A stretch of DNA of 64,000 bases from Maritimibacter sp. Lineage in GTDB: Bacteria > Pseudomonadota > Alphaproteobacteria > Rhodobacterales > Rhodobacteraceae. How positions within the stretch are numbered: position 1 is the stretch's first letter; each line of letters opens with the position of its first letter. Of the stretch, positions 1 through 64,000 are shown one piece after another. The notes below the pieces were generated by a model. That model ran no database searches. It worked only from the letters and a program-made list of their open reading frames with translations, and was not told the DNA's origin. The position numbers were made by a program, and so were the translations under genes. The DNA is taken from positions 248,001 to 312,000 of the forward strand of contig NZNT01000019.1 in assembly GCA_002695005.1 (NCBI GenBank). Direction: 5' to 3'.

Positions 1-1
1 G

Positions 2-874
2 CAAGGGGTCTATGAACTCGGCTCGACCTACAAGATCTTCGCCGCCGCACAGGCGCTGGAACTGGGCCTCGTAAACCCGGAAACCATGATCGACACCCGC
101 GGCCCGATCCGCTGGGGCAAACACCGGATCAACGATTTCCACGACTACGGCGCGCAACTCTCCGTCACCGACGTGATCGTTCGGTCCTCCAACATCGGCA
201 CGGCGCGGCTCGCCCAACAGATCGGCGGCGCGCGCCAGCGGGAATTCCTCGACCAACTCGGGCTGACCCAACCAACGGCGCTGGAACTCAGCGAAGCGGC
301 GCGCATCAAGCCGCTCCTCCCGTCGAACTGGTCGGAGCTTTCGACCATGACGATCTCCTACGGCCACGGCATCTCGGCCAGCCCGCTGCACCTTGCAACA
401 GCCTATGCCTCGCTCCTGAACGGCGGCACGCGGGTCACGCCCACGCTGGTGCGCAGCGGTCCGGTCGCCCCCGGTCCGCGCGTCGTGAGCGAAAAGACCT
501 CCGCCATCGCCCGCGACATGCTGCGGCAGGTGGTGGCCTCCGAGAAAGGCACCGCGTCCTTCGGCGAGGTTCCGGGCTACGCGGTGGGCGGCAAGACCGG
601 CACGGCGGACAAACCCAAGCCGCGCGGTGGCTATTACGAGGACAAGGTGATCGGCACCTTCGCGAGCGTGTTCCCGGCACATGACCCCAAGTACATTCTC
701 GTGGTCTCGCTCGATGAGCCGGTCATCTCGATCCTGGGCGAGGCGCGGCGCACAGCGGGCTTCACGGCCGTCCCGGTCGCCGCCGAAATCATCCGGCGCG
801 TCGCGCCCCTCCTTGGCCTGAGGCCGGAGATTGAACCCAAGGGTCCGATCGGTGTAACACTCACTTCGAACTGA
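2..874 (+). CDS. ftsI: Peptidoglycan D,D-transpeptidase FtsI (PBP3), 3' part
   Basis: C-terminal transpeptidase domain of the septal class B penicillin-binding protein, which cross-links peptidoglycan at the division site. The frame is already open at the left edge, so the N-terminal membrane anchor and pedestal domain lie outside the window. All three active-site motifs are visible: STYK (SxxK) at positions 23-34, SSN in VRSSNIGTA near 187, and KTGTA near 592. It heads the dcw operon, with murE starting 19 bp after its stop. FtsI rather than a PBP2 (MrdA) homologue is inferred from the position in front of murE. Confidence 0.95.
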   Translation, partial: QGVYELGSTYKIFAAAQALELGLVNPETMIDTRGPIRWGKHRINDFHDYGAQLSVTDVIVRSSNIGTARLAQQIGGARQREFLDQLGLTQPTALELSEAARIKPLLPSNWSELSTMTISYGHGISASPLHLATAYASLLNGGTRVTPTLVRSGPVAPGPRVVSEKTSAIARDMLRQVVASEKGTASFGEVPGYAVGGKTGTADKPKPRGGYYEDKVIGTFASVFPAHDPKYILVVSLDEPVISILGEARRTAGFTAVPVAAEIIRRVAPLLGLRPEIEPKGPIGVTLTSN

Positions 875-893
875 GCTTGTCCCGGGGGGGACC

Positions 894-2381
894 ATGTCAC
901 CGTCCAGAACGCTTCCACTCACCGCCCTCGGACTGCGTGCGCAGGGCGGTCAAGATGCTGAAATTTCAGGGCTTTCCGTTGATAGCCGATTGGTCAAACC
1001 CGGCCATCTCTTCGCGGCCTTGCCGGGGTCCGAGGTGCACGGCGGCGAGTTCATCCAGTACGCGCTGCGCATGGACGCCGCCGCGATCCTCACCGATCCC
1101 GAAGGCGCGCGGATTGCCGCCGATGAACTCGCGGCCTCCGACGCCGCGCTGATCGTCACGCAGGACCCGCGCGCGGCACTGGCCTACGCCGCCGCGCTCT
1201 GGTTCGGAGCGCAGCCGGAAGCGATGGTCGCGGTCACGGGCACGAACGGCAAGACCTCGGTCGCCACCTTCACGCGCCAGATTTGGATGGAGCTTGGGCT
1301 TCAGGCCGCCAACCTCGGCACAACCGGGGTCGAGGGCGCCTATACCGCGCCGTCCCGCCACACGACGCCGGAGCCGATCACGCTGCACCGGCTGCTGGCC
1401 GACATGGCGCAGGCCGGAATAACCCACGCCGCGATGGAGGCGTCCTCGCATGGCCTCGACCAGCGCCGGCTCGAAGGGGTCCACCTCGCCGCCGCCGGGT
1501 TCACCAATTTCACGCAGGATCACCTCGACTACCATGCGACCTTCGAGGACTACTTCAACGCCAAGGCGCGGCTCTTCAACCGGGTGCTGCCCGACGACGG
1601 CGTGGCGGTCATCAACGTGGACGATCCGCGCGGGCGAGAACTCGAAGAAATCGCGCAGGCGCGCGGACAGGAGGTCATCTCCATCGGCCGGACCGAGGAC
1701 TGCACCCTCCAACTCACCTCGCAGCGCTACCACACGACCGGCCAGCAGATCCGCTTTCTCTACAACGGACGACCGCAGACCGCCCAACTCGACCTGATCG
1801 GCGGGTTCCAAGCGGAAAACGTGCTGGTCGCCGCCGGTCTGGCCATCGCCTCGGGCTGCGAGCCGGAGGAGGTTTTCTCGACGTTCCCGGCGCTTACGAC
1901 CGTGCGCGGCCGAATGCAGCTTGCCGCCCGGCGCGACAACGGGGCCGCGATCTTCGTGGATTACGCCCACACGCCCGACGCCATCTCGAAGGCGCTCGAG
2001 GCGCTGCGCCCCCATGTCCTGGGCAAACTGGTCATCGTCTTCGGCGCAGGCGGGGACCGTGACACCACCAAGCGCCCGCTCATGGGACGGGCTGCTGCCG
2101 ATTTCGCGGATGTGGCCATCGTGACCGACGACAACCCCCGGACCGAGGATGCGGCCAGCATCCGCGCGATGGTCAGGGAGGGCTGCCCGGAGGCCAATGA
2201 GTATGGCGACCGGGCCGAGGCGATCCTGCGCGGCGTGGACATGTTGGAGCCCGGCGACGCGCTGCTCATCGCGGGCAAAGGACACGAGACGGGACAGATC
2301 GTGGGCGACGACGTGCTGCCCTTCGACGACGTGGAGCAGGCCTCGGTGGCCGTCGCCGCGCTCGAGGGCCGACTCGCATGA
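894..2381 (+). CDS. murE: UDP-MurNAc-L-Ala-D-Glu:meso-diaminopimelate ligase MurE
   Basis: Cytoplasmic ATP-dependent ligase adding the third stem-peptide residue. The 495-residue protein has the Mur N-terminal domain, an ATP P-loop GTNGKTS at residues 116-122, and DNPR at 413-416, the motif that selects meso-diaminopimelate over lysine, so a Gram-negative DAP-type wall is expected. A G-rich Shine-Dalgarno sequence precedes ATG 894. Its TGA overlaps the murF ATG (ATGA at 2378), implying coupled translation. Confidence 0.97.
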   Translation: MSPSRTLPLTALGLRAQGGQDAEISGLSVDSRLVKPGHLFAALPGSEVHGGEFIQYALRMDAAAILTDPEGARIAADELAASDAALIVTQDPRAALAYAAALWFGAQPEAMVAVTGTNGKTSVATFTRQIWMELGLQAANLGTTGVEGAYTAPSRHTTPEPITLHRLLADMAQAGITHAAMEASSHGLDQRRLEGVHLAAAGFTNFTQDHLDYHATFEDYFNAKARLFNRVLPDDGVAVINVDDPRGRELEEIAQARGQEVISIGRTEDCTLQLTSQRYHTTGQQIRFLYNGRPQTAQLDLIGGFQAENVLVAAGLAIASGCEPEEVFSTFPALTTVRGRMQLAARRDNGAAIFVDYAHTPDAISKALEALRPHVLGKLVIVFGAGGDRDTTKRPLMGRAAADFADVAIVTDDNPRTEDAASIRAMVREGCPEANEYGDRAEAILRGVDMLEPGDALLIAGKGHETGQIVGDDVLPFDDVEQASVAVAALEGRLA

Positions 2382-3802
2382 ACCTGTGGACCGCCGCCGA
2401 GGCTGCGGCTGCGACGGGTGGGAACGCCACCGGCGACTGGACTGTGTCCGGCGTCTCGATCGACACGCGCACGATCCAGCCCGGAGACCTGTTCGTGGCG
2501 CTCACGGACGTGCGCGATGGGCATGACTTCGTGGCTGATGCGCTTGCCAAGGGGGCAGGGGCTGCGATGGTCTCGCGCATCCCCGACGGGGTGAAGGATA
2601 CCGCGCCGCTCCTCGTCGTGGACGATGTGCTCGCCGCGCTCGAACGCCTTGGAATGGCGGGGCGCAAGCGGACGCAGGCGCGCGTGGTGGCCGTCACCGG
2701 GTCGGTCGGCAAGACATCGACCAAGGAAATGCTCGCGACTGTCCTGGACCGGCAGGCGCGCTGCCATGCCGCCGAGGCGAGTTACAACAATCAATGGGGC
2801 GTGCCCCTTACACTCGCCCGGATGCCGCGCGAGACGGACTTCGCGGTGATCGAGATCGGGATGAACCATCCGGGCGAGATCGCGCCGCTGGCCCGACTGG
2901 CGCGTCCGCATGTCGCCGCCATCACCACCGTGGCCGCCGTCCACCTCGAAGCCTTCGAGGACGTGGACGGGATCGCGCGCGAGAAGGCGGCAATCTTCGA
3001 CGGTCTGGAACCGGCCGGGGTCGCGATCCTCCCTGGCGAAATCGACACGACCCCGATCCTGCTCGCCGCCGCCGACGCCCGCGCCGGGCGGGTCGAAACC
3101 TTCGGGGCCGGGGAGGCGAACACTTTGCGCCTGACCCATCTGGACCTGACCGACGTGGCCACCGTGGCACAGATCGAAATCGGCGACGTCACCCATCTCG
3201 TTCGCATCGCCACGCCGGGCCGCCACTTCGCGATGAACGCCGTGGCCGTCCTGGGAGCGGTGCGCGCGCTCGGGGGTGACGTGACGCTGGCCGCGCGCGA
3301 CTTGTCCTTCTGGACCCCGCCCGAGGGGCGCGGCACCCGCGAAACGATCCTGCTGGACGCGGTGGAGCACGAGGGGATCATCCTGATCGACGACGCGTTC
3401 AACGCGAATCCGACCTCGATGGCCGCCGCACTTGAAGTACTGGCGGCCACGCGCCCGGATCACGGCATCGGCCGGATCGCGCGGGGGCGGCGGATCGCGG
3501 TGCTGGGCGACATGCTCGAACTCGGCGATGGAGAGGCCGCGCTGCACGCGGGCCTCGCCGCGCTCCCTCATCTGGCCGAGGTTGATCTGGTCCATTGCGC
3601 CGGGCCGCTCATGCGCCACTTGTGGGAGGCGCTGCCGGCCGAGAAACAAGGACGCTGGTCCGAAACCGCCGAAGAACTGGCCGCAGACGCGCATCACCTC
3701 ATCGACGCCGGCGACGTTCTGCTGGTCAAGGGCTCCAAGGGCAGCCGCGTCTCCCGCGTGGTTGACGCGGTGCGAAAACTGGGCCATCCGCAGGGCGCAT
3801 AA
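2378..3802 (+). CDS. murF: UDP-MurNAc-tripeptide:D-Ala-D-Ala ligase MurF
   Basis: Cytoplasmic ligase that attaches D-Ala-D-Ala to complete the UDP-MurNAc pentapeptide. The 474-residue protein shows the Mur ligase layout: N-terminal substrate domain, P-loop TGSVGKTS at residues 107-114, central ATPase domain and C-terminal domain. The start overlaps the murE stop by 4 bp, and mraY follows after 18 bp, so the three genes form a tight sub-operon. Confidence 0.97.
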   Translation: MNLWTAAEAAAATGGNATGDWTVSGVSIDTRTIQPGDLFVALTDVRDGHDFVADALAKGAGAAMVSRIPDGVKDTAPLLVVDDVLAALERLGMAGRKRTQARVVAVTGSVGKTSTKEMLATVLDRQARCHAAEASYNNQWGVPLTLARMPRETDFAVIEIGMNHPGEIAPLARLARPHVAAITTVAAVHLEAFEDVDGIAREKAAIFDGLEPAGVAILPGEIDTTPILLAAADARAGRVETFGAGEANTLRLTHLDLTDVATVAQIEIGDVTHLVRIATPGRHFAMNAVAVLGAVRALGGDVTLAARDLSFWTPPEGRGTRETILLDAVEHEGIILIDDAFNANPTSMAAALEVLAATRPDHGIGRIARGRRIAVLGDMLELGDGEAALHAGLAALPHLAEVDLVHCAGPLMRHLWEALPAEKQGRWSETAEELAADAHHLIDAGDVLLVKGSKGSRVSRVVDAVRKLGHPQGA

Positions 3803-3820
3803 GAACAAGGGACGCGAGAC

Positions 3821-4909
3821 ATGCTCTACTGGTTGGCCGAACTCTCTGACGGCGGCGACTTCTTCAACCTGTTTCGCTACATCACCTTTCGTGCTGGTGC
3901 CGCGTTCTTCACCGCCCTGATCTTCGGCTTCATCTTCGGCCGTCCGCTCATCAACCTTCTGAAACGACGCCAGAAATCCGGCCAGCCGATCCGCGCCGAC
4001 GGCCCCGAAGGGCACCTTGAAACCAAGGCGGGGACCCCGACGATGGGGGGGGCGCTGATCCTTGGCGCGATCACCGTCTCGACGCTGCTCTGGGCGCGTC
4101 TCGACAACGGCTTCGTCTGGGTCGTGCTCGGCGTGACGCTGAGTTACGGGCTGATCGGCTTTGCCGACGACTACAACAAGATCACGAAGAACGACAATTA
4201 CGCAGGGCTGTCGGGCAAGATGCGCCTCTTCCTCGAGGGGATGATCGCGCTCGCAGCGGCTTACGTCATCATGACCTTGCATCCGGACGAACTGACCGGT
4301 CGGCTGGCGTTTCCGGTGTTCAAGGACCTGCTCCTGAACCTCGGCCTCTTCTTCCTGCCGATGGCCATGTTCATCATGGTTGGCGCGGCCAATGCCGTGA
4401 ACCTGACCGACGGTCTCGACGGGCTCGCCATCATGCCCGTGATGATCGCGGCGGCCACACTGGGCGTCATCGCCTATGCTGTGGGCCGGGTCGACGTGAC
4501 GGAATACCTGGACGTCCATTACGTTCCCGGCACCGGCGAACTGCTCGTGTTCGCAGCCGGTCTGATAGGTGGGGGCCTCGGGTTCCTGTGGTACAACGCC
4601 CCGCCCGCTGCGGTCTTCATGGGCGACACCGGCTCGCTTGCGCTGGGCGGCGCACTCGGCGCGGCGGCCGTGTCGATGAAGCACGAACTGGTGCTGGGCA
4701 TCGTCGGCGGGCTGTTCGTGGTCGAGGCGCTCTCGGTCATCATCCAGGTGCTCTATTTCAAGCGCACCGGCAAACGGGTCTTCCTGATGGCGCCGATTCA
4801 TCACCATTTCGAGAAGCGCGGCTGGGCCGAACCTCAGATCGTCATCCGGTTCTGGATCATCTCGCTGGTGCTCGCGCTGATCGCGCTCTCCACCCTGAAG
4901 CTGCGCTGA
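3821..4909 (+). CDS. mraY: Phospho-MurNAc-pentapeptide transferase MraY
   Basis: Polytopic inner-membrane enzyme that moves phospho-MurNAc-pentapeptide onto undecaprenyl phosphate, making lipid I. The 362-residue protein has about ten hydrophobic segments, the signature [13 protein letters not shown] and the loop motif [12 protein letters not shown], plus the C-terminal [11 protein letters not shown] motif. The start ATG has an AAGGGA-type ribosome binding site. Oddly, the next gene is convergent and its stop codon lies only 2 bp away, leaving no room for a dedicated terminator. Confidence 0.97.
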
Positions 4910-4911
4910 GG

Positions 4912-6081
4912 TCAGTCGCCTCCGACCACGCGCAGGCGCGGGGTTTCAGGCTCTGACTGCATCGCGCGCGCCGGGGCGAGGCTGGCCGCCACCAGCGGTT
5001 TCGCGTTCTTCTTGTGCCGACGGACGAGTTCCTTGATCTGCGCGCCCGCTTCCACGATCGGGCGGGCGGGAGTGAACGTACGGCCCGTCAGCGCTAAGAC
5101 CGCCCTCCGGTCCGCCGGGTCAAGTCCGTCCCATGTCCCCTTGTCCGGCAACAGGCTTTCCGCCGGGGCGCCATCCGCCCAGATCACCTCATGCCGGTCG
5201 AACAGCAGGTGGCAATAGATTATCTGGGCGTCCTTGCGATGCCGGGTGATGCCCGGCAGACCGATGAGCCGCTTGGCTGGCACCAGTATTTCGCGCGCGC
5301 CGAAGATACGCTCGGCGATCTTCGAGGCCACCAGCACACGGTGCTGCGGGGAGACGATCAGGTCACGCGCAGGCATTCCGGCGCCGAGCGACCCGCGCCG
5401 GATTTTTACCGGAGCATTGCGCTTGTCGCGCATCCGGTTGTCCAGCGGCACGGTTTTGGCGCGCGCCCAGCGAACGGCTTGCGCACCGTGATCTAGCGTC
5501 AGAACGAGGTCGCCGGGCGTGATGTCCTCGACGGGACACGGCCCGCCGGGCGTGTCGATGCGCGTGCCTGCCGCGAAACAGACCGTGACATTGTTGTTCT
5601 GGTCGAGGTCGATCTTGACGTCGTTGCCGGCCGGGTCCCAGTCAAGGCTGCGGACCTGGATCGAGGTGATGTCGGGCAGGTCGCCGACGCTGTCGTCCAC
5701 CGCCATGAAATACCGGTCGCTGCCGCCGCCCAACGGGCTCGCGATGATGAAGACGACTTGGGACGCCCCGCTGTCGCCGCTGAGATTGGCGGCATTTGCG
5801 CCGCCGTTGTAGGTAACGGTGACCAGCGTGTTGTCGGGATCGGCGAGCTGGATGTTGTAGTCGACGCCGTCGATGGTCAAGACGCCGTTGTCCGCGTCCG
5901 CCGTTTCGTTGAGTTCGCCGATCCGCGTGGAGCTGTTGCCGCCTTCGTCGTCCGTATAGGTGGCGTTGTCGACAAAGCCGATGATATCCCCGCCGCCGCC
6001 CGGCGTCGTGGTGAACGTCCTGTTCTCGCCGATGCTCGAAAGCTCGACCAGGTCGTACAGAGGCGTGTTGTTGGCACCCAT
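4912..6081 (-). CDS. Hint-domain (Hedgehog/intein-like) protein inserted in the dcw cluster
   Basis: The 389-residue protein has no predicted signal peptide. Its N-terminal ~165 residues are acidic and rich in Asp, Asn and Gly, resembling secreted Ca-binding or adhesin-like modules. A Hint_2-type domain starts at Cys168 (CFAAGTRIDTPGG) and contains the block-B-like SPQHRVL and the C-terminal block CHLLFDRHEVIW. A terminal Asn nucleophile with a C-extein is not apparent, so self-cleavage is possible but full splicing is unlikely. ATG 6081 is preferred over GTG 6096 because GGAG sits 6 nt upstream. It is the only - strand gene in the dcw cluster, convergent with mraY and divergent from murD. 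Substrate and function are unknown; export by a type I system is inference only. Confidence 0.85.
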   Translation of the reverse strand: MGANNTPLYDLVELSSIGENRTFTTTPGGGGDIIGFVDNATYTDDEGGNSSTRIGELNETADADNGVLTIDGVDYNIQLADPDNTLVTVTYNGGANAANLSGDSGASQVVFIIASPLGGGSDRYFMAVDDSVGDLPDITSIQVRSLDWDPAGNDVKIDLDQNNNVTVCFAAGTRIDTPGGPCPVEDITPGDLVLTLDHGAQAVRWARAKTVPLDNRMRDKRNAPVKIRRGSLGAGMPARDLIVSPQHRVLVASKIAERIFGAREILVPAKRLIGLPGITRHRKDAQIIYCHLLFDRHEVIWADGAPAESLLPDKGTWDGLDPADRRAVLALTGRTFTPARPIVEAGAQIKELVRRHKKNAKPLVAASLAPARAMQSEPETPRLRVVGGD

Positions 6082-6260
6082 CAGGCACTCCGGCACTTAC
6101 TACTGGTTTTCCTTACCGTCGAGGGATGGGCCGTAACGGGCAGGAATGTGGCTTTTTGCGGGAATCTTACGCCGCTACTGGTTAACGACAGGCTGAACCG
6201 GGCAGCCTATGGTCAATTCTGGCGCCGGGGGCTACCAATCGGCGCAAAGTGAGGTGTTCC
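6082..6260. promoter_or_regulatory. Divergent intergenic region between the Hint gene and murD
   Basis: The 179-bp spacer must carry promoters for the Hint gene (leftward) and murD (rightward), because the Hint insertion cuts murD off from mraY transcription. It is less GC-rich than the flanking genes and contains GTTAAC near 6178. No convincing -35/-10 pair could be assigned by eye, so this is inferred from gene orientation. Confidence 0.5.
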
Positions 6261-7664
6261 ATGATCCCCGTTCGCGGATATGAAGGCGAGAGAGTCGCGG
6301 TCCTGGGTCTCGGTCGCTCCGGGCTCGCGACAGCCCGTGCGCTGGCCGCCGGAGGCGCCATGCCCCTGTGCTGGGACGACGGCGCCGAGGCGCGAGGACG
6401 GGCCGAAGAGGCCGGGCTCACGCTCCACGATCTGGGCCGTCAGAACGCCTTCGATGGTGTGGCGGCCCTCATCACCAGCCCCGGAATCCCGCATCTCTAC
6501 CCGGCAACGAACCCGCACATCCTGCGCGCCTACAAGCTTGGCATCCCGGTCGACAACGACATCGGCCTGTTCTTCCGCTCGCTCGGATCGGGCGAGTGGG
6601 ACGAGATGGACCAGCCCCCACGCGTGGTGGCCGTCACCGGGTCGAACGGGAAGTCCACGACCTCGGCCCTGATCCATCATGTGCTGGAGGAAGCCGGGAA
6701 GCCCGTGCAGTTGGCTGGAAACATCGGGCGCGGCGTGCTCGATATCGAGCCGCCGGTGGACGGCGAAGTGATCGTGCTGGAGCTGTCGAGCTACCAGACA
6801 GACCTCGCCCGCGCGCTCACGCCGGACGTGGCCGTGTTCACGAACCTGTCTCCCGACCACCTCGACCGCCACGGTGGGCCGGGGGGCTACTTCGCGGCCA
6901 AACGGCGGCTCTTCGCCGAAGGCGGACCGGACCGGGCCGTGATCGGCGTGGACGAACCCGAGGGGCTTTTCCTCGCGGGTCAAATGGCGATGGGCCCGGG
7001 GGACGACCGGGTCATCCGCGTGTCGGTAGAGGAAAAGCTGACAGGTCCCGGCTGGCTCGTCCATGCGCGCAAGGGGTTTCTCGCCGAGACGCGCAAAGGC
7101 AAACAGGTGGGCTCCATCGACCTGCGCCAGATCGCGAACCTGCCCGGCACGCACAACCACCAGAACGCCTGCGCGGCTTATGCCGTTTGCAGGACACTGG
7201 GCCTGTCGCCCAAGGTGATCGAGGCGGCGTTCCACAGATTCACCGGCCTGCCGCACCGGTCCCAACTCGTCGCCGAGGCGGGCGGGGTGCGCTATGTGAA
7301 CGACTCCAAGGCCACGAACGTGGATGCCGCACTCATGGCACTGCTCGCCTTCCGAAATATCCGCTGGATCGTCGGCGGGCTTCAGAAGGAAGGCGGGCTC
7401 GCGGGTCTCGCCCCCGGCCTCGCCAACGTGACCAAGGCCTATGTGATCGGGCGCGAGGCGGAGGCCTTTGCCCGCGATCTGGGCGACGTGGAGGCACAAG
7501 TCTGCAAGACCATGCAGGCCGCCGTCGCCGCCGCTATGGCCGAGGCGGGCGAAGGCGATACGGTGCTCCTCGCCCCGGCCGCCGCGAGTTTCGACCAGTA
7601 CGACAGTTTCGAGAAGCGTGGCGAGGACTTCATCGCCCGGGTCAGGGCCGGGCTTGGCTCATAG
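6261..7664 (+). CDS. murD: UDP-MurNAc-L-alanine:D-glutamate ligase MurD
   Basis: Cytoplasmic ligase adding D-Glu, the second stem-peptide residue. The 467-residue protein has an N-terminal Rossmann segment (VLGLGRSG), P-loop TGSNGKST at 126-133 and the C-terminal Mur domain. ATG 6261 is chosen over the in-frame GTG 6249 because GAGG at 6251-6254 forms a well-spaced ribosome binding site for it. Its 3' end overlaps the next gene by 11 bp. Confidence 0.96.
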
Positions 7665-8586
7665 CGCCTATCGTCCGGGCGTCGGCATCTCGCTCAAGAT
7701 CGGGGCCGTGCTGTGCTTTACCCTGATGGGCGCGCTCATCAAGGGGACCGGGGGCCGCGTGCCCACGGGCGAAGTCGTGTTCTTCCGCTCGCTCCTCGCC
7801 GTGCCGGTGATGATCGCTTGGCTCGCTTATGTCGGCCAGTTGTCCGAAGGGGTGCGCACCACCCGCCCGCTTGGCCATTTGTGGCGCGGGCTCATCGGCA
7901 CGACGGCGATGGGGCTCATGTTCACCTCGCTCATGCTCCTGCCGCTGCCCGAAGTGACGGCAATCCAGTACGCAACACCCATGTTCATCACGCTGCTCGC
8001 GGCGTTGATGCTGGGCGAGCGTATCCGGCTGTTTCGCATGACGGCGGTCATCATCGGTCTCGTCGGTGTGATCGTCGTGCTCTATCCCCGCCTCGGCGGG
8101 CTGGGGGCCGTGGGCGGTTCGGAAACGCTGGGCGCGGTCCTCATGCTCACCTCGACCCTTGCCGCGGCGCTGGCCCAGGTGCAGGTGCGCCGTCTGGTGG
8201 CGACCGAACGACCGGCAACCGTCGCGCTCTATTTCTCATTCTCCTCGACCTTCTACGCACTCCTGACCCTGCCCTTTGGCTGGGTTCTGCCGGGCGCGCA
8301 GGACATGGCGATGCTGGTGGCCTGCGGGCTGATCGGGGGTGTGGGCCAAGGGATGCTCTCGGCCTCGTACCAATACGCTCCGGCGTCGGTCGTCGCGCCA
8401 TTCGATTATGTGTCGATCTTCTTCGCAACCGCACTGGGCATGGCGTTTTTCGACGAGGTTCCCACGCGCACGACGCTCGCCGGTGCGGCCATCGTGATCG
8501 CCGCCGGCGTGCTCATCATCTGGCGCGAACGTCAGCTCGGCATGAACCGCGAAGCGTCCAAGCGGGCGAAACAACCGCCGACGTGA
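7654..8586 (+). CDS. EamA/DMT-family transporter
   Basis: Inner-membrane protein of about 310 residues with ten hydrophobic segments arranged as two EamA repeats, typical of drug/metabolite exporters; the substrate cannot be told. The best start is TTG 7654, overlapping the murD stop; it gives a short polar N-terminus followed by [14 protein letters not shown] as the first membrane helix, which fits the family. The frame stays open much further upstream, but that part is a murD shadow. Insertion between murD and ftsW suggests co-transcription with wall genes rather than a wall function. Confidence 0.88.
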
Positions 8587-8595
8587 CCTGACGGC

Positions 8596-8714
8596 GCGCG
8601 GCTGGGGCCGCGCACAGGATTTGCGCGAGCCTGCACTTGCGTGCAGGCACACGCGGCGACGGGGGAGGCCAGCCTCCCCCGAACCCCCTCCGAAGTATTT
8701 GAGGAACAGAGAAG
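8596..8714 (+). repeat. Intergenic stem-loop array plus CCGAAGTATTT core, copy 1
   Basis: Three perfect hairpins follow one another: 8596-8613 (7-bp stem, TGGG loop), 8629-8648 (8-bp stem, TTGC loop) and 8661-8680 (9-bp stem GGGGGAGGC). Next comes the core at about 8686-8714: CCGAAGTATTT, two bases, GGAAC and AGAGAAG. The same architecture recurs twice in this window. It lies between the EamA gene and ftsW and may act as a terminator or RNA-processing element; that role is inference. Confidence 0.75.
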
Positions 8715-8809
8715 ACAGGACGTGGCTCTATGCAGCCCAAAGGTTTCGCGCTAGAGTGAGGCCAGACCCGGAAAACCGGGCGTATTGAGGCAGTATCGGG
8801 CGGTTTCTC

Positions 8810-9979
8810 ATGACCGAAATGGTGTATGGCGCGGTGCCGCGGCAGGCGAAGGATCCTATTCTTCCCCGCTGGTGGCGAACGATCGACAAATGGTCGGTCT
8901 CTTGCATTCTTCTTCTGTTCGCGATCGGCATTCTGCTGGGCCTCGCTGCCTCGCCGCCACTGGCGCAACGCAACGGGCTCGATCCGTTCTACTACGTCGA
9001 ACGGCAGCTCCTGTTCGGGTTTCTCGCCTTCGTCGTGATGTTCGCGACGACGATGATGTCGCCCCTCATGGTGCGACGGCTTGGTGTACTGGCGTTTTTC
9101 GTCGTGTTCGTGGCGCTGATCGGGCTGCCGTTCTTCGGCACCGACTTCGGCAAGGGCGCGGTGCGCTGGTATTCCCTCGGCTTTGCGTCCTTCCAGCCGT
9201 CGGAGTTCCTCAAGCCGGTCTTCGTGGTCGTGATCGCTTGGCTCATGGCCGCGAGCCAGGAGATTCAGGGCCCGCCGGGAAAATCAATGTCACTGGTCCT
9301 GACGCTCATAATCGTGGGCTTCCTCGCCATGCAGCCGGACTTCGGCCAGTCGGCACTGGTGCTGTTCGGTTGGGGGGTGATGTATTTCCTCGCGGGCGCG
9401 CCCTATGTTCTGATCGTGGGCGTGGCGGCGCTCGTGGTGCTTGCGGGTTTTGCCTTTTACGAAAACTCCGAACATTTCGCGCGCCGGATCGACGGGTTCC
9501 TGAACCCTGAGGTCGACCCGACCACGCAGCTTGGCTACGCGACCAATGCGATCCGTGAAGGCGGGTTCTTCGGCGTGGGCGTGGGCGAGGGGCAGGTGAA
9601 ATGGTCGCTCCCCGACGCCCATACGGATTTCATCATCGCGGTCGCGGCCGAGGAATACGGCCTCATCCTCGTCATGCTCATCATCGCGCTTTACGCCACC
9701 GTCGTCGTGCGCTCGTTCCTGCGGCTGATCAACGAACGTGACCCGTTCATCCGGCTGGCCGGCACCGGCCTTGCCGCCATGTTCGGCGTTCAGGCGCTCA
9801 TCAACATGGGTGTGGCTGTGCGCCTCTTGCCCGCCAAGGGGATGACGCTACCTTTCGTGAGCTACGGGGGCTCGTCGCTCATCGCGACCGGCATCGCCGC
9901 GGGGATGCTGATCGCGTTCACGCGGACACGGCCCCAGGGCAAGATCGAGGACTTCCTCAGGCAACGAGGACATACATGA
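8810..9979 (+). CDS. ftsW: Septal peptidoglycan glycosyltransferase FtsW (SEDS family)
   Basis: Polytopic SEDS protein that polymerises lipid II into glycan at the septum together with FtsI. The 389-residue protein has about ten membrane segments and SEDS signatures such as QPDFGQSA, the PDAHTDFI loop and the C-terminal [13 protein letters not shown] 8810 lacks a strong Shine-Dalgarno sequence. Its TGA overlaps the murG ATG (ATGA, 9976). Confidence 0.96.
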
Positions 9980-11103
9980 CCAACAAGGCACCGCTGCTGA
10001 TCATCGCGGCGGGAGGGACGGGCGGACACATGTTCCCCGCGCAGGCGCTGGCCGAGGCCATGCTCGCGCGTGGCTGGCGTGTGAAACTGTCGACAGACGT
10101 CCGGGGCGCGCGCTACGCGGGCGGATTTCCGGACGCGGTGGGGATCGAGGAGCGGTCGTCGGCCACCTTTGCGCGGGGCGGGCCCCTCGGCAAGCTCGCT
10201 GTACCGTTTCGCGTCGCGGGCGGTGTTCTGGGGGCTTTGGTGCGTATGCTTACGGACAGTCCTTCTGCCGTGGTCGGATTCGGCGGGTATCCTTCTATCC
10301 CGGCGCTGACCGCAGCGACGCTCCTGCGACTGCCACGCATGATCCACGAACAGAACGGCGTGCTGGGAACGGTGAACAAGCTCTTCGCCAAGCGCGTGCA
10401 CATCCTCGCCTGCGGCACATGGCCGACCGCGCCGATCCCGGACGGGGTGGAGGCGGTTCATGTGGGCAATCCCGTGCGCGCCGCCGTGCTGGAGCGCGCT
10501 GGTGCGGGCTATATCCCGCCCGGTGACTATCCCATGACGCTCCTCGTTATCGGTGGTTCGCAAGGTGCGCGGGCGCTGTCGGACAACGTGCCGGCCGCCA
10601 TCGCGGCGCTGCCGGATCACATCCGCGCCCATGTCTCGGTCGCCCATCAGGCGCGAGACGAAGACGGGGAGCGTGTGCGCGACTTCTACGCCGCACAAGG
10701 TATCCGGGCGGATGTGGAGCCATTCTTCGCTGACGTCCCGCGCCGGATCGCCGAGAGCCAGCTGGTCATCAGCCGCGCGGGGGCTTCTTCCGTGGCCGAT
10801 ATCTCGGTCATCGGGCGGCCCGCGATCCTCATCCCCTATCCCCACGCTACCGGCGATCACCAGACAGCGAATGCTCAAGGGCTGGTCGAGGCGGGTGGGG
10901 CCGTGCGCATCCCCGAGACACAGCTGGAACCCGCCATGTTGTCGGAACACATCGCCAGTGTGCTGGACAATCCCGACGGCGCATTGCAGATGGCGCTCGC
11001 CAGCTTGTCCGTCGGCAAGCCCGAAGCCGCCGAAACGCTCGCGCGACTGGTGGAAATGCTGGCCGACAAGACGGACAAAGCCGCCGAGGGACAGGCGGCG
11101 TGA
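9976..11103 (+). CDS. murG: Lipid II synthase MurG
   Basis: Membrane-associated GT28 glycosyltransferase that adds GlcNAc to lipid I. The 375-residue protein has the glycine-rich GGTGGH at residues 13-18, the second G-loop GGSQGA and the UDP-GlcNAc-binding region around [11 protein letters not shown]. It is translationally coupled to ftsW by a 4-bp overlap, and murC starts 45 bp downstream. Confidence 0.97.
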
Positions 11104-11148
11104 GGCGGCCCCGGGACCGGGGCGCTTCGCAATGAGAAGGGACAGGCG

Positions 11149-12543
11149 ATGAACGCAGCGGCGACGAAACTCCCCACCGAGATGGGGGCCATTCACTTCG
11201 TGGGCATTGGCGGCATCGGCATGTCTGGGATTGCGGAAGTGCTGCTGAACCACGGCTACCGGGTGCAGGGGTCGGATCTGAAGACCTCGCCGATCACCGA
11301 ACGGCTGGCTGGCCTCGGGGCGGAAATCTTCATCGGTCAGCGCGCCGAAAACCTCGAAAACGCGGAGGTCGTGGTCATTTCCTCCGCGATCAAGCCGGGC
11401 AACCCGGAACTCGATACCGCCCGTAAGACGGGACTGCCCGTCGTGCGCCGGGCCGAAATGCTGGCCGAACTCATGCGACTCAAATCCAACATCGCGGTCG
11501 CGGGCACCCACGGCAAGACGACGACGACGACGTTGGTCGCGGAGCTCCTTGTCTCCGGCGGCATCGACCCGACCGTGATCAATGGCGGGATCATTCACGC
11601 CTATGGCTCGAACGCGCGGATGGGGCAGGGCGAATGGATGGTCGTTGAAGCCGACGAAAGTGACGGCACGTTCAACCGGCTTCCCGCCACCATCGCCATC
11701 GTCACCAACATCGACCCCGAGCACATGGATCACTGGGGCACCGAAGAAGCGCTGCATCAGGGCTTTTACGACTTCGTGTCGAACATCCCGTTCTACGGCC
11801 TCGCTGTGTGCTGCACCGATGACCCGGATGTGCAGACGCTTGTGGGCAAGGTGACGGACCGCCGCGTCGTGACCTTCGGCTTCAACGCCCAGGCCGATGT
11901 GCGCGCGGTGAACCTGACCTACGAGGCGGGGATCGCGCAGTTCGACATCGCGATGCCCGACCTGACCATCGAGGGCTGTACCCTCCCGATGCCCGGCGAT
12001 CATAACGTGTCCAACGCGCTCGCCGCCGTCGCCGTGGCCCGCCATCTCGGCATGAAATCCGCCGAGATCAAGGCGGCCCTCGCGGCCTTTGGCGGTGTGA
12101 ACCGCCGCTTTACCCGGGTCGGGCTGTGGAACGGCGTGCCGATCATCGACGATTACGGCCACCACCCGGTCGAGATCGCGGCTGTGCTCAAGGCCGCGCG
12201 GCAGGCCGTGAAGGGCCGCGTCATCGCGGTCCACCAGCCGCACCGCTACACCCGACTTCATACGCTGTTCGAAGACTTCTGCACCTGCTTCAACGAGGCC
12301 GATGTAGTGGGCATTTCCGAGGTCTACGCGGCCGGCGAAGACCCGATCCCCGGCGCGACCCGCGACGATCTGGTGGCGGGTCTCACCGCCCACGGCCACC
12401 GCCATGCTTTCGCGGTCGACACGGAAGCGGACCTCGCCGAGCTTGTGAAACGCGAAGCGAAAGAGGGCGACATCGTCGTCTGTCTGGGCGCTGGCACGAT
12501 CTCAACCTGGGCGCGTGAGCTGGAAGAAAAACTCACTGCCTGA
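11149..12543 (+). CDS. murC: UDP-N-acetylmuramate:L-alanine ligase MurC
   Basis: Cytoplasmic ligase adding the first stem-peptide residue. The 464-residue protein has the N-terminal GIGGIGMSG loop, P-loop GTHGKTTT at 119-126, EADESDGTF and the HQPHRYTR motif. A good ribosome binding site (AGAAGGGA) precedes ATG 11149. A GC-rich hairpin follows the stop. Confidence 0.97.
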
Positions 12544-12569
12544 GCCGCGAGCGGGTTGACCCGCGCGGC
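12544..12569 (+). terminator. Possible hairpin terminator after murC
   Basis: GCCGC (12544-12548) pairs with GCGGC (12565-12569), enclosing GCGGG-TTGA-CCCGC. The stem is strong, but only a short T-poor tail follows, so it may be an attenuating or RNA-stabilising hairpin rather than a full terminator. It marks the end of the murG-murC segment before three unrelated genes. Confidence 0.45.
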
Positions 12570-12620
12570 CCTCGGTTTAGGTCGGTGACTGACCGTTCAC
12601 CCCACAACCCCGGAGGCCCC

Positions 12621-13460
12621 ATGTCCGACGCGCCGCATATTGTTCCCACGACCACGCTCCTGAACGGGGTGGAAATGCCTCGTCTCGGTCTCGGCACCTG
12701 GCCCATGAACGACGACGAAGCCGCACGCGCTGTCGCCTCGGCCCTCGACCTTGGCTACCGGCTGGTGGACACGGCCGAGAATTACGGCAACGAGGCGGGT
12801 GTGGGCGAGGGGATCAAGGCATCCTCGGTGCCGCGCGACGAGGTTTTCGTAACCACCAAGTTCAACCGGAATTGGCACAGCGTCGCGGGCGCGCGGCAGG
12901 CCTGCGAGGCGAGCCTCGCGCGGATGGGCCTCGACTACATCGATCTGCTCCTGATCCACTGGCCGAACCCGGAGCAGGGCGCTTATGTCGAAGCGTTCGA
13001 TGGCATCACCCGGCTTGTGGACGCAGGGCTCGTGCGCGCGGCAGGCGTGTCGAATTTCAAGCCACACCATCTGAACGAGCTGTTCGAGGCGGGCTTCACC
13101 CCGGCGGTGAACCAGATTCAGATCGACCCCCATCATCTGCGGTCCGAAGAAGTCGCGATCCACCGTGAAAAGGGCATCGTGACCGAAGCCTGGAGCCCCA
13201 TCGGCCGCGCGGGCGACCTGCTGACTGAGCCGGCGATCAAAAGCGCAGCGCAGGCCCACGACAAGACGCCCGCCCAGATCGTCCTGCGCTGGCATGTCCA
13301 GTCGGGGCACGTCCCCGCGCCGAAATCCGCCGATCCGACGCGGCAGGCCGAAAACCTCGATGTCTTCGGCTTCGACCTCACCGATACGGAAATGCAGGCG
13401 CTCGGGGCGCTCGACCGGCCCGATCCGAACATGCTCGACGCCGACAGCTTTGGTCACTGA
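12621..13460 (+). CDS. Aldo/keto reductase (AKR5-like, 2,5-diketogluconate reductase type)
   Basis: NADPH-dependent carbonyl reductase of 279 residues with an (alpha/beta)8 barrel. The catalytic tetrad is visible as Asp50 and Tyr55 (LVDTAENYG), Lys80 (VTTKF) and His113 (LLIHWPNP). The in-frame GTG 12585 is rejected because GGAGG at 12612-12616 serves ATG 12621. It lies between murC and murB in a three-gene insertion, and no wall role is expected. The substrate is unknown. Confidence 0.9.
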   Translation: MSDAPHIVPTTTLLNGVEMPRLGLGTWPMNDDEAARAVASALDLGYRLVDTAENYGNEAGVGEGIKASSVPRDEVFVTTKFNRNWHSVAGARQACEASLARMGLDYIDLLLIHWPNPEQGAYVEAFDGITRLVDAGLVRAAGVSNFKPHHLNELFEAGFTPAVNQIQIDPHHLRSEEVAIHREKGIVTEAWSPIGRAGDLLTEPAIKSAAQAHDKTPAQIVLRWHVQSGHVPAPKSADPTRQAENLDVFGFDLTDTEMQALGALDRPDPNMLDADSFGH

Positions 13461-13526
13461 TAACAACCTGCCCTTGACCGCGCCCGGCGAAGGGCGGACC
13501 CTGTGCGCGAGATCAGGGAGGATGCC

Positions 13527-13979
13527 ATGACGACCGAGACCAAGCCCCGCGTGCGGGAACTGTCGCGTTACGATTTCCCCGATCTGCACGAGCTTCTGAC
13601 GCATTACAGCGGTGGCAAGCCGGTTCCCAGCGGGGCCGAGGGCGAGGCGATTCTCTATGAAATCCTCGCCATGCCGGGCACATCGCTTTTCGGTGGAGAA
13701 TGCGAAGGCCGGATCGTCTCCACCGCGATGCTGTCGATCCTGCCGAACCTCACCTTCGGGGGTCGCCCGCTGGCACGGATCGAGAATGTCGTCACGCTGC
13801 CCGAGTACCGGGGCCGTGGATTCGCGGCTGCGGTCATGGAGCGGGCCATCGAAAAGGCCAAGTCCAAGGACTGCGCGGATATATCGCTCCTGTCCCCCAA
13901 GTCCCTGAAAGCCGAAGGGTTTTACCGCAAGCTCGGCTTCACCGACGACACCGTGGGCCTGCACCTCTCCATCGGCTGA
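13527..13979 (+). CDS. GNAT-family N-acetyltransferase
   Basis: A 150-residue acetyltransferase. Motif A is seen as VVTLPEYRGRGFAAAVME, with the Q/RxxGxG/A acetyl-CoA pyrophosphate loop (YRGRGFA), and the C-terminal FYRKLGF motif is present. ATG 13527 is chosen because AGGGAGG lies 6 nt upstream; the upstream GTG 13503 lacks this. The acceptor substrate is not predictable. Confidence 0.88.
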   Translation: MTTETKPRVRELSRYDFPDLHELLTHYSGGKPVPSGAEGEAILYEILAMPGTSLFGGECEGRIVSTAMLSILPNLTFGGRPLARIENVVTLPEYRGRGFAAAVMERAIEKAKSKDCADISLLSPKSLKAEGFYRKLGFTDDTVGLHLSIG

Positions 13980-14029
13980 CTTGCCCCCCGGCCCGCGGAC
14001 CACCAAGGTCGCCGCAGGACGGGACAGAC

Positions 14030-15220
14030 ATGGCAGACACGCTACCGAAACGACTGAGCACCGGGCTCCTGACCGCCTATGGCGTCGGGATCATGGTGGG
14101 CGCGGGGATCTATGTCCTCGTTGGCCACGCGGCCGGGGCTGCGGGCATCTGGGCCCCGCTGGCCTTCCTGCTTGCAGGCCTCGTGGCGGTGCCCTCGGCG
14201 CTCTCTTTTGCAGAACTCAGCTCGCGCATACCCGAGGCTGCGGGCGACAGCGCCTATGTCGAACACGGTCTGCACATGCACTGGCTGGCGGTGCTGGTCG
14301 GCTTCATCAACATTCTGGCGGGCATCATCGGGGGCGCGGCCGTATTGCGCGGCGGGGTAGGCTACCTGACCGCGCTCGTGCCGATCGACCCCACGGTCGC
14401 CATGCTGGCGCTCGGCGGGGCCCTCACCGTGATCGCCGTTCTGGGCGTTGTCGAGAGCCTGTCCTTCGCCGCCATCCTCACGCTCGTCGAGGTCGTGGGC
14501 CTCGCCCTCGTTATCTGGGCGGGCTTCAGCGCGACGCCGAGCGGAGACTGGACGGCGCCCACATCCCTCCACCTGCCGGGTGTGCTCGCCGCCTCGATCT
14601 TTGCCTTTTTCGCATTCCTCGGCTTCGACGACCTCGTGAACATGGCCGAAGAGGCGCGCGACCCGGCGCGCCAGATGCCGCGCGCGATCCTGTGGTCGCT
14701 GGCGATCACCTCCGCGCTCTACGCGCTCGTCACCTGGGCCGCCGTGCGGGCCGTGCCGGTGGCCGACCTTGCCGCGTCGGAACGCCCGCTCGCGCTGGTC
14801 TGGACCGCCGCGACCGGCGCGCCGGCGGCGTTCCTGTCCTCCATCGCGGTGGCTGCGGCCCTGAACGGCGTGCTGGCCCAGATCGTCATGGCCGCCCGCG
14901 TGTTCTTCGGCCTCGGGCGCCGCTCGCGCTGGCTGTGTGTCTTCAACCGGACCAACCCGCGGTTCGGAACTCCACTGCTCGCCACCTGCGTGACCGGCGT
15001 GCTTACCACCGCCGCCGCCCTCGCGCTGCCCGTCGCGACGCTGGCGGAATACACCACGCTCGCGCTGCTCGTCGTCTTCTCCATCGTGAACGCCGCGCTG
15101 ATCGGCGTGAAACGCTCGGGCGTCCTGTCGCCGTTTTCGGTCCCCCGCATCGTGCCATGGCTGGGCCTCGCCGGAGCACTGGCGCTGTTCGCGGTGAACA
15201 TGGCGGCCTTCCTGACCTGA
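14030..15220 (+). CDS. APC-family amino acid permease
   Basis: Inner-membrane transporter of 396 residues with about eleven to twelve hydrophobic helices. The N-terminal LLTAYGVGIMVGAGIYVLVG carries the APC unwound-helix GAGIY motif, and FFAFLGFDDLVNMAEE in the middle matches helix 6 of the family. It is slightly short for the family (usually 430-480). Amino acid or amine uptake is likely; the specific substrate is unknown. Confidence 0.9.
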   Translation: MADTLPKRLSTGLLTAYGVGIMVGAGIYVLVGHAAGAAGIWAPLAFLLAGLVAVPSALSFAELSSRIPEAAGDSAYVEHGLHMHWLAVLVGFINILAGIIGGAAVLRGGVGYLTALVPIDPTVAMLALGGALTVIAVLGVVESLSFAAILTLVEVVGLALVIWAGFSATPSGDWTAPTSLHLPGVLAASIFAFFAFLGFDDLVNMAEEARDPARQMPRAILWSLAITSALYALVTWAAVRAVPVADLAASERPLALVWTAATGAPAAFLSSIAVAAALNGVLAQIVMAARVFFGLGRRSRWLCVFNRTNPRFGTPLLATCVTGVLTTAAALALPVATLAEYTTLALLVVFSIVNAALIGVKRSGVLSPFSVPRIVPWLGLAGALALFAVNMAAFLT

Positions 15221-15318
15221 CGCGCGGCCGGGGGCGAAACAAAAACCCATTGGGGCCGCAGTTTCGCCCGGTTTCGCGGACAGTCTGCCCGGACCAGCGC
15301 CATGCAGGAGACCGCGCC

Positions 15319-15576
15319 ATGTCCTTATCCCTCATCGCAGGATGCCTTTGGGTCCTCGCCGCCTCGCTCATCGCCTTTCTGCCGATCCGCAAACAGATCA
15401 TTCCGGGCACGATCCTTGGCCTCTCCGCCTTCGCGCTTCTCGGCTGGATCGGGTACCAGAACGGCTGGATCTGGACGGCGGTCGGCACTTTCGCGTTCGT
15501 CTCGCTCTTCCGCAACGGCTTCAAGGCGATCCCGGCCATGATGCGCGGTGAGAAGCTGGAAATCCCCGAGCACTGA
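15319..15576 (+). CDS. DUF2484 small membrane protein
   Basis: An 85-residue protein with three hydrophobic segments (residues about 2-20, 26-45 and 48-62). Sequence and location match the DUF2484 family, which in Rhodobacterales is typically encoded just before murB. GCAGGAGA upstream gives the ribosome binding site for ATG 15319. Its function is unknown; a wall-related role is inferred only from this neighbourhood. Confidence 0.85.
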
Positions 15577-15579
15577 TCC

Positions 15580-15655
15580 TCTTCTTCGTTCCCCAAATAC
15601 TTCGGGGGTGCGGGGGCAGCGCCCCCGCGCGGGTCGGATGGCGCGCAAGCGCCAT
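15580..15655 (-). repeat. Intergenic stem-loop array plus CCGAAGTATTT core, copy 2 (inverted)
   Basis: Read on the - strand, the element runs hairpin 15638-15655 (7-bp stem, GCAA loop on +), hairpin 15610-15628 (GCGGGGGC stem, 3-nt loop), then the core at 15580-15608: CCGAAGTATTT, two bases, GGAAC and AGAAG. It is inverted relative to copies 1 and 3 and to the flanking + strand genes DUF2484 and murB, arguing against a simple one-way terminator tied to the upstream gene. Confidence 0.75.
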
Positions 15656-15700
15656 TCGAAATCTTGCCACCGCACCCGGTCCACGCTACCTCCGTGCCCC

Positions 15701-16630
15701 ATGACCATCAAGCTCCCCCCCGTCCGAGGTACCCTCACCGAAAACCGCGACCTGTCCTCGCTGACCTGGATGCGGGTGGGCGGACCGGCGGACTGGCTGT
15801 TTCAGCCGGCCGACGAAAAGGACCTTGCCGACTTCCTGCGCGCGCTCGACCCCGACGTTCCGGTCTTTCCGATGGGCGTCGGCTCCAACCTCATCGTGCG
15901 CGACGGCGGCATCCGGGGCGTGGTGATCCGGCTCGGACGCGGCTTCAACGGGATCGAGATCGACGGCACCACCGTGACTGTCGGCACCTCCGCGCTCGAC
16001 GCCCATGTCGCGCGCAAGGCGGCGGCGGCGGGCGTGGACCTCACTTTCCTGCGCACAATCCCCGGTGCCATCGGCGGCGCACTTCGCATGAACGCGGGCT
16101 GCTATGGCCGCTACACTGCCGATGTTTTCCGGTCCGCCCGCGCGGTGACGCGGGGCGGGGAGGTGGTGACGCTCACCGCCGACGACCTCAACTTTCGCTA
16201 CCGCCAGTCGGACCTGCCCGAAGGCACGGTCCTCACATCCGCCACACTCGAGGGCCCGGCGGGCGACCCCGAGGCGCTGGAGGCGATGATGGCAGACCAG
16301 CTTGCCAAGCGCGACGCGACCCAACCGACGAAAGACCGCACCGCCGGATCGACATTTCGGAACCCGGCGGGCTTCTCTTCGACGGGCCGCGCAGACGACA
16401 CCCATGACCTCAAGGCATGGAAGGTGATCGACGACGCAGGAATGCGTGGCGCGATGATCGGTGGCGCGCAGATGAACGAGAAACACTCGAATTTCCTCAC
16501 CAACACCGGCACGGCCACGGCGCAGGACCTTGAATCTTTGGGAGAGGAGGTCCGGAAAAAGGTTTACGAAACCAGCGGCCTGACGCTAGAATGGGAAATC
16601 ATGCGCGTGGGCGAACCCGCGGCACAATAA
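15701..16630 (+). CDS. murB: UDP-N-acetylenolpyruvylglucosamine reductase MurB
   Basis: FAD- and NADPH-dependent enzyme that completes UDP-MurNAc. The 309-residue protein has the FAD-binding segment [30 protein letters not shown], the catalytic Ser217 in GSTFRNP and the C-terminal EKHSNFL. The frame is open upstream through repeat copy 2, but ATG 15701 fits the family N-terminus. No strong Shine-Dalgarno sequence is visible. Confidence 0.96.
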
Positions 16631-16675
16631 CGACAAGCTGAACGGCCACCATAAGGCCGTCGCGAGAGGCAGACA

Positions 16676-17596
16676 GTGGGCGATGCGAGCAGGCATTCCC
16701 CGATAGTCGCAGTTTTGAAAGGTGGTCCTTCCGCAGAGCGGGAGGTGTCGCTGAGTACAGGGCGTGAATGCGCTGCGGCATTGCGGGCAGAAGGCTATGA
16801 GGTGGTCGAGGTCGATGCCGGACCCGACCTCTGCGCGCGCCTGCAAGAGATTTCACCGGACATCGTGTTCAACGCGCTCCACGGTCGCTGGGGCGAGGAT
16901 GGCTGTGTGCAGGGCATCCTTGAATGGATGAAGCTCCCCTATACCCATTCCGGCGTGCTGGCCTCGGCGCTCGCGATGGACAAGGAACGCTCGAAAGAGG
17001 TGTTCCGCGCGGCCGGACTGCCAGTCGCCGAGAGCCGCCTCGCCTGGAAGGCCGAGATCGAAGGGCACCATGTCATGGAACCGCCCTACGTCGTGAAGCC
17101 CTATAACGAGGGCTCGTCCGTAGGCGTCTACATCGTGGCCGAAGGCGCGAACACGCCGCCCCGTCTGGCCGAGGATCTGCCCGACACGCTGATGGTCGAG
17201 AAATACGTTCCGGGCCGCGAACTGACCGTCACCGTCATGGGCGACCGGGCGCTGGGCGTGACCGAGATCATCTCGGACGGCTGGTACGACTACCATGCCA
17301 AATATGCCGAGGGCGGTTCGCGCCACGAAGTGCCAGCGAACCTGCCCGACCAGATCACTGCGACCTGCCTCGACATCGCCCGCCGCGCCCATGATGCGCT
17401 CGGGTGCCGCGGCGTGTCGCGTTCGGATTTCCGCTGGGATGAAGACAAGGGGCTCGACGGGCTGATCCTGCTCGAACAGAACACGCAGCCCGGCATGACG
17501 CCCACCTCGCTCACGCCCGAACAGGCGGCGAAAGCGGGCATCGATTTTGGCCCGTTGTGCCGCTGGATGGTGGAGGATGCCTCGTGCAATCGGTAA
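16676..17596 (+). CDS. ddl: D-alanine-D-alanine ligase
   Basis: ATP-grasp enzyme of 306 residues forming the D-Ala-D-Ala used by MurF. Family signatures are [16 protein letters not shown] at the N-terminus, [22 protein letters not shown] in the ATP-grasp loop and the metal and substrate site [13 protein letters not shown]. The start is GTG 16676, with GAGAGG upstream. Its 3' end overlaps the likely ftsQ start. Confidence 0.96.
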
Positions 17597-18486
17597 GTGC
17601 GGAACGTCCCGGCGTCACGCCAAGGCCCGTGCGCCGCGATCCGGCACCGTCGCGCTGGGCCTACCGGGTCCACCGCATGTGGCTCACTCCTTTTTACCGC
17701 GCCATGTTGCGCATCGGCCTGCCGGTGTTTCTCGTGGTCGCTCTTGCGGGCTGGTACGTCTCCAACCCCACCAACCGCTTCGCCATCGCCGAAAAGGTGA
17801 GCGAGATCCGCCGCTCCGTCGAAACCCGGCCCGAGTTTACCGTAAAGCTCATGGCCGTCGAAGGCGCGTCGCCGGTGGTGGAAAAGGCGATCCGAGAAAT
17901 CGTGGGAAGCGAATTTCCGATCTCCTCCTTCGACCTCGACCTCGACGGGCTGCAACGCACCATCGCCGCGTTCGACGTGATCGAGGACGTGGCGCTCCGG
18001 GTCCGCCCCGGCGGCGTGCTTGAGGTGGCCGTCGCCGAGCGTGAGCCGGTCATGCTGTGGCGCCATGCCAGCGGGATCGAACTGCTCGACGCCACCGGGC
18101 ACCGCGTGGCCTCGCTCATGGACCGGGCCTCGCGCCCGGACCTGCCGCTGATCGTCGGGCAGGGCGCCCGCGACGCAGTGGCCGAGGCCGAGGCATTGTT
18201 CGACGCCGCCGGGCCCGTCGCGCACCGTTTGCGCGGGCTGGTCCGCGTCGGGTCGCGGCGCTGGGACATCGTGCTCGACCGCGACCAGCGTATTCTTCTT
18301 CCCGAAATCGCCCCGGTCGCGGCGCTTGAGCAGGTGCTCGCGCTCGATGAAGCGCAGGATCTCCTCGCCCGCGACCTCACCCATATCGATATGCGCAACC
18401 CCGCCCGCCCGACGCTTCGCATGACCGACCCCGCGGTCGACGAACTGCGCCGCATCCGGAGCCTCGACAACGGAGTACCAAGATGA
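17584..18486 (+). CDS. ftsQ: Cell division protein FtsQ
   Basis: Bitopic divisome protein of 300 residues. It has a basic cytoplasmic N-terminus, one membrane helix at about residues 43-58 ([16 protein letters not shown]), a POTRA domain at about 80-150 and a beta domain. GTG 17584 is preferred to GTG 17557 because GGAGG lies shortly before it; it overlaps ddl by 13 bp. The stop overlaps the ftsA ATG (ATGA, 18483). Confidence 0.95.
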
Positions 18487-19817
18487 CCGAGCTCTACGAA
18501 CAACAGCGTGCCATGCGCGCCATGCGAAAGGCCGCCATGCAGCGCGGCGTGATCGCGGTTCTGGACATCGGCACCTCCAAGATCGGTTGCCTCGTCCTGC
18601 GCTTCGACGGGCCCGAACGGACGGCGGCCAACGACGGGGTCGGCTCGCTCGCTGGTCAGTCGGGTTTCCGTGTCATCGGTGCGGCAACGACCCGCTCGCG
18701 CGGCGTGCGCTTCGGCGAGATCGACGCGATGCAGGAGACGGAACGCGCGATCCGCACCGCGATCCAAGCGGCCCAGAAGATGGCGAATATCCGCGTTGAC
18801 CATGTCATCGCGACCTTCTCCGGTGCCAATCCCCGCAGCTACGGCGTCGCGGGCGACGTCGAGGTGGCCGGAACCTCCGTGATCGAGGATGACATCGCGC
18901 GCGTCATGGCCTCCTGCGACGTGCCGGACTTCGGTGAGGGGCGGGAGGTGCTGCACGCCCAGCCGGTCAACTTCGCGCTCGACCACCGCTCCGGTCTGTC
19001 CGACCCGCGCGGGCAGGTGGGCAAACGGCTTGCCGTGGACATGCATCTGCTCACGATCGACGCCGCGACGGTGCGCAACGTGGCGTATTGCATCAAGCGC
19101 TGCGACCTCGAGCTCGCGGGCCTCGCCTCCTCCAGCTATACGGCGGCCCTCGCGTCGCTCGTCGAGGACGAGCAGGAACTGGGTGCGGCCTGCATCGACA
19201 TGGGGGGCGGCGCGACCGGCGTCTCGATCTTCATGAAGAAACACATGATCTACGGCGACTCCGTGCGCCTTGGCGGCGATCACGTCACATCGGACATCTC
19301 CAAGGGGCTCCAGATCCCCATGGCCACGGCCGAACGGATCAAGACCTTCTACGGCGGCGTCTTCGCCACCGGCATGGACGACCGCGAAATGATCGAGATC
19401 GGCGGCGACACCGGCGACTGGGAGCACGACCGGCGCACGGTCAGCCGGTCCGAGCTTATCGGCATCATGAAACCGCGTGTCGAAGAGATCCTCGAAGAGG
19501 TCCGCGCGCGCCTCGACGCCGCGGGATTCGACCATTTGCCGAGTCAGCAGATCGTTCTGACCGGCGGCGCAAGCCAGATTCCGGGTCTCGATACCCTCGC
19601 GCCCCGGATTCTCGGCCAACAAGTGCGCATCGGACGCCCCTTGCGCGTTCAGGGCTTGCCACAGGCCGCCACAGGTGCTGCATTCGCCTCGGCGGTGGGA
19701 CTTTGCCTGTTCGCAGCATCGCCGCAGGACGAATGGTGGGATTTCGACATACCAGCCGAATCCTATCCATCGCGCAGCCTGCGGTGGGCCGTGAAATGGT
19801 TCAAGGATAACTGGTAG
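18483..19817 (+). CDS. ftsA: Cell division actin homologue FtsA
   Basis: Actin-like ATPase that tethers FtsZ to the membrane. The 444-residue protein has the phosphate 1 motif VLDIGTSK, the phosphate 2 region CIDMGGGATGVSIF, the adenosine motif LTGGASQIPG and a C-terminal amphipathic helix SLRWAVKWFKDNW, the membrane-targeting sequence. An intrinsic terminator follows the gene. Confidence 0.97.
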   Translation: MTELYEQQRAMRAMRKAAMQRGVIAVLDIGTSKIGCLVLRFDGPERTAANDGVGSLAGQSGFRVIGAATTRSRGVRFGEIDAMQETERAIRTAIQAAQKMANIRVDHVIATFSGANPRSYGVAGDVEVAGTSVIEDDIARVMASCDVPDFGEGREVLHAQPVNFALDHRSGLSDPRGQVGKRLAVDMHLLTIDAATVRNVAYCIKRCDLELAGLASSSYTAALASLVEDEQELGAACIDMGGGATGVSIFMKKHMIYGDSVRLGGDHVTSDISKGLQIPMATAERIKTFYGGVFATGMDDREMIEIGGDTGDWEHDRRTVSRSELIGIMKPRVEEILEEVRARLDAAGFDHLPSQQIVLTGGASQIPGLDTLAPRILGQQVRIGRPLRVQGLPQAATGAAFASAVGLCLFAASPQDEWWDFDIPAESYPSRSLRWAVKWFKDNW

Positions 19818-19824
19818 ACACCAG

Positions 19825-19833
19825 ATATCCACA
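19825..19833 (+). promoter_or_regulatory. Near-consensus DnaA box upstream of ftsZ
   Basis: ATATCCACA differs from the DnaA box TTATCCACA at one base. It sits just after ftsA and before the terminator, about 220 bp upstream of the ftsZ start. A single near-match is weak evidence alone, but an exact box lies on the other side of ftsZ. Confidence 0.3.
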
Positions 19834-19854
19834 ATTCCGCAAAATCTCGCCGCT

Positions 19855-19900
19855 AAAGCCCGGTAATCCACCGGATTTAGGGGCTTTTTCGTGTTTTTTG
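19855..19900 (+). terminator. Intrinsic terminator after ftsA
   Basis: AAGCCC at 19856-19861 pairs with GGGCTT near 19881-19886, with an inner AATCC/GGATT helix, followed by a T-rich tail (TTTTTCGTGTTTTTT). This is the clearest terminator in the dcw cluster. It separates ftsA from ftsZ transcription. Confidence 0.8.
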
Positions 19901-20053
19901 CGTGACCTAGCGTCGCGTAGCGGTTAGGCTGATGGGAAATAGGCAGATAACCGGCAAAGATCGGGACAAGGCCAGCAAAAACTGGCACAACAAGGACAGG
20001 TCACTTACGGACACGTCAGAGACGACAAGTCGAAAAGGACAGGCGGAAAGATC
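19901..20053 (+). promoter_or_regulatory. Inferred ftsZ promoter and leader region
   Basis: About 150 bp between the ftsA terminator and the ftsZ start, which must contain an ftsZ promoter if the terminator works. GGCGGAAAG gives the ribosome binding site. No clear -35/-10 pair or full CtrA site (TTAA-N7-TTAA) was found by eye. Confidence 0.45.
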
Positions 20054-21712
<1,659 letters not shown>

Positions 21713-21734
21713 CAACAGAGTTACCTCGCAAAAG

Positions 21735-21760
21735 GGCCGGCCTTCGGGTCGGTCTTTTTT
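21735..21760 (+). terminator. Intrinsic terminator after ftsZ
   Basis: GGCCGGCC, TTCG loop and GGTCGGTC form an 8-bp stem with two G-U pairs closed by a UUCG tetraloop, followed by TTTTTT. It ends 48 bp after the ftsZ stop. Confidence 0.85.
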
Positions 21761-21831
21761 GTTGTGATGTCCGGTGCTTGGGCGGGATAGTTAAGGTCTC
21801 GGGTATGCCGTTCCACAATATCTGGACGCCT

Positions 21832-21840
21832 TGTGGATAA
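21832..21840 (-). promoter_or_regulatory. Exact DnaA box between ftsZ and bamD
   Basis: The + strand reads TGTGGATAA, whose complement is the consensus DnaA box TTATCCACA. It lies 132 bp upstream of bamD, in a locally AT-richer stretch. One box does not make an origin; a role in cell-cycle-linked transcription is possible but unproven. Confidence 0.4.
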
Positions 21841-21971
21841 CTTTGACCACATCGGGTGTTTTTCGCCGCCAAACCATTTTGCCCGGAAAATTTATGTGCT
21901 AGGACAAGTGCCAACGCAGACTGGGCACAGGCAAGCCCGCTGAATCACTTGCGATGGGGTAGTCGGGGGAT

Positions 21972-22865
21972 ATGCACGCACATCGACAGGGCAAAACGGG
22001 GACCAGAGTCCTGAAGGGTGCTGCAACGCTGGCGCTCGTGGCCATGCTCGCCGGGTGTTCCGGCGGTGGTCTTGGCGGGTTCTTTGGCAACGTGTTCGGC
22101 GACGACCGGGAAACCAAGCCGATCGAGGAATACACGGCCGAGGAAATCTTTGCCCGCGCCGAGTACGACGCCGAGAACGGTGATTACGACGACGCAGCCA
22201 AGTGGTACGGCGAAGTCGAACGGGTCTATCCCTACACCCAGCTCGCCAAACGCGCGCTCATCATGCAGGCCTTTGCCCATCACAAGGATGGCGAATACGA
22301 ACTGGCCCGCGCCGCCGCGCAGCGGTTCGTCGATTTCTACCCGGGGGACGAGGACGCGGGATACGCGACCTACCTCTTGGCGCTCAGCTACTACGACCAG
22401 ATCGAGGATGTCGGTCGCGATCAGGGCCTGACCTTCCAAGCGCTTCAGGCCCTTCGTGACGTGATCGAGCTGTATCCCGATACCGAATACGCGCGCTCCG
22501 CGATCCTCAAATTCGACCTCGCCTACGACCACCTCGCGGCGAAGGAAATGGAGATCGGGCGCTACTACCTCAAGCGTAAGCATTATGCCGCCGCCACGAA
22601 CCGCTTCCGCGTCGTGGTGGAGCAGTTCCAGACGACGACGCAGACGCCCGAGGCGCTGCACAGGCTTGTGGAGAGCTACCTGTCGCTGGGCCTCACGGAA
22701 GAGGCGCAGACCGCCGGCGCGATTCTGGGCCACAACTTCCAGTCGACCCAGTGGTATGAGGACAGCTACGCGCTCCTCGCGAGGAACGGGCTTCAGCCCA
22801 AGGCCAGCGGGAACAACTGGCTCGCCGCGATCTATCGTCAGATGATCAAGGGGGAGTGGCTCTAG
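21972..22865 (+). CDS. bamD: Outer-membrane assembly lipoprotein BamD
   Basis: Essential BAM-complex lipoprotein for beta-barrel insertion. The 297-residue precursor has a lipobox LAGC with Cys29, followed by TPR repeats (for example YDAENGDYDDAAKWYGEVERV) and ends as usual for the family. GGGGA precedes ATG 21972. The 259-bp gap after ftsZ holds no lpxC, which often sits there. recN follows after 9 bp. Confidence 0.94.
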   Translation: MHAHRQGKTGTRVLKGAATLALVAMLAGCSGGGLGGFFGNVFGDDRETKPIEEYTAEEIFARAEYDAENGDYDDAAKWYGEVERVYPYTQLAKRALIMQAFAHHKDGEYELARAAAQRFVDFYPGDEDAGYATYLLALSYYDQIEDVGRDQGLTFQALQALRDVIELYPDTEYARSAILKFDLAYDHLAAKEMEIGRYYLKRKHYAAATNRFRVVVEQFQTTTQTPEALHRLVESYLSLGLTEEAQTAGAILGHNFQSTQWYEDSYALLARNGLQPKASGNNWLAAIYRQMIKGEWL

Positions 22866-22874
22866 ACCACCGCC

Positions 22875-24527
22875 ATGCTGGTCAGCCTCGACATCCGGGA
22901 CATGCTTATCATCGACCGGCTGGAGCTTGGCTTCCGGCCCGGTCTGAACGTGCTCACCGGTGAGACCGGGGCGGGCAAATCCATCCTGCTCGATTCGCTC
23001 GGCTTCGTGCTGGGCTGGCGAGGACGCGCCGACCTCGTGCGTCAGGGCGCCGAGGAGGGCGAGGTGACGGCGGTATTCGCGCTTGCGGACGACCACCCGG
23101 CACAGCGCGTGCTTGAGCAGGCCGGGATTCCGGCGGGCGACGAGCTGATCCTCAGGCGGGTCAACCGGCGCGGCGGAACCAAGAGCGCCTGGATCAACGA
23201 CCGGCGCGCCTCGGGTGACGTTTTGCGTGCGCTGTCGGATACGCTCGTGGAGCTCCACGGCCAGCAGGACGACCGGGGCCTTCTGAACCCGCGCTCCCAC
23301 CGCGCGCTTCTCGACCAGTTCGCGGGGCTCGAGGGGCCGGTGGCACAGACCCGTGCGGCATGGCGCGGCTTGTCGCAGGCCGGCAAGGCGCTGGCCGAGG
23401 CCGAGGCCCGGCTGGCCGCCGCCCGCGAAGAAGAGGATTTCCTGCGCCACGCGGCCGGCGAACTCGAAGCGCTGGACCCGCAACCCGGCGAGGATGCCGA
23501 GCTGGACACCCGACGCCGCCAGATGCAGGCCGGTCAGCGAATCGGCGAGGACGTCGACCGCGCCGCTCAGGCCCTTGGGCCCGGCGAAGGGGCCGAGGGA
23601 CGCATGGGTGACGCGCTGCGCTGGCTCGAAGGGGTGGCCGACAAGGCAGGCGATGCGCTCGACCCGGCGATCGAGGCGCTGAACCGCGCACTCGTGGAAC
23701 TGGGCGAGGCCACGCAGGGTGTCGAGGTCGCGATGGAGGCGCTCGCCTTCGACCCCGCCGAACTGGACCGCGTGGAGGAGCGCCTCTTTGCCATCCGTGC
23801 GCTCGCCCGCAAGCACGGTGTCGCCCCCGACGACCTCGGGAGCTTCGCGGCGGATCTGCGCGACAAGCTTGCCGCGCTCGACAAGGGCGAGGGGGACATC
23901 GCCGATCTGCGCAAGGCCGAGCAGGCGGCGCGTGAGGCCTACGAGGCCGAAGCGCGCACCCTCAGCGCCGCGCGGGCCGAGGCTGCCGGGCGGCTCGACA
24001 CGGCCATGGCTGACGAACTCGCGCCGCTCAAGATGGAACGCGCGATCTTCACGACCGAGATTGCTTCTGCCGACCCCGGCCCCGAAGGGCAGGACGCCGT
24101 CACGTTCACGGTCGCGACAAACCCCGGCGCGCCTTCCGGTCCGCTCAACAAGATCGCGTCGGGAGGCGAGCTCAGCCGGTTCCTGCTGGCCCTCAAGGTT
24201 TGCCTGACCCGCGAAGCCGAAGGGCTGACGATGATCTTCGACGAGATCGACAGGGGCGTGGGCGGAGCCACGGCGGACGCGGTGGGCAAGCGGTTGCAAC
24301 GGCTTGCGGACGAAGGCGGTCAGGTGCTCGTCGTCACCCACTCGCCGCAGGTGGCCGCACGCGGGGCACACCACTGGCGGGTGTCCAAGGCGGTGGAGAA
24401 CGACATTACTCTGTCCCGTGTCACGCCGTTGGAACCGGGTGACCGGGTGGACGAGATTGCGCGCATGATTTCAGGCGACGTCATCACGGATGAAGCGCGC
24501 GCAGCGGCACGAGCGCTCCTGCCCTGA
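22875..24527 (+). CDS. recN: DNA repair protein RecN
   Basis: SMC-like ATPase of double-strand break repair. The 550-residue protein has P-loop GETGAGKS at 29-36, a central coiled coil at about residues 150-380 (Ala/Glu/Arg-rich), the ABC signature ASGGELSRFLLALK and Walker B MIFDEIDRGVGG. It follows bamD by 9 bp without a clear ribosome binding site, suggesting co-transcription. Confidence 0.95.
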   Translation: MLVSLDIRDMLIIDRLELGFRPGLNVLTGETGAGKSILLDSLGFVLGWRGRADLVRQGAEEGEVTAVFALADDHPAQRVLEQAGIPAGDELILRRVNRRGGTKSAWINDRRASGDVLRALSDTLVELHGQQDDRGLLNPRSHRALLDQFAGLEGPVAQTRAAWRGLSQAGKALAEAEARLAAAREEEDFLRHAAGELEALDPQPGEDAELDTRRRQMQAGQRIGEDVDRAAQALGPGEGAEGRMGDALRWLEGVADKAGDALDPAIEALNRALVELGEATQGVEVAMEALAFDPAELDRVEERLFAIRALARKHGVAPDDLGSFAADLRDKLAALDKGEGDIADLRKAEQAAREAYEAEARTLSAARAEAAGRLDTAMADELAPLKMERAIFTTEIASADPGPEGQDAVTFTVATNPGAPSGPLNKIASGGELSRFLLALKVCLTREAEGLTMIFDEIDRGVGGATADAVGKRLQRLADEGGQVLVVTHSPQVAARGAHHWRVSKAVENDITLSRVTPLEPGDRVDEIARMISGDVITDEARAAARALLP

Positions 24528-24554
24528 GGGGTCGTTAGGTTCGAAAAGTGCAAC

Positions 24555-24899
24555 TCAATGGCGGTCCTTGCGCCGTTTGGCACCAAAAACATCGCGAAAC
24601 TGAAAGCGCTCCAGCCTTCCAGCGATCCCGCGCCATACCGGAACGACGTCCAGCGCCGCGACTGCCACGCCCAGCGGGATCATCCAGAAGCCCAGAACCG
24701 GCAGGAACCCGAAGACGCCCATGACCATCAGCAAGAGCCCCGCGACCAGCCGGGCCCCCGGCGGCAACTTGATGCGCGCCCAATGAAGTGTGCCGTCCCA
24801 GAGCCTGCGGATACGCCCCGTCAGGGCCGGATCAGCTTGCCGGGGTTCAGGATCCCGTTCGGGTCCAGTGTCCTCTTGATGTCGGTCATCACGTCCCAT
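24555..24899 (-). CDS. Small two-helix membrane protein, unknown function
   Basis: A 114-residue reading frame with two adjacent hydrophobic segments (LVAGLLLMVMGVFGFL and FWMIPLGVAVAALDVVPV) and a basic C-terminus. It overlaps the 3' end of the upstream flavoenzyme gene by 79 bp, so the polar first ~27 residues may not be translated; a later non-ATG start is possible. Convergent with recN. Not recognised as a named family. Confidence 0.55.
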   Translation of the reverse strand: MGRDDRHQEDTGPERDPEPRQADPALTGRIRRLWDGTLHWARIKLPPGARLVAGLLLMVMGVFGFLPVLGFWMIPLGVAVAALDVVPVWRGIAGRLERFQFRDVFGAKRRKDRH

Positions 24900-26191
24900 G
24901 CGTCGCCGTGCTGCGCCTCCATGTATGCGCGTTTGCCGATCCCGATGCCGTGTTCCCCGGTCACCGTCCCGCCCAGAGCGAGCGCGCGCTCGTTCATCCG
25001 GGCGGCCAGCGCCTTAGCCGCGTCGAGCTCAGCGGGCTGGCTCGGGTCAACGAGGAGGATCGCGTGGAAGTTCCCGTCGCCCACATGGCCCAGTATCGGC
25101 CCGTCGATGATCGAGGCGGCAATGTCGGCCTGCGTTTCCTCGACCGCCTGCGCGAGGTTCGAGATAGGAACGCACACATCCGTGACCACCGCCGTCGCGC
25201 CGGGTTTCAGGCCGAGACAGGCCCAGTAGACGTGGTGGCGCATGGTCCAGAGCGCCGTGCGGTCCTCGGGCTTCGTAGCCACCTCGACCCCCGAGGCACC
25301 GAAATCCGCCACGATCTCGCCGAACCGTGCGGCGTCCTCGGCCACACCCGCCTCGGAGCCGTGAAACTCCACGAACAGGTGGGGCGTCTCGGGCACGTTG
25401 GTGCCGGAATGGGCGTTCACCGCGCGCACGGCCTCGGCGTCAAGGAATTCGATCCGCGCCATCGGCAGGCCCATCTGGATCACGGCGACCACAGCCTCGA
25501 CGGCCTCGGACATGGACTGAAACGCGCATATCCCGGATGACACCGCCTCGGGCTGGCCGTGGAGCCTCAGCGTCGCCTCCGTGATGACGCCCAGCGTGCC
25601 CTCGGACCCGATGAACAGACCGGTGAGATCATAGCCTGACGACGATTTGCGTGCCCGCGTGCCGGTCCGGATCACCCGGCCATCGGCCAGCACGACCTCC
25701 AGCCCAAGCACGTTGTCGCGCATCGTGCCATAGCGCACGGTCGTCGTGCCCGAGGCCCGTGTGGCCGCCATGCCACCCACGCTGGCATTCGCGCCCGGAT
25801 CGACCGAAAAGAACAGACCCGTCGCCCGCAATTCCCGGTTCAGCGCCTCACGGGTGATGCCGGGCTGCACCACTGCGTCCATATCGCCCTGATGCACGGT
25901 CATCAGACGATCCATGCGCGAGAAGTCCAGCGTGACCCCCCCGCGGACCGCGCTCGTATGCCCCTCGAGCGATGTCCCGGCACCGTAGGCGATGACCGGC
26001 ACGCCGTGCGCGTTGCAGACCGACAGGATGCGCGACACCTCGGCCGTGCTTTCCGGATAGGCGACGGCATCGGGCGGGGCGGATGGAAAATAGGTCTCGG
26101 AGGCGCCATGCGCGTCCAGATCGGACTTGGAGCGGCTCAACCGATCCCCTAGAACGGTCGAAAGCTCGGACAATGCGGCGTCAAGGGCCAT
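24821..26191 (-). CDS. FAD-binding oxidoreductase, D-lactate dehydrogenase (cytochrome)-like
   Basis: A 456-residue flavoenzyme of the GlcD/LDHD family. The FAD_binding_4 domain is seen in GVPVIAYGAGTSLEGH (63-78) and SVDPGANASVGGMAATRASG, and the FAD-oxidase C-terminal domain in HVGDGNFHAILL and GTVTGEHGIGIGK, which carry metal and substrate histidines. D-lactate or another 2-hydroxy acid is the expected substrate. It is divergent from the ClC gene. Confidence 0.88.
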   Translation of the reverse strand: MALDAALSELSTVLGDRLSRSKSDLDAHGASETYFPSAPPDAVAYPESTAEVSRILSVCNAHGVPVIAYGAGTSLEGHTSAVRGGVTLDFSRMDRLMTVHQGDMDAVVQPGITREALNRELRATGLFFSVDPGANASVGGMAATRASGTTTVRYGTMRDNVLGLEVVLADGRVIRTGTRARKSSSGYDLTGLFIGSEGTLGVITEATLRLHGQPEAVSSGICAFQSMSEAVEAVVAVIQMGLPMARIEFLDAEAVRAVNAHSGTNVPETPHLFVEFHGSEAGVAEDAARFGEIVADFGASGVEVATKPEDRTALWTMRHHVYWACLGLKPGATAVVTDVCVPISNLAQAVEETQADIAASIIDGPILGHVGDGNFHAILLVDPSQPAELDAAKALAARMNERALALGGTVTGEHGIGIGKRAYMEAQHGDAWDVMTDIKRTLDPNGILNPGKLIRP

Positions 26192-26269
26192 TCTGGTTTT
26201 TCCCCCCGTGTGATCCGCGCCAATCTACAGAAGCGATTTGGTGAAAAAAAGGCCGGGAGCATCGCGAAC

Positions 26270-27958
26270 ATGGCGAGAGGGCTGAAACGGGCGATCCAGC
26301 GGCAATTGTCCGCCGCCAATGCCTATCGTCAGCAGTCTCTCGACCTGATCCGCGAGAAAGGGCCGGGTCAGGTCCAGTTCTGGGTCATCGCGCTCCTCAT
26401 CGGGATCGCCGCCGGTTTCGCGGCGCTGTTCTTTCGCAAGGGGATCGAAGCGTTACAGGCGTTGCTCTACGGCACCGACGATGTGGCGCATCTGCACAGC
26501 TTCGCCGAAACCCTGCCGTGGTTCTTGATCCTGATGCTGCCCGTGGGCGGCGGGCTGGTAGTCGGCATCATCCTGAACTGGACGACGAACGACGGCCGTG
26601 TGCGCTCAGTCGCCGACGTGATCGAGGGCGCGGCCATGTGGGAGGGGCGGGTCGAGAAACGGGCCGGCCTCGGCTCGGCCCTCGCCTCCTTCATCACACT
26701 GTCCGTCGGCGGGTCTTCGGGGCGGGAGGGGCCGGTCGTCCATCTCGCCGCCGTCATGGCAACCTGGGTGTCCAACCGGATCGAGGCCTCGGGCGTCGAC
26801 GCGCGCGACCTGTTGGGCTGCGCGGTGGCCGCTGCGGTATCGGCCAGTTTCAACGCGCCGATTGCCGGGGCGCTTTTCGCGCTCGAAGTCGTGCTGCGCC
26901 ATTTCGCCGTCCACGCCTTCGCCCCCATCGCCATTGCCTCCGTCGCGGGGACGGTCATCAACCGGCTTGAATTCGGCGGGGTGACGGAGTTCGTCCTGCC
27001 ACAGAAAGGCGGCCTCGCCTTCAACGTCGAGCTTCCGGCCTTCCTCCTTCTCGGGCTTATCGCAGGCGTCGTGGCGGTCGCGCTCATGCGTGCGATCTTC
27101 CTCGCCGACGATTTCGGCAACTGGCTCCAGTCGAAGCTTACCGTGCCACGCGTGCTGCGCCCGGCTTTCGCGGGGCTGATCCTCGGCACGCTCGCCATCG
27201 GCTTTCCGCACATCATCGGTGTCGGCTACGAGACGACCTCGCGCGCGCTCACCGGTGAGCTGATCCTGCACGAGGCCATCGTTTTCGCGATCCTCAAGGT
27301 CATCGCGGTGGCCGTCACGATGGGGGGCCGAATGGGCGGCGGCGTGTTCTCGCCCGCGCTCATGGTCGGCGCCCTCACGGGGCTGGCCTTCGGCCTCATC
27401 GCCACCGCCGTGTTTCCCGACGTCTCGGGCAGCGAGACGCTCTATGCACTCGCGGGCATGGGCGCGGTGGCGGCTGCGGTGCTGGGCGCGCCGGTCTCCA
27501 CCACGATGATCGTGTTCGAACTGACCGGCGACTGGCAGACGGGGCTGGCCGTGATGGTCAGCGTCTCGATCTCGACCGCCGTGTCGTCGCGGCTGGTGAA
27601 CCTGTCCTTCTTCCTCACCCAACTCTCCCGGCGCGGCATCAAGCTCGCCGCCGGGCCGCAGGCCTGGGTTCTGGCCACGCTGCGCGTCGCCTCGGTGATG
27701 CGCAAGAAGGAGGACCCGCGCGCGGCCTCGGAGGAGGCGTGTTGGGACCTCATCGAGGAAGGCGTCTATATCGACGCGAACGCGACGCTCGAGGCCGCCA
27801 TGCCGATCTTCGACCAGAACGCCACGCCCTTCATCCCCGTGGTGACAATCGCGGGCGAGGGGGAGGGGCCGGAGCTGTGGGGCGCGCTGCACCATGTCGA
27901 TGCGCTCAAGGCGTTCAACCGCAAGCTCGCCGACACCGCCCGCGAGGAACATTCCTGA
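26270..27958 (+). CDS. ClC-family chloride channel/transporter with CBS-like tail
   Basis: Polytopic membrane protein of 562 residues. GSSGREGP around residue 153 holds the gating glutamate, and MGGGVFSPALMVGA matches the GxFxP anion-site motif. The first motif GSGIP is not conserved (RVRSVADV instead), which marks a divergent branch. The C-terminal ~100 residues resemble a CBS domain (VYIDANATLEAAMPIFDQN). ATG 26270 is preferred over GTG 26210, which would leave only 18 bp to the divergent gene; this choice is tentative. Confidence 0.85.
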   Translation: MARGLKRAIQRQLSAANAYRQQSLDLIREKGPGQVQFWVIALLIGIAAGFAALFFRKGIEALQALLYGTDDVAHLHSFAETLPWFLILMLPVGGGLVVGIILNWTTNDGRVRSVADVIEGAAMWEGRVEKRAGLGSALASFITLSVGGSSGREGPVVHLAAVMATWVSNRIEASGVDARDLLGCAVAAAVSASFNAPIAGALFALEVVLRHFAVHAFAPIAIASVAGTVINRLEFGGVTEFVLPQKGGLAFNVELPAFLLLGLIAGVVAVALMRAIFLADDFGNWLQSKLTVPRVLRPAFAGLILGTLAIGFPHIIGVGYETTSRALTGELILHEAIVFAILKVIAVAVTMGGRMGGGVFSPALMVGALTGLAFGLIATAVFPDVSGSETLYALAGMGAVAAAVLGAPVSTTMIVFELTGDWQTGLAVMVSVSISTAVSSRLVNLSFFLTQLSRRGIKLAAGPQAWVLATLRVASVMRKKEDPRAASEEACWDLIEEGVYIDANATLEAAMPIFDQNATPFIPVVTIAGEGEGPELWGALHHVDALKAFNRKLADTAREEHS

Positions 27959-27985
27959 CCGCCGGGCGGGCTCGCCCAGAGAAGG

Positions 27986-28327
27986 TCAGAGTTCCTCGAC
28001 CGTGACGCGGTCCGGGTAGAAGGCGATGTGGTCCTTGATCGCCGAGACCTCGTCGATCGGGTTTTCATAGGACCACGCGGCGTCCTTGATCACCGTGGAT
28101 TTTGTCGGGATCGAGAAATAAGTGGCATCGCCCTTCCACGGGCAGTGGCTCGTCGTCTCGGTCGCCTCGAGGAACGACATGGCGAGGTCCGCGCGCGGGA
28201 AGTAGATCACCGGCGGGTAATCGCCTTCGCTGAGTTCGAGCGCGTTGCTGGTTTCGCCCAGAACAGCGCCGCCGGCACGCACAACCCATTTGCCCCGGGC
28301 TTTTCGTATCTTGATATGGTCGGCCAT
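27986..28327 (-). CDS. DUF427 domain protein
   Basis: A 113-residue protein matching the DUF427 family by WVVRAGGAVLGETSNALEL, PPVIYFPRADL, HCPWKGDATYFS and the C-terminal DRVTVEEL. ATG 28327 has a strong GAGGAG ribosome binding site; the frame continues upstream without one. Function is unknown. Convergent with the ClC gene, 27 bp apart across a short GC hairpin. Confidence 0.88.
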   Translation of the reverse strand: MADHIKIRKARGKWVVRAGGAVLGETSNALELSEGDYPPVIYFPRADLAMSFLEATETTSHCPWKGDATYFSIPTKSTVIKDAAWSYENPIDEVSAIKDHIAFYPDRVTVEEL

Positions 28328-28386
28328 GCCGGTCTCCTCTGTCCCTGCGGAACGGATGCTAGCAGGTTTTTCGTGACTGTTCTGTG

Positions 28387-30186
28387 TCAAAGTGGCGCAC
28401 AGGCGCGCGTCAGCCACAGATGGGCGGGGGCCGAGACGCGGCCCGAGAGCTTTTCAAGGCAACTGCGGTGATAGGAATTGAGCCAGTCGCGCTCGCCCGG
28501 GTCCAGCATGTCGGTCAGGATCAGGCGTCGGTCGATCGGCACGAAGGTCAGCGTTTCGAAGGCAAGGAAGGCGCGGTCGTCGCCGGTGGCCGGTCGCACG
28601 GCTTCGGTCACGACGATCAGGTTCTCGATCCGGATACCGAACGCGCCGTCGCGGTAATAGCCCGGCTCGTTCGACAGGATCATCCCCGGCTCCAGCGGCA
28701 CGTCCGACAGGCGCGACAGGCGTTGAGGGCCCTCGTGGACGGACAGGTAGGAACCGACCCCATGACCGGTGCCGTGGTTGAAATCCTGATGCGCAAGCCA
28801 GAGCGGATAGCGCGCGAGCGCGTCGAGATGCGCGCCGGCCACGCCGGTCGGGAAACGCGCCCGGGAAATGGCGATCATGCCCTTGAGCACGCGGGTAAAG
28901 GCCGCACGCTCCTCATCCCCCGCGTCGCCCACGGGCAGGGTGCGGGTGATATCGGTGGTGCCGTCGGCATACTGCCCGCCGCTGTCCAGCACCACGAGGT
29001 CGCCGTCGACGAGCGTCCGGTTCGTCTCGCGGGTTACACGATAGTGCATGATTGCGCCGTTCGGGCCGGAGCCGGCGATGGTCTCGAACGAGATGTCGCG
29101 CAGCGCATTCGTCGCCCGGCGCTGGCTCTCAAGTTCGGTCACGAGGTCGATTTCGGTGATTCCGCCCTGCGTCACCGTCGCGTCATACCACGTCAGAAAC
29201 TCGACAAGGGCCGCCGCATCGCGCAGGTGGGCCGCGCGCGACCCTGCCACTTCGGCCTCGTTCTTGCGCGCCTTGGGCAGGGCGCAGGGGTCTTGGCCCC
29301 ACTCTACCTCGATGCCTTCGTCTTCGAGAATACGCGAAACGGCAATGGGCGCGGTCGCCTTGTCCACTCGGACCGGGCCGGTGAGTTCGCTCAACGCCTC
29401 GGCAAAGTCGGCGACATCCGCGAAGGCGATGGTGTCGCCACCCGGCGCGACGGCGGAAAAGTCGCGCGGTGTCGCAAAGACAAGGCATTTGCCCGCATCG
29501 GTAACGATGGCGACGCCCTGCATCACCGGCACGCGGGGGATGTCGTTCCCGCGAATGTTGAGAAGCCAGCAGATCGAATCCGGTGCCGTAAGGATCGCCG
29601 CGCTCTGGCCTGCGTCACGCAGGCGTTCGACCAGCGCGTCCAGCTTGGCCGCTGTCGTCTGCCCGGCGAGATCGACGGGATGATCCACCACGGGTTCGGC
29701 GGGCGGGGCGGGGCGGTCGGACCAGATCCGGTCCACGAGGTTGTCGCAGGCAACCATCTCGATCCCGCTGCGTTTGAGCGCCGTCTCGATCGTCGCGATT
29801 TCCCCGGCGGTGTGCAGCCACGGATCGAACCCCACCTTGGCCCCGGACGAAAGCCGCTCCGCCAGCCACGGCCCCGGCTTGATCTCGGGCCAGTCGACGG
29901 GCGTATAGGCGTCCAGATCGACCTGACCGCGCACCTGCGCCCGGTAGCGGCCATCGACGAACACGCCCGCCTCATCTGCGAGCGCGATGCAGAACCCGGC
30001 CGAGCCGGTGAAGCCGGTGAGCCAGGCAAGCCGCGCATCGCACTCGGCGACATACTCGCCCTGATAGGCGTCGGCGCGCGGCACGAAGAACCCGTCGAGC
30101 CCTTCCGCGCGCATTTCGCCCCGCAGGCGGGTCAGCCGCTCTGCGCCCTGTGTCGGGTCCGCCGTGGTCTCGAACGTCTGAAACAT
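28387..30186 (-). CDS. pepP: Xaa-Pro aminopeptidase (M24B)
   Basis: Cytoplasmic metallopeptidase removing N-terminal residues before proline. The 599-residue protein has two creatinase-like N-terminal domains and a pita-bread catalytic domain. Metal ligands are visible in LDSGGQYADGTTDITR (two Asp), GTGHGVGSYLSVHEGP (His), SNEPGYY (Glu) and FGIRIENL (Glu). The three-domain length matches the long XPNPEP1-like type. It starts by a 1-bp overlap (TAATG) with the cobT stop. Confidence 0.9.
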   Translation of the reverse strand: MFQTFETTADPTQGAERLTRLRGEMRAEGLDGFFVPRADAYQGEYVAECDARLAWLTGFTGSAGFCIALADEAGVFVDGRYRAQVRGQVDLDAYTPVDWPEIKPGPWLAERLSSGAKVGFDPWLHTAGEIATIETALKRSGIEMVACDNLVDRIWSDRPAPPAEPVVDHPVDLAGQTTAAKLDALVERLRDAGQSAAILTAPDSICWLLNIRGNDIPRVPVMQGVAIVTDAGKCLVFATPRDFSAVAPGGDTIAFADVADFAEALSELTGPVRVDKATAPIAVSRILEDEGIEVEWGQDPCALPKARKNEAEVAGSRAAHLRDAAALVEFLTWYDATVTQGGITEIDLVTELESQRRATNALRDISFETIAGSGPNGAIMHYRVTRETNRTLVDGDLVVLDSGGQYADGTTDITRTLPVGDAGDEERAAFTRVLKGMIAISRARFPTGVAGAHLDALARYPLWLAHQDFNHGTGHGVGSYLSVHEGPQRLSRLSDVPLEPGMILSNEPGYYRDGAFGIRIENLIVVTEAVRPATGDDRAFLAFETLTFVPIDRRLILTDMLDPGERDWLNSYHRSCLEKLSGRVSAPAHLWLTRACAPL

Positions 30187-32066
30187 TACGAAGCTTTCCG
30201 CATCCCCATGATCCGCGCCCGCGCCCTTGGGTCACTGTCGAACAGGGCCGCAAGTTGCTCGGTCATCGCGCCCGCGAGCTGTTCGACATCTGTGATCGTC
30301 ACCGCCCGGTCGTAATAGCGGGTCACGTCATGCCCGATCCCGATGGCCAGAAGTTCCACGATCTTCTTGCGCTCCACCATCGCGATCACGTCGCGCAGGT
30401 GTTTCTCGAGGTAGTTCGCCGGGTTCACCGAAAGCGTGGAATCGTCGACCGGCGCCCCGTCCGAGATCACCATGAGGATCTTGCGCGCTTCATGCCGCCC
30501 CATCAGCCGTCGATGCGCCCATTCAAGCGCCTCGCCGTCGATGTTTTCCTTAAGCAGCCCCTCTTTCATCATCAGGCCAAGGTTCGCACGCGTGCGCCGC
30601 ATCGGCGCGTCGGCGGACTTGTAGATGATGTGGCGCAGATCGTTGAGCCGCCCGGGCGCTTGCGGGCGTCCGTCGGCCAGCCATTGTTCGCGGGCCTGAC
30701 CGCCCTTCCACGCGCGAGTGGTGAAGCCGAGGATCTCGACCTTCACATCGCAGCGCTCCAGCGTCCGGGCAAGCACGTCGGCACAAATCGCGGCGATGGA
30801 GATCGGGCGGCCGCGCATGGAGCCTGAATTGTCGAGGAGGAGCGTCACGACCGTGTCGCGGAACTCCATGTCTTTCTCGACCTTGAACGACAGGGGTGTC
30901 GTCGGGTTCGCAACCACGCGTGCAAGCCGGCCTGCGTCGAGCACGCCCTCTTCCTTGTCGAACTCCCACGACCGGTTCTGCTGCGCCTGCAACCGCCGTT
31001 GCAGCTTGTTCGCAAGCCGCCCGACCGCGCCCTTGAGCGGTTCGAGCTGTTGGTCGAGGTAGGCGCGCAGGCGTTCCAGCTCGGCGGTTTCGGCGAGGTC
31101 TTCGGCCCGGATTTCCTCGTCATGGTCGCCTTTATAGACCTTGTAGTTCGGGTCAGCCTCCGAGGCCGGGGGCGGGGGCGGCGGCTCCATCGGCGCGTCG
31201 GCCTCGGGCATCTCGGCCTCATCGCCCATCTCCTCGTCGGCAAGCTCGTCCATCGAGACCTGCGCCTCGGTATCGTCCTGCTGCTGATCCTGCTCCTGCT
31301 CGGGCGTGGCGCCGCTGTCGTCCTCCGACTCGTCGGCGTTCTCCTCGCCCTCCTGGTCCTGCTGGTCCTCGTCGTCCTCCTCGGCCTCGTCCTGCTGGTC
31401 GTCGTCCATGTTGTCGTCGGGATCGTCGCCCAGCTGGTCGCCGTAGCCCAGATCGTCGATCACCTGTCGCGCGAACTTGGCGAAGCTCGACTGGTCCGAC
31501 AGCTTGTCCTGAAGGCTTTCGAACGTGTCGCCGGCCTGTCCCTCGATGAAGTCGCGCCAGAGGTTCATCACCTCGTTCGCGCCGAGGGGGAGGTCGCGGC
31601 CCGTCGCCATTTGCCGCACGAAATACCCGGCGGCGTCCGGCAGAGGCGCATCGGTCTGCTGCGTGATGCCGGGGAAGCCGCGCTTGACCGCGTCCTCGGC
31701 GATCTTGTGGTCGATGTTGGAGGCCGTGCCGGGCATGACCCGTGCCCCCATCGCCTCGCACCGCGCCGTCTCCATCGCTTCATAGATCGCGCGGGCCATG
31801 TCGCCGGTCGGCGCGTATCGGGAATGGGTGCCGGTATCATGGAACTTGTGCCGCATGGCGAGCGCATCGGCGGTGCCGCGTGCCAGCAGAACCTCCTCGC
31901 GGCTCATGCGCCGCGTCACCTGCGGCAGGCGCATCGTATCGCCCGAAGTGCCGGAGGGGTCCACGGAATAGCTCACCTGAAGGTCGCGGTCGTCCGCCAT
32001 GACCTTCGTCGCTTCTGCCAACGCCTTCTTGAACGGGTCGGCCGGATTGTCGGGGCTCTTTGCCAT
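30186..32066 (-). CDS. cobT: Aerobic cobaltochelatase subunit CobT
   Basis: With CobS it forms the AAA+-type chaperone complex that works with CobN to insert cobalt into hydrogenobyrinic acid a,c-diamide. The 626-residue protein has an N-terminal domain, an extremely acidic Asp/Glu/Gln-rich region at about residues 200-310, and a C-terminal von Willebrand A domain with the MIDAS motif DNSGSM near residue 408. cobS lies 2.4 kb away rather than adjacent. CobN is not in the window. Confidence 0.93.
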
Positions 32067-32235
32067 GGGGGAGTTAAATCATCGGGCCGGGGCGGGGGCA
32101 AGCGCAGACGCGGCGGCATCGGCACCATGCCGCGACTGCACAGACTCTGCGCAATTTCGCACCGAAGCCCCTGTTGAAGCCGGGGCTTTGTGCGCTCAAG
32201 TCTAGGTCAGCACAGACGCATCAGGAGATACCCCA

Positions 32236-32838
32236 ATGACCAAACCCCGCATCGCTCTTATCATCGGGTCAACCCGCGAGACCCGCTTCGCAGACAAACC
32301 CGCCGCCTGGCTGCTTGAGAAAGCGCAAGCCCGCACCGACATGGATGTCGAGCTCGTCGATCTGCGCGACTTCGACTTGCCGCTGTTCAACGAGGTCGCC
32401 TCGAACATGTGGGCGCCCTCGCAGGACCCGAACGTCATCAAGTGGCAGCGTAAAGTGGCCGAGTTCGACGGCTACATCTTCCTCGTCGCCGAATACAACC
32501 ACTCGATCACCGGCGCTCTGAAGAACGCGCTCGATCAGGCTTATGTCGAGTGGGTTCACAAGCCGATGGCGGCGATGGGCTACGGCGGTGTCGGCGCGGC
32601 CCGCGCCGTTGAGCACCTGCGCGGCATCGGTGTAGAGCTTCAGATGGCTCCGATCCGTCACGCCGTTCACCTTGCCGGCGGCGAGTTGATGAAGGTGCAC
32701 CCGATGGGCGCCGATGGCCCCATGTCCGAAGTGGACGAAATCCTCGCCCCCTCCGCTGACGCGATGTTCGACGATCTCGCCTGGTGGGCGCGCGCGACGA
32801 TGCAGGCGCGCCGGGAAGATCAGGCCAAAGCCGCCTGA
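32236..32838 (+). CDS. NADPH-dependent FMN reductase family protein
   Basis: Flavodoxin-like oxidoreductase of 200 residues. The N-terminal phosphate loop IIGSTRETRFADKPAAW and the central LVAEYNHSITGALKNALD match the FMN_red family, which includes azo- and quinone reductases. GGAGA precedes ATG 32236. It is divergent from cobT and ends in a shared terminator. Confidence 0.88.
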   Translation: MTKPRIALIIGSTRETRFADKPAAWLLEKAQARTDMDVELVDLRDFDLPLFNEVASNMWAPSQDPNVIKWQRKVAEFDGYIFLVAEYNHSITGALKNALDQAYVEWVHKPMAAMGYGGVGAARAVEHLRGIGVELQMAPIRHAVHLAGGELMKVHPMGADGPMSEVDEILAPSADAMFDDLAWWARATMQARREDQAKAA

Positions 32839-32858
32839 GCCGAACCGTAAAGCAACCG

Positions 32859-32888
32859 CGAAAACCCGCCCGTCGTGGCGGGTTTTCG
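32859..32888. terminator. Bidirectional hairpin terminator
   Basis: A perfect 12-bp stem (CGAAAACCCGCC with its complement) with a 6-nt loop. A-rich and T-rich stem ends let it work in both directions between the + strand FMN reductase and the - strand gene that ends at 32903. Confidence 0.8.
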
Positions 32889-32902
32889 TCTGCCTTGCGA
32901 CC

Positions 32903-33286
32903 CTAAGACAGGATCAGTGCCCGGCAGCTCCCGATCTCCAGCGCCGCCCGGTCCGCGGCCCAGTCCGCATCCGCCGCGTTGTCGTTGAACGTCGCACGGG
33001 TGAGGAGGCGGGTCTGGGCATGTTTCGCCTCGATCCGACGGGCCAGTGCATCGCGCCGACGATCCGGTGGCGTCACCGTTTCAAGCAGCGCGATCATCGT
33101 CGCGCGCTCGGCCTCGGTCCGTTCGGCGGTGTCGTCGCCAAGGAGCCACTGGAATTCCATCTGGGCCGAGAGCCGACCTGTGCAGGTCGCGAACTGGCCG
33201 ACAAGGTCGGTGGATACGGCCCATGAGGCCGAAGGGAGCATGAGGGCAAGGCCTGTCGCCTGAATGATTGTTTTCAACCTGCTCAT
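32903..33286 (-). CDS. Hypothetical exported protein
   Basis: A 127-residue protein with an N-terminal signal peptide (basic MSRLK, hydrophobic core, likely cleavage after SWA) and a mature part of about 104 residues with two Cys (in ATCTG and GSCRAL) that could form a disulfide. GGAAAG upstream of ATG 33286 supports translation. Not recognised; probably periplasmic. Confidence 0.65.
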   Translation of the reverse strand: MSRLKTIIQATGLALMLPSASWAVSTDLVGQFATCTGRLSAQMEFQWLLGDDTAERTEAERATMIALLETVTPPDRRRDALARRIEAKHAQTRLLTRATFNDNAADADWAADRAALEIGSCRALILS

Positions 33287-33509
33287 GAATTGAGCTTTCC
33301 AGCAAGTTTTGCGCCAATCAAGTGCGCAGTTTGGAAACTTTCGGGCCGCGACGCGCGACCCGCCGTCTCACCTCCAACGCATTTTCCCAGGAAATGGTTG
33401 CCGGATTGGTAATCAGACAAGCGATCGCGACGGGGCTGGCCCGAGCGAAACGCTTAAATGTCAGAGTGTTATTTCAGCCGGGATGCGTGAAGGCTTCCGA
33501 AGGTGCCGG
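33287..33509. other. Intergenic region, 223 bp
   Basis: Lower GC than its surroundings. It separates the NodZ-like gene from the downstream exported-protein gene on the same strand, so it probably holds a promoter for the latter. No hairpin terminator or repeat was recognised. Confidence 0.4.
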
Positions 33510-34502
33510 TCAGGAGATCACGCCCGCCGCCTGCAACGCGTCCACTTCGGTGCGGTACTGCCGGTCGACACGCTCGTAGACATAGGTGTTCTCGAGGTTC
33601 GGCGCCCGGCACAGAACATAGTTCGCCACGTTGGAATTGCCGTGCACGAAATGGCTGCACTTGGCCAGCAGGTGCGCCTCGGCGATGATGTCGATCCCGA
33701 GCTTGTAGGGCGAGAACACCTTGCCCGCGTTCTTCTCGTGGCTGTCGTGCATCTCGCCGAACTCCGAGCGTGACGCGGGATAGACGAGCACCCGGTCCCC
33801 CCATTGCTCGCGGCATTTGCGGATCACCTCGAGCGAATCCGAGCAGCAGAAGACCTTTGCCTTCGGTTTCCCACGGAGCGCCTTGTCGACGGCGTAGAAG
33901 TAATGCTCGTAAGGCACCGGGTTCGCGGGGTCGATCAGCTGGCGCAGACGCGCGGCCCCGCCGTCGAGCCGCCCGGGACCACGCAGGTGCAGGCCGATCA
34001 CGGGGCCGTTGAAGAACGCTTGCGCGAAGTCGTTGAAGAAAGCGCGGGTGATGAGCTTCGGCCGCACGAATTTCTTGAGCAACTCGCCCCCCAGATGCCG
34101 GTCCTTCGGCAGGGCGAGCGCGTCGCGCAGGCCGTGACGGTAGCGCGGGCAGATCGGATGATCCTCGGTCAGAACCGTATCCGGGTAGTGCAGGCGGGCA
34201 TTGGCCATGCCTTTGACCCAATGCACACCGTCGAACAAGGGCTGGAAGTAATAGGCCCAAGGGTCGGTCTTGCCGAACATCTTGTCGCGATAGACGCTGT
34301 CGGGCCAGGTGGCGACGAGTTTCCGTCCGTCCTGTTCGGCCAGATGCGCAAAGCCGACGGCCGTGTTGACCGAGCCGAACATGCCCGCGCCGCCGAGGTT
34401 GAGCCGCATGACCGACAGATCCTGCGGCGTGTCCTCCGCCCGTTCCGCGTCGGGGGTGTCGCCACCCCCGGACGTGGTGTCCTGGTCAGCCGAGGGCGAC
34501 AT
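33510..34502 (-). CDS. NodZ/fucosyltransferase-like glycosyltransferase, cobS-linked
   Basis: A 330-residue soluble protein. An N-terminal Gly-rich segment ([18 protein letters not shown]) leads into [15 protein letters not shown], and later [21 protein letters not shown] and [14 protein letters not shown] occur in the order seen in GT23 (NodZ/FUT8-like) fucosyltransferases. GDP-fucose use is inferred from family only; the alpha/beta arginine motif differs from classical NodZ. Its start overlaps the cobS end by 17 bp, so it is probably co-transcribed. A second family member lies at 53861-54907. Confidence 0.55.
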
Positions 34503-35472
34503 TCGCAGCGCTCTCCGGTAGCTCCTCGTCGAAGCAACGCTGATAGAACTCGGCGACCGTCTGGCGCTCCAGCTCGTCGCATTTGTTGAGGAAGGTCAGC
34601 CGGAAGGCATAGCCGACATCGCGGAAGATCTCGGCGTTCTGGGCCCAGTTGATGACGGTCCGCGGCGACATGACCGTGGACAGGTCGCCGTTCATGAAGG
34701 CGGTCCGCGTCAGGTCGGCAACGGTGACCATCTGGTTGATCTGCTTGCGGCCCTTCTCGGTGTTGTAATGCGGCGCTTTCGCCAGAACGATCGCGGCCTC
34801 GGCATCGTGGCGCAGGTAGTTCAGCGTCGCCACAAGGCTCCAGCGGTCCATCTGCGCCTGGTTGATCTGCTGCGTGCCGTGATACAGGCCGGTCGTATCG
34901 CCCAGACCCACCGTGTTCGACGTCGCGAACAGGCGGAAGAACTTGTTGGGCGTGAGAATCTCGTTCTGGTCGAGCAGCGTGAGCTTGCCGTCATGCTCCA
35001 GCACGCGCTGGATGACGAACATCACATCCGCACGGCCCGCGTCATATTCGTCGAACACGATGGCGACCGGGTTGCGCAGCGCCCAGGGCAGGATGCCCTC
35101 GTGGAACTCGGTCACCTGCTTGCCGTCGCGCAGCTTGATCGCATCCTTGCCGATCAGGTCGATGCGGCTGATGTGACTGTCGAGGTTCACACGCACGGTC
35201 GGCCAGTTGAGCCGCGCGGCGACCTGCTCGATATGCGTCGATTTGCCGGTGCCGTGGTAGCCCTGAATCATGACCCGGCGGTTGTGGGCGAAGCCTGCGA
35301 GGATCGCCATGGTCGTGTCGGGATCGAACTTGTAAGTGGAATCCAGATCCGGCACACGGTCGGTCGCCTCGGCGAACCCCTTGATCTGCATGTCCGTATC
35401 GATGCCGAACACCTCGCGCACCGAAACATCTTCGGTCGGTTTGGCGTTGATATCACTCGTTCCGTCAGCCAT
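34486..35472 (-). CDS. cobS: Aerobic cobaltochelatase subunit CobS
   Basis: AAA+ ATPase subunit of 328 residues. Walker A is GYHGTGKST (71-79), Walker B is [11 protein letters not shown], and [12 protein letters not shown] is the sensor region. With CobT it drives cobalt insertion by CobN in aerobic cobalamin synthesis. AAGGGA precedes ATG 35472. The NodZ-like gene overlaps its 3' end. Confidence 0.95.
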
Positions 35473-35610
35473 GCGGTGTCCCTTGCGCCGTCATTTCGTC
35501 TGACGCGGCACCATAAAGCAATGGCGGGCGAGGAAAAGGGGGGGCAAGACGTGGCATCCGTTGCGTGACGCAGGATAATCCCTACAGTGGCGGAAGGTTC
35601 ACGAGGTGCC

Positions 35611-36150
35611 ATGGCTACGAGAGACGAGATCGACAACTGGATCGCCCGCTGCGCCCTTGGGGACCGATCTGCGTTCAAGAATCTATATGATCACACATCG
35701 GCGAAACTTTTTGGCGTGACGCTCCGTGTCTTGAAGGACAGGGGCGAAGCCGAAGATGCGCTTCAGGAAGCCTACGTGAAGATCTGGAAAGGATCCAAGC
35801 GTTATGCCTCCGGCGGTGCGAGTCCGATGACATGGCTCATCACGATTGCGCGCAACCACGCGATCGATCGGCTCCGCGTCCGCAAGACGACGGAAGGCGA
35901 CGACAAGATTGCCGAAATGCCCGACGCCGCACCTGGGCCCGAAGCCCGGGCCGTCGCCGCGTCCGAGGCGAAGAGGGTCGAGGAGTGTTTCAGCACGCTC
36001 GAACCAGACCGGGCGACGGCTGTGCGCCGCGCCTATCTCGAGGGTGATTCCTATGCGGATCTCGCCCGGCACTTCGACGTGCCATTGAACACGATGCGAA
36101 CCTGGCTGCGCCGCAGCCTGATCAAACTGAGGGAATGTCTCGAACCATGA
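35611..36150 (+). CDS. ECF RNA polymerase sigma factor (SigK-like)
   Basis: A 179-residue sigma factor with region 2 (AEDALQEAYVKIWKG and MTWLITIARNHAIDRLR) and region 4 (LARHFDVPLNTMRTWLRRSLIKLRECL). ATG 35611 is chosen for its GAGG ribosome binding site; the upstream GTG lacks one. It overlaps the anti-sigma gene by ATGA. Pairing with an RskA-type protein places it near SigK. The inducing signal is unknown. Confidence 0.9.
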   Translation: MATRDEIDNWIARCALGDRSAFKNLYDHTSAKLFGVTLRVLKDRGEAEDALQEAYVKIWKGSKRYASGGASPMTWLITIARNHAIDRLRVRKTTEGDDKIAEMPDAAPGPEARAVAASEAKRVEECFSTLEPDRATAVRRAYLEGDSYADLARHFDVPLNTMRTWLRRSLIKLRECLEP

Positions 36151-36827
36151 GCGAGACCGAGCTGCCAGATGACGACCGTGCCCAAGCCGGGGAATACGTG
36201 CTTGGCCTGATGTCGATGGAGGACGCCGCGGCGTTCCGCGCTCGGATTTCGCGCGAACCGGGTCTGGCTGCGCTCGTTCTTGCGTGGCAGGAGGACTTCG
36301 CCCAGCTCACGGACGAGGTGGAGGCCGTGCCGCCGCCGTCCCGCGTCTGGCGTCACCTCGAGCGCGATCTCTTTGGCGGTGCGACCGGCCCGCGCTGGCT
36401 TCTCGCCGGTATTCCGGGCCTTCTGGCCGGTGCCCTTGCCGTCATGTTGCTCTTCGTGCCGCTGCCCGGCGATCTTGTCCGGCCGCCGGCTGACCCGGTC
36501 TATCACATCGACCTCGCAAGCGCGGAAGGCACGCTGATATTCGCCGCAGGCTATGACGGCGAGACCAACGAACTGTTCGTGCGGCCTGAAACCGACGCCC
36601 CGGAAGAGGGCACCGTGCGGGAGCTCTGGATCATCGCGGGGGACAATCAGCCGGTTTCCATGGGCCTCCTGCCCGATGATGAACCGGCGCGCCTTGCCGT
36701 GGATCCCGACATCGCGCGGCAACTCGCCGGTGCGACGCTCGCGATTTCCGTCGAACCTCCGGGCGGCTCCCCCACGGGCGCGCCGACCGGCCCGGTGATT
36801 GCGACGGGGCCCGTCGAAACCCTCTGA
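36147..36827 (+). CDS. RskA-type membrane anti-sigma factor
   Basis: A 226-residue bitopic protein. The cytoplasmic N-terminal zinc-free anti-sigma domain begins with AGEYVLGLMSMEDAAAF, one membrane helix spans about 84-106, and the periplasmic RskA domain contains ELWIIAGDNQPVSMGLL. ATG 36147 gives a 4-bp overlap with the sigma gene, favouring coupled synthesis; ATG 36135 is an alternative. It should hold the sigma factor inactive at the membrane until proteolysed. Confidence 0.9.
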   Translation: MSETELPDDDRAQAGEYVLGLMSMEDAAAFRARISREPGLAALVLAWQEDFAQLTDEVEAVPPPSRVWRHLERDLFGGATGPRWLLAGIPGLLAGALAVMLLFVPLPGDLVRPPADPVYHIDLASAEGTLIFAAGYDGETNELFVRPETDAPEEGTVRELWIIAGDNQPVSMGLLPDDEPARLAVDPDIARQLAGATLAISVEPPGGSPTGAPTGPVIATGPVETL

Positions 36828-36903
36828 CTTCCCACGCGAAGATTGCCACCACAGGTGTCTGCGACCAGTATGGCCCAACAGCCATGAGGGAAGGGGGATA
36901 GCC

Positions 36904-37803
36904 ATGGAAGCCTTGAGGACACCGGAAGACCGGTTCGAAAACCTCCCCGGCTACGATTTCGCCCCGAACTACGTCGACGACCTGCCGGGGTACGAAGGCC
37001 TGCGGGTCCACTATCTGGACGAGGGCCCCGCCGACGCCCCCCGCACCTTCCTCTGCCTGCCAGGGGAGCCGACCTGGGCCTACCTCTACCGCCACATGAT
37101 CCCCGTGTTCGCAGGGACAGGTGCCCGGGTCGTCGTCCCGGACTGGCTGGGCTTTGGACGCTCTGACAAGCCGGTGTCGGACGACATCTATACCTTCCAC
37201 TTCCATCGCGACATGATGCGTGCCCTCATCGCGCGGCTCGACCTGCGCAACGTCACGCTTGTCGTGCAGGACTGGGGCGGCATCCTTGGCCTGACCCTGC
37301 CAGTGGACGACCCCGACCGCTTTTCGCGCCTCATCGTGATGAACACCGGGATTCCGGTGGGTGAAAGCCTCGGCGATGGGTTTCAGGCGTGGAAGGATTA
37401 CGTCGCCAGCCGCCCGGACCTGGATTGCGCCGCCCTGATGAAGCGCTCCTGCCCGCATCTGAGCGAGGCCGAAGCGAACGCCTACGAGGCCCCGTTCCCG
37501 GACCAGCGCTACAAGGCCGGGGTGCGCCGGTTCCCGCAACTCGTCATGGTCGCGCCGGACATGGATGGAATCGAAACCGCGAAACGCGCCCGGGCGTTCT
37601 GGAAGAGCGACTGGGCGGGCGAGAGCTTCATGGCCATCGGCGCGCAGGATCCGGTCCTCGGCGTTCCGGTGATGCAGGCACTGCGTGACACCATCAATGG
37701 CTGCCCGGCCCCGATGATCATCGAAGAGGCCGGGCATTTCGTGCAGGAGTGGGGCGGCCCGGTGGCCGAAGCGGCCCTGCGCCATTTCGGCGATATCGAC
37801 TGA
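36904..37803 (+). CDS. Haloalkane dehalogenase (HLD-I, DhlA-like)
   Basis: Alpha/beta hydrolase of 299 residues that should hydrolyse carbon-halogen bonds. Expected HLD-I residues are present at DhlA-like positions: nucleophile Asp123 with Trp124 (VVQDWGG), acid Asp249 (GAQDPV), His278 (EAGHFVQEWG) and the oxyanion region GEPTWAYLYR. Trp163 may be the second halide-stabilising residue. A strong GAGGGAAGGGGG precedes ATG 36904. The His of the usual HGEPTW motif is replaced by Pro (LPGEPTW), so dehalogenase activity needs testing. Confidence 0.78.
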   Translation: MEALRTPEDRFENLPGYDFAPNYVDDLPGYEGLRVHYLDEGPADAPRTFLCLPGEPTWAYLYRHMIPVFAGTGARVVVPDWLGFGRSDKPVSDDIYTFHFHRDMMRALIARLDLRNVTLVVQDWGGILGLTLPVDDPDRFSRLIVMNTGIPVGESLGDGFQAWKDYVASRPDLDCAALMKRSCPHLSEAEANAYEAPFPDQRYKAGVRRFPQLVMVAPDMDGIETAKRARAFWKSDWAGESFMAIGAQDPVLGVPVMQALRDTINGCPAPMIIEEAGHFVQEWGGPVAEAALRHFGDID

Positions 37804-38016
37804 CCAGACCGGCCCCGCCACCGGCCTCGCCGGGCTCCGGCAGCTCGGCGCCCGAAAAAAATGCGAAGATTTATCGGCTATAAGTAGCTGAAATTAAGAA
37901 CTTTTTGTCGAGGCGCCTGAAATTCTTCAGCCCCGCTGAAACTAGAGCCGCACACCGCCCGTGGCTTCCAGTGATCCCGGCCACAAGGACGGGGCTACAC
38001 ACACAGGGAGACTACA

Positions 38017-38571
38017 ATGCTTCGCAACAAACTCTTCACCGCCGCCGCCGCCCTCGCGCTTTCGACAGGGGCCGCCGCCGCGCAGGACAACCCGATGGTC
38101 GGGGGCGCCGCCATGTTCGCCGACAAGAACATCGTCGAGAACGCCGTGAATTCGGCCGACCACACCACGCTCGTCGCCGCCGTGCAGGCTGCCGGCCTCG
38201 TCGAGACGCTGTCCGGCCCCGGCCCGTTCACGGTCTTCGCGCCGACGAACGCCGCCTTCGCCAACCTTCAGGCGGGCACGGTCGAGACGCTTCTCGAGCC
38301 GGAAAACAAGGCCGCACTGACCAAGGTGCTGACCTGCCACGTCGTCGCGGCCGACGCGATGTCCATGGCGATCAAGGGCATGGTCGATGACGATGGCGGC
38401 ACCCACCCGGTCGAAACCGTCGGCGGCTGCATCCTGCAAGCCACCTACGACGGTGACATGATCATGCTCGAAGACGAGCGCGGCCGTGTCGCGGAAGTGA
38501 CCATCGCCGATGTCGACCAGTCGAACGGCGTGATCCATGTGATCGACGAGGTTCTGTTGCCCGCGATGTAA
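38017..38571 (+). CDS. Secreted fasciclin (FAS1) domain protein
   Basis: A 184-residue protein with a cleavable signal peptide (likely cut after AAAAQ-region, near residue 22) and one FAS1 domain: LVAAVQAAGLVETLSGPGPFTVFAPTNAAF, then LTCHVVAADAM and NGVIHVIDEVLLP. FAS1 proteins mediate adhesion or bind small ligands in the periplasm. AGGGAG precedes ATG 38017. It probably forms an operon with the exported MsrB gene 94 bp downstream and lies near a SigK/RskA-type pair, as in mycobacterial mpt70/mpt83 loci. Confidence 0.92.
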   Translation: MLRNKLFTAAAALALSTGAAAAQDNPMVGGAAMFADKNIVENAVNSADHTTLVAAVQAAGLVETLSGPGPFTVFAPTNAAFANLQAGTVETLLEPENKAALTKVLTCHVVAADAMSMAIKGMVDDDGGTHPVETVGGCILQATYDGDMIMLEDERGRVAEVTIADVDQSNGVIHVIDEVLLPAM

Positions 38572-38665
38572 TCCCGGGGGCATCGAGCAGAGGGCAGGGG
38601 GCGCGTGGCAGCAGTCGCGCCTCCTGCCCGCCTCCCAGAAACGCACGCAACCCAAGGAGACCGAC

Positions 38666-39130
38666 ATGAAACGCCGCTCATTCCTGACAACTGCCCTGGC
38701 CGCCCTGGCCACGCCGGCCCTCGCCGGCAAGGCGGGCGTAACCTACGAGGTGACGCGCTCCGAGGAAGAATGGCGCGCCATGCTCACCGAGCTGGAGTAT
38801 TCCGTCATGCGCGAAGAGGGGACCGAACGTCCCTATACCTCGCCGCTCAACGACGAGAACCGCACCGGCACGTTTCTCTGCAAGGGGTGCGACCAGCCGC
38901 TCTACGCGTCCGAGACGAAGTACGACAGCGGCACAGGCTGGCCGAGCTTTTACCAGGCCAAGTCCGGGGCCATCGGCACCAAGGACGACCGGAAACTCCT
39001 CTCCGTTCGCACCGAGTGTCACTGTTCCCGCTGCGGCTCTCACCTAGGTCACATCTTCGATGACGGCCCCGAGCCCACCGGCAAACGGCATTGCATCAAT
39101 GGCGTCAGCCTGACTTTCGCGCCGGCATAA
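38666..39130 (+). CDS. msrB: Exported peptide-methionine (R)-S-oxide reductase MsrB
   Basis: A 154-residue enzyme reducing methionine-R-sulfoxide in proteins. A Tat-like signal (KRRSFLTTALA) suggests periplasmic action. Zinc cysteines are Cys72/75 and Cys120/123, the catalytic Cys143 is in RHCINGVSL, and GTGWPSFY is the substrate motif. It follows the fasciclin gene in the same direction and ends in an intrinsic terminator. Confidence 0.93.
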   Translation: MKRRSFLTTALAALATPALAGKAGVTYEVTRSEEEWRAMLTELEYSVMREEGTERPYTSPLNDENRTGTFLCKGCDQPLYASETKYDSGTGWPSFYQAKSGAIGTKDDRKLLSVRTECHCSRCGSHLGHIFDDGPEPTGKRHCINGVSLTFAPA

Positions 39131-39241
39131 CGCCGGTCAAGAAACGGGCCGTGCCGACCCAGTTTGGCGCGGTCCCAGCGGCGGGCCGATATGTCTGTCC
39201 CGTCCCCCGGTCCGCCGCACCCAGTTTGTAACGAGTATCAT

Positions 39242-39275
39242 CAGCGCCTTGCCCTCCCGGCAGGGCGCTGTTTTT
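39242..39275 (+). terminator. Intrinsic terminator after msrB
   Basis: CAGCGCCTTGCC and GGCAGGGCGCTG pair over 12 bp (one G-U) around a CTCCC loop, followed by TTTTT. It ends the fasciclin-msrB unit just upstream of the ion channel gene. Confidence 0.85.
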
Positions 39276-39299
39276 GTGTCCCGGAAAGAGAGGCGGGCC

Positions 39300-40061
39300 A
39301 TGCGGGCATTCCTGCGCGAATTGTACGAGGGCGAGACGGACCGGGCGCACCGGTTCCGCTACACCCTGCTCGGCTTCGACATCGCGACGATCCTGTTCGT
39401 CATCGCGACCTCCTTCTTCGAACATGGCCGGGCGATCGAGATCATCGACCTCGTGATCGGCGTCATCATCCTCGCCGACTTCATCGCCCATGCCACCGTC
39501 GCCGCATCCAAGACCCGCCACTTCATGAAGCTTTCGACCTGGGCCGATCTCGTCGCGATGGTCAGCTTCCTCGCCCCCATCGCGGGCGAGGGCTTCGGCT
39601 TCCTGCGGATCCTGCGCACGCTGAGGCTCCTGCACACCTACCAGCTTGCCGCCCGGCTCCGGCAGGACTTCGCTTTCTTCCGGCAGAATGAGCAGGTGCT
39701 TCTGGCCACGGCCAACCTCGTCGTCTTTCTCTTCGTGATGACGGGCCTGATCTATGCCACCCAATACGGCCAGAACCCGCAGATCTCCAACTACGCCGAC
39801 GCGCTCTATTTTACCGTGACCACGCTCACCACCACGGGGTTCGGCGACATCACGCTCGAAGGCACATGGGGGCGGATGCTTGCGGTGCTGGTGATGATCG
39901 TCGGCATTACGCTGTTCCTGCGGCTGGCCACCGCGCTCTTTCGCCCGCCCAAGGTGCAGCACGAATGCCCGACCTGTGGCTTGATGCTGCACGACGCGGA
40001 CGCGGTACACTGCAAGCACTGCGGCGAGACGGTGAAAATCGAAACGGAAGGCGTGGTATAG
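39300..40061 (+). CDS. Voltage-sensor-type K+ channel with C-terminal zinc ribbon
   Basis: Six-helix cation channel of 253 residues. S1-S4 lie at about residues 22-118; S4 carries Arg103, Arg106 and Arg109 at three-residue spacing (FLRILRTLRLL). The pore has the selectivity filter TTGFGD (178-183) between two helices. The short cytoplasmic tail holds CPTCG (223-226) and CKHCG (238-241), a predicted zinc ribbon. GAGAGG serves ATG 39300. K+ selectivity is inferred from the filter. Confidence 0.82.
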   Translation: MRAFLRELYEGETDRAHRFRYTLLGFDIATILFVIATSFFEHGRAIEIIDLVIGVIILADFIAHATVAASKTRHFMKLSTWADLVAMVSFLAPIAGEGFGFLRILRTLRLLHTYQLAARLRQDFAFFRQNEQVLLATANLVVFLFVMTGLIYATQYGQNPQISNYADALYFTVTTLTTTGFGDITLEGTWGRMLAVLVMIVGITLFLRLATALFRPPKVQHECPTCGLMLHDADAVHCKHCGETVKIETEGVV

Positions 40062-40077
40062 GCGCCGTCACGGGCGC

Positions 40078-40935
40078 TCACGCCCCGCGCCGCTGATCCG
40101 CCTGCAACGCCCGCAGGCCGTCGGCATTGCGCGCGGCCCACTCCGGCAGGGTTTCCGGCGCGCGACCGAGCACCTCGCCCACGTCGCCGGCCTGCATCGT
40201 TTCGCGCGTCAGCCGCGGGAGCGTGTGGAGCATGAGCATCACGGCGATGAAAGGCCATGCCTCCCCGTTCCGCCGCGCATGGCGCACGAAGCCGAGGACC
40301 GATTTGGGATCGTACCGGAACGTGGTCCCGGCGGCCCGGTTCACGATCTCCAACGCTTCGGCAAAGCCCACGCCCGTCCCGGTGGTGACCCGCACAGCCT
40401 CGGGCGCCGTCTGCGCCGTCATCGCCCATGCCGCCGCCGCCCCCACGTCGCGCGCAGACACCCAGTCGAAACCGAGCGACCCGGCGGGAAGGACGATCTT
40501 GCCCGACCGCGACAGTTCCCCGGCCAGCGTCGTCGTCAGGTTCTCCATGAAATAGCCCGGCCGCACGAGGCAATGCGCAAAGCCCATCTCGCTTATGACG
40601 GCCTCGATCTTGGCATGGGGCAGGTAGGACTTCCGCTCCGCCCCGGCGACCGACAGGAACACGATCCGGGTCGCGCGGTCGTAGCGGTTGAGAAAGGCGC
40701 GGAACGGCGCGGGATCTGCCAGTTGCGGCGGGCGCATGAGGAACATGGCGTCGAACGGGCCGTCCGGCCCGGCCCCGGTGGCAAGGTCCACGGTCACCGC
40801 CGGGCAATCCCCGTCCCACCGGGCCGGGTCGCGCAGACCCGCGACCACCTCGTGTCCAGAGCCTGCGAGGGCGGCGAGCACCTCGCGCCCCACGTTGCCC
40901 GTCGCCCCGGTGACGAGGAGACGGCGCCCAGTCAC
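40078..40935 (-). CDS. NmrA/NAD(P)-binding Rossmann protein
   Basis: A 285-residue atypical short-chain dehydrogenase. The nucleotide-binding loop TGATGNVG is at 9-16, and FDWVSARDVGAAAAWAM with the surrounding pattern matches NmrA-like NAD(P)H-binding or quinone-reductase proteins. The likely start is GTG 40935, overlapping the J-domain gene stop (GTGA), so the two are coupled. Catalytic function unknown; it may be a redox sensor. Confidence 0.82.
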   Translation of the reverse strand: MTGRRLLVTGATGNVGREVLAALAGSGHEVVAGLRDPARWDGDCPAVTVDLATGAGPDGPFDAMFLMRPPQLADPAPFRAFLNRYDRATRIVFLSVAGAERKSYLPHAKIEAVISEMGFAHCLVRPGYFMENLTTTLAGELSRSGKIVLPAGSLGFDWVSARDVGAAAAWAMTAQTAPEAVRVTTGTGVGFAEALEIVNRAAGTTFRYDPKSVLGFVRHARRNGEAWPFIAVMLMLHTLPRLTRETMQAGDVGEVLGRAPETLPEWAARNADGLRALQADQRRGA

Positions 40936-41561
40936 TTGAAGTTCCGGCTGTCCTTGATCTGGTCCCAGGCCCAGACGACCTCCTGCAACTGCTCTTCCTG
41001 CGAGCGGTCGCCGCCGTTCATGTCCGGGTGCAACACCTTGATGAGCGCCTTGTAGGCCTTGCGCACCTCGGCCTTGGACCAGTTGTCCCGCGCGTCGAGA
41101 ATCTCGATGGCGCGTCGCTCCGTCGGGGGCAGGCGGCGGGTGCCGGAAGCCTGTTTGCCGGGATTCTGCGTCGCGTTCGCGCCCAGCACCTGATGCGGAT
41201 CGTCGACACCCAGACGCGACCATGCGCGCTGTTCGGCGGCCGAGCGGAAGGACTGCGTATCACGCTCCCACACCCGGTCCTTGGCTTCCTGCGCGTCCAT
41301 CTCTTCCTCGGTCGCGCCGTTGAAGAAGTTCCACTTGAGATTGTACTCGCGCACATGGTCCTTGCAGAACCAGAGGTATTCGTCGAGGTGATCCGGACTG
41401 CGCGGCGCGCGGTATTGCCCGGACTCCTGACATCCCGGATGTTCGCAGACCCGGGTGGAGGTTTCGAAGGCGCCCGACATGCCTCGTTTTCCCCGCGTGC
41501 GCTTCTTCTTCGCCGCGGAGACCGACATGTCGAACCCGAAAGGATCGCTGCTCTTGTCCAT
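40932..41561 (-). CDS. J-domain (DnaJ-class) protein
   Basis: A 209-residue protein with a C-terminal J domain carrying HPD at 178-180, which stimulates DnaK. The N-terminal part has two CxxC-like elements (CEHPGC and FCKDH), possibly metal-binding. ATG 41561 is preferred over GTG 41567. Related proteins in Rhodobacterales are often near bolA and cobS; here cobS is 5.5 kb away. The NmrA-like gene overlaps its stop. Confidence 0.86.
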   Translation of the reverse strand: MDKSSDPFGFDMSVSAAKKKRTRGKRGMSGAFETSTRVCEHPGCQESGQYRAPRSPDHLDEYLWFCKDHVREYNLKWNFFNGATEEEMDAQEAKDRVWERDTQSFRSAAEQRAWSRLGVDDPHQVLGANATQNPGKQASGTRRLPPTERRAIEILDARDNWSKAEVRKAYKALIKVLHPDMNGGDRSQEEQLQEVVWAWDQIKDSRNFK

Positions 41562-41693
41562 GAACACACTCTTTTAGACTCGGACGAGGGAGTTTAGAGC
41601 ATTTTGGGCGCGTGAGAAGGGACCGTCCGAAAAAAGGCGGCGCACCGCCGAAAAACTTTTGTGACCGCCCCGACAGGGGAGAAAGGACAACAC

Positions 41694-41951
41694 ATGGCCC
41701 GCGAAGACGAGATCAGGACGGCGCTGGAGGCGGCATTCGCCCCGCGTGAACTGGAGGTCGTGAACGAGAGCGACCTGCATTCTGGCCATGCGGGCGACGA
41801 CGGGTCGGGTGAGAGCCATTTCCGCGTGCGCATCGTGGCGGACGCGTTCGAGGGGCAAAGCCGGATCGCCCGTCACCGGGCCGTTCACGCGGCGCTTGGG
41901 GCGGAGCTCATGGGCAAGATCCACGCGCTCGCGCTCGACATCTCAGCCTGA
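41694..41951 (+). CDS. bolA: BolA family protein
   Basis: An 85-residue BolA-fold protein. HFRVRIVADAF and RHRAVHAALGAELMGKIHALAL are family hallmarks. BolA proteins act with monothiol glutaredoxins in Fe-S trafficking; morphology effects are known in E. coli. GAAAGGA precedes ATG 41694. Its stop abuts the stop of the convergent DUF4177 gene without any gap. Confidence 0.9.
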   Translation: MAREDEIRTALEAAFAPRELEVVNESDLHSGHAGDDGSGESHFRVRIVADAFEGQSRIARHRAVHAALGAELMGKIHALALDISA

Positions 41952-42404
41952 TTATTTGACGACCGATACCGTCGGCTCGGTCTTCTTTTCTTCGGGCGCG
42001 GCGTCCTTGGCGTCCTCGTCGTCGGCCTCCTCGGCCAGCACGTCATTCTCGACCGCGTCGGCCATCGTGCCAGAGGCGGCGACGGTGTTAGCCTCGGTGG
42101 CGGAGGGCAGGCGGGGGGCGGAATCGGCGGCGATCTCATCGACGCTGCGGCCGATCCCCACGACATCCGGCGCCACCTCGCGGCGAAACACCAGCATGTT
42201 CTGAAACACGGTCGACCGGCCCGTGAGGCCCGAGCGTTCCTCGGAGGGCAGCGTGTCGGTGCGCAGGTATTCCCAGCCGTCGGCGGCCATCTCGTTCATG
42301 CACTCGGACAGCGCATGGGCAAAACGGCCCTCGACGCCCTTCACACCCTTGGCCCGCTTGCCCTTTTTCGGGGCGGGGACGACGTTGTATTCATACCTTT
42401 GCAT
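41952..42404 (-). CDS. DUF4177 domain protein with acidic tail
   Basis: A 150-residue cytoplasmic protein. The N-terminal MQRYEYNVVPAPKKGKRAKG and LNEMAADGWEYL-like segment (CMNEMAADGWEYLRTD) match DUF4177. The last ~50 residues are rich in Ala, Glu and Asp and probably disordered. GGAGA precedes ATG 42404. Function unknown. Confidence 0.82.
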   Translation of the reverse strand: MQRYEYNVVPAPKKGKRAKGVKGVEGRFAHALSECMNEMAADGWEYLRTDTLPSEERSGLTGRSTVFQNMLVFRREVAPDVVGIGRSVDEIAADSAPRLPSATEANTVAASGTMADAVENDVLAEEADDEDAKDAAPEEKKTEPTVSVVK

Positions 42405-42475
42405 CGCGGTTCTCCGTTGCGCCGTGTGTGCCTAGCATGATCGAAACGGGATTGTCCAAGCGTGGTTTGTGCAGG

Positions 42476-42949
42476 CTATTTTCGCTTGATCCCGATGGCC
42501 CGTCCGGCGCGGTCGGGCCAGGGGTCGGCGCCGTGCTTTTCGTGAAACTTTTCAAGGCGTTCGTAGACATCGGGCGGCATCGGCGCCACTTTCGGCCCGC
42601 TCATGTCGATATGCAGACCCAGCGCCTCGCCCGTCGCGGCGATCCAGCCGTCTTCGTGGTGGATCTCCTGATAGGTGTGAAAGCGTTTCTCGTCGAAATC
42701 GAGGAGCCAGCTATGCACCCGGACACGCGCGTCCAGATGCAGCTCGCGCAGGTAGCAGATGTGGAATTCGGCCGTATAAGTCGTGTGATTCCGGTCGGTT
42801 ACATAGTCAGGGCCAAAGCCGATCTCGGGATAGAAATCATCCGCCGCATTGTCGAACAGCACGTTGTAGAACGCCATATTGAGATGGCCGTTGTAGTCGA
42901 TCCACTCCGGCTTGATGGTCTTGATCTCGGATATATGCGGCGTGCCCAT
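42476..42949 (-). CDS. Hotdog-fold acyl-CoA thioesterase
   Basis: A 157-residue 4HBT-type thioesterase. The catalytic-helix motif DYNGHLNMAFY is at 18-28, and similarity extends to carnitinyl/betainyl-CoA thioesterases. ATG 42949 has GGAGGG 5 nt upstream; the longer frame to 43003 lacks this. The acyl substrate is inferred weakly. Confidence 0.85.
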   Translation of the reverse strand: MGTPHISEIKTIKPEWIDYNGHLNMAFYNVLFDNAADDFYPEIGFGPDYVTDRNHTTYTAEFHICYLRELHLDARVRVHSWLLDFDEKRFHTYQEIHHEDGWIAATGEALGLHIDMSGPKVAPMPPDVYERLEKFHEKHGADPWPDRAGRAIGIKRK

Positions 42950-43223
42950 GCGTCCCTCCCTGCGCGTTTTTTGCGAGGGTAGGGTGCGGGCGTCCGAGTG
43001 CAAGCGGAACGTGGGGTCGGTGCGTTAACCACCGCCGCCGGGGCCGCCTTTGGGGGCAGGCACAGGGCGTGCACAAAGCGTATGACATCTGTACATACGC
43101 ACGTCTGCACAAGGGGCCGTTAACCTTTGCGGCGGGCGGTTGTCGGGCCTCCGCCCGCGTCACCGCGCCGCTCCCCGGCTGTTCGGGCTGGCGCTTTGCG
43201 GTCGGGCGGGCTAGGCGCTGGGC
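42950..43223. other. Intergenic region, 274 bp
   Basis: Longest gene-free stretch in the window, between the divergent thioesterase and PhnA-like genes. It should hold two promoters. Two TTAACC hexamers (near 43024 and 43128) are seen, but they are too far apart for a single CtrA site. No repeat or terminator was found. Confidence 0.4.
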
Positions 43224-43553
43224 ATGACCGATACCCTGCCGCCGTGCCCCGATTGTGCTTCGACCTTCACCTATGAGATGGACGCGCTGTTCGTCTGCCC
43301 GGAATGCGGGCATGAGTGGACGGCGGAGGCCGAGGCGGAGGTGCGTGACAGCGTGGGCAATATCCTCGCCGACGGGGACACGGTGACGGTGATCAAGGAC
43401 CTGAAGGTCAAGGGCTCCTCCGCCGTCGTCAAGGTGGGCACCAAGGTCAAGGGCATCCGGCTGGTCGCGGGCGATCACGATATAGACTGCAAGGTGCCGG
43501 GGATCGGGCAGATGGGGCTGAAGTCTGAATTCGTGAAGAAGGTCACCGGGTAA
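43224..43553 (+). CDS. PhnA/YjdM zinc-ribbon protein
   Basis: A 109-residue protein. An N-terminal zinc ribbon (CPDC and CPECGHEW) precedes the PhnA domain [32 protein letters not shown]. The full-length match to the family is clear; despite the name, a phosphonate role is not established for most members. Hairpins follow the stop. Confidence 0.92.
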
Positions 43554-43562
43554 CCTGGCGGA

Positions 43563-43640
43563 GCGGGCGGCGGGGCCGCCCGCGCTTGGCAAGCTCCGGC
43601 TCGCGCGGGCGCGATCCGAAGCGGAAGGGGCGCTGCCCCC
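43563..43640. repeat. GC-rich stem-loop cluster, coreless relative of the repeat
   Basis: A perfect hairpin at 43563-43583 (GCGGGCGGC stem, GGG loop) and a second GGGGC-GCT-GCCCC hairpin near 43627-43639 whose apex matches copy 2. No CCGAAGTATTT core is present. It lies between the PhnA-like gene and ilvD and could act in termination or be a decayed repeat. Confidence 0.5.
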
Positions 43641-43806
43641 TCGGCGCTCTTGCGGATGGGACGGGTCGGTGCCGGGTGGCCACGTCAGGCGCAACTGACG
43701 GGCGAGGTGGTCCTGTTCGCGCGCCACCCACGCACCACACAATCGGGATGCACCGCGTCTGCGTTTGCGCCACACTGCCCGCAAAAGACGCAGGGAGGCG
43801 CATGAC

Positions 43807-45489
43807 ATGACCGACAGCCGCAAGCGACATTCGCGCACCATCACCGAAGGGCTCGACCGCGCCCCGCACCGCGCCTTTCTGCGCGCGATGGGCCATGACG
43901 ATGAGGCGCTGGACAGCCCGTTCATCGGGATCGCGCATACGATGAGCGAGGTGACGCCCTGCACCATGTCGCTCGGCCCCCAGATCGACGCGGCCCGGCT
44001 GGGTGTGACGCGCGAGGGGATGACGCCCTTCGCCTTCGGCACGATCACCGTGGCCGACAGCATGTCGATGAACCACCGGGGGATGCGCTTCTCGCTCGTC
44101 TCGCGTGAGATCATCGCCGACAGCGTGGATGCCGTGGTGCGCGGCCATGCCTATGACGGGCTGATGACCTTCGCGACCTGCGACAAGACGCTGCCGGGGA
44201 TGATGATGGCGATGGCACGGATCGACCGGCCGTCGGTCTTTCTCTACGGCGGGGCGGCGCTGCCGGTGCCGTGGAAGGGGCGCGAGGTGGGCGTGGTCGA
44301 TGTCTATGAGGCCGTCGGGCAGGTCTATGAGGGCACGACCAGCGAGGATGACCTTGCCGCGATGGAGCGGGTCGGGGTGCCGACCGTGGGCGCCTGCGCC
44401 GGGCAGTTCACGGCGAACACGATGGCGCTGGTCGCGGAAGTGCTGGGGCTGGCGCCCATCGGGTCAGCCTATCTTCCGGCCGTCTATTCCGAGCGGCTGG
44501 TGCTTGTGAAACGGGCCGCGGGGCTTTTGCGCCGCGCGCTGGAGGCGGACGGGCCGAAGCCCTCGGACCTCATCACGCGGGCCTCTCTCGAGAACGCGGT
44601 CGTCGCCGTGGGGGCGACCGGGGGGTCGACCAATGCCCTGCTTCACCTGCCGGCGATTGCGAACGAGGTCGGGCTGCGGTTCACGCTGGACGACATCGCG
44701 GGGATACTGGAGTCGGTGCCGCTGGTCGCGGACCTGAAGCCCGGCGGGGCCTTCTGGGCGCGCGACATGCACCATGCGGGCAGCACGCCTGCGCTCCTCA
44801 AGGTGCTGGACGCCGAAGGCGTGTTGCACCGCGACACGCTGCATATCGAGGGCCGGACGATTGGCGAGATCGCGGATGACGGACCGGCGGCCGATGGGGC
44901 AGTTGTCCGTGCGGCGGGGAACCCGGTGACGCCCACCTCCGGTGTCGTGGTGCTCAAGGGCTCGCTCGCGCCCGAGGGGGCTGTTCTCAAGGTCGCGGGG
45001 CTGAAGCACCGGGTCCATGAAGGGCCGGCGCGGGTCTTCGACTGCGAGGAAGATGCCGTGGCCGCCGTGCGCAAGCGCGACTACGCCGCCGGGGACGTGA
45101 TCGTGATCCGCAACGAAGGCCCGCGCGGCGGGCCGGGGATGCGCGAGATGCTGGGCGTGACCGCGCTTCTTTACGGGCAGGGAATGGGCGAGCAGGTGGC
45201 GCTCATCACCGACGGGCGATTCTCGGGCGCGACGCGGGGGCTGTGCATCGGCCACGTCGGGCCGGAGGCCGCGGTAGGCGGGCCGATCGGGCGGCTCAGG
45301 ACCGGCGACATGATCCGGATCGACGCCGACACCCGTGTGCTCGACGTTCTCGTGCCGGAGAGCGAGCTTGCCGCGCGCGAACCCGCGCCGGTGCCCGACT
45401 GGCTGGTTCCCGAAACGCCGACCCTGCGCAAATACGCCTCCCTCGTCGGTCCGGCGCATCTGGGGGCGCTGACGCACGAGGGGGAGTGA
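43807..45489 (+). CDS. ilvD: IlvD/Edd-family dehydratase, probable dihydroxy-acid dehydratase
   Basis: A 560-residue dehydratase, expected to make 2-oxo acids for valine and isoleucine synthesis. The three Fe-S cysteines are Cys52 (VTPCTM), Cys125 (ATCDKTLPG) and Cys197 ([12 protein letters not shown]), a spacing typical of [2Fe-2S] DHADs. [17 protein letters not shown] is also conserved. The Cys52 and Cys197 contexts differ from the usual PCN and CGGMYTANTM, so a sugar-acid dehydratase remains possible. AGGGAGG serves ATG 43807. Confidence 0.82.
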
Positions 45490-45606
45490 GGCCGGTCGCG
45501 ACGGCGCATCCTCCGGCGGGTTTTGGCGGAGAACACGGGGGGCCGTTGCAATCCTGCGATCGGGGCGTGCAAGGTCGGGGCGACCCATCCATGAAAGGAT
45601 ACCTCC

Positions 45607-46647
45607 ATGCGATATCGCCGTCTCGGCCATAGCGGCCTGTTCGTCTCGGAACTCTGCCTCGGCACCATGACCTTTGGTGGCGGGAACGACATGTGGGGCC
45701 AGATCGGCCAGTTGGGGCAGGAAGAGGCTGATGCGCTGGTCCAAACCGCGCATGAGGCCGGGGTGAACTTTTTCGACACCGCCAATGTCTATGCCTCCGG
45801 CCGGTCGGAGGAGATCCTCGGGCAGGCGATCCGCAACCTCGGCGTGCCGCGCGAGGAAGTCGTGCTCGCGACCAAGGTGCATGGTCAGATGGGCGAGGGG
45901 CCGAACGCGCGCGGCGCGTCGCGGGGCCATATCCTCGACCAGGCGAAGGCGAGCCTGAAGCGGCTTCAGGTGGATCATATCGACCTTTACCAGCTGCACG
46001 GCATCGATCCGGCGACCCCGGTGGAGGAGACGCTGGAGGCACTGGATATGCTCGTGCGGCACGGGCATGTCCGCTATATCGGCGTGTCGAACTGGGCGGC
46101 CTGGCAGATCGCGCGGGCCGTGGGCGTGGCCGAGGCGCGGCGGCTGGCCCCCATCGTGTCGTTGCAGGCCTATTACACGCTGGCGGGGCGCGACCTCGAG
46201 CGCGAGATCGTGCCGATGCTGACCGACGCGAACATCGGGCTCATGGTCTGGAGCCCGCTTGCGGGCGGGTTCCTGTCGGGCAAGTTCGACCGGGACGGCA
46301 AGACCCCCGAGGGGCGGCGCGCGGCGTTCGACTTTCCGCCCATCGACAAGGACCGTGCCTATGACGCGATCGAGGTGATGCGCGGCATTGCGCATGCCAA
46401 GGATTGCACCGTGGCGCAGGTGGCGCTTGCGTGGCTTCTGCATCAGCCGGTGGTGACGAGCGTTCTGGTCGGGGCCAAGCGGGAGGACCAGTTGACCGAC
46501 AACCTCGGCGCGGTGGATGTGCGCCTGAGCGGCGAGGACCTTGCCGCGCTCGACAAGGTCACGCGGTTGCCGGTGGAGTATCCCGGCTGGATGATCGAGC
46601 AGCAGTCGAGCTATCGCCGGCAGTTGATCGAAGACGAACGGCGGTAG
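45607..46647 (+). CDS. Aldo/keto reductase (YajO/YhdN-type, AKR11/12-like)
   Basis: A 346-residue barrel oxidoreductase with tetrad residues Asp57 and Tyr62 (FFDTANVYASG), Lys90 (LATKV) and His131 (LYQLHGID). The long loops and LAGGFLSGKFDRDG match the larger aldo/keto reductases rather than the AKR5-like protein at 12621-13460. AAGGA precedes ATG 45607. Substrate unknown. Confidence 0.9.
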   Translation: MRYRRLGHSGLFVSELCLGTMTFGGGNDMWGQIGQLGQEEADALVQTAHEAGVNFFDTANVYASGRSEEILGQAIRNLGVPREEVVLATKVHGQMGEGPNARGASRGHILDQAKASLKRLQVDHIDLYQLHGIDPATPVEETLEALDMLVRHGHVRYIGVSNWAAWQIARAVGVAEARRLAPIVSLQAYYTLAGRDLEREIVPMLTDANIGLMVWSPLAGGFLSGKFDRDGKTPEGRRAAFDFPPIDKDRAYDAIEVMRGIAHAKDCTVAQVALAWLLHQPVVTSVLVGAKREDQLTDNLGAVDVRLSGEDLAALDKVTRLPVEYPGWMIEQQSSYRRQLIEDERR

Positions 46648-46761
46648 GCGGGATCGTGCCCGCCGGTCCGGGCAAGGCGGGGCATTGCGGCCAAAACCTT
46701 GATTTCCTGCGCTTCGCGGGGGTATTCTTCCTGCCAAAGGGACAGTGACGAAGGCTTCGCG

Positions 46762-47346
46762 ATGCAAGGAATCCGGTGGACGGGGACGGTGGCTTTGGTG
46801 GTCGTGGTGGCGACCGTGGCCGGGTGCGCCAAGCGCAACGACACGCAGTTCTCCACCAAGGACCATGAATGCATGTCACGGGCGATGTATTTCGAGTCGA
46901 ACCGGTCGAGCCGTGACGGAATGGTCGCGGTGGGCAGCGTGGTGATGAACCGGGTGGCGTCGGACGATTTCCCGAACAACGTCTGCGGCGTCGTGGGCCA
47001 GCGGGGCCAGTTCGCGCCGGGCGTCATGTCCAAGAAGATGACCGAAGAAGCCTCGGTCGCGCGGGTGAGCGAGGCGGCGGCGGCGGTTCTGTCCGGCGAG
47101 CGCCATCCGCATACGGGCAACGCGCGGTTCTTCCACGCGCTCTACTACCGCGCCAATTACGACAACATGCATTATGTCGCCTCGGCGGGGGGCAATGCGT
47201 TTTACGAGAAACGCCACCCGTCCGCGGTGACGCAGCCGACGCCGGTCGCGAACCGCGAGGGGGTGACCGGCGGGGGCGAGACGGTGTTCGCGATGGACGC
47301 GCCGCGCCAGCGCCGAGGGTTGCTCGGCCGGATGTTCGGGCGGTGA
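46762..47346 (+). CDS. SleB-type cell wall hydrolase, lipoprotein
   Basis: A 194-residue lipoprotein precursor with lipobox VAGC (Cys22). The Hydrolase_2 (SleB) catalytic core includes Glu45 in AMYFESN, AVGSVVMNRV and RFFHALYYRANY. It probably cleaves glycan strands in the periplasm. A basic C-terminal tail (QRRGLLGRMFGR) is unusual. GST gene follows after 25 bp. Confidence 0.88.
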   Translation: MQGIRWTGTVALVVVVATVAGCAKRNDTQFSTKDHECMSRAMYFESNRSSRDGMVAVGSVVMNRVASDDFPNNVCGVVGQRGQFAPGVMSKKMTEEASVARVSEAAAAVLSGERHPHTGNARFFHALYYRANYDNMHYVASAGGNAFYEKRHPSAVTQPTPVANREGVTGGGETVFAMDAPRQRRGLLGRMFGR

Positions 47347-47371
47347 GGCACCGGCCCGCTACCGAGACGAT

Positions 47372-48397
47372 ATGACCCCTCCCGATCCGAAAACGTCCGT
47401 CGAAGAGGACCAGTCGGGCGCGGCCGAGCGCCGGGCCAAGGGCGAGTTCGTGCGCGGGGTGAGCGGGTTTCGTCACGCGCTGGGCGATCCGGATTTCCCG
47501 GCGGAGCCGGGGCGTTATCACCTGTTCGTCGCGTTGAACTGCCCGTGGTGTCACCGCGTCGTGCTCGCGCGCGGTGTTCTGGGGCTGACGGATGCGATCA
47601 CGATGGACGTGGCCTTTCCGAACCGCACGGAAGAGGACGACCCGGACGGCGGCGGACTTTGGGAGTTCGCGCCGGAGCGGGTCGCGACGCTGACGGGCGG
47701 GACGCTGCCCGAATGCACGCGCGAGACCGGGACGGGGCGGGGGCTGCGGCTGGCCAAGGAGGTTTACCGGGCCGAAGGGTCCGAAGAACAGTCGCTCCCG
47801 TTGCTCTATGACAAGAAAACCGGTCGGATCGTGAACAACGAAAGCGCCGAGATCCTGCGGATGCTGAACGAACACGCCGGGGCGCTGGGCAGCACGGACG
47901 CGGAACGGCCTGACCTCTATCCGGCGGATGACGCGCTGCGGAGCGAGATCGACGGGCTGAATGCCGAAATCTACACCGCGATCAACAACGGGGCCTACAA
48001 GGCGGGGTTCTCGTCCGATCAGGCGGTCTATGCGCAGGCGCTCGCGGCGTATTTCGAGGCGCTCGCGGCGCTGGAAGCGCGGCTTGCGGATGGCCGTGCG
48101 TTCCTGACGGGCGACAGGTTCACCGAGGCCGACCTGCGGCTGTTCCCGACGCTGTTCCGGCACGATCCGGTCTATTACGTCCGGATGAAGCTGAACGGGG
48201 CACGTATCCTCGATTATCCGAACCTGTGGCGCTGGTTGTGCCGGGTTCATGCCCTGCCGGGTGTGGCGGAGAGCGGGTCGCTGATCCATTGCCGGCAAGG
48301 GTATTTCGGGCGGTCGTGGAACCGGGTGGTGCCGCTCGGCCCGTTCCATCCGATGCCCTATCCGGAGGCCTATGGGCATCCGGAGCTGGCGGGCTGA
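47372..48397 (+). CDS. Xi-class glutathione S-transferase (glutathionyl-hydroquinone reductase-like)
   Basis: A 341-residue GST. The redox Cys57 is in NCPWCHR, and the C-terminal half (FPTLFRHDPVYYVRMKLNG, YPNLWRWL, LPGVAES, VPLGP) matches the ECM4/YqjG family that reduces glutathionyl-hydroquinones. Cys60 in CPWC replaces the usual Ala. Co-direction and 25-bp spacing suggest it is transcribed with the wall hydrolase. Confidence 0.86.
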   Translation: MTPPDPKTSVEEDQSGAAERRAKGEFVRGVSGFRHALGDPDFPAEPGRYHLFVALNCPWCHRVVLARGVLGLTDAITMDVAFPNRTEEDDPDGGGLWEFAPERVATLTGGTLPECTRETGTGRGLRLAKEVYRAEGSEEQSLPLLYDKKTGRIVNNESAEILRMLNEHAGALGSTDAERPDLYPADDALRSEIDGLNAEIYTAINNGAYKAGFSSDQAVYAQALAAYFEALAALEARLADGRAFLTGDRFTEADLRLFPTLFRHDPVYYVRMKLNGARILDYPNLWRWLCRVHALPGVAESGSLIHCRQGYFGRSWNRVVPLGPFHPMPYPEAYGHPELAG

Positions 48398-48404
48398 CCC
48401 CGGC

Positions 48405-48629
48405 TTACCTGTAATCGTGCTGCATGAAGAAGGGCAGGGTGATGTCCGGCTTCGGGGCGATGCCGAGGTCTTCGGGCTGAAGGCCGGTGTCGTGGAGCAG
48501 CTTGGCGGCGAGTTCCGGGTCGCGGGTCCAGCTGGGCATCGGCCCCTTGCGCGGCGCTTTCGCGGTCGGGCGGGCGGTGAACAGGCGGGTGAGGAAGACG
48601 GCGGGGCGGGTGCGGGTGGCTGCGAACAT
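48405..48629 (-). CDS. Small conserved-looking hypothetical protein
   Basis: A 74-residue basic-to-neutral protein from ATG 48629 with AGGAA upstream. The N-terminal half is Arg/Thr/Pro-rich; the C-terminal half (RDPELAAKLLHDTGLQPEDLGI) looks folded. It is convergent with the GST gene and divergent from the regulator gene 126 bp away, so it may be that regulator's target. Not recognised. Confidence 0.6.
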   Translation of the reverse strand: MFAATRTRPAVFLTRLFTARPTAKAPRKGPMPSWTRDPELAAKLLHDTGLQPEDLGIAPKPDITLPFFMQHDYR

Positions 48630-48754
48630 CTGGTGGTTCCTCGTGGTGTGTGGTGTTGATCGTGGAACCACCTTGCGCCGGTCCCGCCACCTCTGCTTGA
48701 GCGCCATGTGGGGATGTCTTGGTGATTTCGTGGGGACGCGATAGCGTTATCCTC

Positions 48755-50344
48755 ATGGAGTACGCTTTCGGCGATTTCACCCTCGATCTGACCCGCAGCG
48801 AGCTTCGCGGCGCGCTGGGTCCTGTCGAGATGGAACCCAAGGCCTTTGCGCTTCTCACCCATCTTCTTGAACATCACGGGCGGCTCGTGGCGAAAGAGGA
48901 CTTGATCGACGCGGTTTGGCAGGGGCGCATCGTGTCGGACTCGGCGATCTCGACGGCGGTGAAGGCCGCGCGGCGGGCGCTGGGCGATGACGGGAGCGAG
49001 CCGGTGTGGCTCAAGACCATCCGCGGGCGCGGCTTCCGGTTCGACGGTGAGGTCGCGCGGCGCGCGGGGGGCGCAGAGGACGCAGCGCCCGTGCCGGTCG
49101 GCCGGAACCCCGCGATGGCGATCTTCGACCGGCCCTCGGTGCTGGTCGTGGGGTTCGATTGCCTGGGCAACGACGACCGCGACTCCTCGCTCGCGCTGGG
49201 GCTGGCGCAGGAGGTGCGGCTCAACCTGTCCTATTGGCGGTGGTTCCCGGTGATCGGGCCCGAGGCGCTTGCGTTCAAGACGGCGGGACAGATCGACGTG
49301 CGGGCGGTCGCACGGGAATTGGGCGCGGCCTATGCCCTGTCGGGCGCGGTGCGCTCGATGGGCGACAAGGTGCGCGTGAACGTGGCGCTGACCGCGATCG
49401 AGGATGGCAACCTGATCTGGTCACGCCATTTCGACGGCTCGCTCGAAAACCTGTTCGATTTCGAGGAGGAGGTCAGCCGGGCCATTGTCGCGCAGATCGA
49501 ACCTGAGTTGTCGCGCGCCAATTCGCACCGCTTGTCGCAGGCGCGGCCGGCGGACCTGTCGGCCTGGCAGCTCTTGTTACAGGCGGGCGACGCGGAACGG
49601 CGCGGGGGCGGCGGCTATGGCTCGCCCGCCGCGAACGAGACGCAGAAGCATCTGGTGCGGCAGGCGTTGGAGAAGGACGACCGGCTTGCGCGCGCCTGGG
49701 CGTGGCTCGCCAAGTGCCATTGGCAGGAAACGATCATGGGGTGGAGCACGGATCGGGAGGCGTCGATCAACGCGACGCTCGACGCCTCGCAGCACGCGCT
49801 GGAGATCAATCCGGGCAACTGGGAGGCGCGCGGCTATCGGGCGCTGGCCCTGATGTTCGGGCGGCGCGAGCATACGGAGGCCGAGTTCCACGCGCGGGAG
49901 TCGGTGCGCCTGAACCCCTCCGATGCGACGGCCCGCCATGTCCTTGGCTGCGTGCTGGAGAATGTCGGCGAAACCGCCGAGGCGCTGGAGCATCTGAACG
50001 CGGTGTTTCAACTGAACCCGAACCACCACAATGCGGCGGGCGTGCTGGGTGATGTCGTTACCTGCCACATGCTGCTGGGGCAGCACGCGCAGGCCGTCGA
50101 CGCCGCGATCCGCCTCATGTCGCTCGCCCCGAATTACTCACGCGGATTGCAAAGGTGCATCGCCGCGCTGTTCACCGCCGGCGAGGTCGCTCAGGCACAG
50201 GCGGCGGTGGCGCGGCTGAGCGAGGTGCAGCCGGAGTTCGACGAAGGATATGTGCGCAGCACCTATCCGTTCCGCGATCCGGCCACGCTGGAACTGTTCG
50301 TCGACAGCCTGCGGCAGGCGGGCGCGTTCGGCGCGGGCGCCTGA
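48755..50344 (+). CDS. CadC-like winged-helix regulator with TPR domain
   Basis: A 529-residue transcription factor. Residues about 5-100 form an OmpR/PhoB-type winged helix (MEPKAFALLTHLLEHHGRLVAKEDLIDAVW), followed by a TolB-N/adenylate cyclase-associated domain (FDRPSVLVVGFD and IEDGNLIWSRHFDG) and four or five TPRs (for example ALEINPGNWEARGYRALALMF). No membrane helix is seen, unlike CadC, so it should sense a cytosolic signal. It lies divergent from the 74-residue protein gene. Confidence 0.85.
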   Translation: MEYAFGDFTLDLTRSELRGALGPVEMEPKAFALLTHLLEHHGRLVAKEDLIDAVWQGRIVSDSAISTAVKAARRALGDDGSEPVWLKTIRGRGFRFDGEVARRAGGAEDAAPVPVGRNPAMAIFDRPSVLVVGFDCLGNDDRDSSLALGLAQEVRLNLSYWRWFPVIGPEALAFKTAGQIDVRAVARELGAAYALSGAVRSMGDKVRVNVALTAIEDGNLIWSRHFDGSLENLFDFEEEVSRAIVAQIEPELSRANSHRLSQARPADLSAWQLLLQAGDAERRGGGGYGSPAANETQKHLVRQALEKDDRLARAWAWLAKCHWQETIMGWSTDREASINATLDASQHALEINPGNWEARGYRALALMFGRREHTEAEFHARESVRLNPSDATARHVLGCVLENVGETAEALEHLNAVFQLNPNHHNAAGVLGDVVTCHMLLGQHAQAVDAAIRLMSLAPNYSRGLQRCIAALFTAGEVAQAQAAVARLSEVQPEFDEGYVRSTYPFRDPATLELFVDSLRQAGAFGAGA

Positions 50345-50356
50345 GCGGGCCGGGCG

Positions 50357-51874
50357 TTACAGGCCCAGCTTGGCCGCCACGATTTCGTTCACAGCCTTTG
50401 GGTTGGCCTTGCCGCCGGTGGCCTTCATCACCTGACCCACGAACCAGCCCGCGAGTTTCGGGTTCTGCTTGGCCTTTTCGACCTGATCGGGGTTGGCCGC
50501 GATGACCTCGTCCACGGCGGCCTCGATGGCGCCGGTGTCGGTGACCTGCTTCATGCCCTCGGTTTCCACGATTTCTTCGGGGTCGCGGTCCTGGGTATAA
50601 GCGATGTCGAACACGTCCTTGCCGATCTTGCCTGAGATGTCGCCCTTCTTGATGAGCGCGACGATCTGGCCAAGGCGGGCCGGGCTGATCGGGCTGTCGG
50701 CGATGTCGCGGTCGTCCTTCTTGAGGCGGCCGAACAATTCGTTGATGACCCAGTTGGCCGCACCCTTGCCGTCGCCCGCGACCGCGACGACTTCTTCGAA
50801 GAAGCTGGCGTTGGTGGTGTCGGCGGTCAGGACGCTGGCGTCGTATTCGGACAGGCCGAAGTCCTTGACGAATCGTGCCTTTTTCTCGTCCGGCAGTTCG
50901 GGGAGCGTTTCGGCGATGCCGTCGACCCAGTCCTGCTCGATTTCGAGCGGGAGGAGGTCGGGGCAGGGGAAGTAGCGGTAATCATGCGCCTCTTCCTTGG
51001 ACCGCATGGACCGCGTTTCATTCTTGTCCGGATCGTAGAGGCGGGTTTCCTGCACGACCTCGCCGCCGTCTTCGACGATGGCGATCTGGCGGCGGGCCTC
51101 GTAATCAATCGCGGCCTGAATGAAGCGCATGGAGTTCATGTTCTTGATCTCGCAGCGCGTGCCGAGGTGCGAGAAATCCTGCGTTTCCATGTACTTCTCA
51201 TACTGGCCCGGGCGGCAGACCGAGACGTTCACGTCGGCGCGCAGGTTGCCGTTCTGCATGTTGCCGTCGCAGGTGCCCAAGTAACGCAGGATCTGGCGCA
51301 GCTTGGTGACGTAGGCCGCAGCTTCCTCCGGCCCGCGAATGTCGGGGCGCGAGACGATTTCCATGAGCGCGACGCCCGCGCGGTTGAGGTCGACGAAGGA
51401 CATGTTCGGGTCCATGTCGTGGATCGACTTGCCCGCGTCCTGCTCCAGATGGATACGCTCGACGCGCACCCGGCGGGCCACGCCGGGGGCCATGTCCACG
51501 ATGATTTCGCCTTCGCCCACGATGGGGTGATAGAGCTGCGAAATCTGGTAGCCCGGCGGCTGGTCAGGGTAGAAGTAGTTCTTGCGGTCGAAGGCGGAGA
51601 ACAGGTTGATCTGGGCCTTGAGGCCAAGGCCCGTGCGCACCGCCTGTTCGACGCAGAATTCGTTGATGACCGGCAGCATCCCCGGCATCGCCGCGTCCAC
51701 GAAAGCGACGTTGGAGTTGGGTTCGGCCCCGAATTGGGTCGAAGCGCCCGAGAACAGCTTGGCTTTGGAGGACACCTGCGCATGGACCTCCATCCCGATG
51801 ACGAGTTCCCAATCTTCCTTCGCACCGGCGATGACGGTGGGTTTCGGGGTCTCAAAGGCGAGATGGTCGAGCAT
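50357..51874 (-). CDS. gatB: Asp-tRNA(Asn)/Glu-tRNA(Gln) amidotransferase subunit B
   Basis: The 505-residue GatB subunit of the GatCAB complex, which amidates mischarged Glu-tRNA(Gln) and Asp-tRNA(Asn). [17 protein letters not shown] at the N-terminus, [17 protein letters not shown], the [19 protein letters not shown] segment and a YqeY-like C-terminal helical domain support it. GAGGA precedes ATG 51874. gatA and gatC are not in the window. Confidence 0.97.
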
Positions 51875-52040
51875 TGATGATCCTCACGGCTGGCGTCCCG
51901 AGCCTTCTAGGACAGGGCAAATCGGGGGGCAAGGGCGCGTTTTGAGCGAGAATCGGCCTATCCGGAGCCTGCTGGGGAACCCCCGATTTGCTTTGCAAGA
52001 GGGAATCGCGTCTTTGCGCCGAAGCCGAAACAAAGGACGG

Positions 52041-52655
52041 ATGGAATCAATGGGACTGAAAACCGCGATCATGGCAGGTATCGCGGCGTTTGCCCTCACG
52101 GGTTGCGCCGATATGGATTTCGAAGAAGTTTTCTCGACGAAGAGCCAATCCGACATCGAGATGACGATGCGCTGGGACCACTCCCCCAATGGCGCCGTCT
52201 GGACCGAGACGACCATGAACGCGCTGGACAGCCACGGTCAGAACCTGACCGCGATCATTCCGGGCGACATCGACACATGGTGCCCCGGCTACCGCGACCA
52301 GGACCTCGCCGGACGCAAGGCGTTCTGGACTGGGCTTCTCTCCACGCTCGCGAAACACGAAAGCACCTGGCGTCAGGCCGCCGTGGGCGGCGGGGGCCGC
52401 TGGTTCGGCCTCGTGCAGATCGCACCCTCGACCGCACGTCTTTATGGCTGTGAGGCCCGCTCGGGTCAGGCGCTGAAGGACGGCAACCTCAACTTGTCCT
52501 GTGCCGTGCGGATTATGAACCGCACCGTGGCGCGCGACGGCGTGATCTCGGCCGGGATGCGCGGCGTGGCCGCCGACTGGGGCCCGTTCCATTCGGGCGT
52601 CAAGCGCAACGACATGATCGAGTGGACGCGCCAGCAGAACTACTGCCAGGGCTGA
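52041..52655 (+). CDS. Lytic transglycosylase SLT-domain lipoprotein
   Basis: A 204-residue lipoprotein precursor with lipobox LTGC (Cys22 from ATG 52041; ATG 52050 is an equally plausible start). The lysozyme-like domain has Glu106 in LAKHESTWRQAAVG, GLVQIAPSTARLYG and NLNLSCAVRIMNR. It probably cleaves peptidoglycan in the periplasm. An intrinsic terminator follows. Confidence 0.87.
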   Translation: MESMGLKTAIMAGIAAFALTGCADMDFEEVFSTKSQSDIEMTMRWDHSPNGAVWTETTMNALDSHGQNLTAIIPGDIDTWCPGYRDQDLAGRKAFWTGLLSTLAKHESTWRQAAVGGGGRWFGLVQIAPSTARLYGCEARSGQALKDGNLNLSCAVRIMNRTVARDGVISAGMRGVAADWGPFHSGVKRNDMIEWTRQQNYCQG

Positions 52656-52678
52656 CGGATAATCGAGCAGGACGGATC

Positions 52679-52701
52679 GGGGGGCCTTGTGCCCCCCTTT
52701 T
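52679..52701 (+). terminator. Intrinsic terminator after the transglycosylase gene
   Basis: A perfect 7-bp stem GGGGGGC/GCCCCCC with CTTGT loop (52679-52697), followed by TTTT. It lies 24 bp after the stop codon. Confidence 0.85.
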
Positions 52702-52778
52702 CATTTCGGCAAGACGTCTTTCAAGACGGGACCGCGTGCGCGCAACCGACGCGTGCCGACAACAGCAGGAGACCCCCG

Positions 52779-53864
52779 ATGGATCGCCGCACTTTCCTCA
52801 AGACGACCTCCGCCGCCGGCCTTGCGGCCATGACCCCGGCCCTGGCGCGCGCCGAATATGCGCCCGCGCCCGGCGGGTGGCGGCAGTTCGCGCTGACCAC
52901 CACGGTTGATCTGCCGCGGGACGGGAAGGGGGCGCAGGCCTGGGTGCCGGTGCCGTCGATCGAGGCCGCGTCCTGGTCGCGGCTGGGCGAGACGCGCTGG
53001 ACCGGCAACGCGACCCGCGCCACGCTGGAGACCGATGCGGCGTCGGGCGCGCAATTCGTTCATGCGGTCTGGGAGGCAGGGACGGAGCCTGCGACGCTCG
53101 AGGTCGTCTCGCGCGCCGAGACGCAGGACAGGGCGGTGCCCGGTGCGCGCAGTGTCGCGCCGCTGTCGGAAGCCGAACGGGCCCGTCACCTCGCGCCGAC
53201 CGAGCTGATCCCGACGGACGGGATCGTCGCCGAAACCGCCGCGATGATCGTGGACGGGGTGCAGGGCGACGCCGAGCGGGCGCAGCGCATCTATGACTGG
53301 GTGGTCGAGACCACTGAGCGCAACCCCGAGACGCGGGGCTGTGGGCTGGGCGACATCGCCTCGATGCTGCACACGGGCGATCTGACCGGCAAATGCGCCG
53401 ATCTGAACGCGCTCTATGTCGGGCTGGCCCGCGCCGCCGGTCTGCCCGCGCGTGACCTGTACGGGCTGCGCGTCGCGCCGTCGGCCTTTGGCTACAAAAG
53501 CCTCGGCGCCGGGTCCGAGGTCGTCACCAAGGCGCAGCATTGCCGCGCCGAGGTCTGGATCGAAGCGCGTGGCTGGGTGCCCGTGGACCCCGCCGACGTG
53601 CGCAAGGTCGTGCTGGAGGAGCCGCCGAAGACGCTCACGCTGGCCGACGGGGAGGTGCAGGACGTGCGCGCGGCGCTGTTCGGGGCGTCCGAGGGGAACT
53701 GGCTGTGCTACAACGATGCCCATGACATCGTGCTTCCCGGCTCCACGCAGGGGCCGATCCCGTTCCTGATGTATCCGCAGGCCGAGATTGACGGAGTGGC
53801 GCAGGATGAGCTGAGCCCGGACGATTTCGCCTATGCGATCACGGTGCGCGAGTTGGCCGCCTAA
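52779..53864 (+). CDS. Exported transglutaminase-like protein
   Basis: A 361-residue protein with a Tat-type signal (DRRTFLKTTSAAGLAAM). The transglutaminase-like Cys206 (GKCADLNALYVGLARAAGLPAR), His254 and Asp270 (GWVPVDPAD) form the expected catalytic triad. The role is probably cysteine protease or amide chemistry in the periplasm. GCAGGAG precedes ATG 52779. Its stop overlaps the stop of the convergent next gene by 3 bp. Confidence 0.87.
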   Translation: MDRRTFLKTTSAAGLAAMTPALARAEYAPAPGGWRQFALTTTVDLPRDGKGAQAWVPVPSIEAASWSRLGETRWTGNATRATLETDAASGAQFVHAVWEAGTEPATLEVVSRAETQDRAVPGARSVAPLSEAERARHLAPTELIPTDGIVAETAAMIVDGVQGDAERAQRIYDWVVETTERNPETRGCGLGDIASMLHTGDLTGKCADLNALYVGLARAAGLPARDLYGLRVAPSAFGYKSLGAGSEVVTKAQHCRAEVWIEARGWVPVDPADVRKVVLEEPPKTLTLADGEVQDVRAALFGASEGNWLCYNDAHDIVLPGSTQGPIPFLMYPQAEIDGVAQDELSPDDFAYAITVRELAA

Positions 53865-54907
53865 GCCTTTTCCGGCGGGACCGGCTGGCGCCCCGTCGTC
53901 ATCCGCGTGCCCTCCGGGGTCAGCGATATCATGCGCCGGGGGTCGCCCCAGAGCGCGGCGGATTCGGAAAACCACGAATGTCCCGCGACGATCCGCGTGC
54001 CGCGTGACAGCGCGGCGATGTCGACCATCATGCGCGTCAGACGATCATTGAAAGCCTCGCCTGCCTCGCCGATGTGATCGCGCCACGCCGTTTGCGGCAG
54101 GTCGTCGGGGGGCAGGGCCACGCCACCGCTTCGTGCCGCGAGCCGTTCGGCGGTTTCGGCATTGTCGCTGATGCACAGGATCGCGCCGAGGCCCGCCGTA
54201 TCCGCCACCTCGCGGGCCGTGTCGGCGACGAGGTTGAGGTAGTCGTCGAACTCCGCCTGTCCGCCTTCGAGGCGGCCGTGAAGATGCTCGCCATTGCCGT
54301 GGCGCAGGTGGACACCCACGAAAGGCTCTGACGGGCAGACCGCGATGGCGCGCCGTTCGGTGTCGGCGTTGGGCACGAGCAGGGGGCGCAAGGATCGTAT
54401 CCGCCCGGTGAGTTGCGTCGGGGGAAGGACCGAGTCGACATAGATCACGTCGAACGGGCGCAACGCGTCGGGCGAGAGCGCGTCGTCTTCCTGTTCGAAA
54501 AAGGTCGCGTCCGTGAGCTGCGGGAATTCCGCCTGCGCGCGGCGGCGGGCTTCCTTGCGTCCGATCAACGCGCAACGCTTGCCCTCCAGCGCCTCCGGGG
54601 TCAGGCGGTCGCGGATGGCCGGCAAGCCGAACGTGACGGGCAGGCCGGGGTCCGGCACGAGGGTCAGGTGATCCGCGAAGATGCCGGTCGCGGTGCCGTC
54701 CCGGTCGAATTCGGTGCTCTGTCCGGTGCTGACGAAACCGGCCCAGATGTCACGGGCGAGGCTGCTGTAGCCTGCGAGGCTGAACAACAGGTGGCCCAGA
54801 CCGACCCCGCCCGCCGGGCGGTAGATCACGGTTTTCGCGGGCTCGTTCGTGCCGCGTCGGGCGAGCCAGCGGCCAAGCCGGGAGACGCGATCTGAAATTT
54901 GCTTCAC
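53861..54907 (-). CDS. NodZ/fucosyltransferase-like protein, second copy
   Basis: A 348-residue protein from GTG 54907, chosen because GAGGAGG lies just upstream. Family marks are GVGLGHLLFSLAGYSSLAR near the N-terminus, FVGVHLRHGNGEHLHG in the middle, ILCISDNAETAERLA and GHSWFSESAALWG. Compared with the protein at 33510-34502 it keeps a more classical RHGNGE motif. GDP-fucose transfer is inferred from family resemblance; the acceptor is unknown. Confidence 0.55.
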   Translation of the reverse strand: MKQISDRVSRLGRWLARRGTNEPAKTVIYRPAGGVGLGHLLFSLAGYSSLARDIWAGFVSTGQSTEFDRDGTATGIFADHLTLVPDPGLPVTFGLPAIRDRLTPEALEGKRCALIGRKEARRRAQAEFPQLTDATFFEQEDDALSPDALRPFDVIYVDSVLPPTQLTGRIRSLRPLLVPNADTERRAIAVCPSEPFVGVHLRHGNGEHLHGRLEGGQAEFDDYLNLVADTAREVADTAGLGAILCISDNAETAERLAARSGGVALPPDDLPQTAWRDHIGEAGEAFNDRLTRMMVDIAALSRGTRIVAGHSWFSESAALWGDPRRMISLTPEGTRMTTGRQPVPPEKA

Positions 54908-55000
54908 GGGGCCCCTCCTCGGCAAGGCGCGAAGCGCGCATGGCTCTGCCCTGTTCGATAGCGCAAATGCCACGCGCGCCGCAACTCGGACGCTGTGACG

Positions 55001-57553
55001 TCACGCGTCCCGGATCCGCCCGATCATTTCGGTCGTGTCGCGGCTGAGGCCGGGCGTGGCGAGGATGCGGTCGAGTTCGGCGGCGATCAGGCCCTGCCGG
55101 TCCGCGTCGTAGCGTCTCCAGGTCTCGAACGCGCCGGAGAGCCGGGCGGTGATCTGAGGATTGAGCGGGTCGAGCTTGATGAGCCAGTCGGCCAGCAGCG
55201 CGTAACCGGACCCGTCCTTCTGGTGGAAGCCCGCCGGGTGGCCTGCGAAGGCACCGAAGACCGAGCGGAAGCGGTTGGGGTTCTTCATGGTGAAAGCCGG
55301 GTCTTCGGTAAGTGTGCGTACTACATCGGCCGCATCCTCAGGTGCGGCATGGGAGACCTGCAACATGAACCACTTGTCCATGACCAGCGCGTCGTCCTGC
55401 CATGTCTCCCGGAATTCAGCCAGCGCGGCGTCGGCCTTGCCCGCGTCCAGCAGGCACGACAGGGCACCCAGCGACAGGGTCATGTTGTCCGCCGCCTCAT
55501 ACTGCGCCTGTGCGGCCTTGCCCCCGTCGAGACGGGTGGTGAGTTTCAGGAGTTGCAGGCCGAGCGCCCGTTTGCCCGCCTGTTCGGCGTTGGGTTCGAA
55601 CGGTTCGTCCACCGTCATCTCGGCAGAGAGGCGCGGGAGCAGGTCGTGGAGGTATTCCGCGCGGGCCTGTTTGAGCGTTTCGGCGGCCTCGTGGATCGCA
55701 TCGGGGTCGGGTGTCATGCCCGCATCGGCGAGCGTCTGGGCCATGTCGTCTTCGCCCGGCATCTGGAGCGCGAGCGCGCGGAAGGCCGGGTCGGCGCTGT
55801 CGTCGCGCAGCATGGTGGCGAGCGCGTCGAGGTAGGCGGCCTGCGGGGCGTTGCCGCCGGTGACCATGCCGGTCAGCACCTCTTTTGCCAGCGAACGGCC
55901 CGCTTCCCACCGGTTGAATTCGTCCGTGTCGTGGGCGAGCAGGAAGGCGCGTTCGTCTGCGCTCGTCTCGCGCTCCACGATCACCGGGGCGGAGAAGCCG
56001 CGCAGGATCGAGGGGACGGGTCTGGCGGCGAGGCCGTCGAAGGTGAAGGTCTGCGTGCCTTCGGTCATTTCGAGCACCTGCGTGCCGACCACTTCGTCGC
56101 CGTTCGGGCCGATGAGGCCGACCGCGATGGGAATGACGAAGGGTTCCTTGACCTCCTGACCCGGCGTCGGCGGGGTCGTCTGGGTGAAGGTCAGTTGATA
56201 GGTGCCGTCGTCCCAGTTCTCCGTGACTCGCAGACGCGGCGTGCCAGCCTGTTTGTACCAGCGTTTGAACTGGGTGAGGTCGCGGCCCGTCGCGTCCTGA
56301 AACACCGTGAGCCAGTCGTCGATGGTGCAGGCTTGCCCGTCGTGGCGGTCGAAATAGAGGTCGAGCGCCTTGCGGTAGCCATCGTCGCCCACAAGCGTCT
56401 TGAGCATCCGGATGACCTCGGCGCCCTTCTCGTAGATCGTCGAGGTATAGAAGTTGTTGATCTCGACAAAGCTGTCGGGCTGCACCTGATGGGCGAGGGG
56501 GCCGTTATCCTCGCGGAACTGGCGGCCGCGCAGGGACATGACGTCGGAGATGCGGCAGACGCTTTCCGACCGTTCGTCCGCCGAGAAGGACTGATCCCGG
56601 AACACCGTCAGACCCTCTTTCAGCGAGAGCTGGAACCAGTCGCGGCAGGTGATGCGGTTGCCGGTCCAGTTGTGGAAATACTCATGCGCGATGATCGCCT
56701 CGATCCGCTCGAAATTCGCGTCCGTCGAGGTTTCGGGCGAACAGAGCACCGCGGAGGTGTTGAAGATGTTGAGCCCCTTGTTCTCCATCGCGCCCATGTT
56801 GAAGTCGGAGACGGCGACGATCTGGAAGATGTCGAGGTCGTATTCGCGGCCGTAAACCTCTTCGTCCCATGTCATCGACTTTTTCAGGGCTTCCATGCCG
56901 AAGGCCGTCTTGCCCTCGTCACCGGGGCGGACCCAGAGTTTCAGGTCGACGTGTTTGCCGGACATGGTGGTGAAGCTGTCTTCGCGGGCCACGAGATCGC
57001 CTGCGACCAGCGCGAAGAGATAGGCGGGTTTGGGCCACGGGTCAGTCCACTCGACCCAGCCGTCGCCCGATGCCGTGAGATTGCCGTTCGACAGCATCAC
57101 CGGCTCGTCGCCCTCGATGCGGACCGTGAAGGGGGCCATCACGTCGGGGCGGTCGGGATACCATGTGATCTTGCGAAATCCTTCCGCCTCGCACTGGGTG
57201 CAATACATGCCGTTAGACATGTAAAGTCCTTCAAGCGCGGTGTTGGCGGCCGGGTCGATCTCCACCTCCGCCTCCCAGACGAAGGGCGCGTCGGGCACGT
57301 CGGCCTCGATCCCGCCTTCGACCTGTTTCGGGGTCACGGGGGTTCCGTCGATGGATGAAGAAATGGCCGCAAGCCCCTCACCATGCAGAAAAAACCGCTT
57401 CGATACGGCGTCCGGGTTGGGCCGGAACGCGATGCGCGAGATCACGCGGGTCGCGTTGGGCGACAGGCGGAAGGTGAGGTCCACCTTGTCCACCAGATAT
57501 TCGGGCGGCGTGTAGTCGGACAGGAAAATGGCCTGGGGGCTCGCGTCTTTCAT
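55001..57553 (-). CDS. pepN: Aminopeptidase N (M1 family)
   Basis: The 850-residue zinc aminopeptidase. GAMEN (254-258) binds the peptide N-terminus; HEYFH (290-294) is the zinc motif with the downstream Glu ligand in the LSLKEGLTVF segment. Length and the C-terminal DUF3458-type helical domain match PepN of Gram-negative bacteria. AAGGTGAG precedes ATG 57553. Cytoplasmic peptide degradation. Confidence 0.96.
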   Translation of the reverse strand: MKDASPQAIFLSDYTPPEYLVDKVDLTFRLSPNATRVISRIAFRPNPDAVSKRFFLHGEGLAAISSSIDGTPVTPKQVEGGIEADVPDAPFVWEAEVEIDPAANTALEGLYMSNGMYCTQCEAEGFRKITWYPDRPDVMAPFTVRIEGDEPVMLSNGNLTASGDGWVEWTDPWPKPAYLFALVAGDLVAREDSFTTMSGKHVDLKLWVRPGDEGKTAFGMEALKKSMTWDEEVYGREYDLDIFQIVAVSDFNMGAMENKGLNIFNTSAVLCSPETSTDANFERIEAIIAHEYFHNWTGNRITCRDWFQLSLKEGLTVFRDQSFSADERSESVCRISDVMSLRGRQFREDNGPLAHQVQPDSFVEINNFYTSTIYEKGAEVIRMLKTLVGDDGYRKALDLYFDRHDGQACTIDDWLTVFQDATGRDLTQFKRWYKQAGTPRLRVTENWDDGTYQLTFTQTTPPTPGQEVKEPFVIPIAVGLIGPNGDEVVGTQVLEMTEGTQTFTFDGLAARPVPSILRGFSAPVIVERETSADERAFLLAHDTDEFNRWEAGRSLAKEVLTGMVTGGNAPQAAYLDALATMLRDDSADPAFRALALQMPGEDDMAQTLADAGMTPDPDAIHEAAETLKQARAEYLHDLLPRLSAEMTVDEPFEPNAEQAGKRALGLQLLKLTTRLDGGKAAQAQYEAADNMTLSLGALSCLLDAGKADAALAEFRETWQDDALVMDKWFMLQVSHAAPEDAADVVRTLTEDPAFTMKNPNRFRSVFGAFAGHPAGFHQKDGSGYALLADWLIKLDPLNPQITARLSGAFETWRRYDADRQGLIAAELDRILATPGLSRDTTEMIGRIRDA

Positions 57554-57668
57554 GGCTCACCTTTTCGGGAGAATTTGAACTGCTGCGTCGGTGAGGACGT
57601 TACCCCCGTGAAGATCGGGTCACAACTGACTCGGCCAATAACAGGAACGATACAGGAGGCACGCCGCT

Positions 57669-57860
57669 ATGAGCGCACCCGACACATCCCTTGAACGCGA
57701 ACAACGCCGCCACGCTCCGGCGCTTGTGGGCATCGCGCTCGCGGTGCTGATCGGCGGCATCATGGGCGCGGCCATGACCTATTGGGCCATCGAGCGCTCC
57801 GACACGGCGCCGGCGACAGAGGAAGCAACATCCGACGCCACGGGTATGCCCGTGGACTGA
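57669..57860 (+). CDS. Small single-pass membrane protein, unknown function
   Basis: A 63-residue protein with one membrane helix (APALVGIALAVLIGGIMGAA) and an acidic C-terminus (TAPATEEATSDA). AGGAGG seven to nine nt before ATG 57669 strongly supports translation. It is divergent from pepN and is followed by a strong terminator, so it is a monocistronic unit. Not recognised. Confidence 0.75.
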   Translation: MSAPDTSLEREQRRHAPALVGIALAVLIGGIMGAAMTYWAIERSDTAPATEEATSDATGMPVD

Positions 57861-57892
57861 TCCCCGACATCCGCCACCACTTTGGCGGATCA

Positions 57893-57940
57893 CCCGCTCC
57901 GGCCGACCGTCCCCATCCACCTAGGCCGGAGCGGGCTTTT
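57893..57940 (+). terminator. Intrinsic terminator before glcB
   Basis: CCCGCTCCGGCC (57893-57904) pairs perfectly over 12 bp with GGCCGGAGCGGG (57924-57935), followed by CTTTT. It ends the small membrane-protein transcript and leaves about 110 bp for a glcB promoter. Confidence 0.85.
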
Positions 57941-58049
57941 CACGTTCTTCCCCGCGTCTTTCGCTGTGTTGCCTATAGGAAACTTTTTTCCTAATGGTGG
58001 AGAAAGGGCCTGTGTGCCCAATCCTGACCCAGCAACCTTGGAGACGCCA

Positions 58050-60203
58050 ATGACCCGGCGGGTGGAAAAATTCGGCCTGAAGATCGCCCCGGAAATCGCG
58101 CTGTTCGTGGAGGCGCGGGCGCTGCCCGGCACCGACGTGCGGCCGGATGATTTCTGGAAGTCCTTCGCCGCGATCGTGGCCGACCTCACCCCGAAGAACC
58201 GCGCGCTGCTCGCCACCCGCGACAGGATGCAGGGCCAGATCGACAGCTGGTACCGGGAGCGGGCAGGGCAGCCCGTGGACGTTGAGGCCGACCGGAGCTT
58301 TCTGCGCGAGATCGGATATCTGGTGCCCGAGGGTGACGACTTCTCGATCGAGACGGACAACGTGGACCCCGAGATCGCGACGATTGCCGGGCCGCAGCTT
58401 GTCGTGCCGATCACCAACGCCCGCTATGCGCTGAACGCTGCGAATGCGCGGTGGGGGTCGCTCTACGACGCGCTTTACGGCACCGATGCGCTGGGCGACA
58501 CGCCCACAGGCAAAGGCTATGACCCCGACAGGGGCGCGCGGGTGATCGCCTGGGCCAAGGCCCATCTGGACGCGGTCGCGCCGCTGGCGGGCGGGTCCTG
58601 GGCCGATGTGACGTCGCTCACCGTCCGGGATGGCGTGTTCATGGTGGACGGGCCGATGGGCGAGACGGGACTGGCCGATCCGGGCCAGTTCGCGGGTCAC
58701 GCCAGCGAGTTGTGTCCGCTTCAGGTCATCCTGCGGGTGAACGGGCTTCACATCGAAATCCTTGTCGATCCGAAGACCGACGTGGGCAAGCAGGACCCCG
58801 CAGGCATTTCCGATGTCTGGCTGGAAAGCGCCATGTCCGCGATCATGGATTGCGAAGACTCGGTGGCCTGTGTGGATGCCGAGGACAAGGCGCTGGCCTA
58901 TGACAACTGGCTGGGCCTGATGAAAGGCACGCTGAGTGAAGAGGTCACGAAGGGGGGCGAGACATTCACGCGCACGCTCCACCCCGACAGCACCTATACC
59001 GCGCCCGATGGCGGGACGCTGACGCTTAAGGGGCGCGCGCTGATGCTCGTGCGCAACGTGGGCCACCTGATGACGAACCCGGCCATCCTCGACGAGAACG
59101 GCGACGAGGTGTTCGAGGGGATCATGGACGCGATGATGACCACGCTGGCCGCGCTCCATGACCGGGACCGGCGGGCCAATTCGGCCCATGGCAGCGTCTA
59201 TGTTGTGAAGCCCAAGATGCACGGGCCCGAGGAAGTGGCCTTTGCCGACGAGCTGTTCACCCGTGTCGAGGCCGCGCTGGGCCTGCCGCAATATACCGTG
59301 AAGCTCGGCATCATGGATGAGGAGCGCCGCACTTCGGCCAATCTCAAGGAATGTATCCGGGCGGCGAAGCACCGGGTCGCCTTCATCAACACCGGCTTCC
59401 TCGACCGGACGGGGGACGAGATTCACACGGCAATGGAAGCGGGGCCGATGGTGCGCAAGGGCGAGATGAAGAATTCGGCCTGGATCACGTCCTACGAAGA
59501 TCGCAACGTGGATATCGGGCTGGCCTGCGGGCTGAAAGGACGCGCGCAGATTGGCAAGGGCATGTGGGCGATGCCGGACCGGATGGAGGCGATGCTGGAG
59601 GCCAAGATCGGCCACCCGAAGGCGGGCGCCAACTGCGCCTGGGTGCCGTCGCCCACCGCCGCGACGCTCCATGCCACCCATTACCACCATGTGAACGTGG
59701 CGGCGGTGCAGGATGAGATTGCCAAGGGCGGCGCGCGCGGCACGCTGGACGACCTTCTGACCATCCCCGTGGCCGATGGCACGAACTGGTCAGAGGACGA
59801 GATCCGCGAGGAGATCGAGAACAACGCGCAGGGCATCCTCGGCTATGTCGTGCGCTGGGTGCAGCAGGGGGTCGGCTGCTCCAAGGTGCCGGACATTCAC
59901 GATGTCGGGCTGATGGAGGACCGCGCGACCTGCCGGATTTCGTCGCAGGCGCTGGCCAACTGGCTTCACCACGGCGTGGTGAGCGAGGGCGAGGTGATGG
60001 CCGCGCTGCGCAAGATGGCGGGGGTCGTGGACCGGCAGAACGCGGACGATCCGGACTACACCCCGATGGGTCCGGGGTTCGACGGGATCGCGTTTCAGGC
60101 GGCCTGTGACCTCGTGTTCAAGGGGCGTATCCAGCCGTCTGGCTACACCGAGCCGGTGTTGCACCGGCGCCGGCTGGAATTGAAAGCCGCAGAGGGGTGG
60201 TAA
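58050..60203 (+). CDS. glcB: Malate synthase G
   Basis: The 717-residue glyoxylate-cycle enzyme condensing glyoxylate with acetyl-CoA to malate. [11 protein letters not shown] (266-276) holds Mg-binding acidic residues, and Arg333 in [10 protein letters not shown] contacts glyoxylate. GGAGA serves ATG 58050; the frame is open upstream but that part runs through the terminator. No isocitrate lyase gene is in the window. A four-hairpin repeat follows. Confidence 0.97.
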
Positions 60204-60213
60204 GCCACGCGGT

Positions 60214-60335
60214 GTGCGGCGCAAGCGCCGCACGCTGTGCAAGCCGCGCCTGAAGGCGCGGCGGTGCGGGGGCCAGCCCCCGCGGCCGCATTCGGGAAAT
60301 GCGGCCACCCCCGAAGTATTTTTGGAACAGAGAAG
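60214..60335 (+). repeat. Intergenic stem-loop array plus CCGAAGTATTT core, copy 3
   Basis: Four perfect hairpins in a row: 60214-60233 (9-bp stem), 60243-60262 (8-bp, TGAA loop), 60266-60283 (GCGGGGGC stem) and 60284-60306 (GGCCGCATT stem, CGGGA loop). The core follows at 60308-60335: CCGAAGTATTT, two bases, GGAAC, AGAGAAG. It fills the space between the convergent glcB and cupin genes, where it could terminate both. Confidence 0.8.
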
Positions 60336-60342
60336 GGCGGGG

Positions 60343-60738
60343 TCAGGCGCTGTAATCGGCGTCGGAGACATGTTCGAGCCATGTGACCGCGGTGCCGTCG
60401 ACGGAGTCGTGGATGGCGATGTGGCTCATCCCCGTGTCGGGGGCGGCCCCGTGCCAGTGTTTCTCGCCCGCCTCGAACCAGATCACGTCGCCGGGCCGGA
60501 TCTCTTCGACTGGGCCGCCGTCGCGCTGGGCGCGTCCCTTTCCTTGCGTGACGATGAGGGTCTGGCCTGCCGGGTGGGTGTGCCACGCGGTGCGCGCGCC
60601 GGGCTCGAAGGTGACGAGGGCGCCAGCGGCGCGGCCGGTGTCCTCGGAGGTGAAGAGCGGGTCGAGGCGCACGGCCCCGGTGAACCAGTCGGGGGAGCCG
60701 CTGCGTGAGGGAGTCGTGCCGGCGCGGGTGATTTTCAT
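60343..60738 (-). CDS. Cupin protein, hydroxynitrile lyase-like
   Basis: A 131-residue single-domain cupin. The metal ligands are His53, His55, Gln59 and His94 (AWHTHPAGQ and KHWHG), the same positions as in the Mn-dependent cupin hydroxynitrile lyase of Granulicella tundricola, whose sequence is closely similar along its length. Physiological function is uncertain; the CO/cyanohydrin activity of homologues may be incidental. AGGAGG serves ATG 60738. Confidence 0.85.
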
Positions 60739-60874
60739 GGAAGCCTCCTGTGACGTGGGAGTGAGCCTGATCGCTTGCGCGGCGCGGTGCAACAGTGCGG
60801 GCTAGGTGTTTTCCCCGAATTGTCGGGCGGCGCGTGTCGGGTGAGAGTGTGGCGAGCCTTGGAGGAGAGAGCCC

Positions 60875-61930
60875 ATGACCCAGATCCCGACCATCACCGA
60901 AGCGCGCCGTGTCGCGAGCGACCGGATCGAGACCCGCGTTCTGTTTGCCGGTCCCGAAGACGGGGTGCCGGTGATCTTCGTCCACGGCAACCTGTCGGCC
61001 GCGACCTGGTGGGAAGAGACCATGCGGCGCCTGCCCAAGGGTTTCAGGGCCATCGCGCCGGACCTGCGCGCCTATGGCGAGGCCGACGCGGGCGCCAAGG
61101 TGGATGCGACGCGCGGGGTGCGCGATTTTTCGGACGATCTGGCGGCGCTGATGGACACTCTCGGCCTGGAGGCCGCGCATATGGTGGGCCACAGCCTGGG
61201 CGGCGCGGTGCTGTGGCAGATGCTGGCCGACCATCCCGGGCGCGTCCTGTCGCTCACGCAGGTCTGCCCGGGTGCGCCGCAGGGGTTCGGAGGCTGCAAG
61301 CCCGACGGGACGCCCTGTTTCCCCGACAACGCGGGGTCGGGCGGGGGCGCGGTGAACGCGGATTTGATCGCGTTGATGAAGGCAGGGGACCGGGGGGCGG
61401 AGACGCCGAACCATCTGCGCAACGTGCTTAACGCCGTCGTGTGGAAGCCGCCCTTCGTGCCCAAGCGGATCGAGGAGATCCTGACCTCGGCGCTGGCGCA
61501 GCACCTGGGGGACGAGGATTATCCCGGCGACATGACCGCGACCGAGAACTGGCCGGGCGTGGCACCGGGAAAACTCGGGCCGGTCAACGCGCTGGCCCCG
61601 ATCCATCAGGCCGATCCGCTGGGCTTCACCAAGGTGGGCGCGCAGGTGCCGATCCTGTGGCTGCGGGGCGCGGAGGACCAGGTGGTCGCGGACGGGTCGC
61701 TCTTCGATCTCGGGACGCTGGGGAGCGTGGGTGCCGTGCCGGGCTGGCCAGGGGCCGATGTTTTTCCGCCGCAGCCGATGATTTCGCAGACCGAGGCGGC
61801 GCTCGCGACCTATGAGGCGGGCGGGGGCCGGGTGGAGCGCGTGGTTCTCGACGATTGCGGACATTCGCCCTATCTCGAAAAGCCCGAAGCCTTCGACGCG
61901 GCCTTTCACGGGTTCCTCGCGGGGGTCTGA
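60875..61930 (+). CDS. Alpha/beta hydrolase
   Basis: A 351-residue hydrolase. Ser107 in GHSLGG, an acid in GAEDQVVADG and His in DCGHSPYLEKPE form the triad, and FVHGNLSAATWWE is the oxyanion loop. An insertion of about 110 residues after the nucleophile (from CPGAPQGFGG) forms an unusually large cap domain. GGAGGAGA serves ATG 60875. Substrate unknown. Confidence 0.87.
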   Translation: MTQIPTITEARRVASDRIETRVLFAGPEDGVPVIFVHGNLSAATWWEETMRRLPKGFRAIAPDLRAYGEADAGAKVDATRGVRDFSDDLAALMDTLGLEAAHMVGHSLGGAVLWQMLADHPGRVLSLTQVCPGAPQGFGGCKPDGTPCFPDNAGSGGGAVNADLIALMKAGDRGAETPNHLRNVLNAVVWKPPFVPKRIEEILTSALAQHLGDEDYPGDMTATENWPGVAPGKLGPVNALAPIHQADPLGFTKVGAQVPILWLRGAEDQVVADGSLFDLGTLGSVGAVPGWPGADVFPPQPMISQTEAALATYEAGGGRVERVVLDDCGHSPYLEKPEAFDAAFHGFLAGV

Positions 61931-62025
61931 CCTGCACAGCCGGTCTGCAACGACGCGGCGTTCGGCCCCTTTCCCTCGGGCGGGGCAAGGGTTACGTTTG
62001 CGGCGTAGGCGACACAGGACGAGAT

Positions 62026-62805
62026 ATGAAACGCCCCCTGATCGGCATCATCGGCAACCAGGGCCTTTTGAACGACACCTACCCGATCCATGCGGGCGGT
62101 GTGATGAACTCCACCGCCGTCGCGGAGGTCGTGGGCGGCGTGCCGCTTCTGATCCCCGCCGACCCGGCGCTGGTGTCGGTGGAGGAGTTGCGCGAGACGT
62201 TCGATGGTTTCCTGCTGACCGGCGGGCGGCCCAATGTGCATCCCGAGGAATACGGCGAGCCGCCGACCGAGGCGCATGGGGCGTTCGACCGCAACCGCGA
62301 TGCCATCGTCCTGCCGCTCGTGCGGGCCTGCGTCGAGAGCGGGCAGCCGTTTCTTGGCGTCTGCCGGGGGTTTCAGGAGGTCAATGTCGCGATGGGCGGG
62401 ACGCTTTACCCAGAGATCCGAGAGCTGCCGGGGCGCATGAATCACCGGATGCCGCCCGACGGGACGATCGATGAGAAATTCGCCCTGCGCCACGCCGTGA
62501 CCTTTACCGAGAGCGGGGTGTTTCACCGCCTGATGGGCGCGCCCAAGGTGATGACCAATACGCTGCACGGGCAGGGGATCAAGACGCCGGGCAGCCGGAT
62601 CGTGATCGACGGTCATGCCGACGACGGCACGCCAGAGGCGATCTATGTCGCCGATGCGCCGGGCTTCACCCTCGCCGTGCAATGGCACCCGGAATACAAC
62701 GCCGCGAACGACCCCGTCTCGCGCCCGCTGTTCGAGGCGTTCGGGGACGCGGCGCGGGCCTGGGCGGACGGGAAACGGCCGCAGACGGTGCGCAAGGCAG
62801 GCTGA
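62026..62805 (+). CDS. Class I glutamine amidotransferase-like hydrolase (peptidase C26)
   Basis: A 259-residue protein of the gamma-glutamyl-gamma-aminobutyrate hydrolase (PuuD-like) family. The nucleophile is Cys113 in GVCRGFQEVNVAMGG, with His221 and Glu223 in QWHPEYNA. It may cleave gamma-glutamyl conjugates in polyamine breakdown. AGGACGAG precedes ATG 62026; earlier in-frame sequence lacks a ribosome binding site. No other polyamine gene is nearby. Confidence 0.87.
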   Translation: MKRPLIGIIGNQGLLNDTYPIHAGGVMNSTAVAEVVGGVPLLIPADPALVSVEELRETFDGFLLTGGRPNVHPEEYGEPPTEAHGAFDRNRDAIVLPLVRACVESGQPFLGVCRGFQEVNVAMGGTLYPEIRELPGRMNHRMPPDGTIDEKFALRHAVTFTESGVFHRLMGAPKVMTNTLHGQGIKTPGSRIVIDGHADDGTPEAIYVADAPGFTLAVQWHPEYNAANDPVSRPLFEAFGDAARAWADGKRPQTVRKAG

Positions 62806-62884
62806 TCGTCCCTCACACGGATGTGGGTTGAGCTTCCAGCAGGGGGAAGCCTTAGACCTGCCGTGACACAGCGTGAGGAAAAAC

Positions 62885-63334
62885 ATGAAAACGGTATGGA
62901 TTGCAGGGGCCGTGGTGGCGGCCGCGGGCGCGGGCGCGTGGTGGGCTTTCGGTCCGACGCAGGAGCCGTCGGTCGAACAGGCGACGACCGCGCCGGTGGC
63001 ATCCGGTGATAGCGGGCAAGAGATGGTCGCGGTGACCATGCCAGCGCTCGAGGGGGAGGCTGCGATGGGTCAGCGGGTCTTCACCTCCAAATGCGCGAGT
63101 TGCCACGGGCCGAACGCGGGCGGGATCGAGGGGGCGGGGCCGCCGCTCATCCACAAGATCTATGAGCCGGGGCATCATGGCGACATGGCCTTCTACCTCG
63201 CCGCCGCGCAGGGCGTGCGGGCGCATCACTGGAAATTCGGCAACATGCCCCCGGTGGAGGGGATCAGCGAGGCCGAGGTCGGTGCGGTGGTGCGTTTCGT
63301 GCGCCGGGTGCAGGCGGCGAACGGGATCGACTGA
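62885..63334 (+). CDS. Membrane-anchored c-type cytochrome
   Basis: A 149-residue class I cytochrome. An uncleaved N-terminal helix (about 5-22) anchors it; an Ala/Thr/Glu linker follows; heme is bound at CASCH (Cys70, Cys73, His74) with Met121 (GNMPPVEG) as the likely sixth ligand. GAGGA serves ATG 62885. It is likely a periplasmic electron carrier. The next gene is convergent with 5 bp spacing. Confidence 0.88.
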   Translation: MKTVWIAGAVVAAAGAGAWWAFGPTQEPSVEQATTAPVASGDSGQEMVAVTMPALEGEAAMGQRVFTSKCASCHGPNAGGIEGAGPPLIHKIYEPGHHGDMAFYLAAAQGVRAHHWKFGNMPPVEGISEAEVGAVVRFVRRVQAANGID

Positions 63335-63339
63335 GCCGG

Positions 63340-64000
63340 TCAGGCGGCGAGGATTCGCGCCTCGAACTGGCGCAGCACACGGCGTGCCGTGCGGCCATAG
63401 GTGTTCGCATCGGTGCGCAGCGCCGGGAACAGGGTGAACAGCTCCTCGCGCGCGGCGGGGTCGATGGCGCCGAGGCCGACGCCGCCGGGGTGGAAGCTTT
63501 CAGACGCCGCGCCATTGGCCATGACGACCTGATGGGTGTCGAAGAGCAGGTGGTAATAGGTGATCCAGGGCACCTCCACCTGCCGGATGTCGTCCAGCCC
63601 GGCAAGGTGCTTGGCGGGGACGATCACTTCTGGACTGTCGAAATAGAGGTTCGCGCGGCCACCGGTGTAGAGCATCCGGTGCTGCGGCGAGACGTAGAGC
63701 GGGGTGTCGTTGCCGAACGCGCCACGGGCGAAACGGACCGGGGCGAAGTTGGCCGTGCCGGGAACGGTGCGCCGCCCGATCCAGCGGACCGGCTGGGGTC
63801 CGTCATCGCGGGTGAGGACGAGGTCGCCCGGGCGCAGGTCCTGGATCGGGCGGCGGCCCCGGGGCGTGTCGATTCCGGTGCCGTGGGCGAAGCAGATGAT
63901 GACGTTCTCGATGTTCGAGAAGGTGACGGTGGTGCCGTCCGCAAGCGCGACGCTGCCCGATTCCGCGTCCGTGTAGCTGATCTCGCCCCAGTCCACGAGA
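63340..64000 (-). CDS. Hint-domain protein, truncated at the right edge
   Basis: The C-terminal part of a second Hint_2 protein. The Hint start ICFAHGTGIDTPRG, SPQHRMLY and YHLLFDTHQVVMANGAASESF match the protein at 4912-6081. The N-terminal region continues beyond the window; GTG 63996 is probably internal. An acidic repeat-like N-terminus (ADGTTVTFSNIENVI) resembles Ca-binding RTX-type modules. Function unknown. Confidence 0.85.
   Translation of the reverse strand, partial: LVDWGEISYTDAESGSVALADGTTVTFSNIENVIICFAHGTGIDTPRGRRPIQDLRPGDLVLTRDDGPQPVRWIGRRTVPGTANFAPVRFARGAFGNDTPLYVSPQHRMLYTGGRANLYFDSPEVIVPAKHLAGLDDIRQVEVPWITYYHLLFDTHQVVMANGAASESFHPGGVGLGAIDPAAREELFTLFPALRTDANTYGRTARRVLRQFEARILAA

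Follow-up and report, generated by a model that had tools for sequence, protein, structure and literature searches.

Composite sites in the window and copies of their core

The window, which is the whole 64,000-nt stretch of Maritimibacter DNA that was analyzed, carries three intergenic sites in which hairpins precede a conserved core on the same strand (Table 1). Site 1 is flanked by an EamA transporter gene and an FtsW/RodA gene and site 2 by a DUF2484 gene and a MurB gene; site 3 has a malate synthase gene on one side and, on the other, a cupin gene on the opposite strand (Pfam assignments). A joint pattern, CCCCGAAGTATTTnnGGAACnnAGAAG with up to three mismatches, matched the window at exactly these sites and had no match in 100 shuffles, which bears out the positions 8596-8714, 15580-15655 (inverted) and 60214-60335 of a preliminary description. 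The perfect stems reported there are real, with z = −4.9 for site 3, −4.8 for site 1 and −2.4 for site 2 in folds of single-stranded DNA. Site 2 is, as had been described, oriented opposite to both neighboring genes, and its core lies 4 nt from the stop codon of the plus-strand gene ending at 15576. An Rfam 15 scan of the window gave no match at gathering score, and a terminator scan of window positions 1-20000, which contain sites 1 and 2, listed neither of them.

Table 1 Parts of the three composite sites, in window coordinates
Site	Feature	Position	Strand	Basis
1	Outer hairpin	8596..8613	+	DNA fold
1	Second hairpin, some positions unpaired	8624..8655	+	DNA fold
1	Purine-arm (R) hairpin CGGGGGAGGC-CA-GCCTCCCCCG	8660..8681	+	Fold; mirror listing; strict mirror test
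1	Third strand CCCCCTCC, mirror of the Y-arm	8684..8691	+	Mirror listing; strict mirror test
1	Class A core	8690..8714	+	Pattern search
2	First hairpin TCG-A-(stem)-C-CGA, A.C mismatch	15634..15659	-	DNA fold
2	R-hairpin GCGGGGGC-GCT-GCCCCCGC	15610..15628	-	Fold; mirror listing
2	Third strand ACCCCCG	15603..15609	-	Mirror listing
2	Class A core	15581..15605	-	Pattern search
3	Outer hairpin, 8 bp, loop AAGC	60214..60233	+	DNA fold
3	Second hairpin	60243..60262	+	DNA fold
3	R-hairpin GCGGGGGC-CA-GCCCCCGC	60266..60283	+	DNA fold; mirror partner listed
3	Helper hairpin, between R-hairpin and third strand	60284..60306	+	Fold; G003 comparison
3	Third strand CCCCC, mirroring the 3′ arm and continuing into the core	60308..60312	+	Mirror listing
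3	Class A core CCGAAGTATTTTTGGAACAGAGAAG	60311..60335	+	Pattern search

The core recurs throughout the genome (G000). In the 4.27 Mb searched (30 contigs), the core with its AGAAG tail was matched 65 times with up to three mismatches from the class B core, 32 and 33 times on the two strands, against no match for the reversed pattern, so that the recurrence on which the preliminary description had depended is borne out. One class A copy with an altered tail was added, giving 66 copies for analysis. They fall into two strict core classes, CCGAAGTATTTnnGGAAC and CCGAGGTATTTnnGGACC: class A (CCGAAGTATTTnnGGAACnnAGAAG) comprises 24 of the 66 copies and class B (CCGAGGTATTTnnGGACCnnAGAAG) 42, and the class-defining bases at positions 5 and 17 are mixed in none. 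Counted over 65 copies (one with three mismatches was excluded), positions 4-11, 16-18 and 22-24 are invariant or show at most one exception per class, positions 19-20 are mainly GA or AG, and positions 12-13 vary freely. At least two more copies (L161, L164) show a third class, CCGGGATATTT..GACCGGAAAGA, so that 66 is a lower bound. A looser 18-nt core pattern had one control match; 11 places without the AGAAG part (C26:336770, C14:143506, C19:98428, C20:116465, C25:51649, C26:284000, C29:304622, C29:331118, C17:20967, C19:33809 and C29:45806) were excluded from the 66 copies. Tandem hairpins followed by a core, as the preliminary description had it, are thus present, but a single core understates a repeat with several core classes.

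The cores of L163, L161 and L164 can be read with one or three bases in place of the free dinucleotide, and the length of this spacer may vary too. At L058:2989 the AGAAG directly precedes a predicted gene's ATG and might there be part of a ribosome-binding site. A small dyad within the core (GU/AC or GGU/ACC) was considered as an RNA hairpin; it fits the first dialects and is ruled out by addresses such as GCCAAGAAGAAG and GGCGAGAAGAAG.

In the aligned copies, read on the core strand from the stop codon of the upstream gene, one or two hairpins come first. In most copies the next part is a hairpin with a purine 5′ arm (GGGGG, GGAGGGG, GGGGGAGG, GAGGGG and GAGAGGG are among them) and a loop such as GCT, TCT or CA. 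It is followed by a short linker or by an entire extra perfect hairpin, and then by a pyrimidine run, the third strand, whose end is the first CC of the 25-nt core. The last stem is thus followed by the third strand and then by GAAGTATTTnn, with no U-run directly behind it.

The first hairpin is of a mismatch type in 22 of the 66 copies in G000 and in 12 of 45 in G003, a sister genome with 47 matches, of which 45 copies, spread over 40 stretches, were analyzed. Here TCG or GCG is followed by an unpaired base x, a variable stem, an unpaired base y and CGA or CGC, so that the mismatch sits three pairs from the base. The combinations x.y are mostly A.C, C.T, C.C, T.C and C.A, with one G.G and no G.T, which suggests that the core strand is the one folded there. 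Four G003 elements (L103, L106, L109 and L138) have runs of 61-140 N inside or beside the hairpin part; these may be assembly gaps at hairpins that are hard to sequence, or withheld stretches.

Third strands that mirror the hairpin arm

The third strand is the mirror image of the 3′ arm of the purine-arm hairpin, not its direct copy, and the three strands co-vary. An arm CTGGAGGGGC, for example, is found with the 3′ arm GCCCCTCCAG and the third strand ACCTCCCC, and an arm GGGGGAGGC with the third strand CCCCCTCC. For an unbiased test, the hairpin was chosen by stem length and purine content alone and the third strand was ignored. Mirror agreement in G000 (57 of 66 copies with a hairpin) was then 0.873 compared to 0.540 for a direct copy; when third strands were reassigned at random between copies, the mean was 0.698, and none of 5000 permutations reached the observed value. 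The corresponding values for G003 (32 of 45 copies) were 0.819 and 0.559, again with 0 of 5000 permutations. Arms containing A gave 0.894 for the mirror and 0.537 for the direct order (n = 37). A strict test for a perfect 7-nt mirror is passed by site 1 only among the three window sites, and strict mirror hairpins were absent from six shuffled windows. At site 3 the third strand is a plain C run, in which mirror and direct copy are indistinguishable. The purine-arm hairpin is not universal: by the same rule 9 of the 66 G000 copies lack one, as do 13 of the 45 G003 copies and 8 of the 80 loci in the further set described below, and two G147 stretches (L090 and L091) have a core without it.

To read the code, 147 hairpins were compiled (57 from G000, 39 from G001, of which 40 of 44 matches were analyzed, 33 from G003 and 18 others), leaving out the outermost purine. 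Arm G stands opposite C in 665 of 671 cases, the exceptions being five T and one A, and arm A opposite T in 90 of 102, A in 10 and C in two. The further set consists of 80 listed loci of at least 116 stretches from a core pattern scan of another genome collection. By their titles they belong to genera that include Ruegeria, Shimia, Roseovarius, Jannaschia and Paracoccus, or to family-level bins of this group; two are titled no more closely than Alphaproteobacteria. A hairpin was present in 72 of the 80, and at positions outside the search pattern G stood opposite C in 88 of 88 cases and A opposite T in 11 of 14 and opposite A in three. Taking both sets together, the bases that replace T at arm A are 13 A and two C (p = 0.007 against an even split), a count drawn from few informative A positions (102 + 14) in copies related by descent. 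The rule can extend into the core: three G000 copies have a core that starts with CTG, two of them with the matching arm GGGGGAC and one (L077) without. The first CC of the core belongs to the mirror strand as well. Neither this mirror-image strand nor the second core class had been recognized in the preliminary description, nor had the unpaired mismatch of some first hairpins or the class change in place described below.

An intrastrand triplex is made up of a purine arm, its complement and a mirror-image third strand, and most copies carry these blocks (R, Y and mirror third strand) on one strand. The core strand would give a pyrimidine-motif triplex with C or T in the third strand, and the opposite strand a purine-motif triplex with G.G-C, A.A-T and also T.A-T. 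The exceptions favor the purine motif: A over an A-T pair is no triple of the pyrimidine motif, and when read on the other strand it becomes T.A-T, which the purine motif accepts. RNA is reported not to form purine-motif triplexes (PMC4666352, available part). As the substitutions follow the purine-motif code, the pattern points to DNA, and selection would act on DNA rather than on RNA structure. The selection on structure proposed in the preliminary description is thus supported, by compensated pairs in the helper hairpin of site 3 and by the three-way co-variation, and its "RNA or DNA" narrows, through the substitution pattern, toward DNA. Triplexes would then form in the cells themselves. 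Folding of the first hairpin on the core strand sits uneasily with a triplex on the opposite strand, and the two are not reconciled.

Placement, addresses and change between relatives

Placement was judged with gene calls from the codon model of this analysis, not from annotation. No copy in G000 overlaps a predicted gene (all distances ≥0); in the further set 4 of 80 matches lie inside one. The 62 copies with both neighbors stand in 29 convergent, 30 tandem and three divergent gaps, compared to 11, 39 and 10 among all 60 gaps of the window (p = 0.001 for convergent enrichment). The contrast is stronger with window gaps of at least 60 nt (2 convergent, 24 tandem and 10 divergent), a threshold that favors element-bearing gaps. 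In 10 of the window's 11 convergent gene pairs the gap measures −4 to 64 nt, too short for an element. The further set shows the same preference, with 23 of 71 copies convergent compared to 50 of 288 of their gaps (p = 0.008), and 4 of 71 divergent.

The upstream gene is codirectional with the core in 50 of the 62 copies, and the core then lies 34-177 nt behind its stop codon. Toward the facing gene, the end of the core is within 12 nt of the stop codon for 29 of 41 copies in G000 and for 17 of 37 from the further set. In tandem gaps, copies run with rather than against the genes at 21:9 here and 30:14 in the further set, together 51:23 (p = 0.0015). The nine inverted copies among the 30 in tandem gaps support the earlier remark that a simple terminator role cannot account for every copy. 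A replication-oriented signal was also considered; none is evident, the G003 copies being divided 22 and 25 between the strands.

Distribution was followed with a loose frame, CCnnnnTATTTnnGnnnnnnnGAAG, that is, CCnnnnTATTTnnG(7 nt)GAAG. Of 295 genomes of the family, which the titles of the further set indicate to be Rhodobacterales (Rhodobacter/Roseobacter group), 203 have at least one match, 109 at least five and 32 at least 20. Single matches are close to chance level, since the reversed control reaches two on one strand, and because some dialects escape the frame, a genome with no match to it need not lack the element. Other families of the class had matches in 32 of 113 genomes (at most two in all), compared to 25 of 113 with a control match. 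The search among relatives that had been proposed thus finds the element widespread in the family and other families at control level. Among the matches listed, fixed words at positions 4-6 and 15-21 form an address, genome by genome; several genomes have two or three addresses, and positions 12-13 are not fixed. Matches from a weak search of plasmids fell in Roseobacter, Antarctobacter, Phaeobacter and Paracoccus records, and of four plasmid stretches examined one, from Antarctobacter, has the frame, twice. In IMG/VR, thirteen stretches of the viral collection (L219-L231) have a related frame, CCCCGGRRTATTTnnG(7)GAAG, and may represent prophages, flanking chromosome or chance matches; the stricter class A/B frame had no match there.

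The 66 copies of G000 were compared with the 40 copy-bearing stretches of G003. Both flanks match such a stretch for 19 copies, two of which (L052 with L110 and L082 with L138) have one flank that matches only at a distance. At five of these 19 loci the class has changed in place between A and B, and at four a class A core has become GAAAC; the rest are unchanged, one with the same class A-like core and nine with B or B-like cores. The class can therefore switch at a shared locus while the neighboring hairpins remain homologous. The helper hairpin of site 3, GGCCGCATT/AATGCGGCC here, is GGTCATGTT/AACATGACC in G003; four of its nine pairs have changed on both sides and all nine still pair, the compensatory change that the preliminary description had looked to.

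Sites 1 and 3 were compared with their orthologous sites. In G003 site 1 is empty, with 29 nt between the flanks compared to 148 here; no such core is seen at its orthologues in G002, G004 and G007, with hairpin-like remnants kept in G004, and G001 and G006 could not be judged. The core of site 3 is absent from G005 (42 nt compared to 146). With a view to the terminal inverted repeats and target duplication of MITEs, the two empty loci were inspected; their flanks look replaced, not cleanly split.

At the site 1 orthologue of G005 a different core occurs as an inverted pair, catatttggggcacgatgaaa ... tttcatcgtgccaaaaatatg (L146, 1364-1500), which could form one long hairpin. Facing pairs of elements with about 150 nt between the cores are seen in G000 at L078:8186/8335 and L080:2995/3151 and are kept in G003 (L113 and L139); a GC-rich word, gggggcggggtccacccc, is shared beyond at least one core of the L078/L113 pair.

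Interpretation and comparison with known repeats

We interpret the element, with about even confidence, as a REP-like, non-autonomous DNA repeat that combines an intrastrand-triplex hairpin with an address read by a putative factor. Its copies lie in the gaps behind genes and would form a family of the Rhodobacterales. When the strands part during supercoiling, replication or transcription, the strand opposite the core could fold as third strand, purine arm and pyrimidine arm into a purine-motif intrastrand triplex with the core alongside. A putative sequence-specific DNA enzyme or binding protein would read the core, as an address, beside the triplex, and this recognition would drive gain, loss and in-place replacement of copies and so produce the uniform addresses within each genome. 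Copies may survive behind genes because they do least harm there. Sequence-specific recognition seems needed because plain recombination would also fix positions 12-13, and the difference in address between sister species suggests a fast-evolving reader. No mobilizing gene was identified in G000, and RAYT (Y1_Tnp, PF01797) has no match in this genome, which is 99.81% complete; PF01797 was matched in 5 of the 21 genomes that were searched, including two from the same genus, and in 5 of 14 control genomes. Mobility is accordingly argued from presence and absence at two sites, and class change amid homologous hairpins resembles conversion or selection more than it does a new insertion. Mobility or conversion would then be what drives the pattern. 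Further points weigh against this reading: a purely selfish DNA element need not show the with-gene bias in tandem gaps, a minority of copies have no purine-arm hairpin, the mismatch of some first hairpins points to folding of the core strand, and stability of the triplex is put in doubt by the E. coli triplex repeat, for which in vivo footprinting gave no support (PMC4666352, available part).

The same placement could mean that the element acts as RNA at the 3′ end of the upstream transcript, which would fold into the hairpins and a pyrimidine-motif RNA triplex and either end transcription, through a weak GAAGUAUUU hybrid behind the triplex, or protect the mRNA 3′ end from exonucleases. We allow this, the main rival, a real but minor chance. 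The codirectional gene ahead of most copies and the roughly 2:1 bias in tandem gaps keep it alive, as do the avoidance of G.T on the core strand in the first-hairpin mismatch and the spacing, which resembles that of an intrinsic terminator in that about 9 nt separate the last base of the third strand from the end of TATTT. It does not explain why just about 66 copies of two classes serve 4.27 Mb, why nearly a third of the tandem-gap copies are inverted, or why at least two copies (L045:2999 and L081:2990) are already preceded by what appears by eye to be a hairpin with a T-run. Nor do the window's convergent gaps, nearly all too short for an element, fit a general 3′-end device; the A-facing-A substitutions misfit a pyrimidine-motif RNA triplex, G-U on the core strand is not clearly enriched (5.9% vs 4.7% in G000, 7.7% vs 6.2% in G003), and termination offers no obvious use for a genome-specific address.

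Convergent enrichment and the scarcity of divergent copies in both sets would also suit a fixed site of a chromosome-organizing or topological protein between converging transcription units, with the structure absorbing supercoils; REP/BIME and gyrase offer a parallel. The near-invariant core positions and the occurrence of both orientations agree with it. We nevertheless judge it quite unlikely, since sites of a conserved protein would not be expected to differ between sister species or to come in two or three versions per genome, two tested sites were gained or lost within the genus, and the even strand distribution in G003 gives no sign of a replication-oriented signal. That the copies are neutral relics, homogenized by ordinary recombination, with the mirror a by-product of low-complexity G/C runs, is very improbable. 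Many arms are indeed plain G5, in which mirror and direct order look the same (sites 2 and 3 among them), and the strict 7-nt test singles out site 1; yet arms with A keep the mirror order, homogenization would have fixed positions 12-13, and shuffled windows yield no strict mirror hairpins. A wider form of the DNA-repeat reading, which we consider unlikely, would be an order-wide DNA addressing system, in which a purine-motif DNA triplex, maintained through three-way compensatory change, serves as a structural handle, positions 4-6 and 15-21 as the address, and a putative enzyme inserts, exchanges or processes DNA behind genes.

If this wider, order-wide reading is true, the conserved triple code, including an alternative that the purine motif alone allows, would be evolutionary evidence for a functional intrastrand DNA triplex in living cells. 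Whether such triplexes matter in cells is an open question, and one that could be tested genetically in ordinary marine and soil bacteria because the triple code co-varies across loci and genera. The genome-specific addresses predict a co-evolving reader protein.

We found no description of this repeat in the available portions of a chiefly open-access literature: the accessible parts of PMC8632094, PMC12306157, PMC1852404, PMC2864571, PMC2817692 and PMC4666352 do not describe it, and terms for it are absent from PMC5217627. Three known systems invite comparison.

DNA uptake sequences of Neisseriaceae exist in dialects, with a word that is uniform per genome and changed between relatives. The present element likewise has a short genome-uniform word, often near gene ends. 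Unlike uptake sequences, which generally number 1,000 or more, it has tens of copies, and it is long and structured with a free dinucleotide inside the word; identity with an uptake sequence is rejected, as the copies are too few. Uptake signals do occur in terminators (PMC1852404, available part).

REP/BIME elements with RAYT, as far as the accessible part of PMC2817692 describes them, share with the present repeat its intergenic palindromes, tens of copies, several classes per genome, compensated stem changes and inverted pairs. Unlike REP, the element has a much longer conserved word placed 3′ of the hairpins, and a mirror third strand. The REP head GT(A/G)G within 6 nt before the first hairpin was found in only 1 of the 22 mismatch-hairpin copies in G000 and 1 of the 12 in G003, and mobilization as a RAYT-driven REP is rejected on the missing Y1 transposase match in G000.

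The closest design is that of the PIT/TM_ECO/boxC repeat of E. coli, as given in the available part of PMC4666352: a GC-rich intergenic repeat of hairpin and mirror third strand with purine-motif intrastrand triplex potential, in tens of copies of two types, with some inverted pairs and with sites that vary between relatives. That repeat forms a triplex in vitro and no stable one by in vivo footprinting, and its function is unassigned. Its consensus, CCCTCNCCC-N3-6-GGGNGAGGG-N3-GGGNGAGGG, does not describe the present element: TM_ECO is ordered Y-R-R (class II), whereas the purine-rich strand here, which lies opposite the core, is R-R-Y (class I). TM_ECO has a single conserved stem sequence, no strand-orientation bias and a more frequent position upstream of ORFs; here the stems vary and co-vary and the copies lie behind genes. 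Only here, in this comparison, is a genome-specific core fused to the third strand and preceded by extra hairpins. The element is thus distinct from PIT/TM_ECO/boxC, despite the triplex design, in block order, variable stems, attached address and gene-end bias, and its dynamics resemble those of REP elements.
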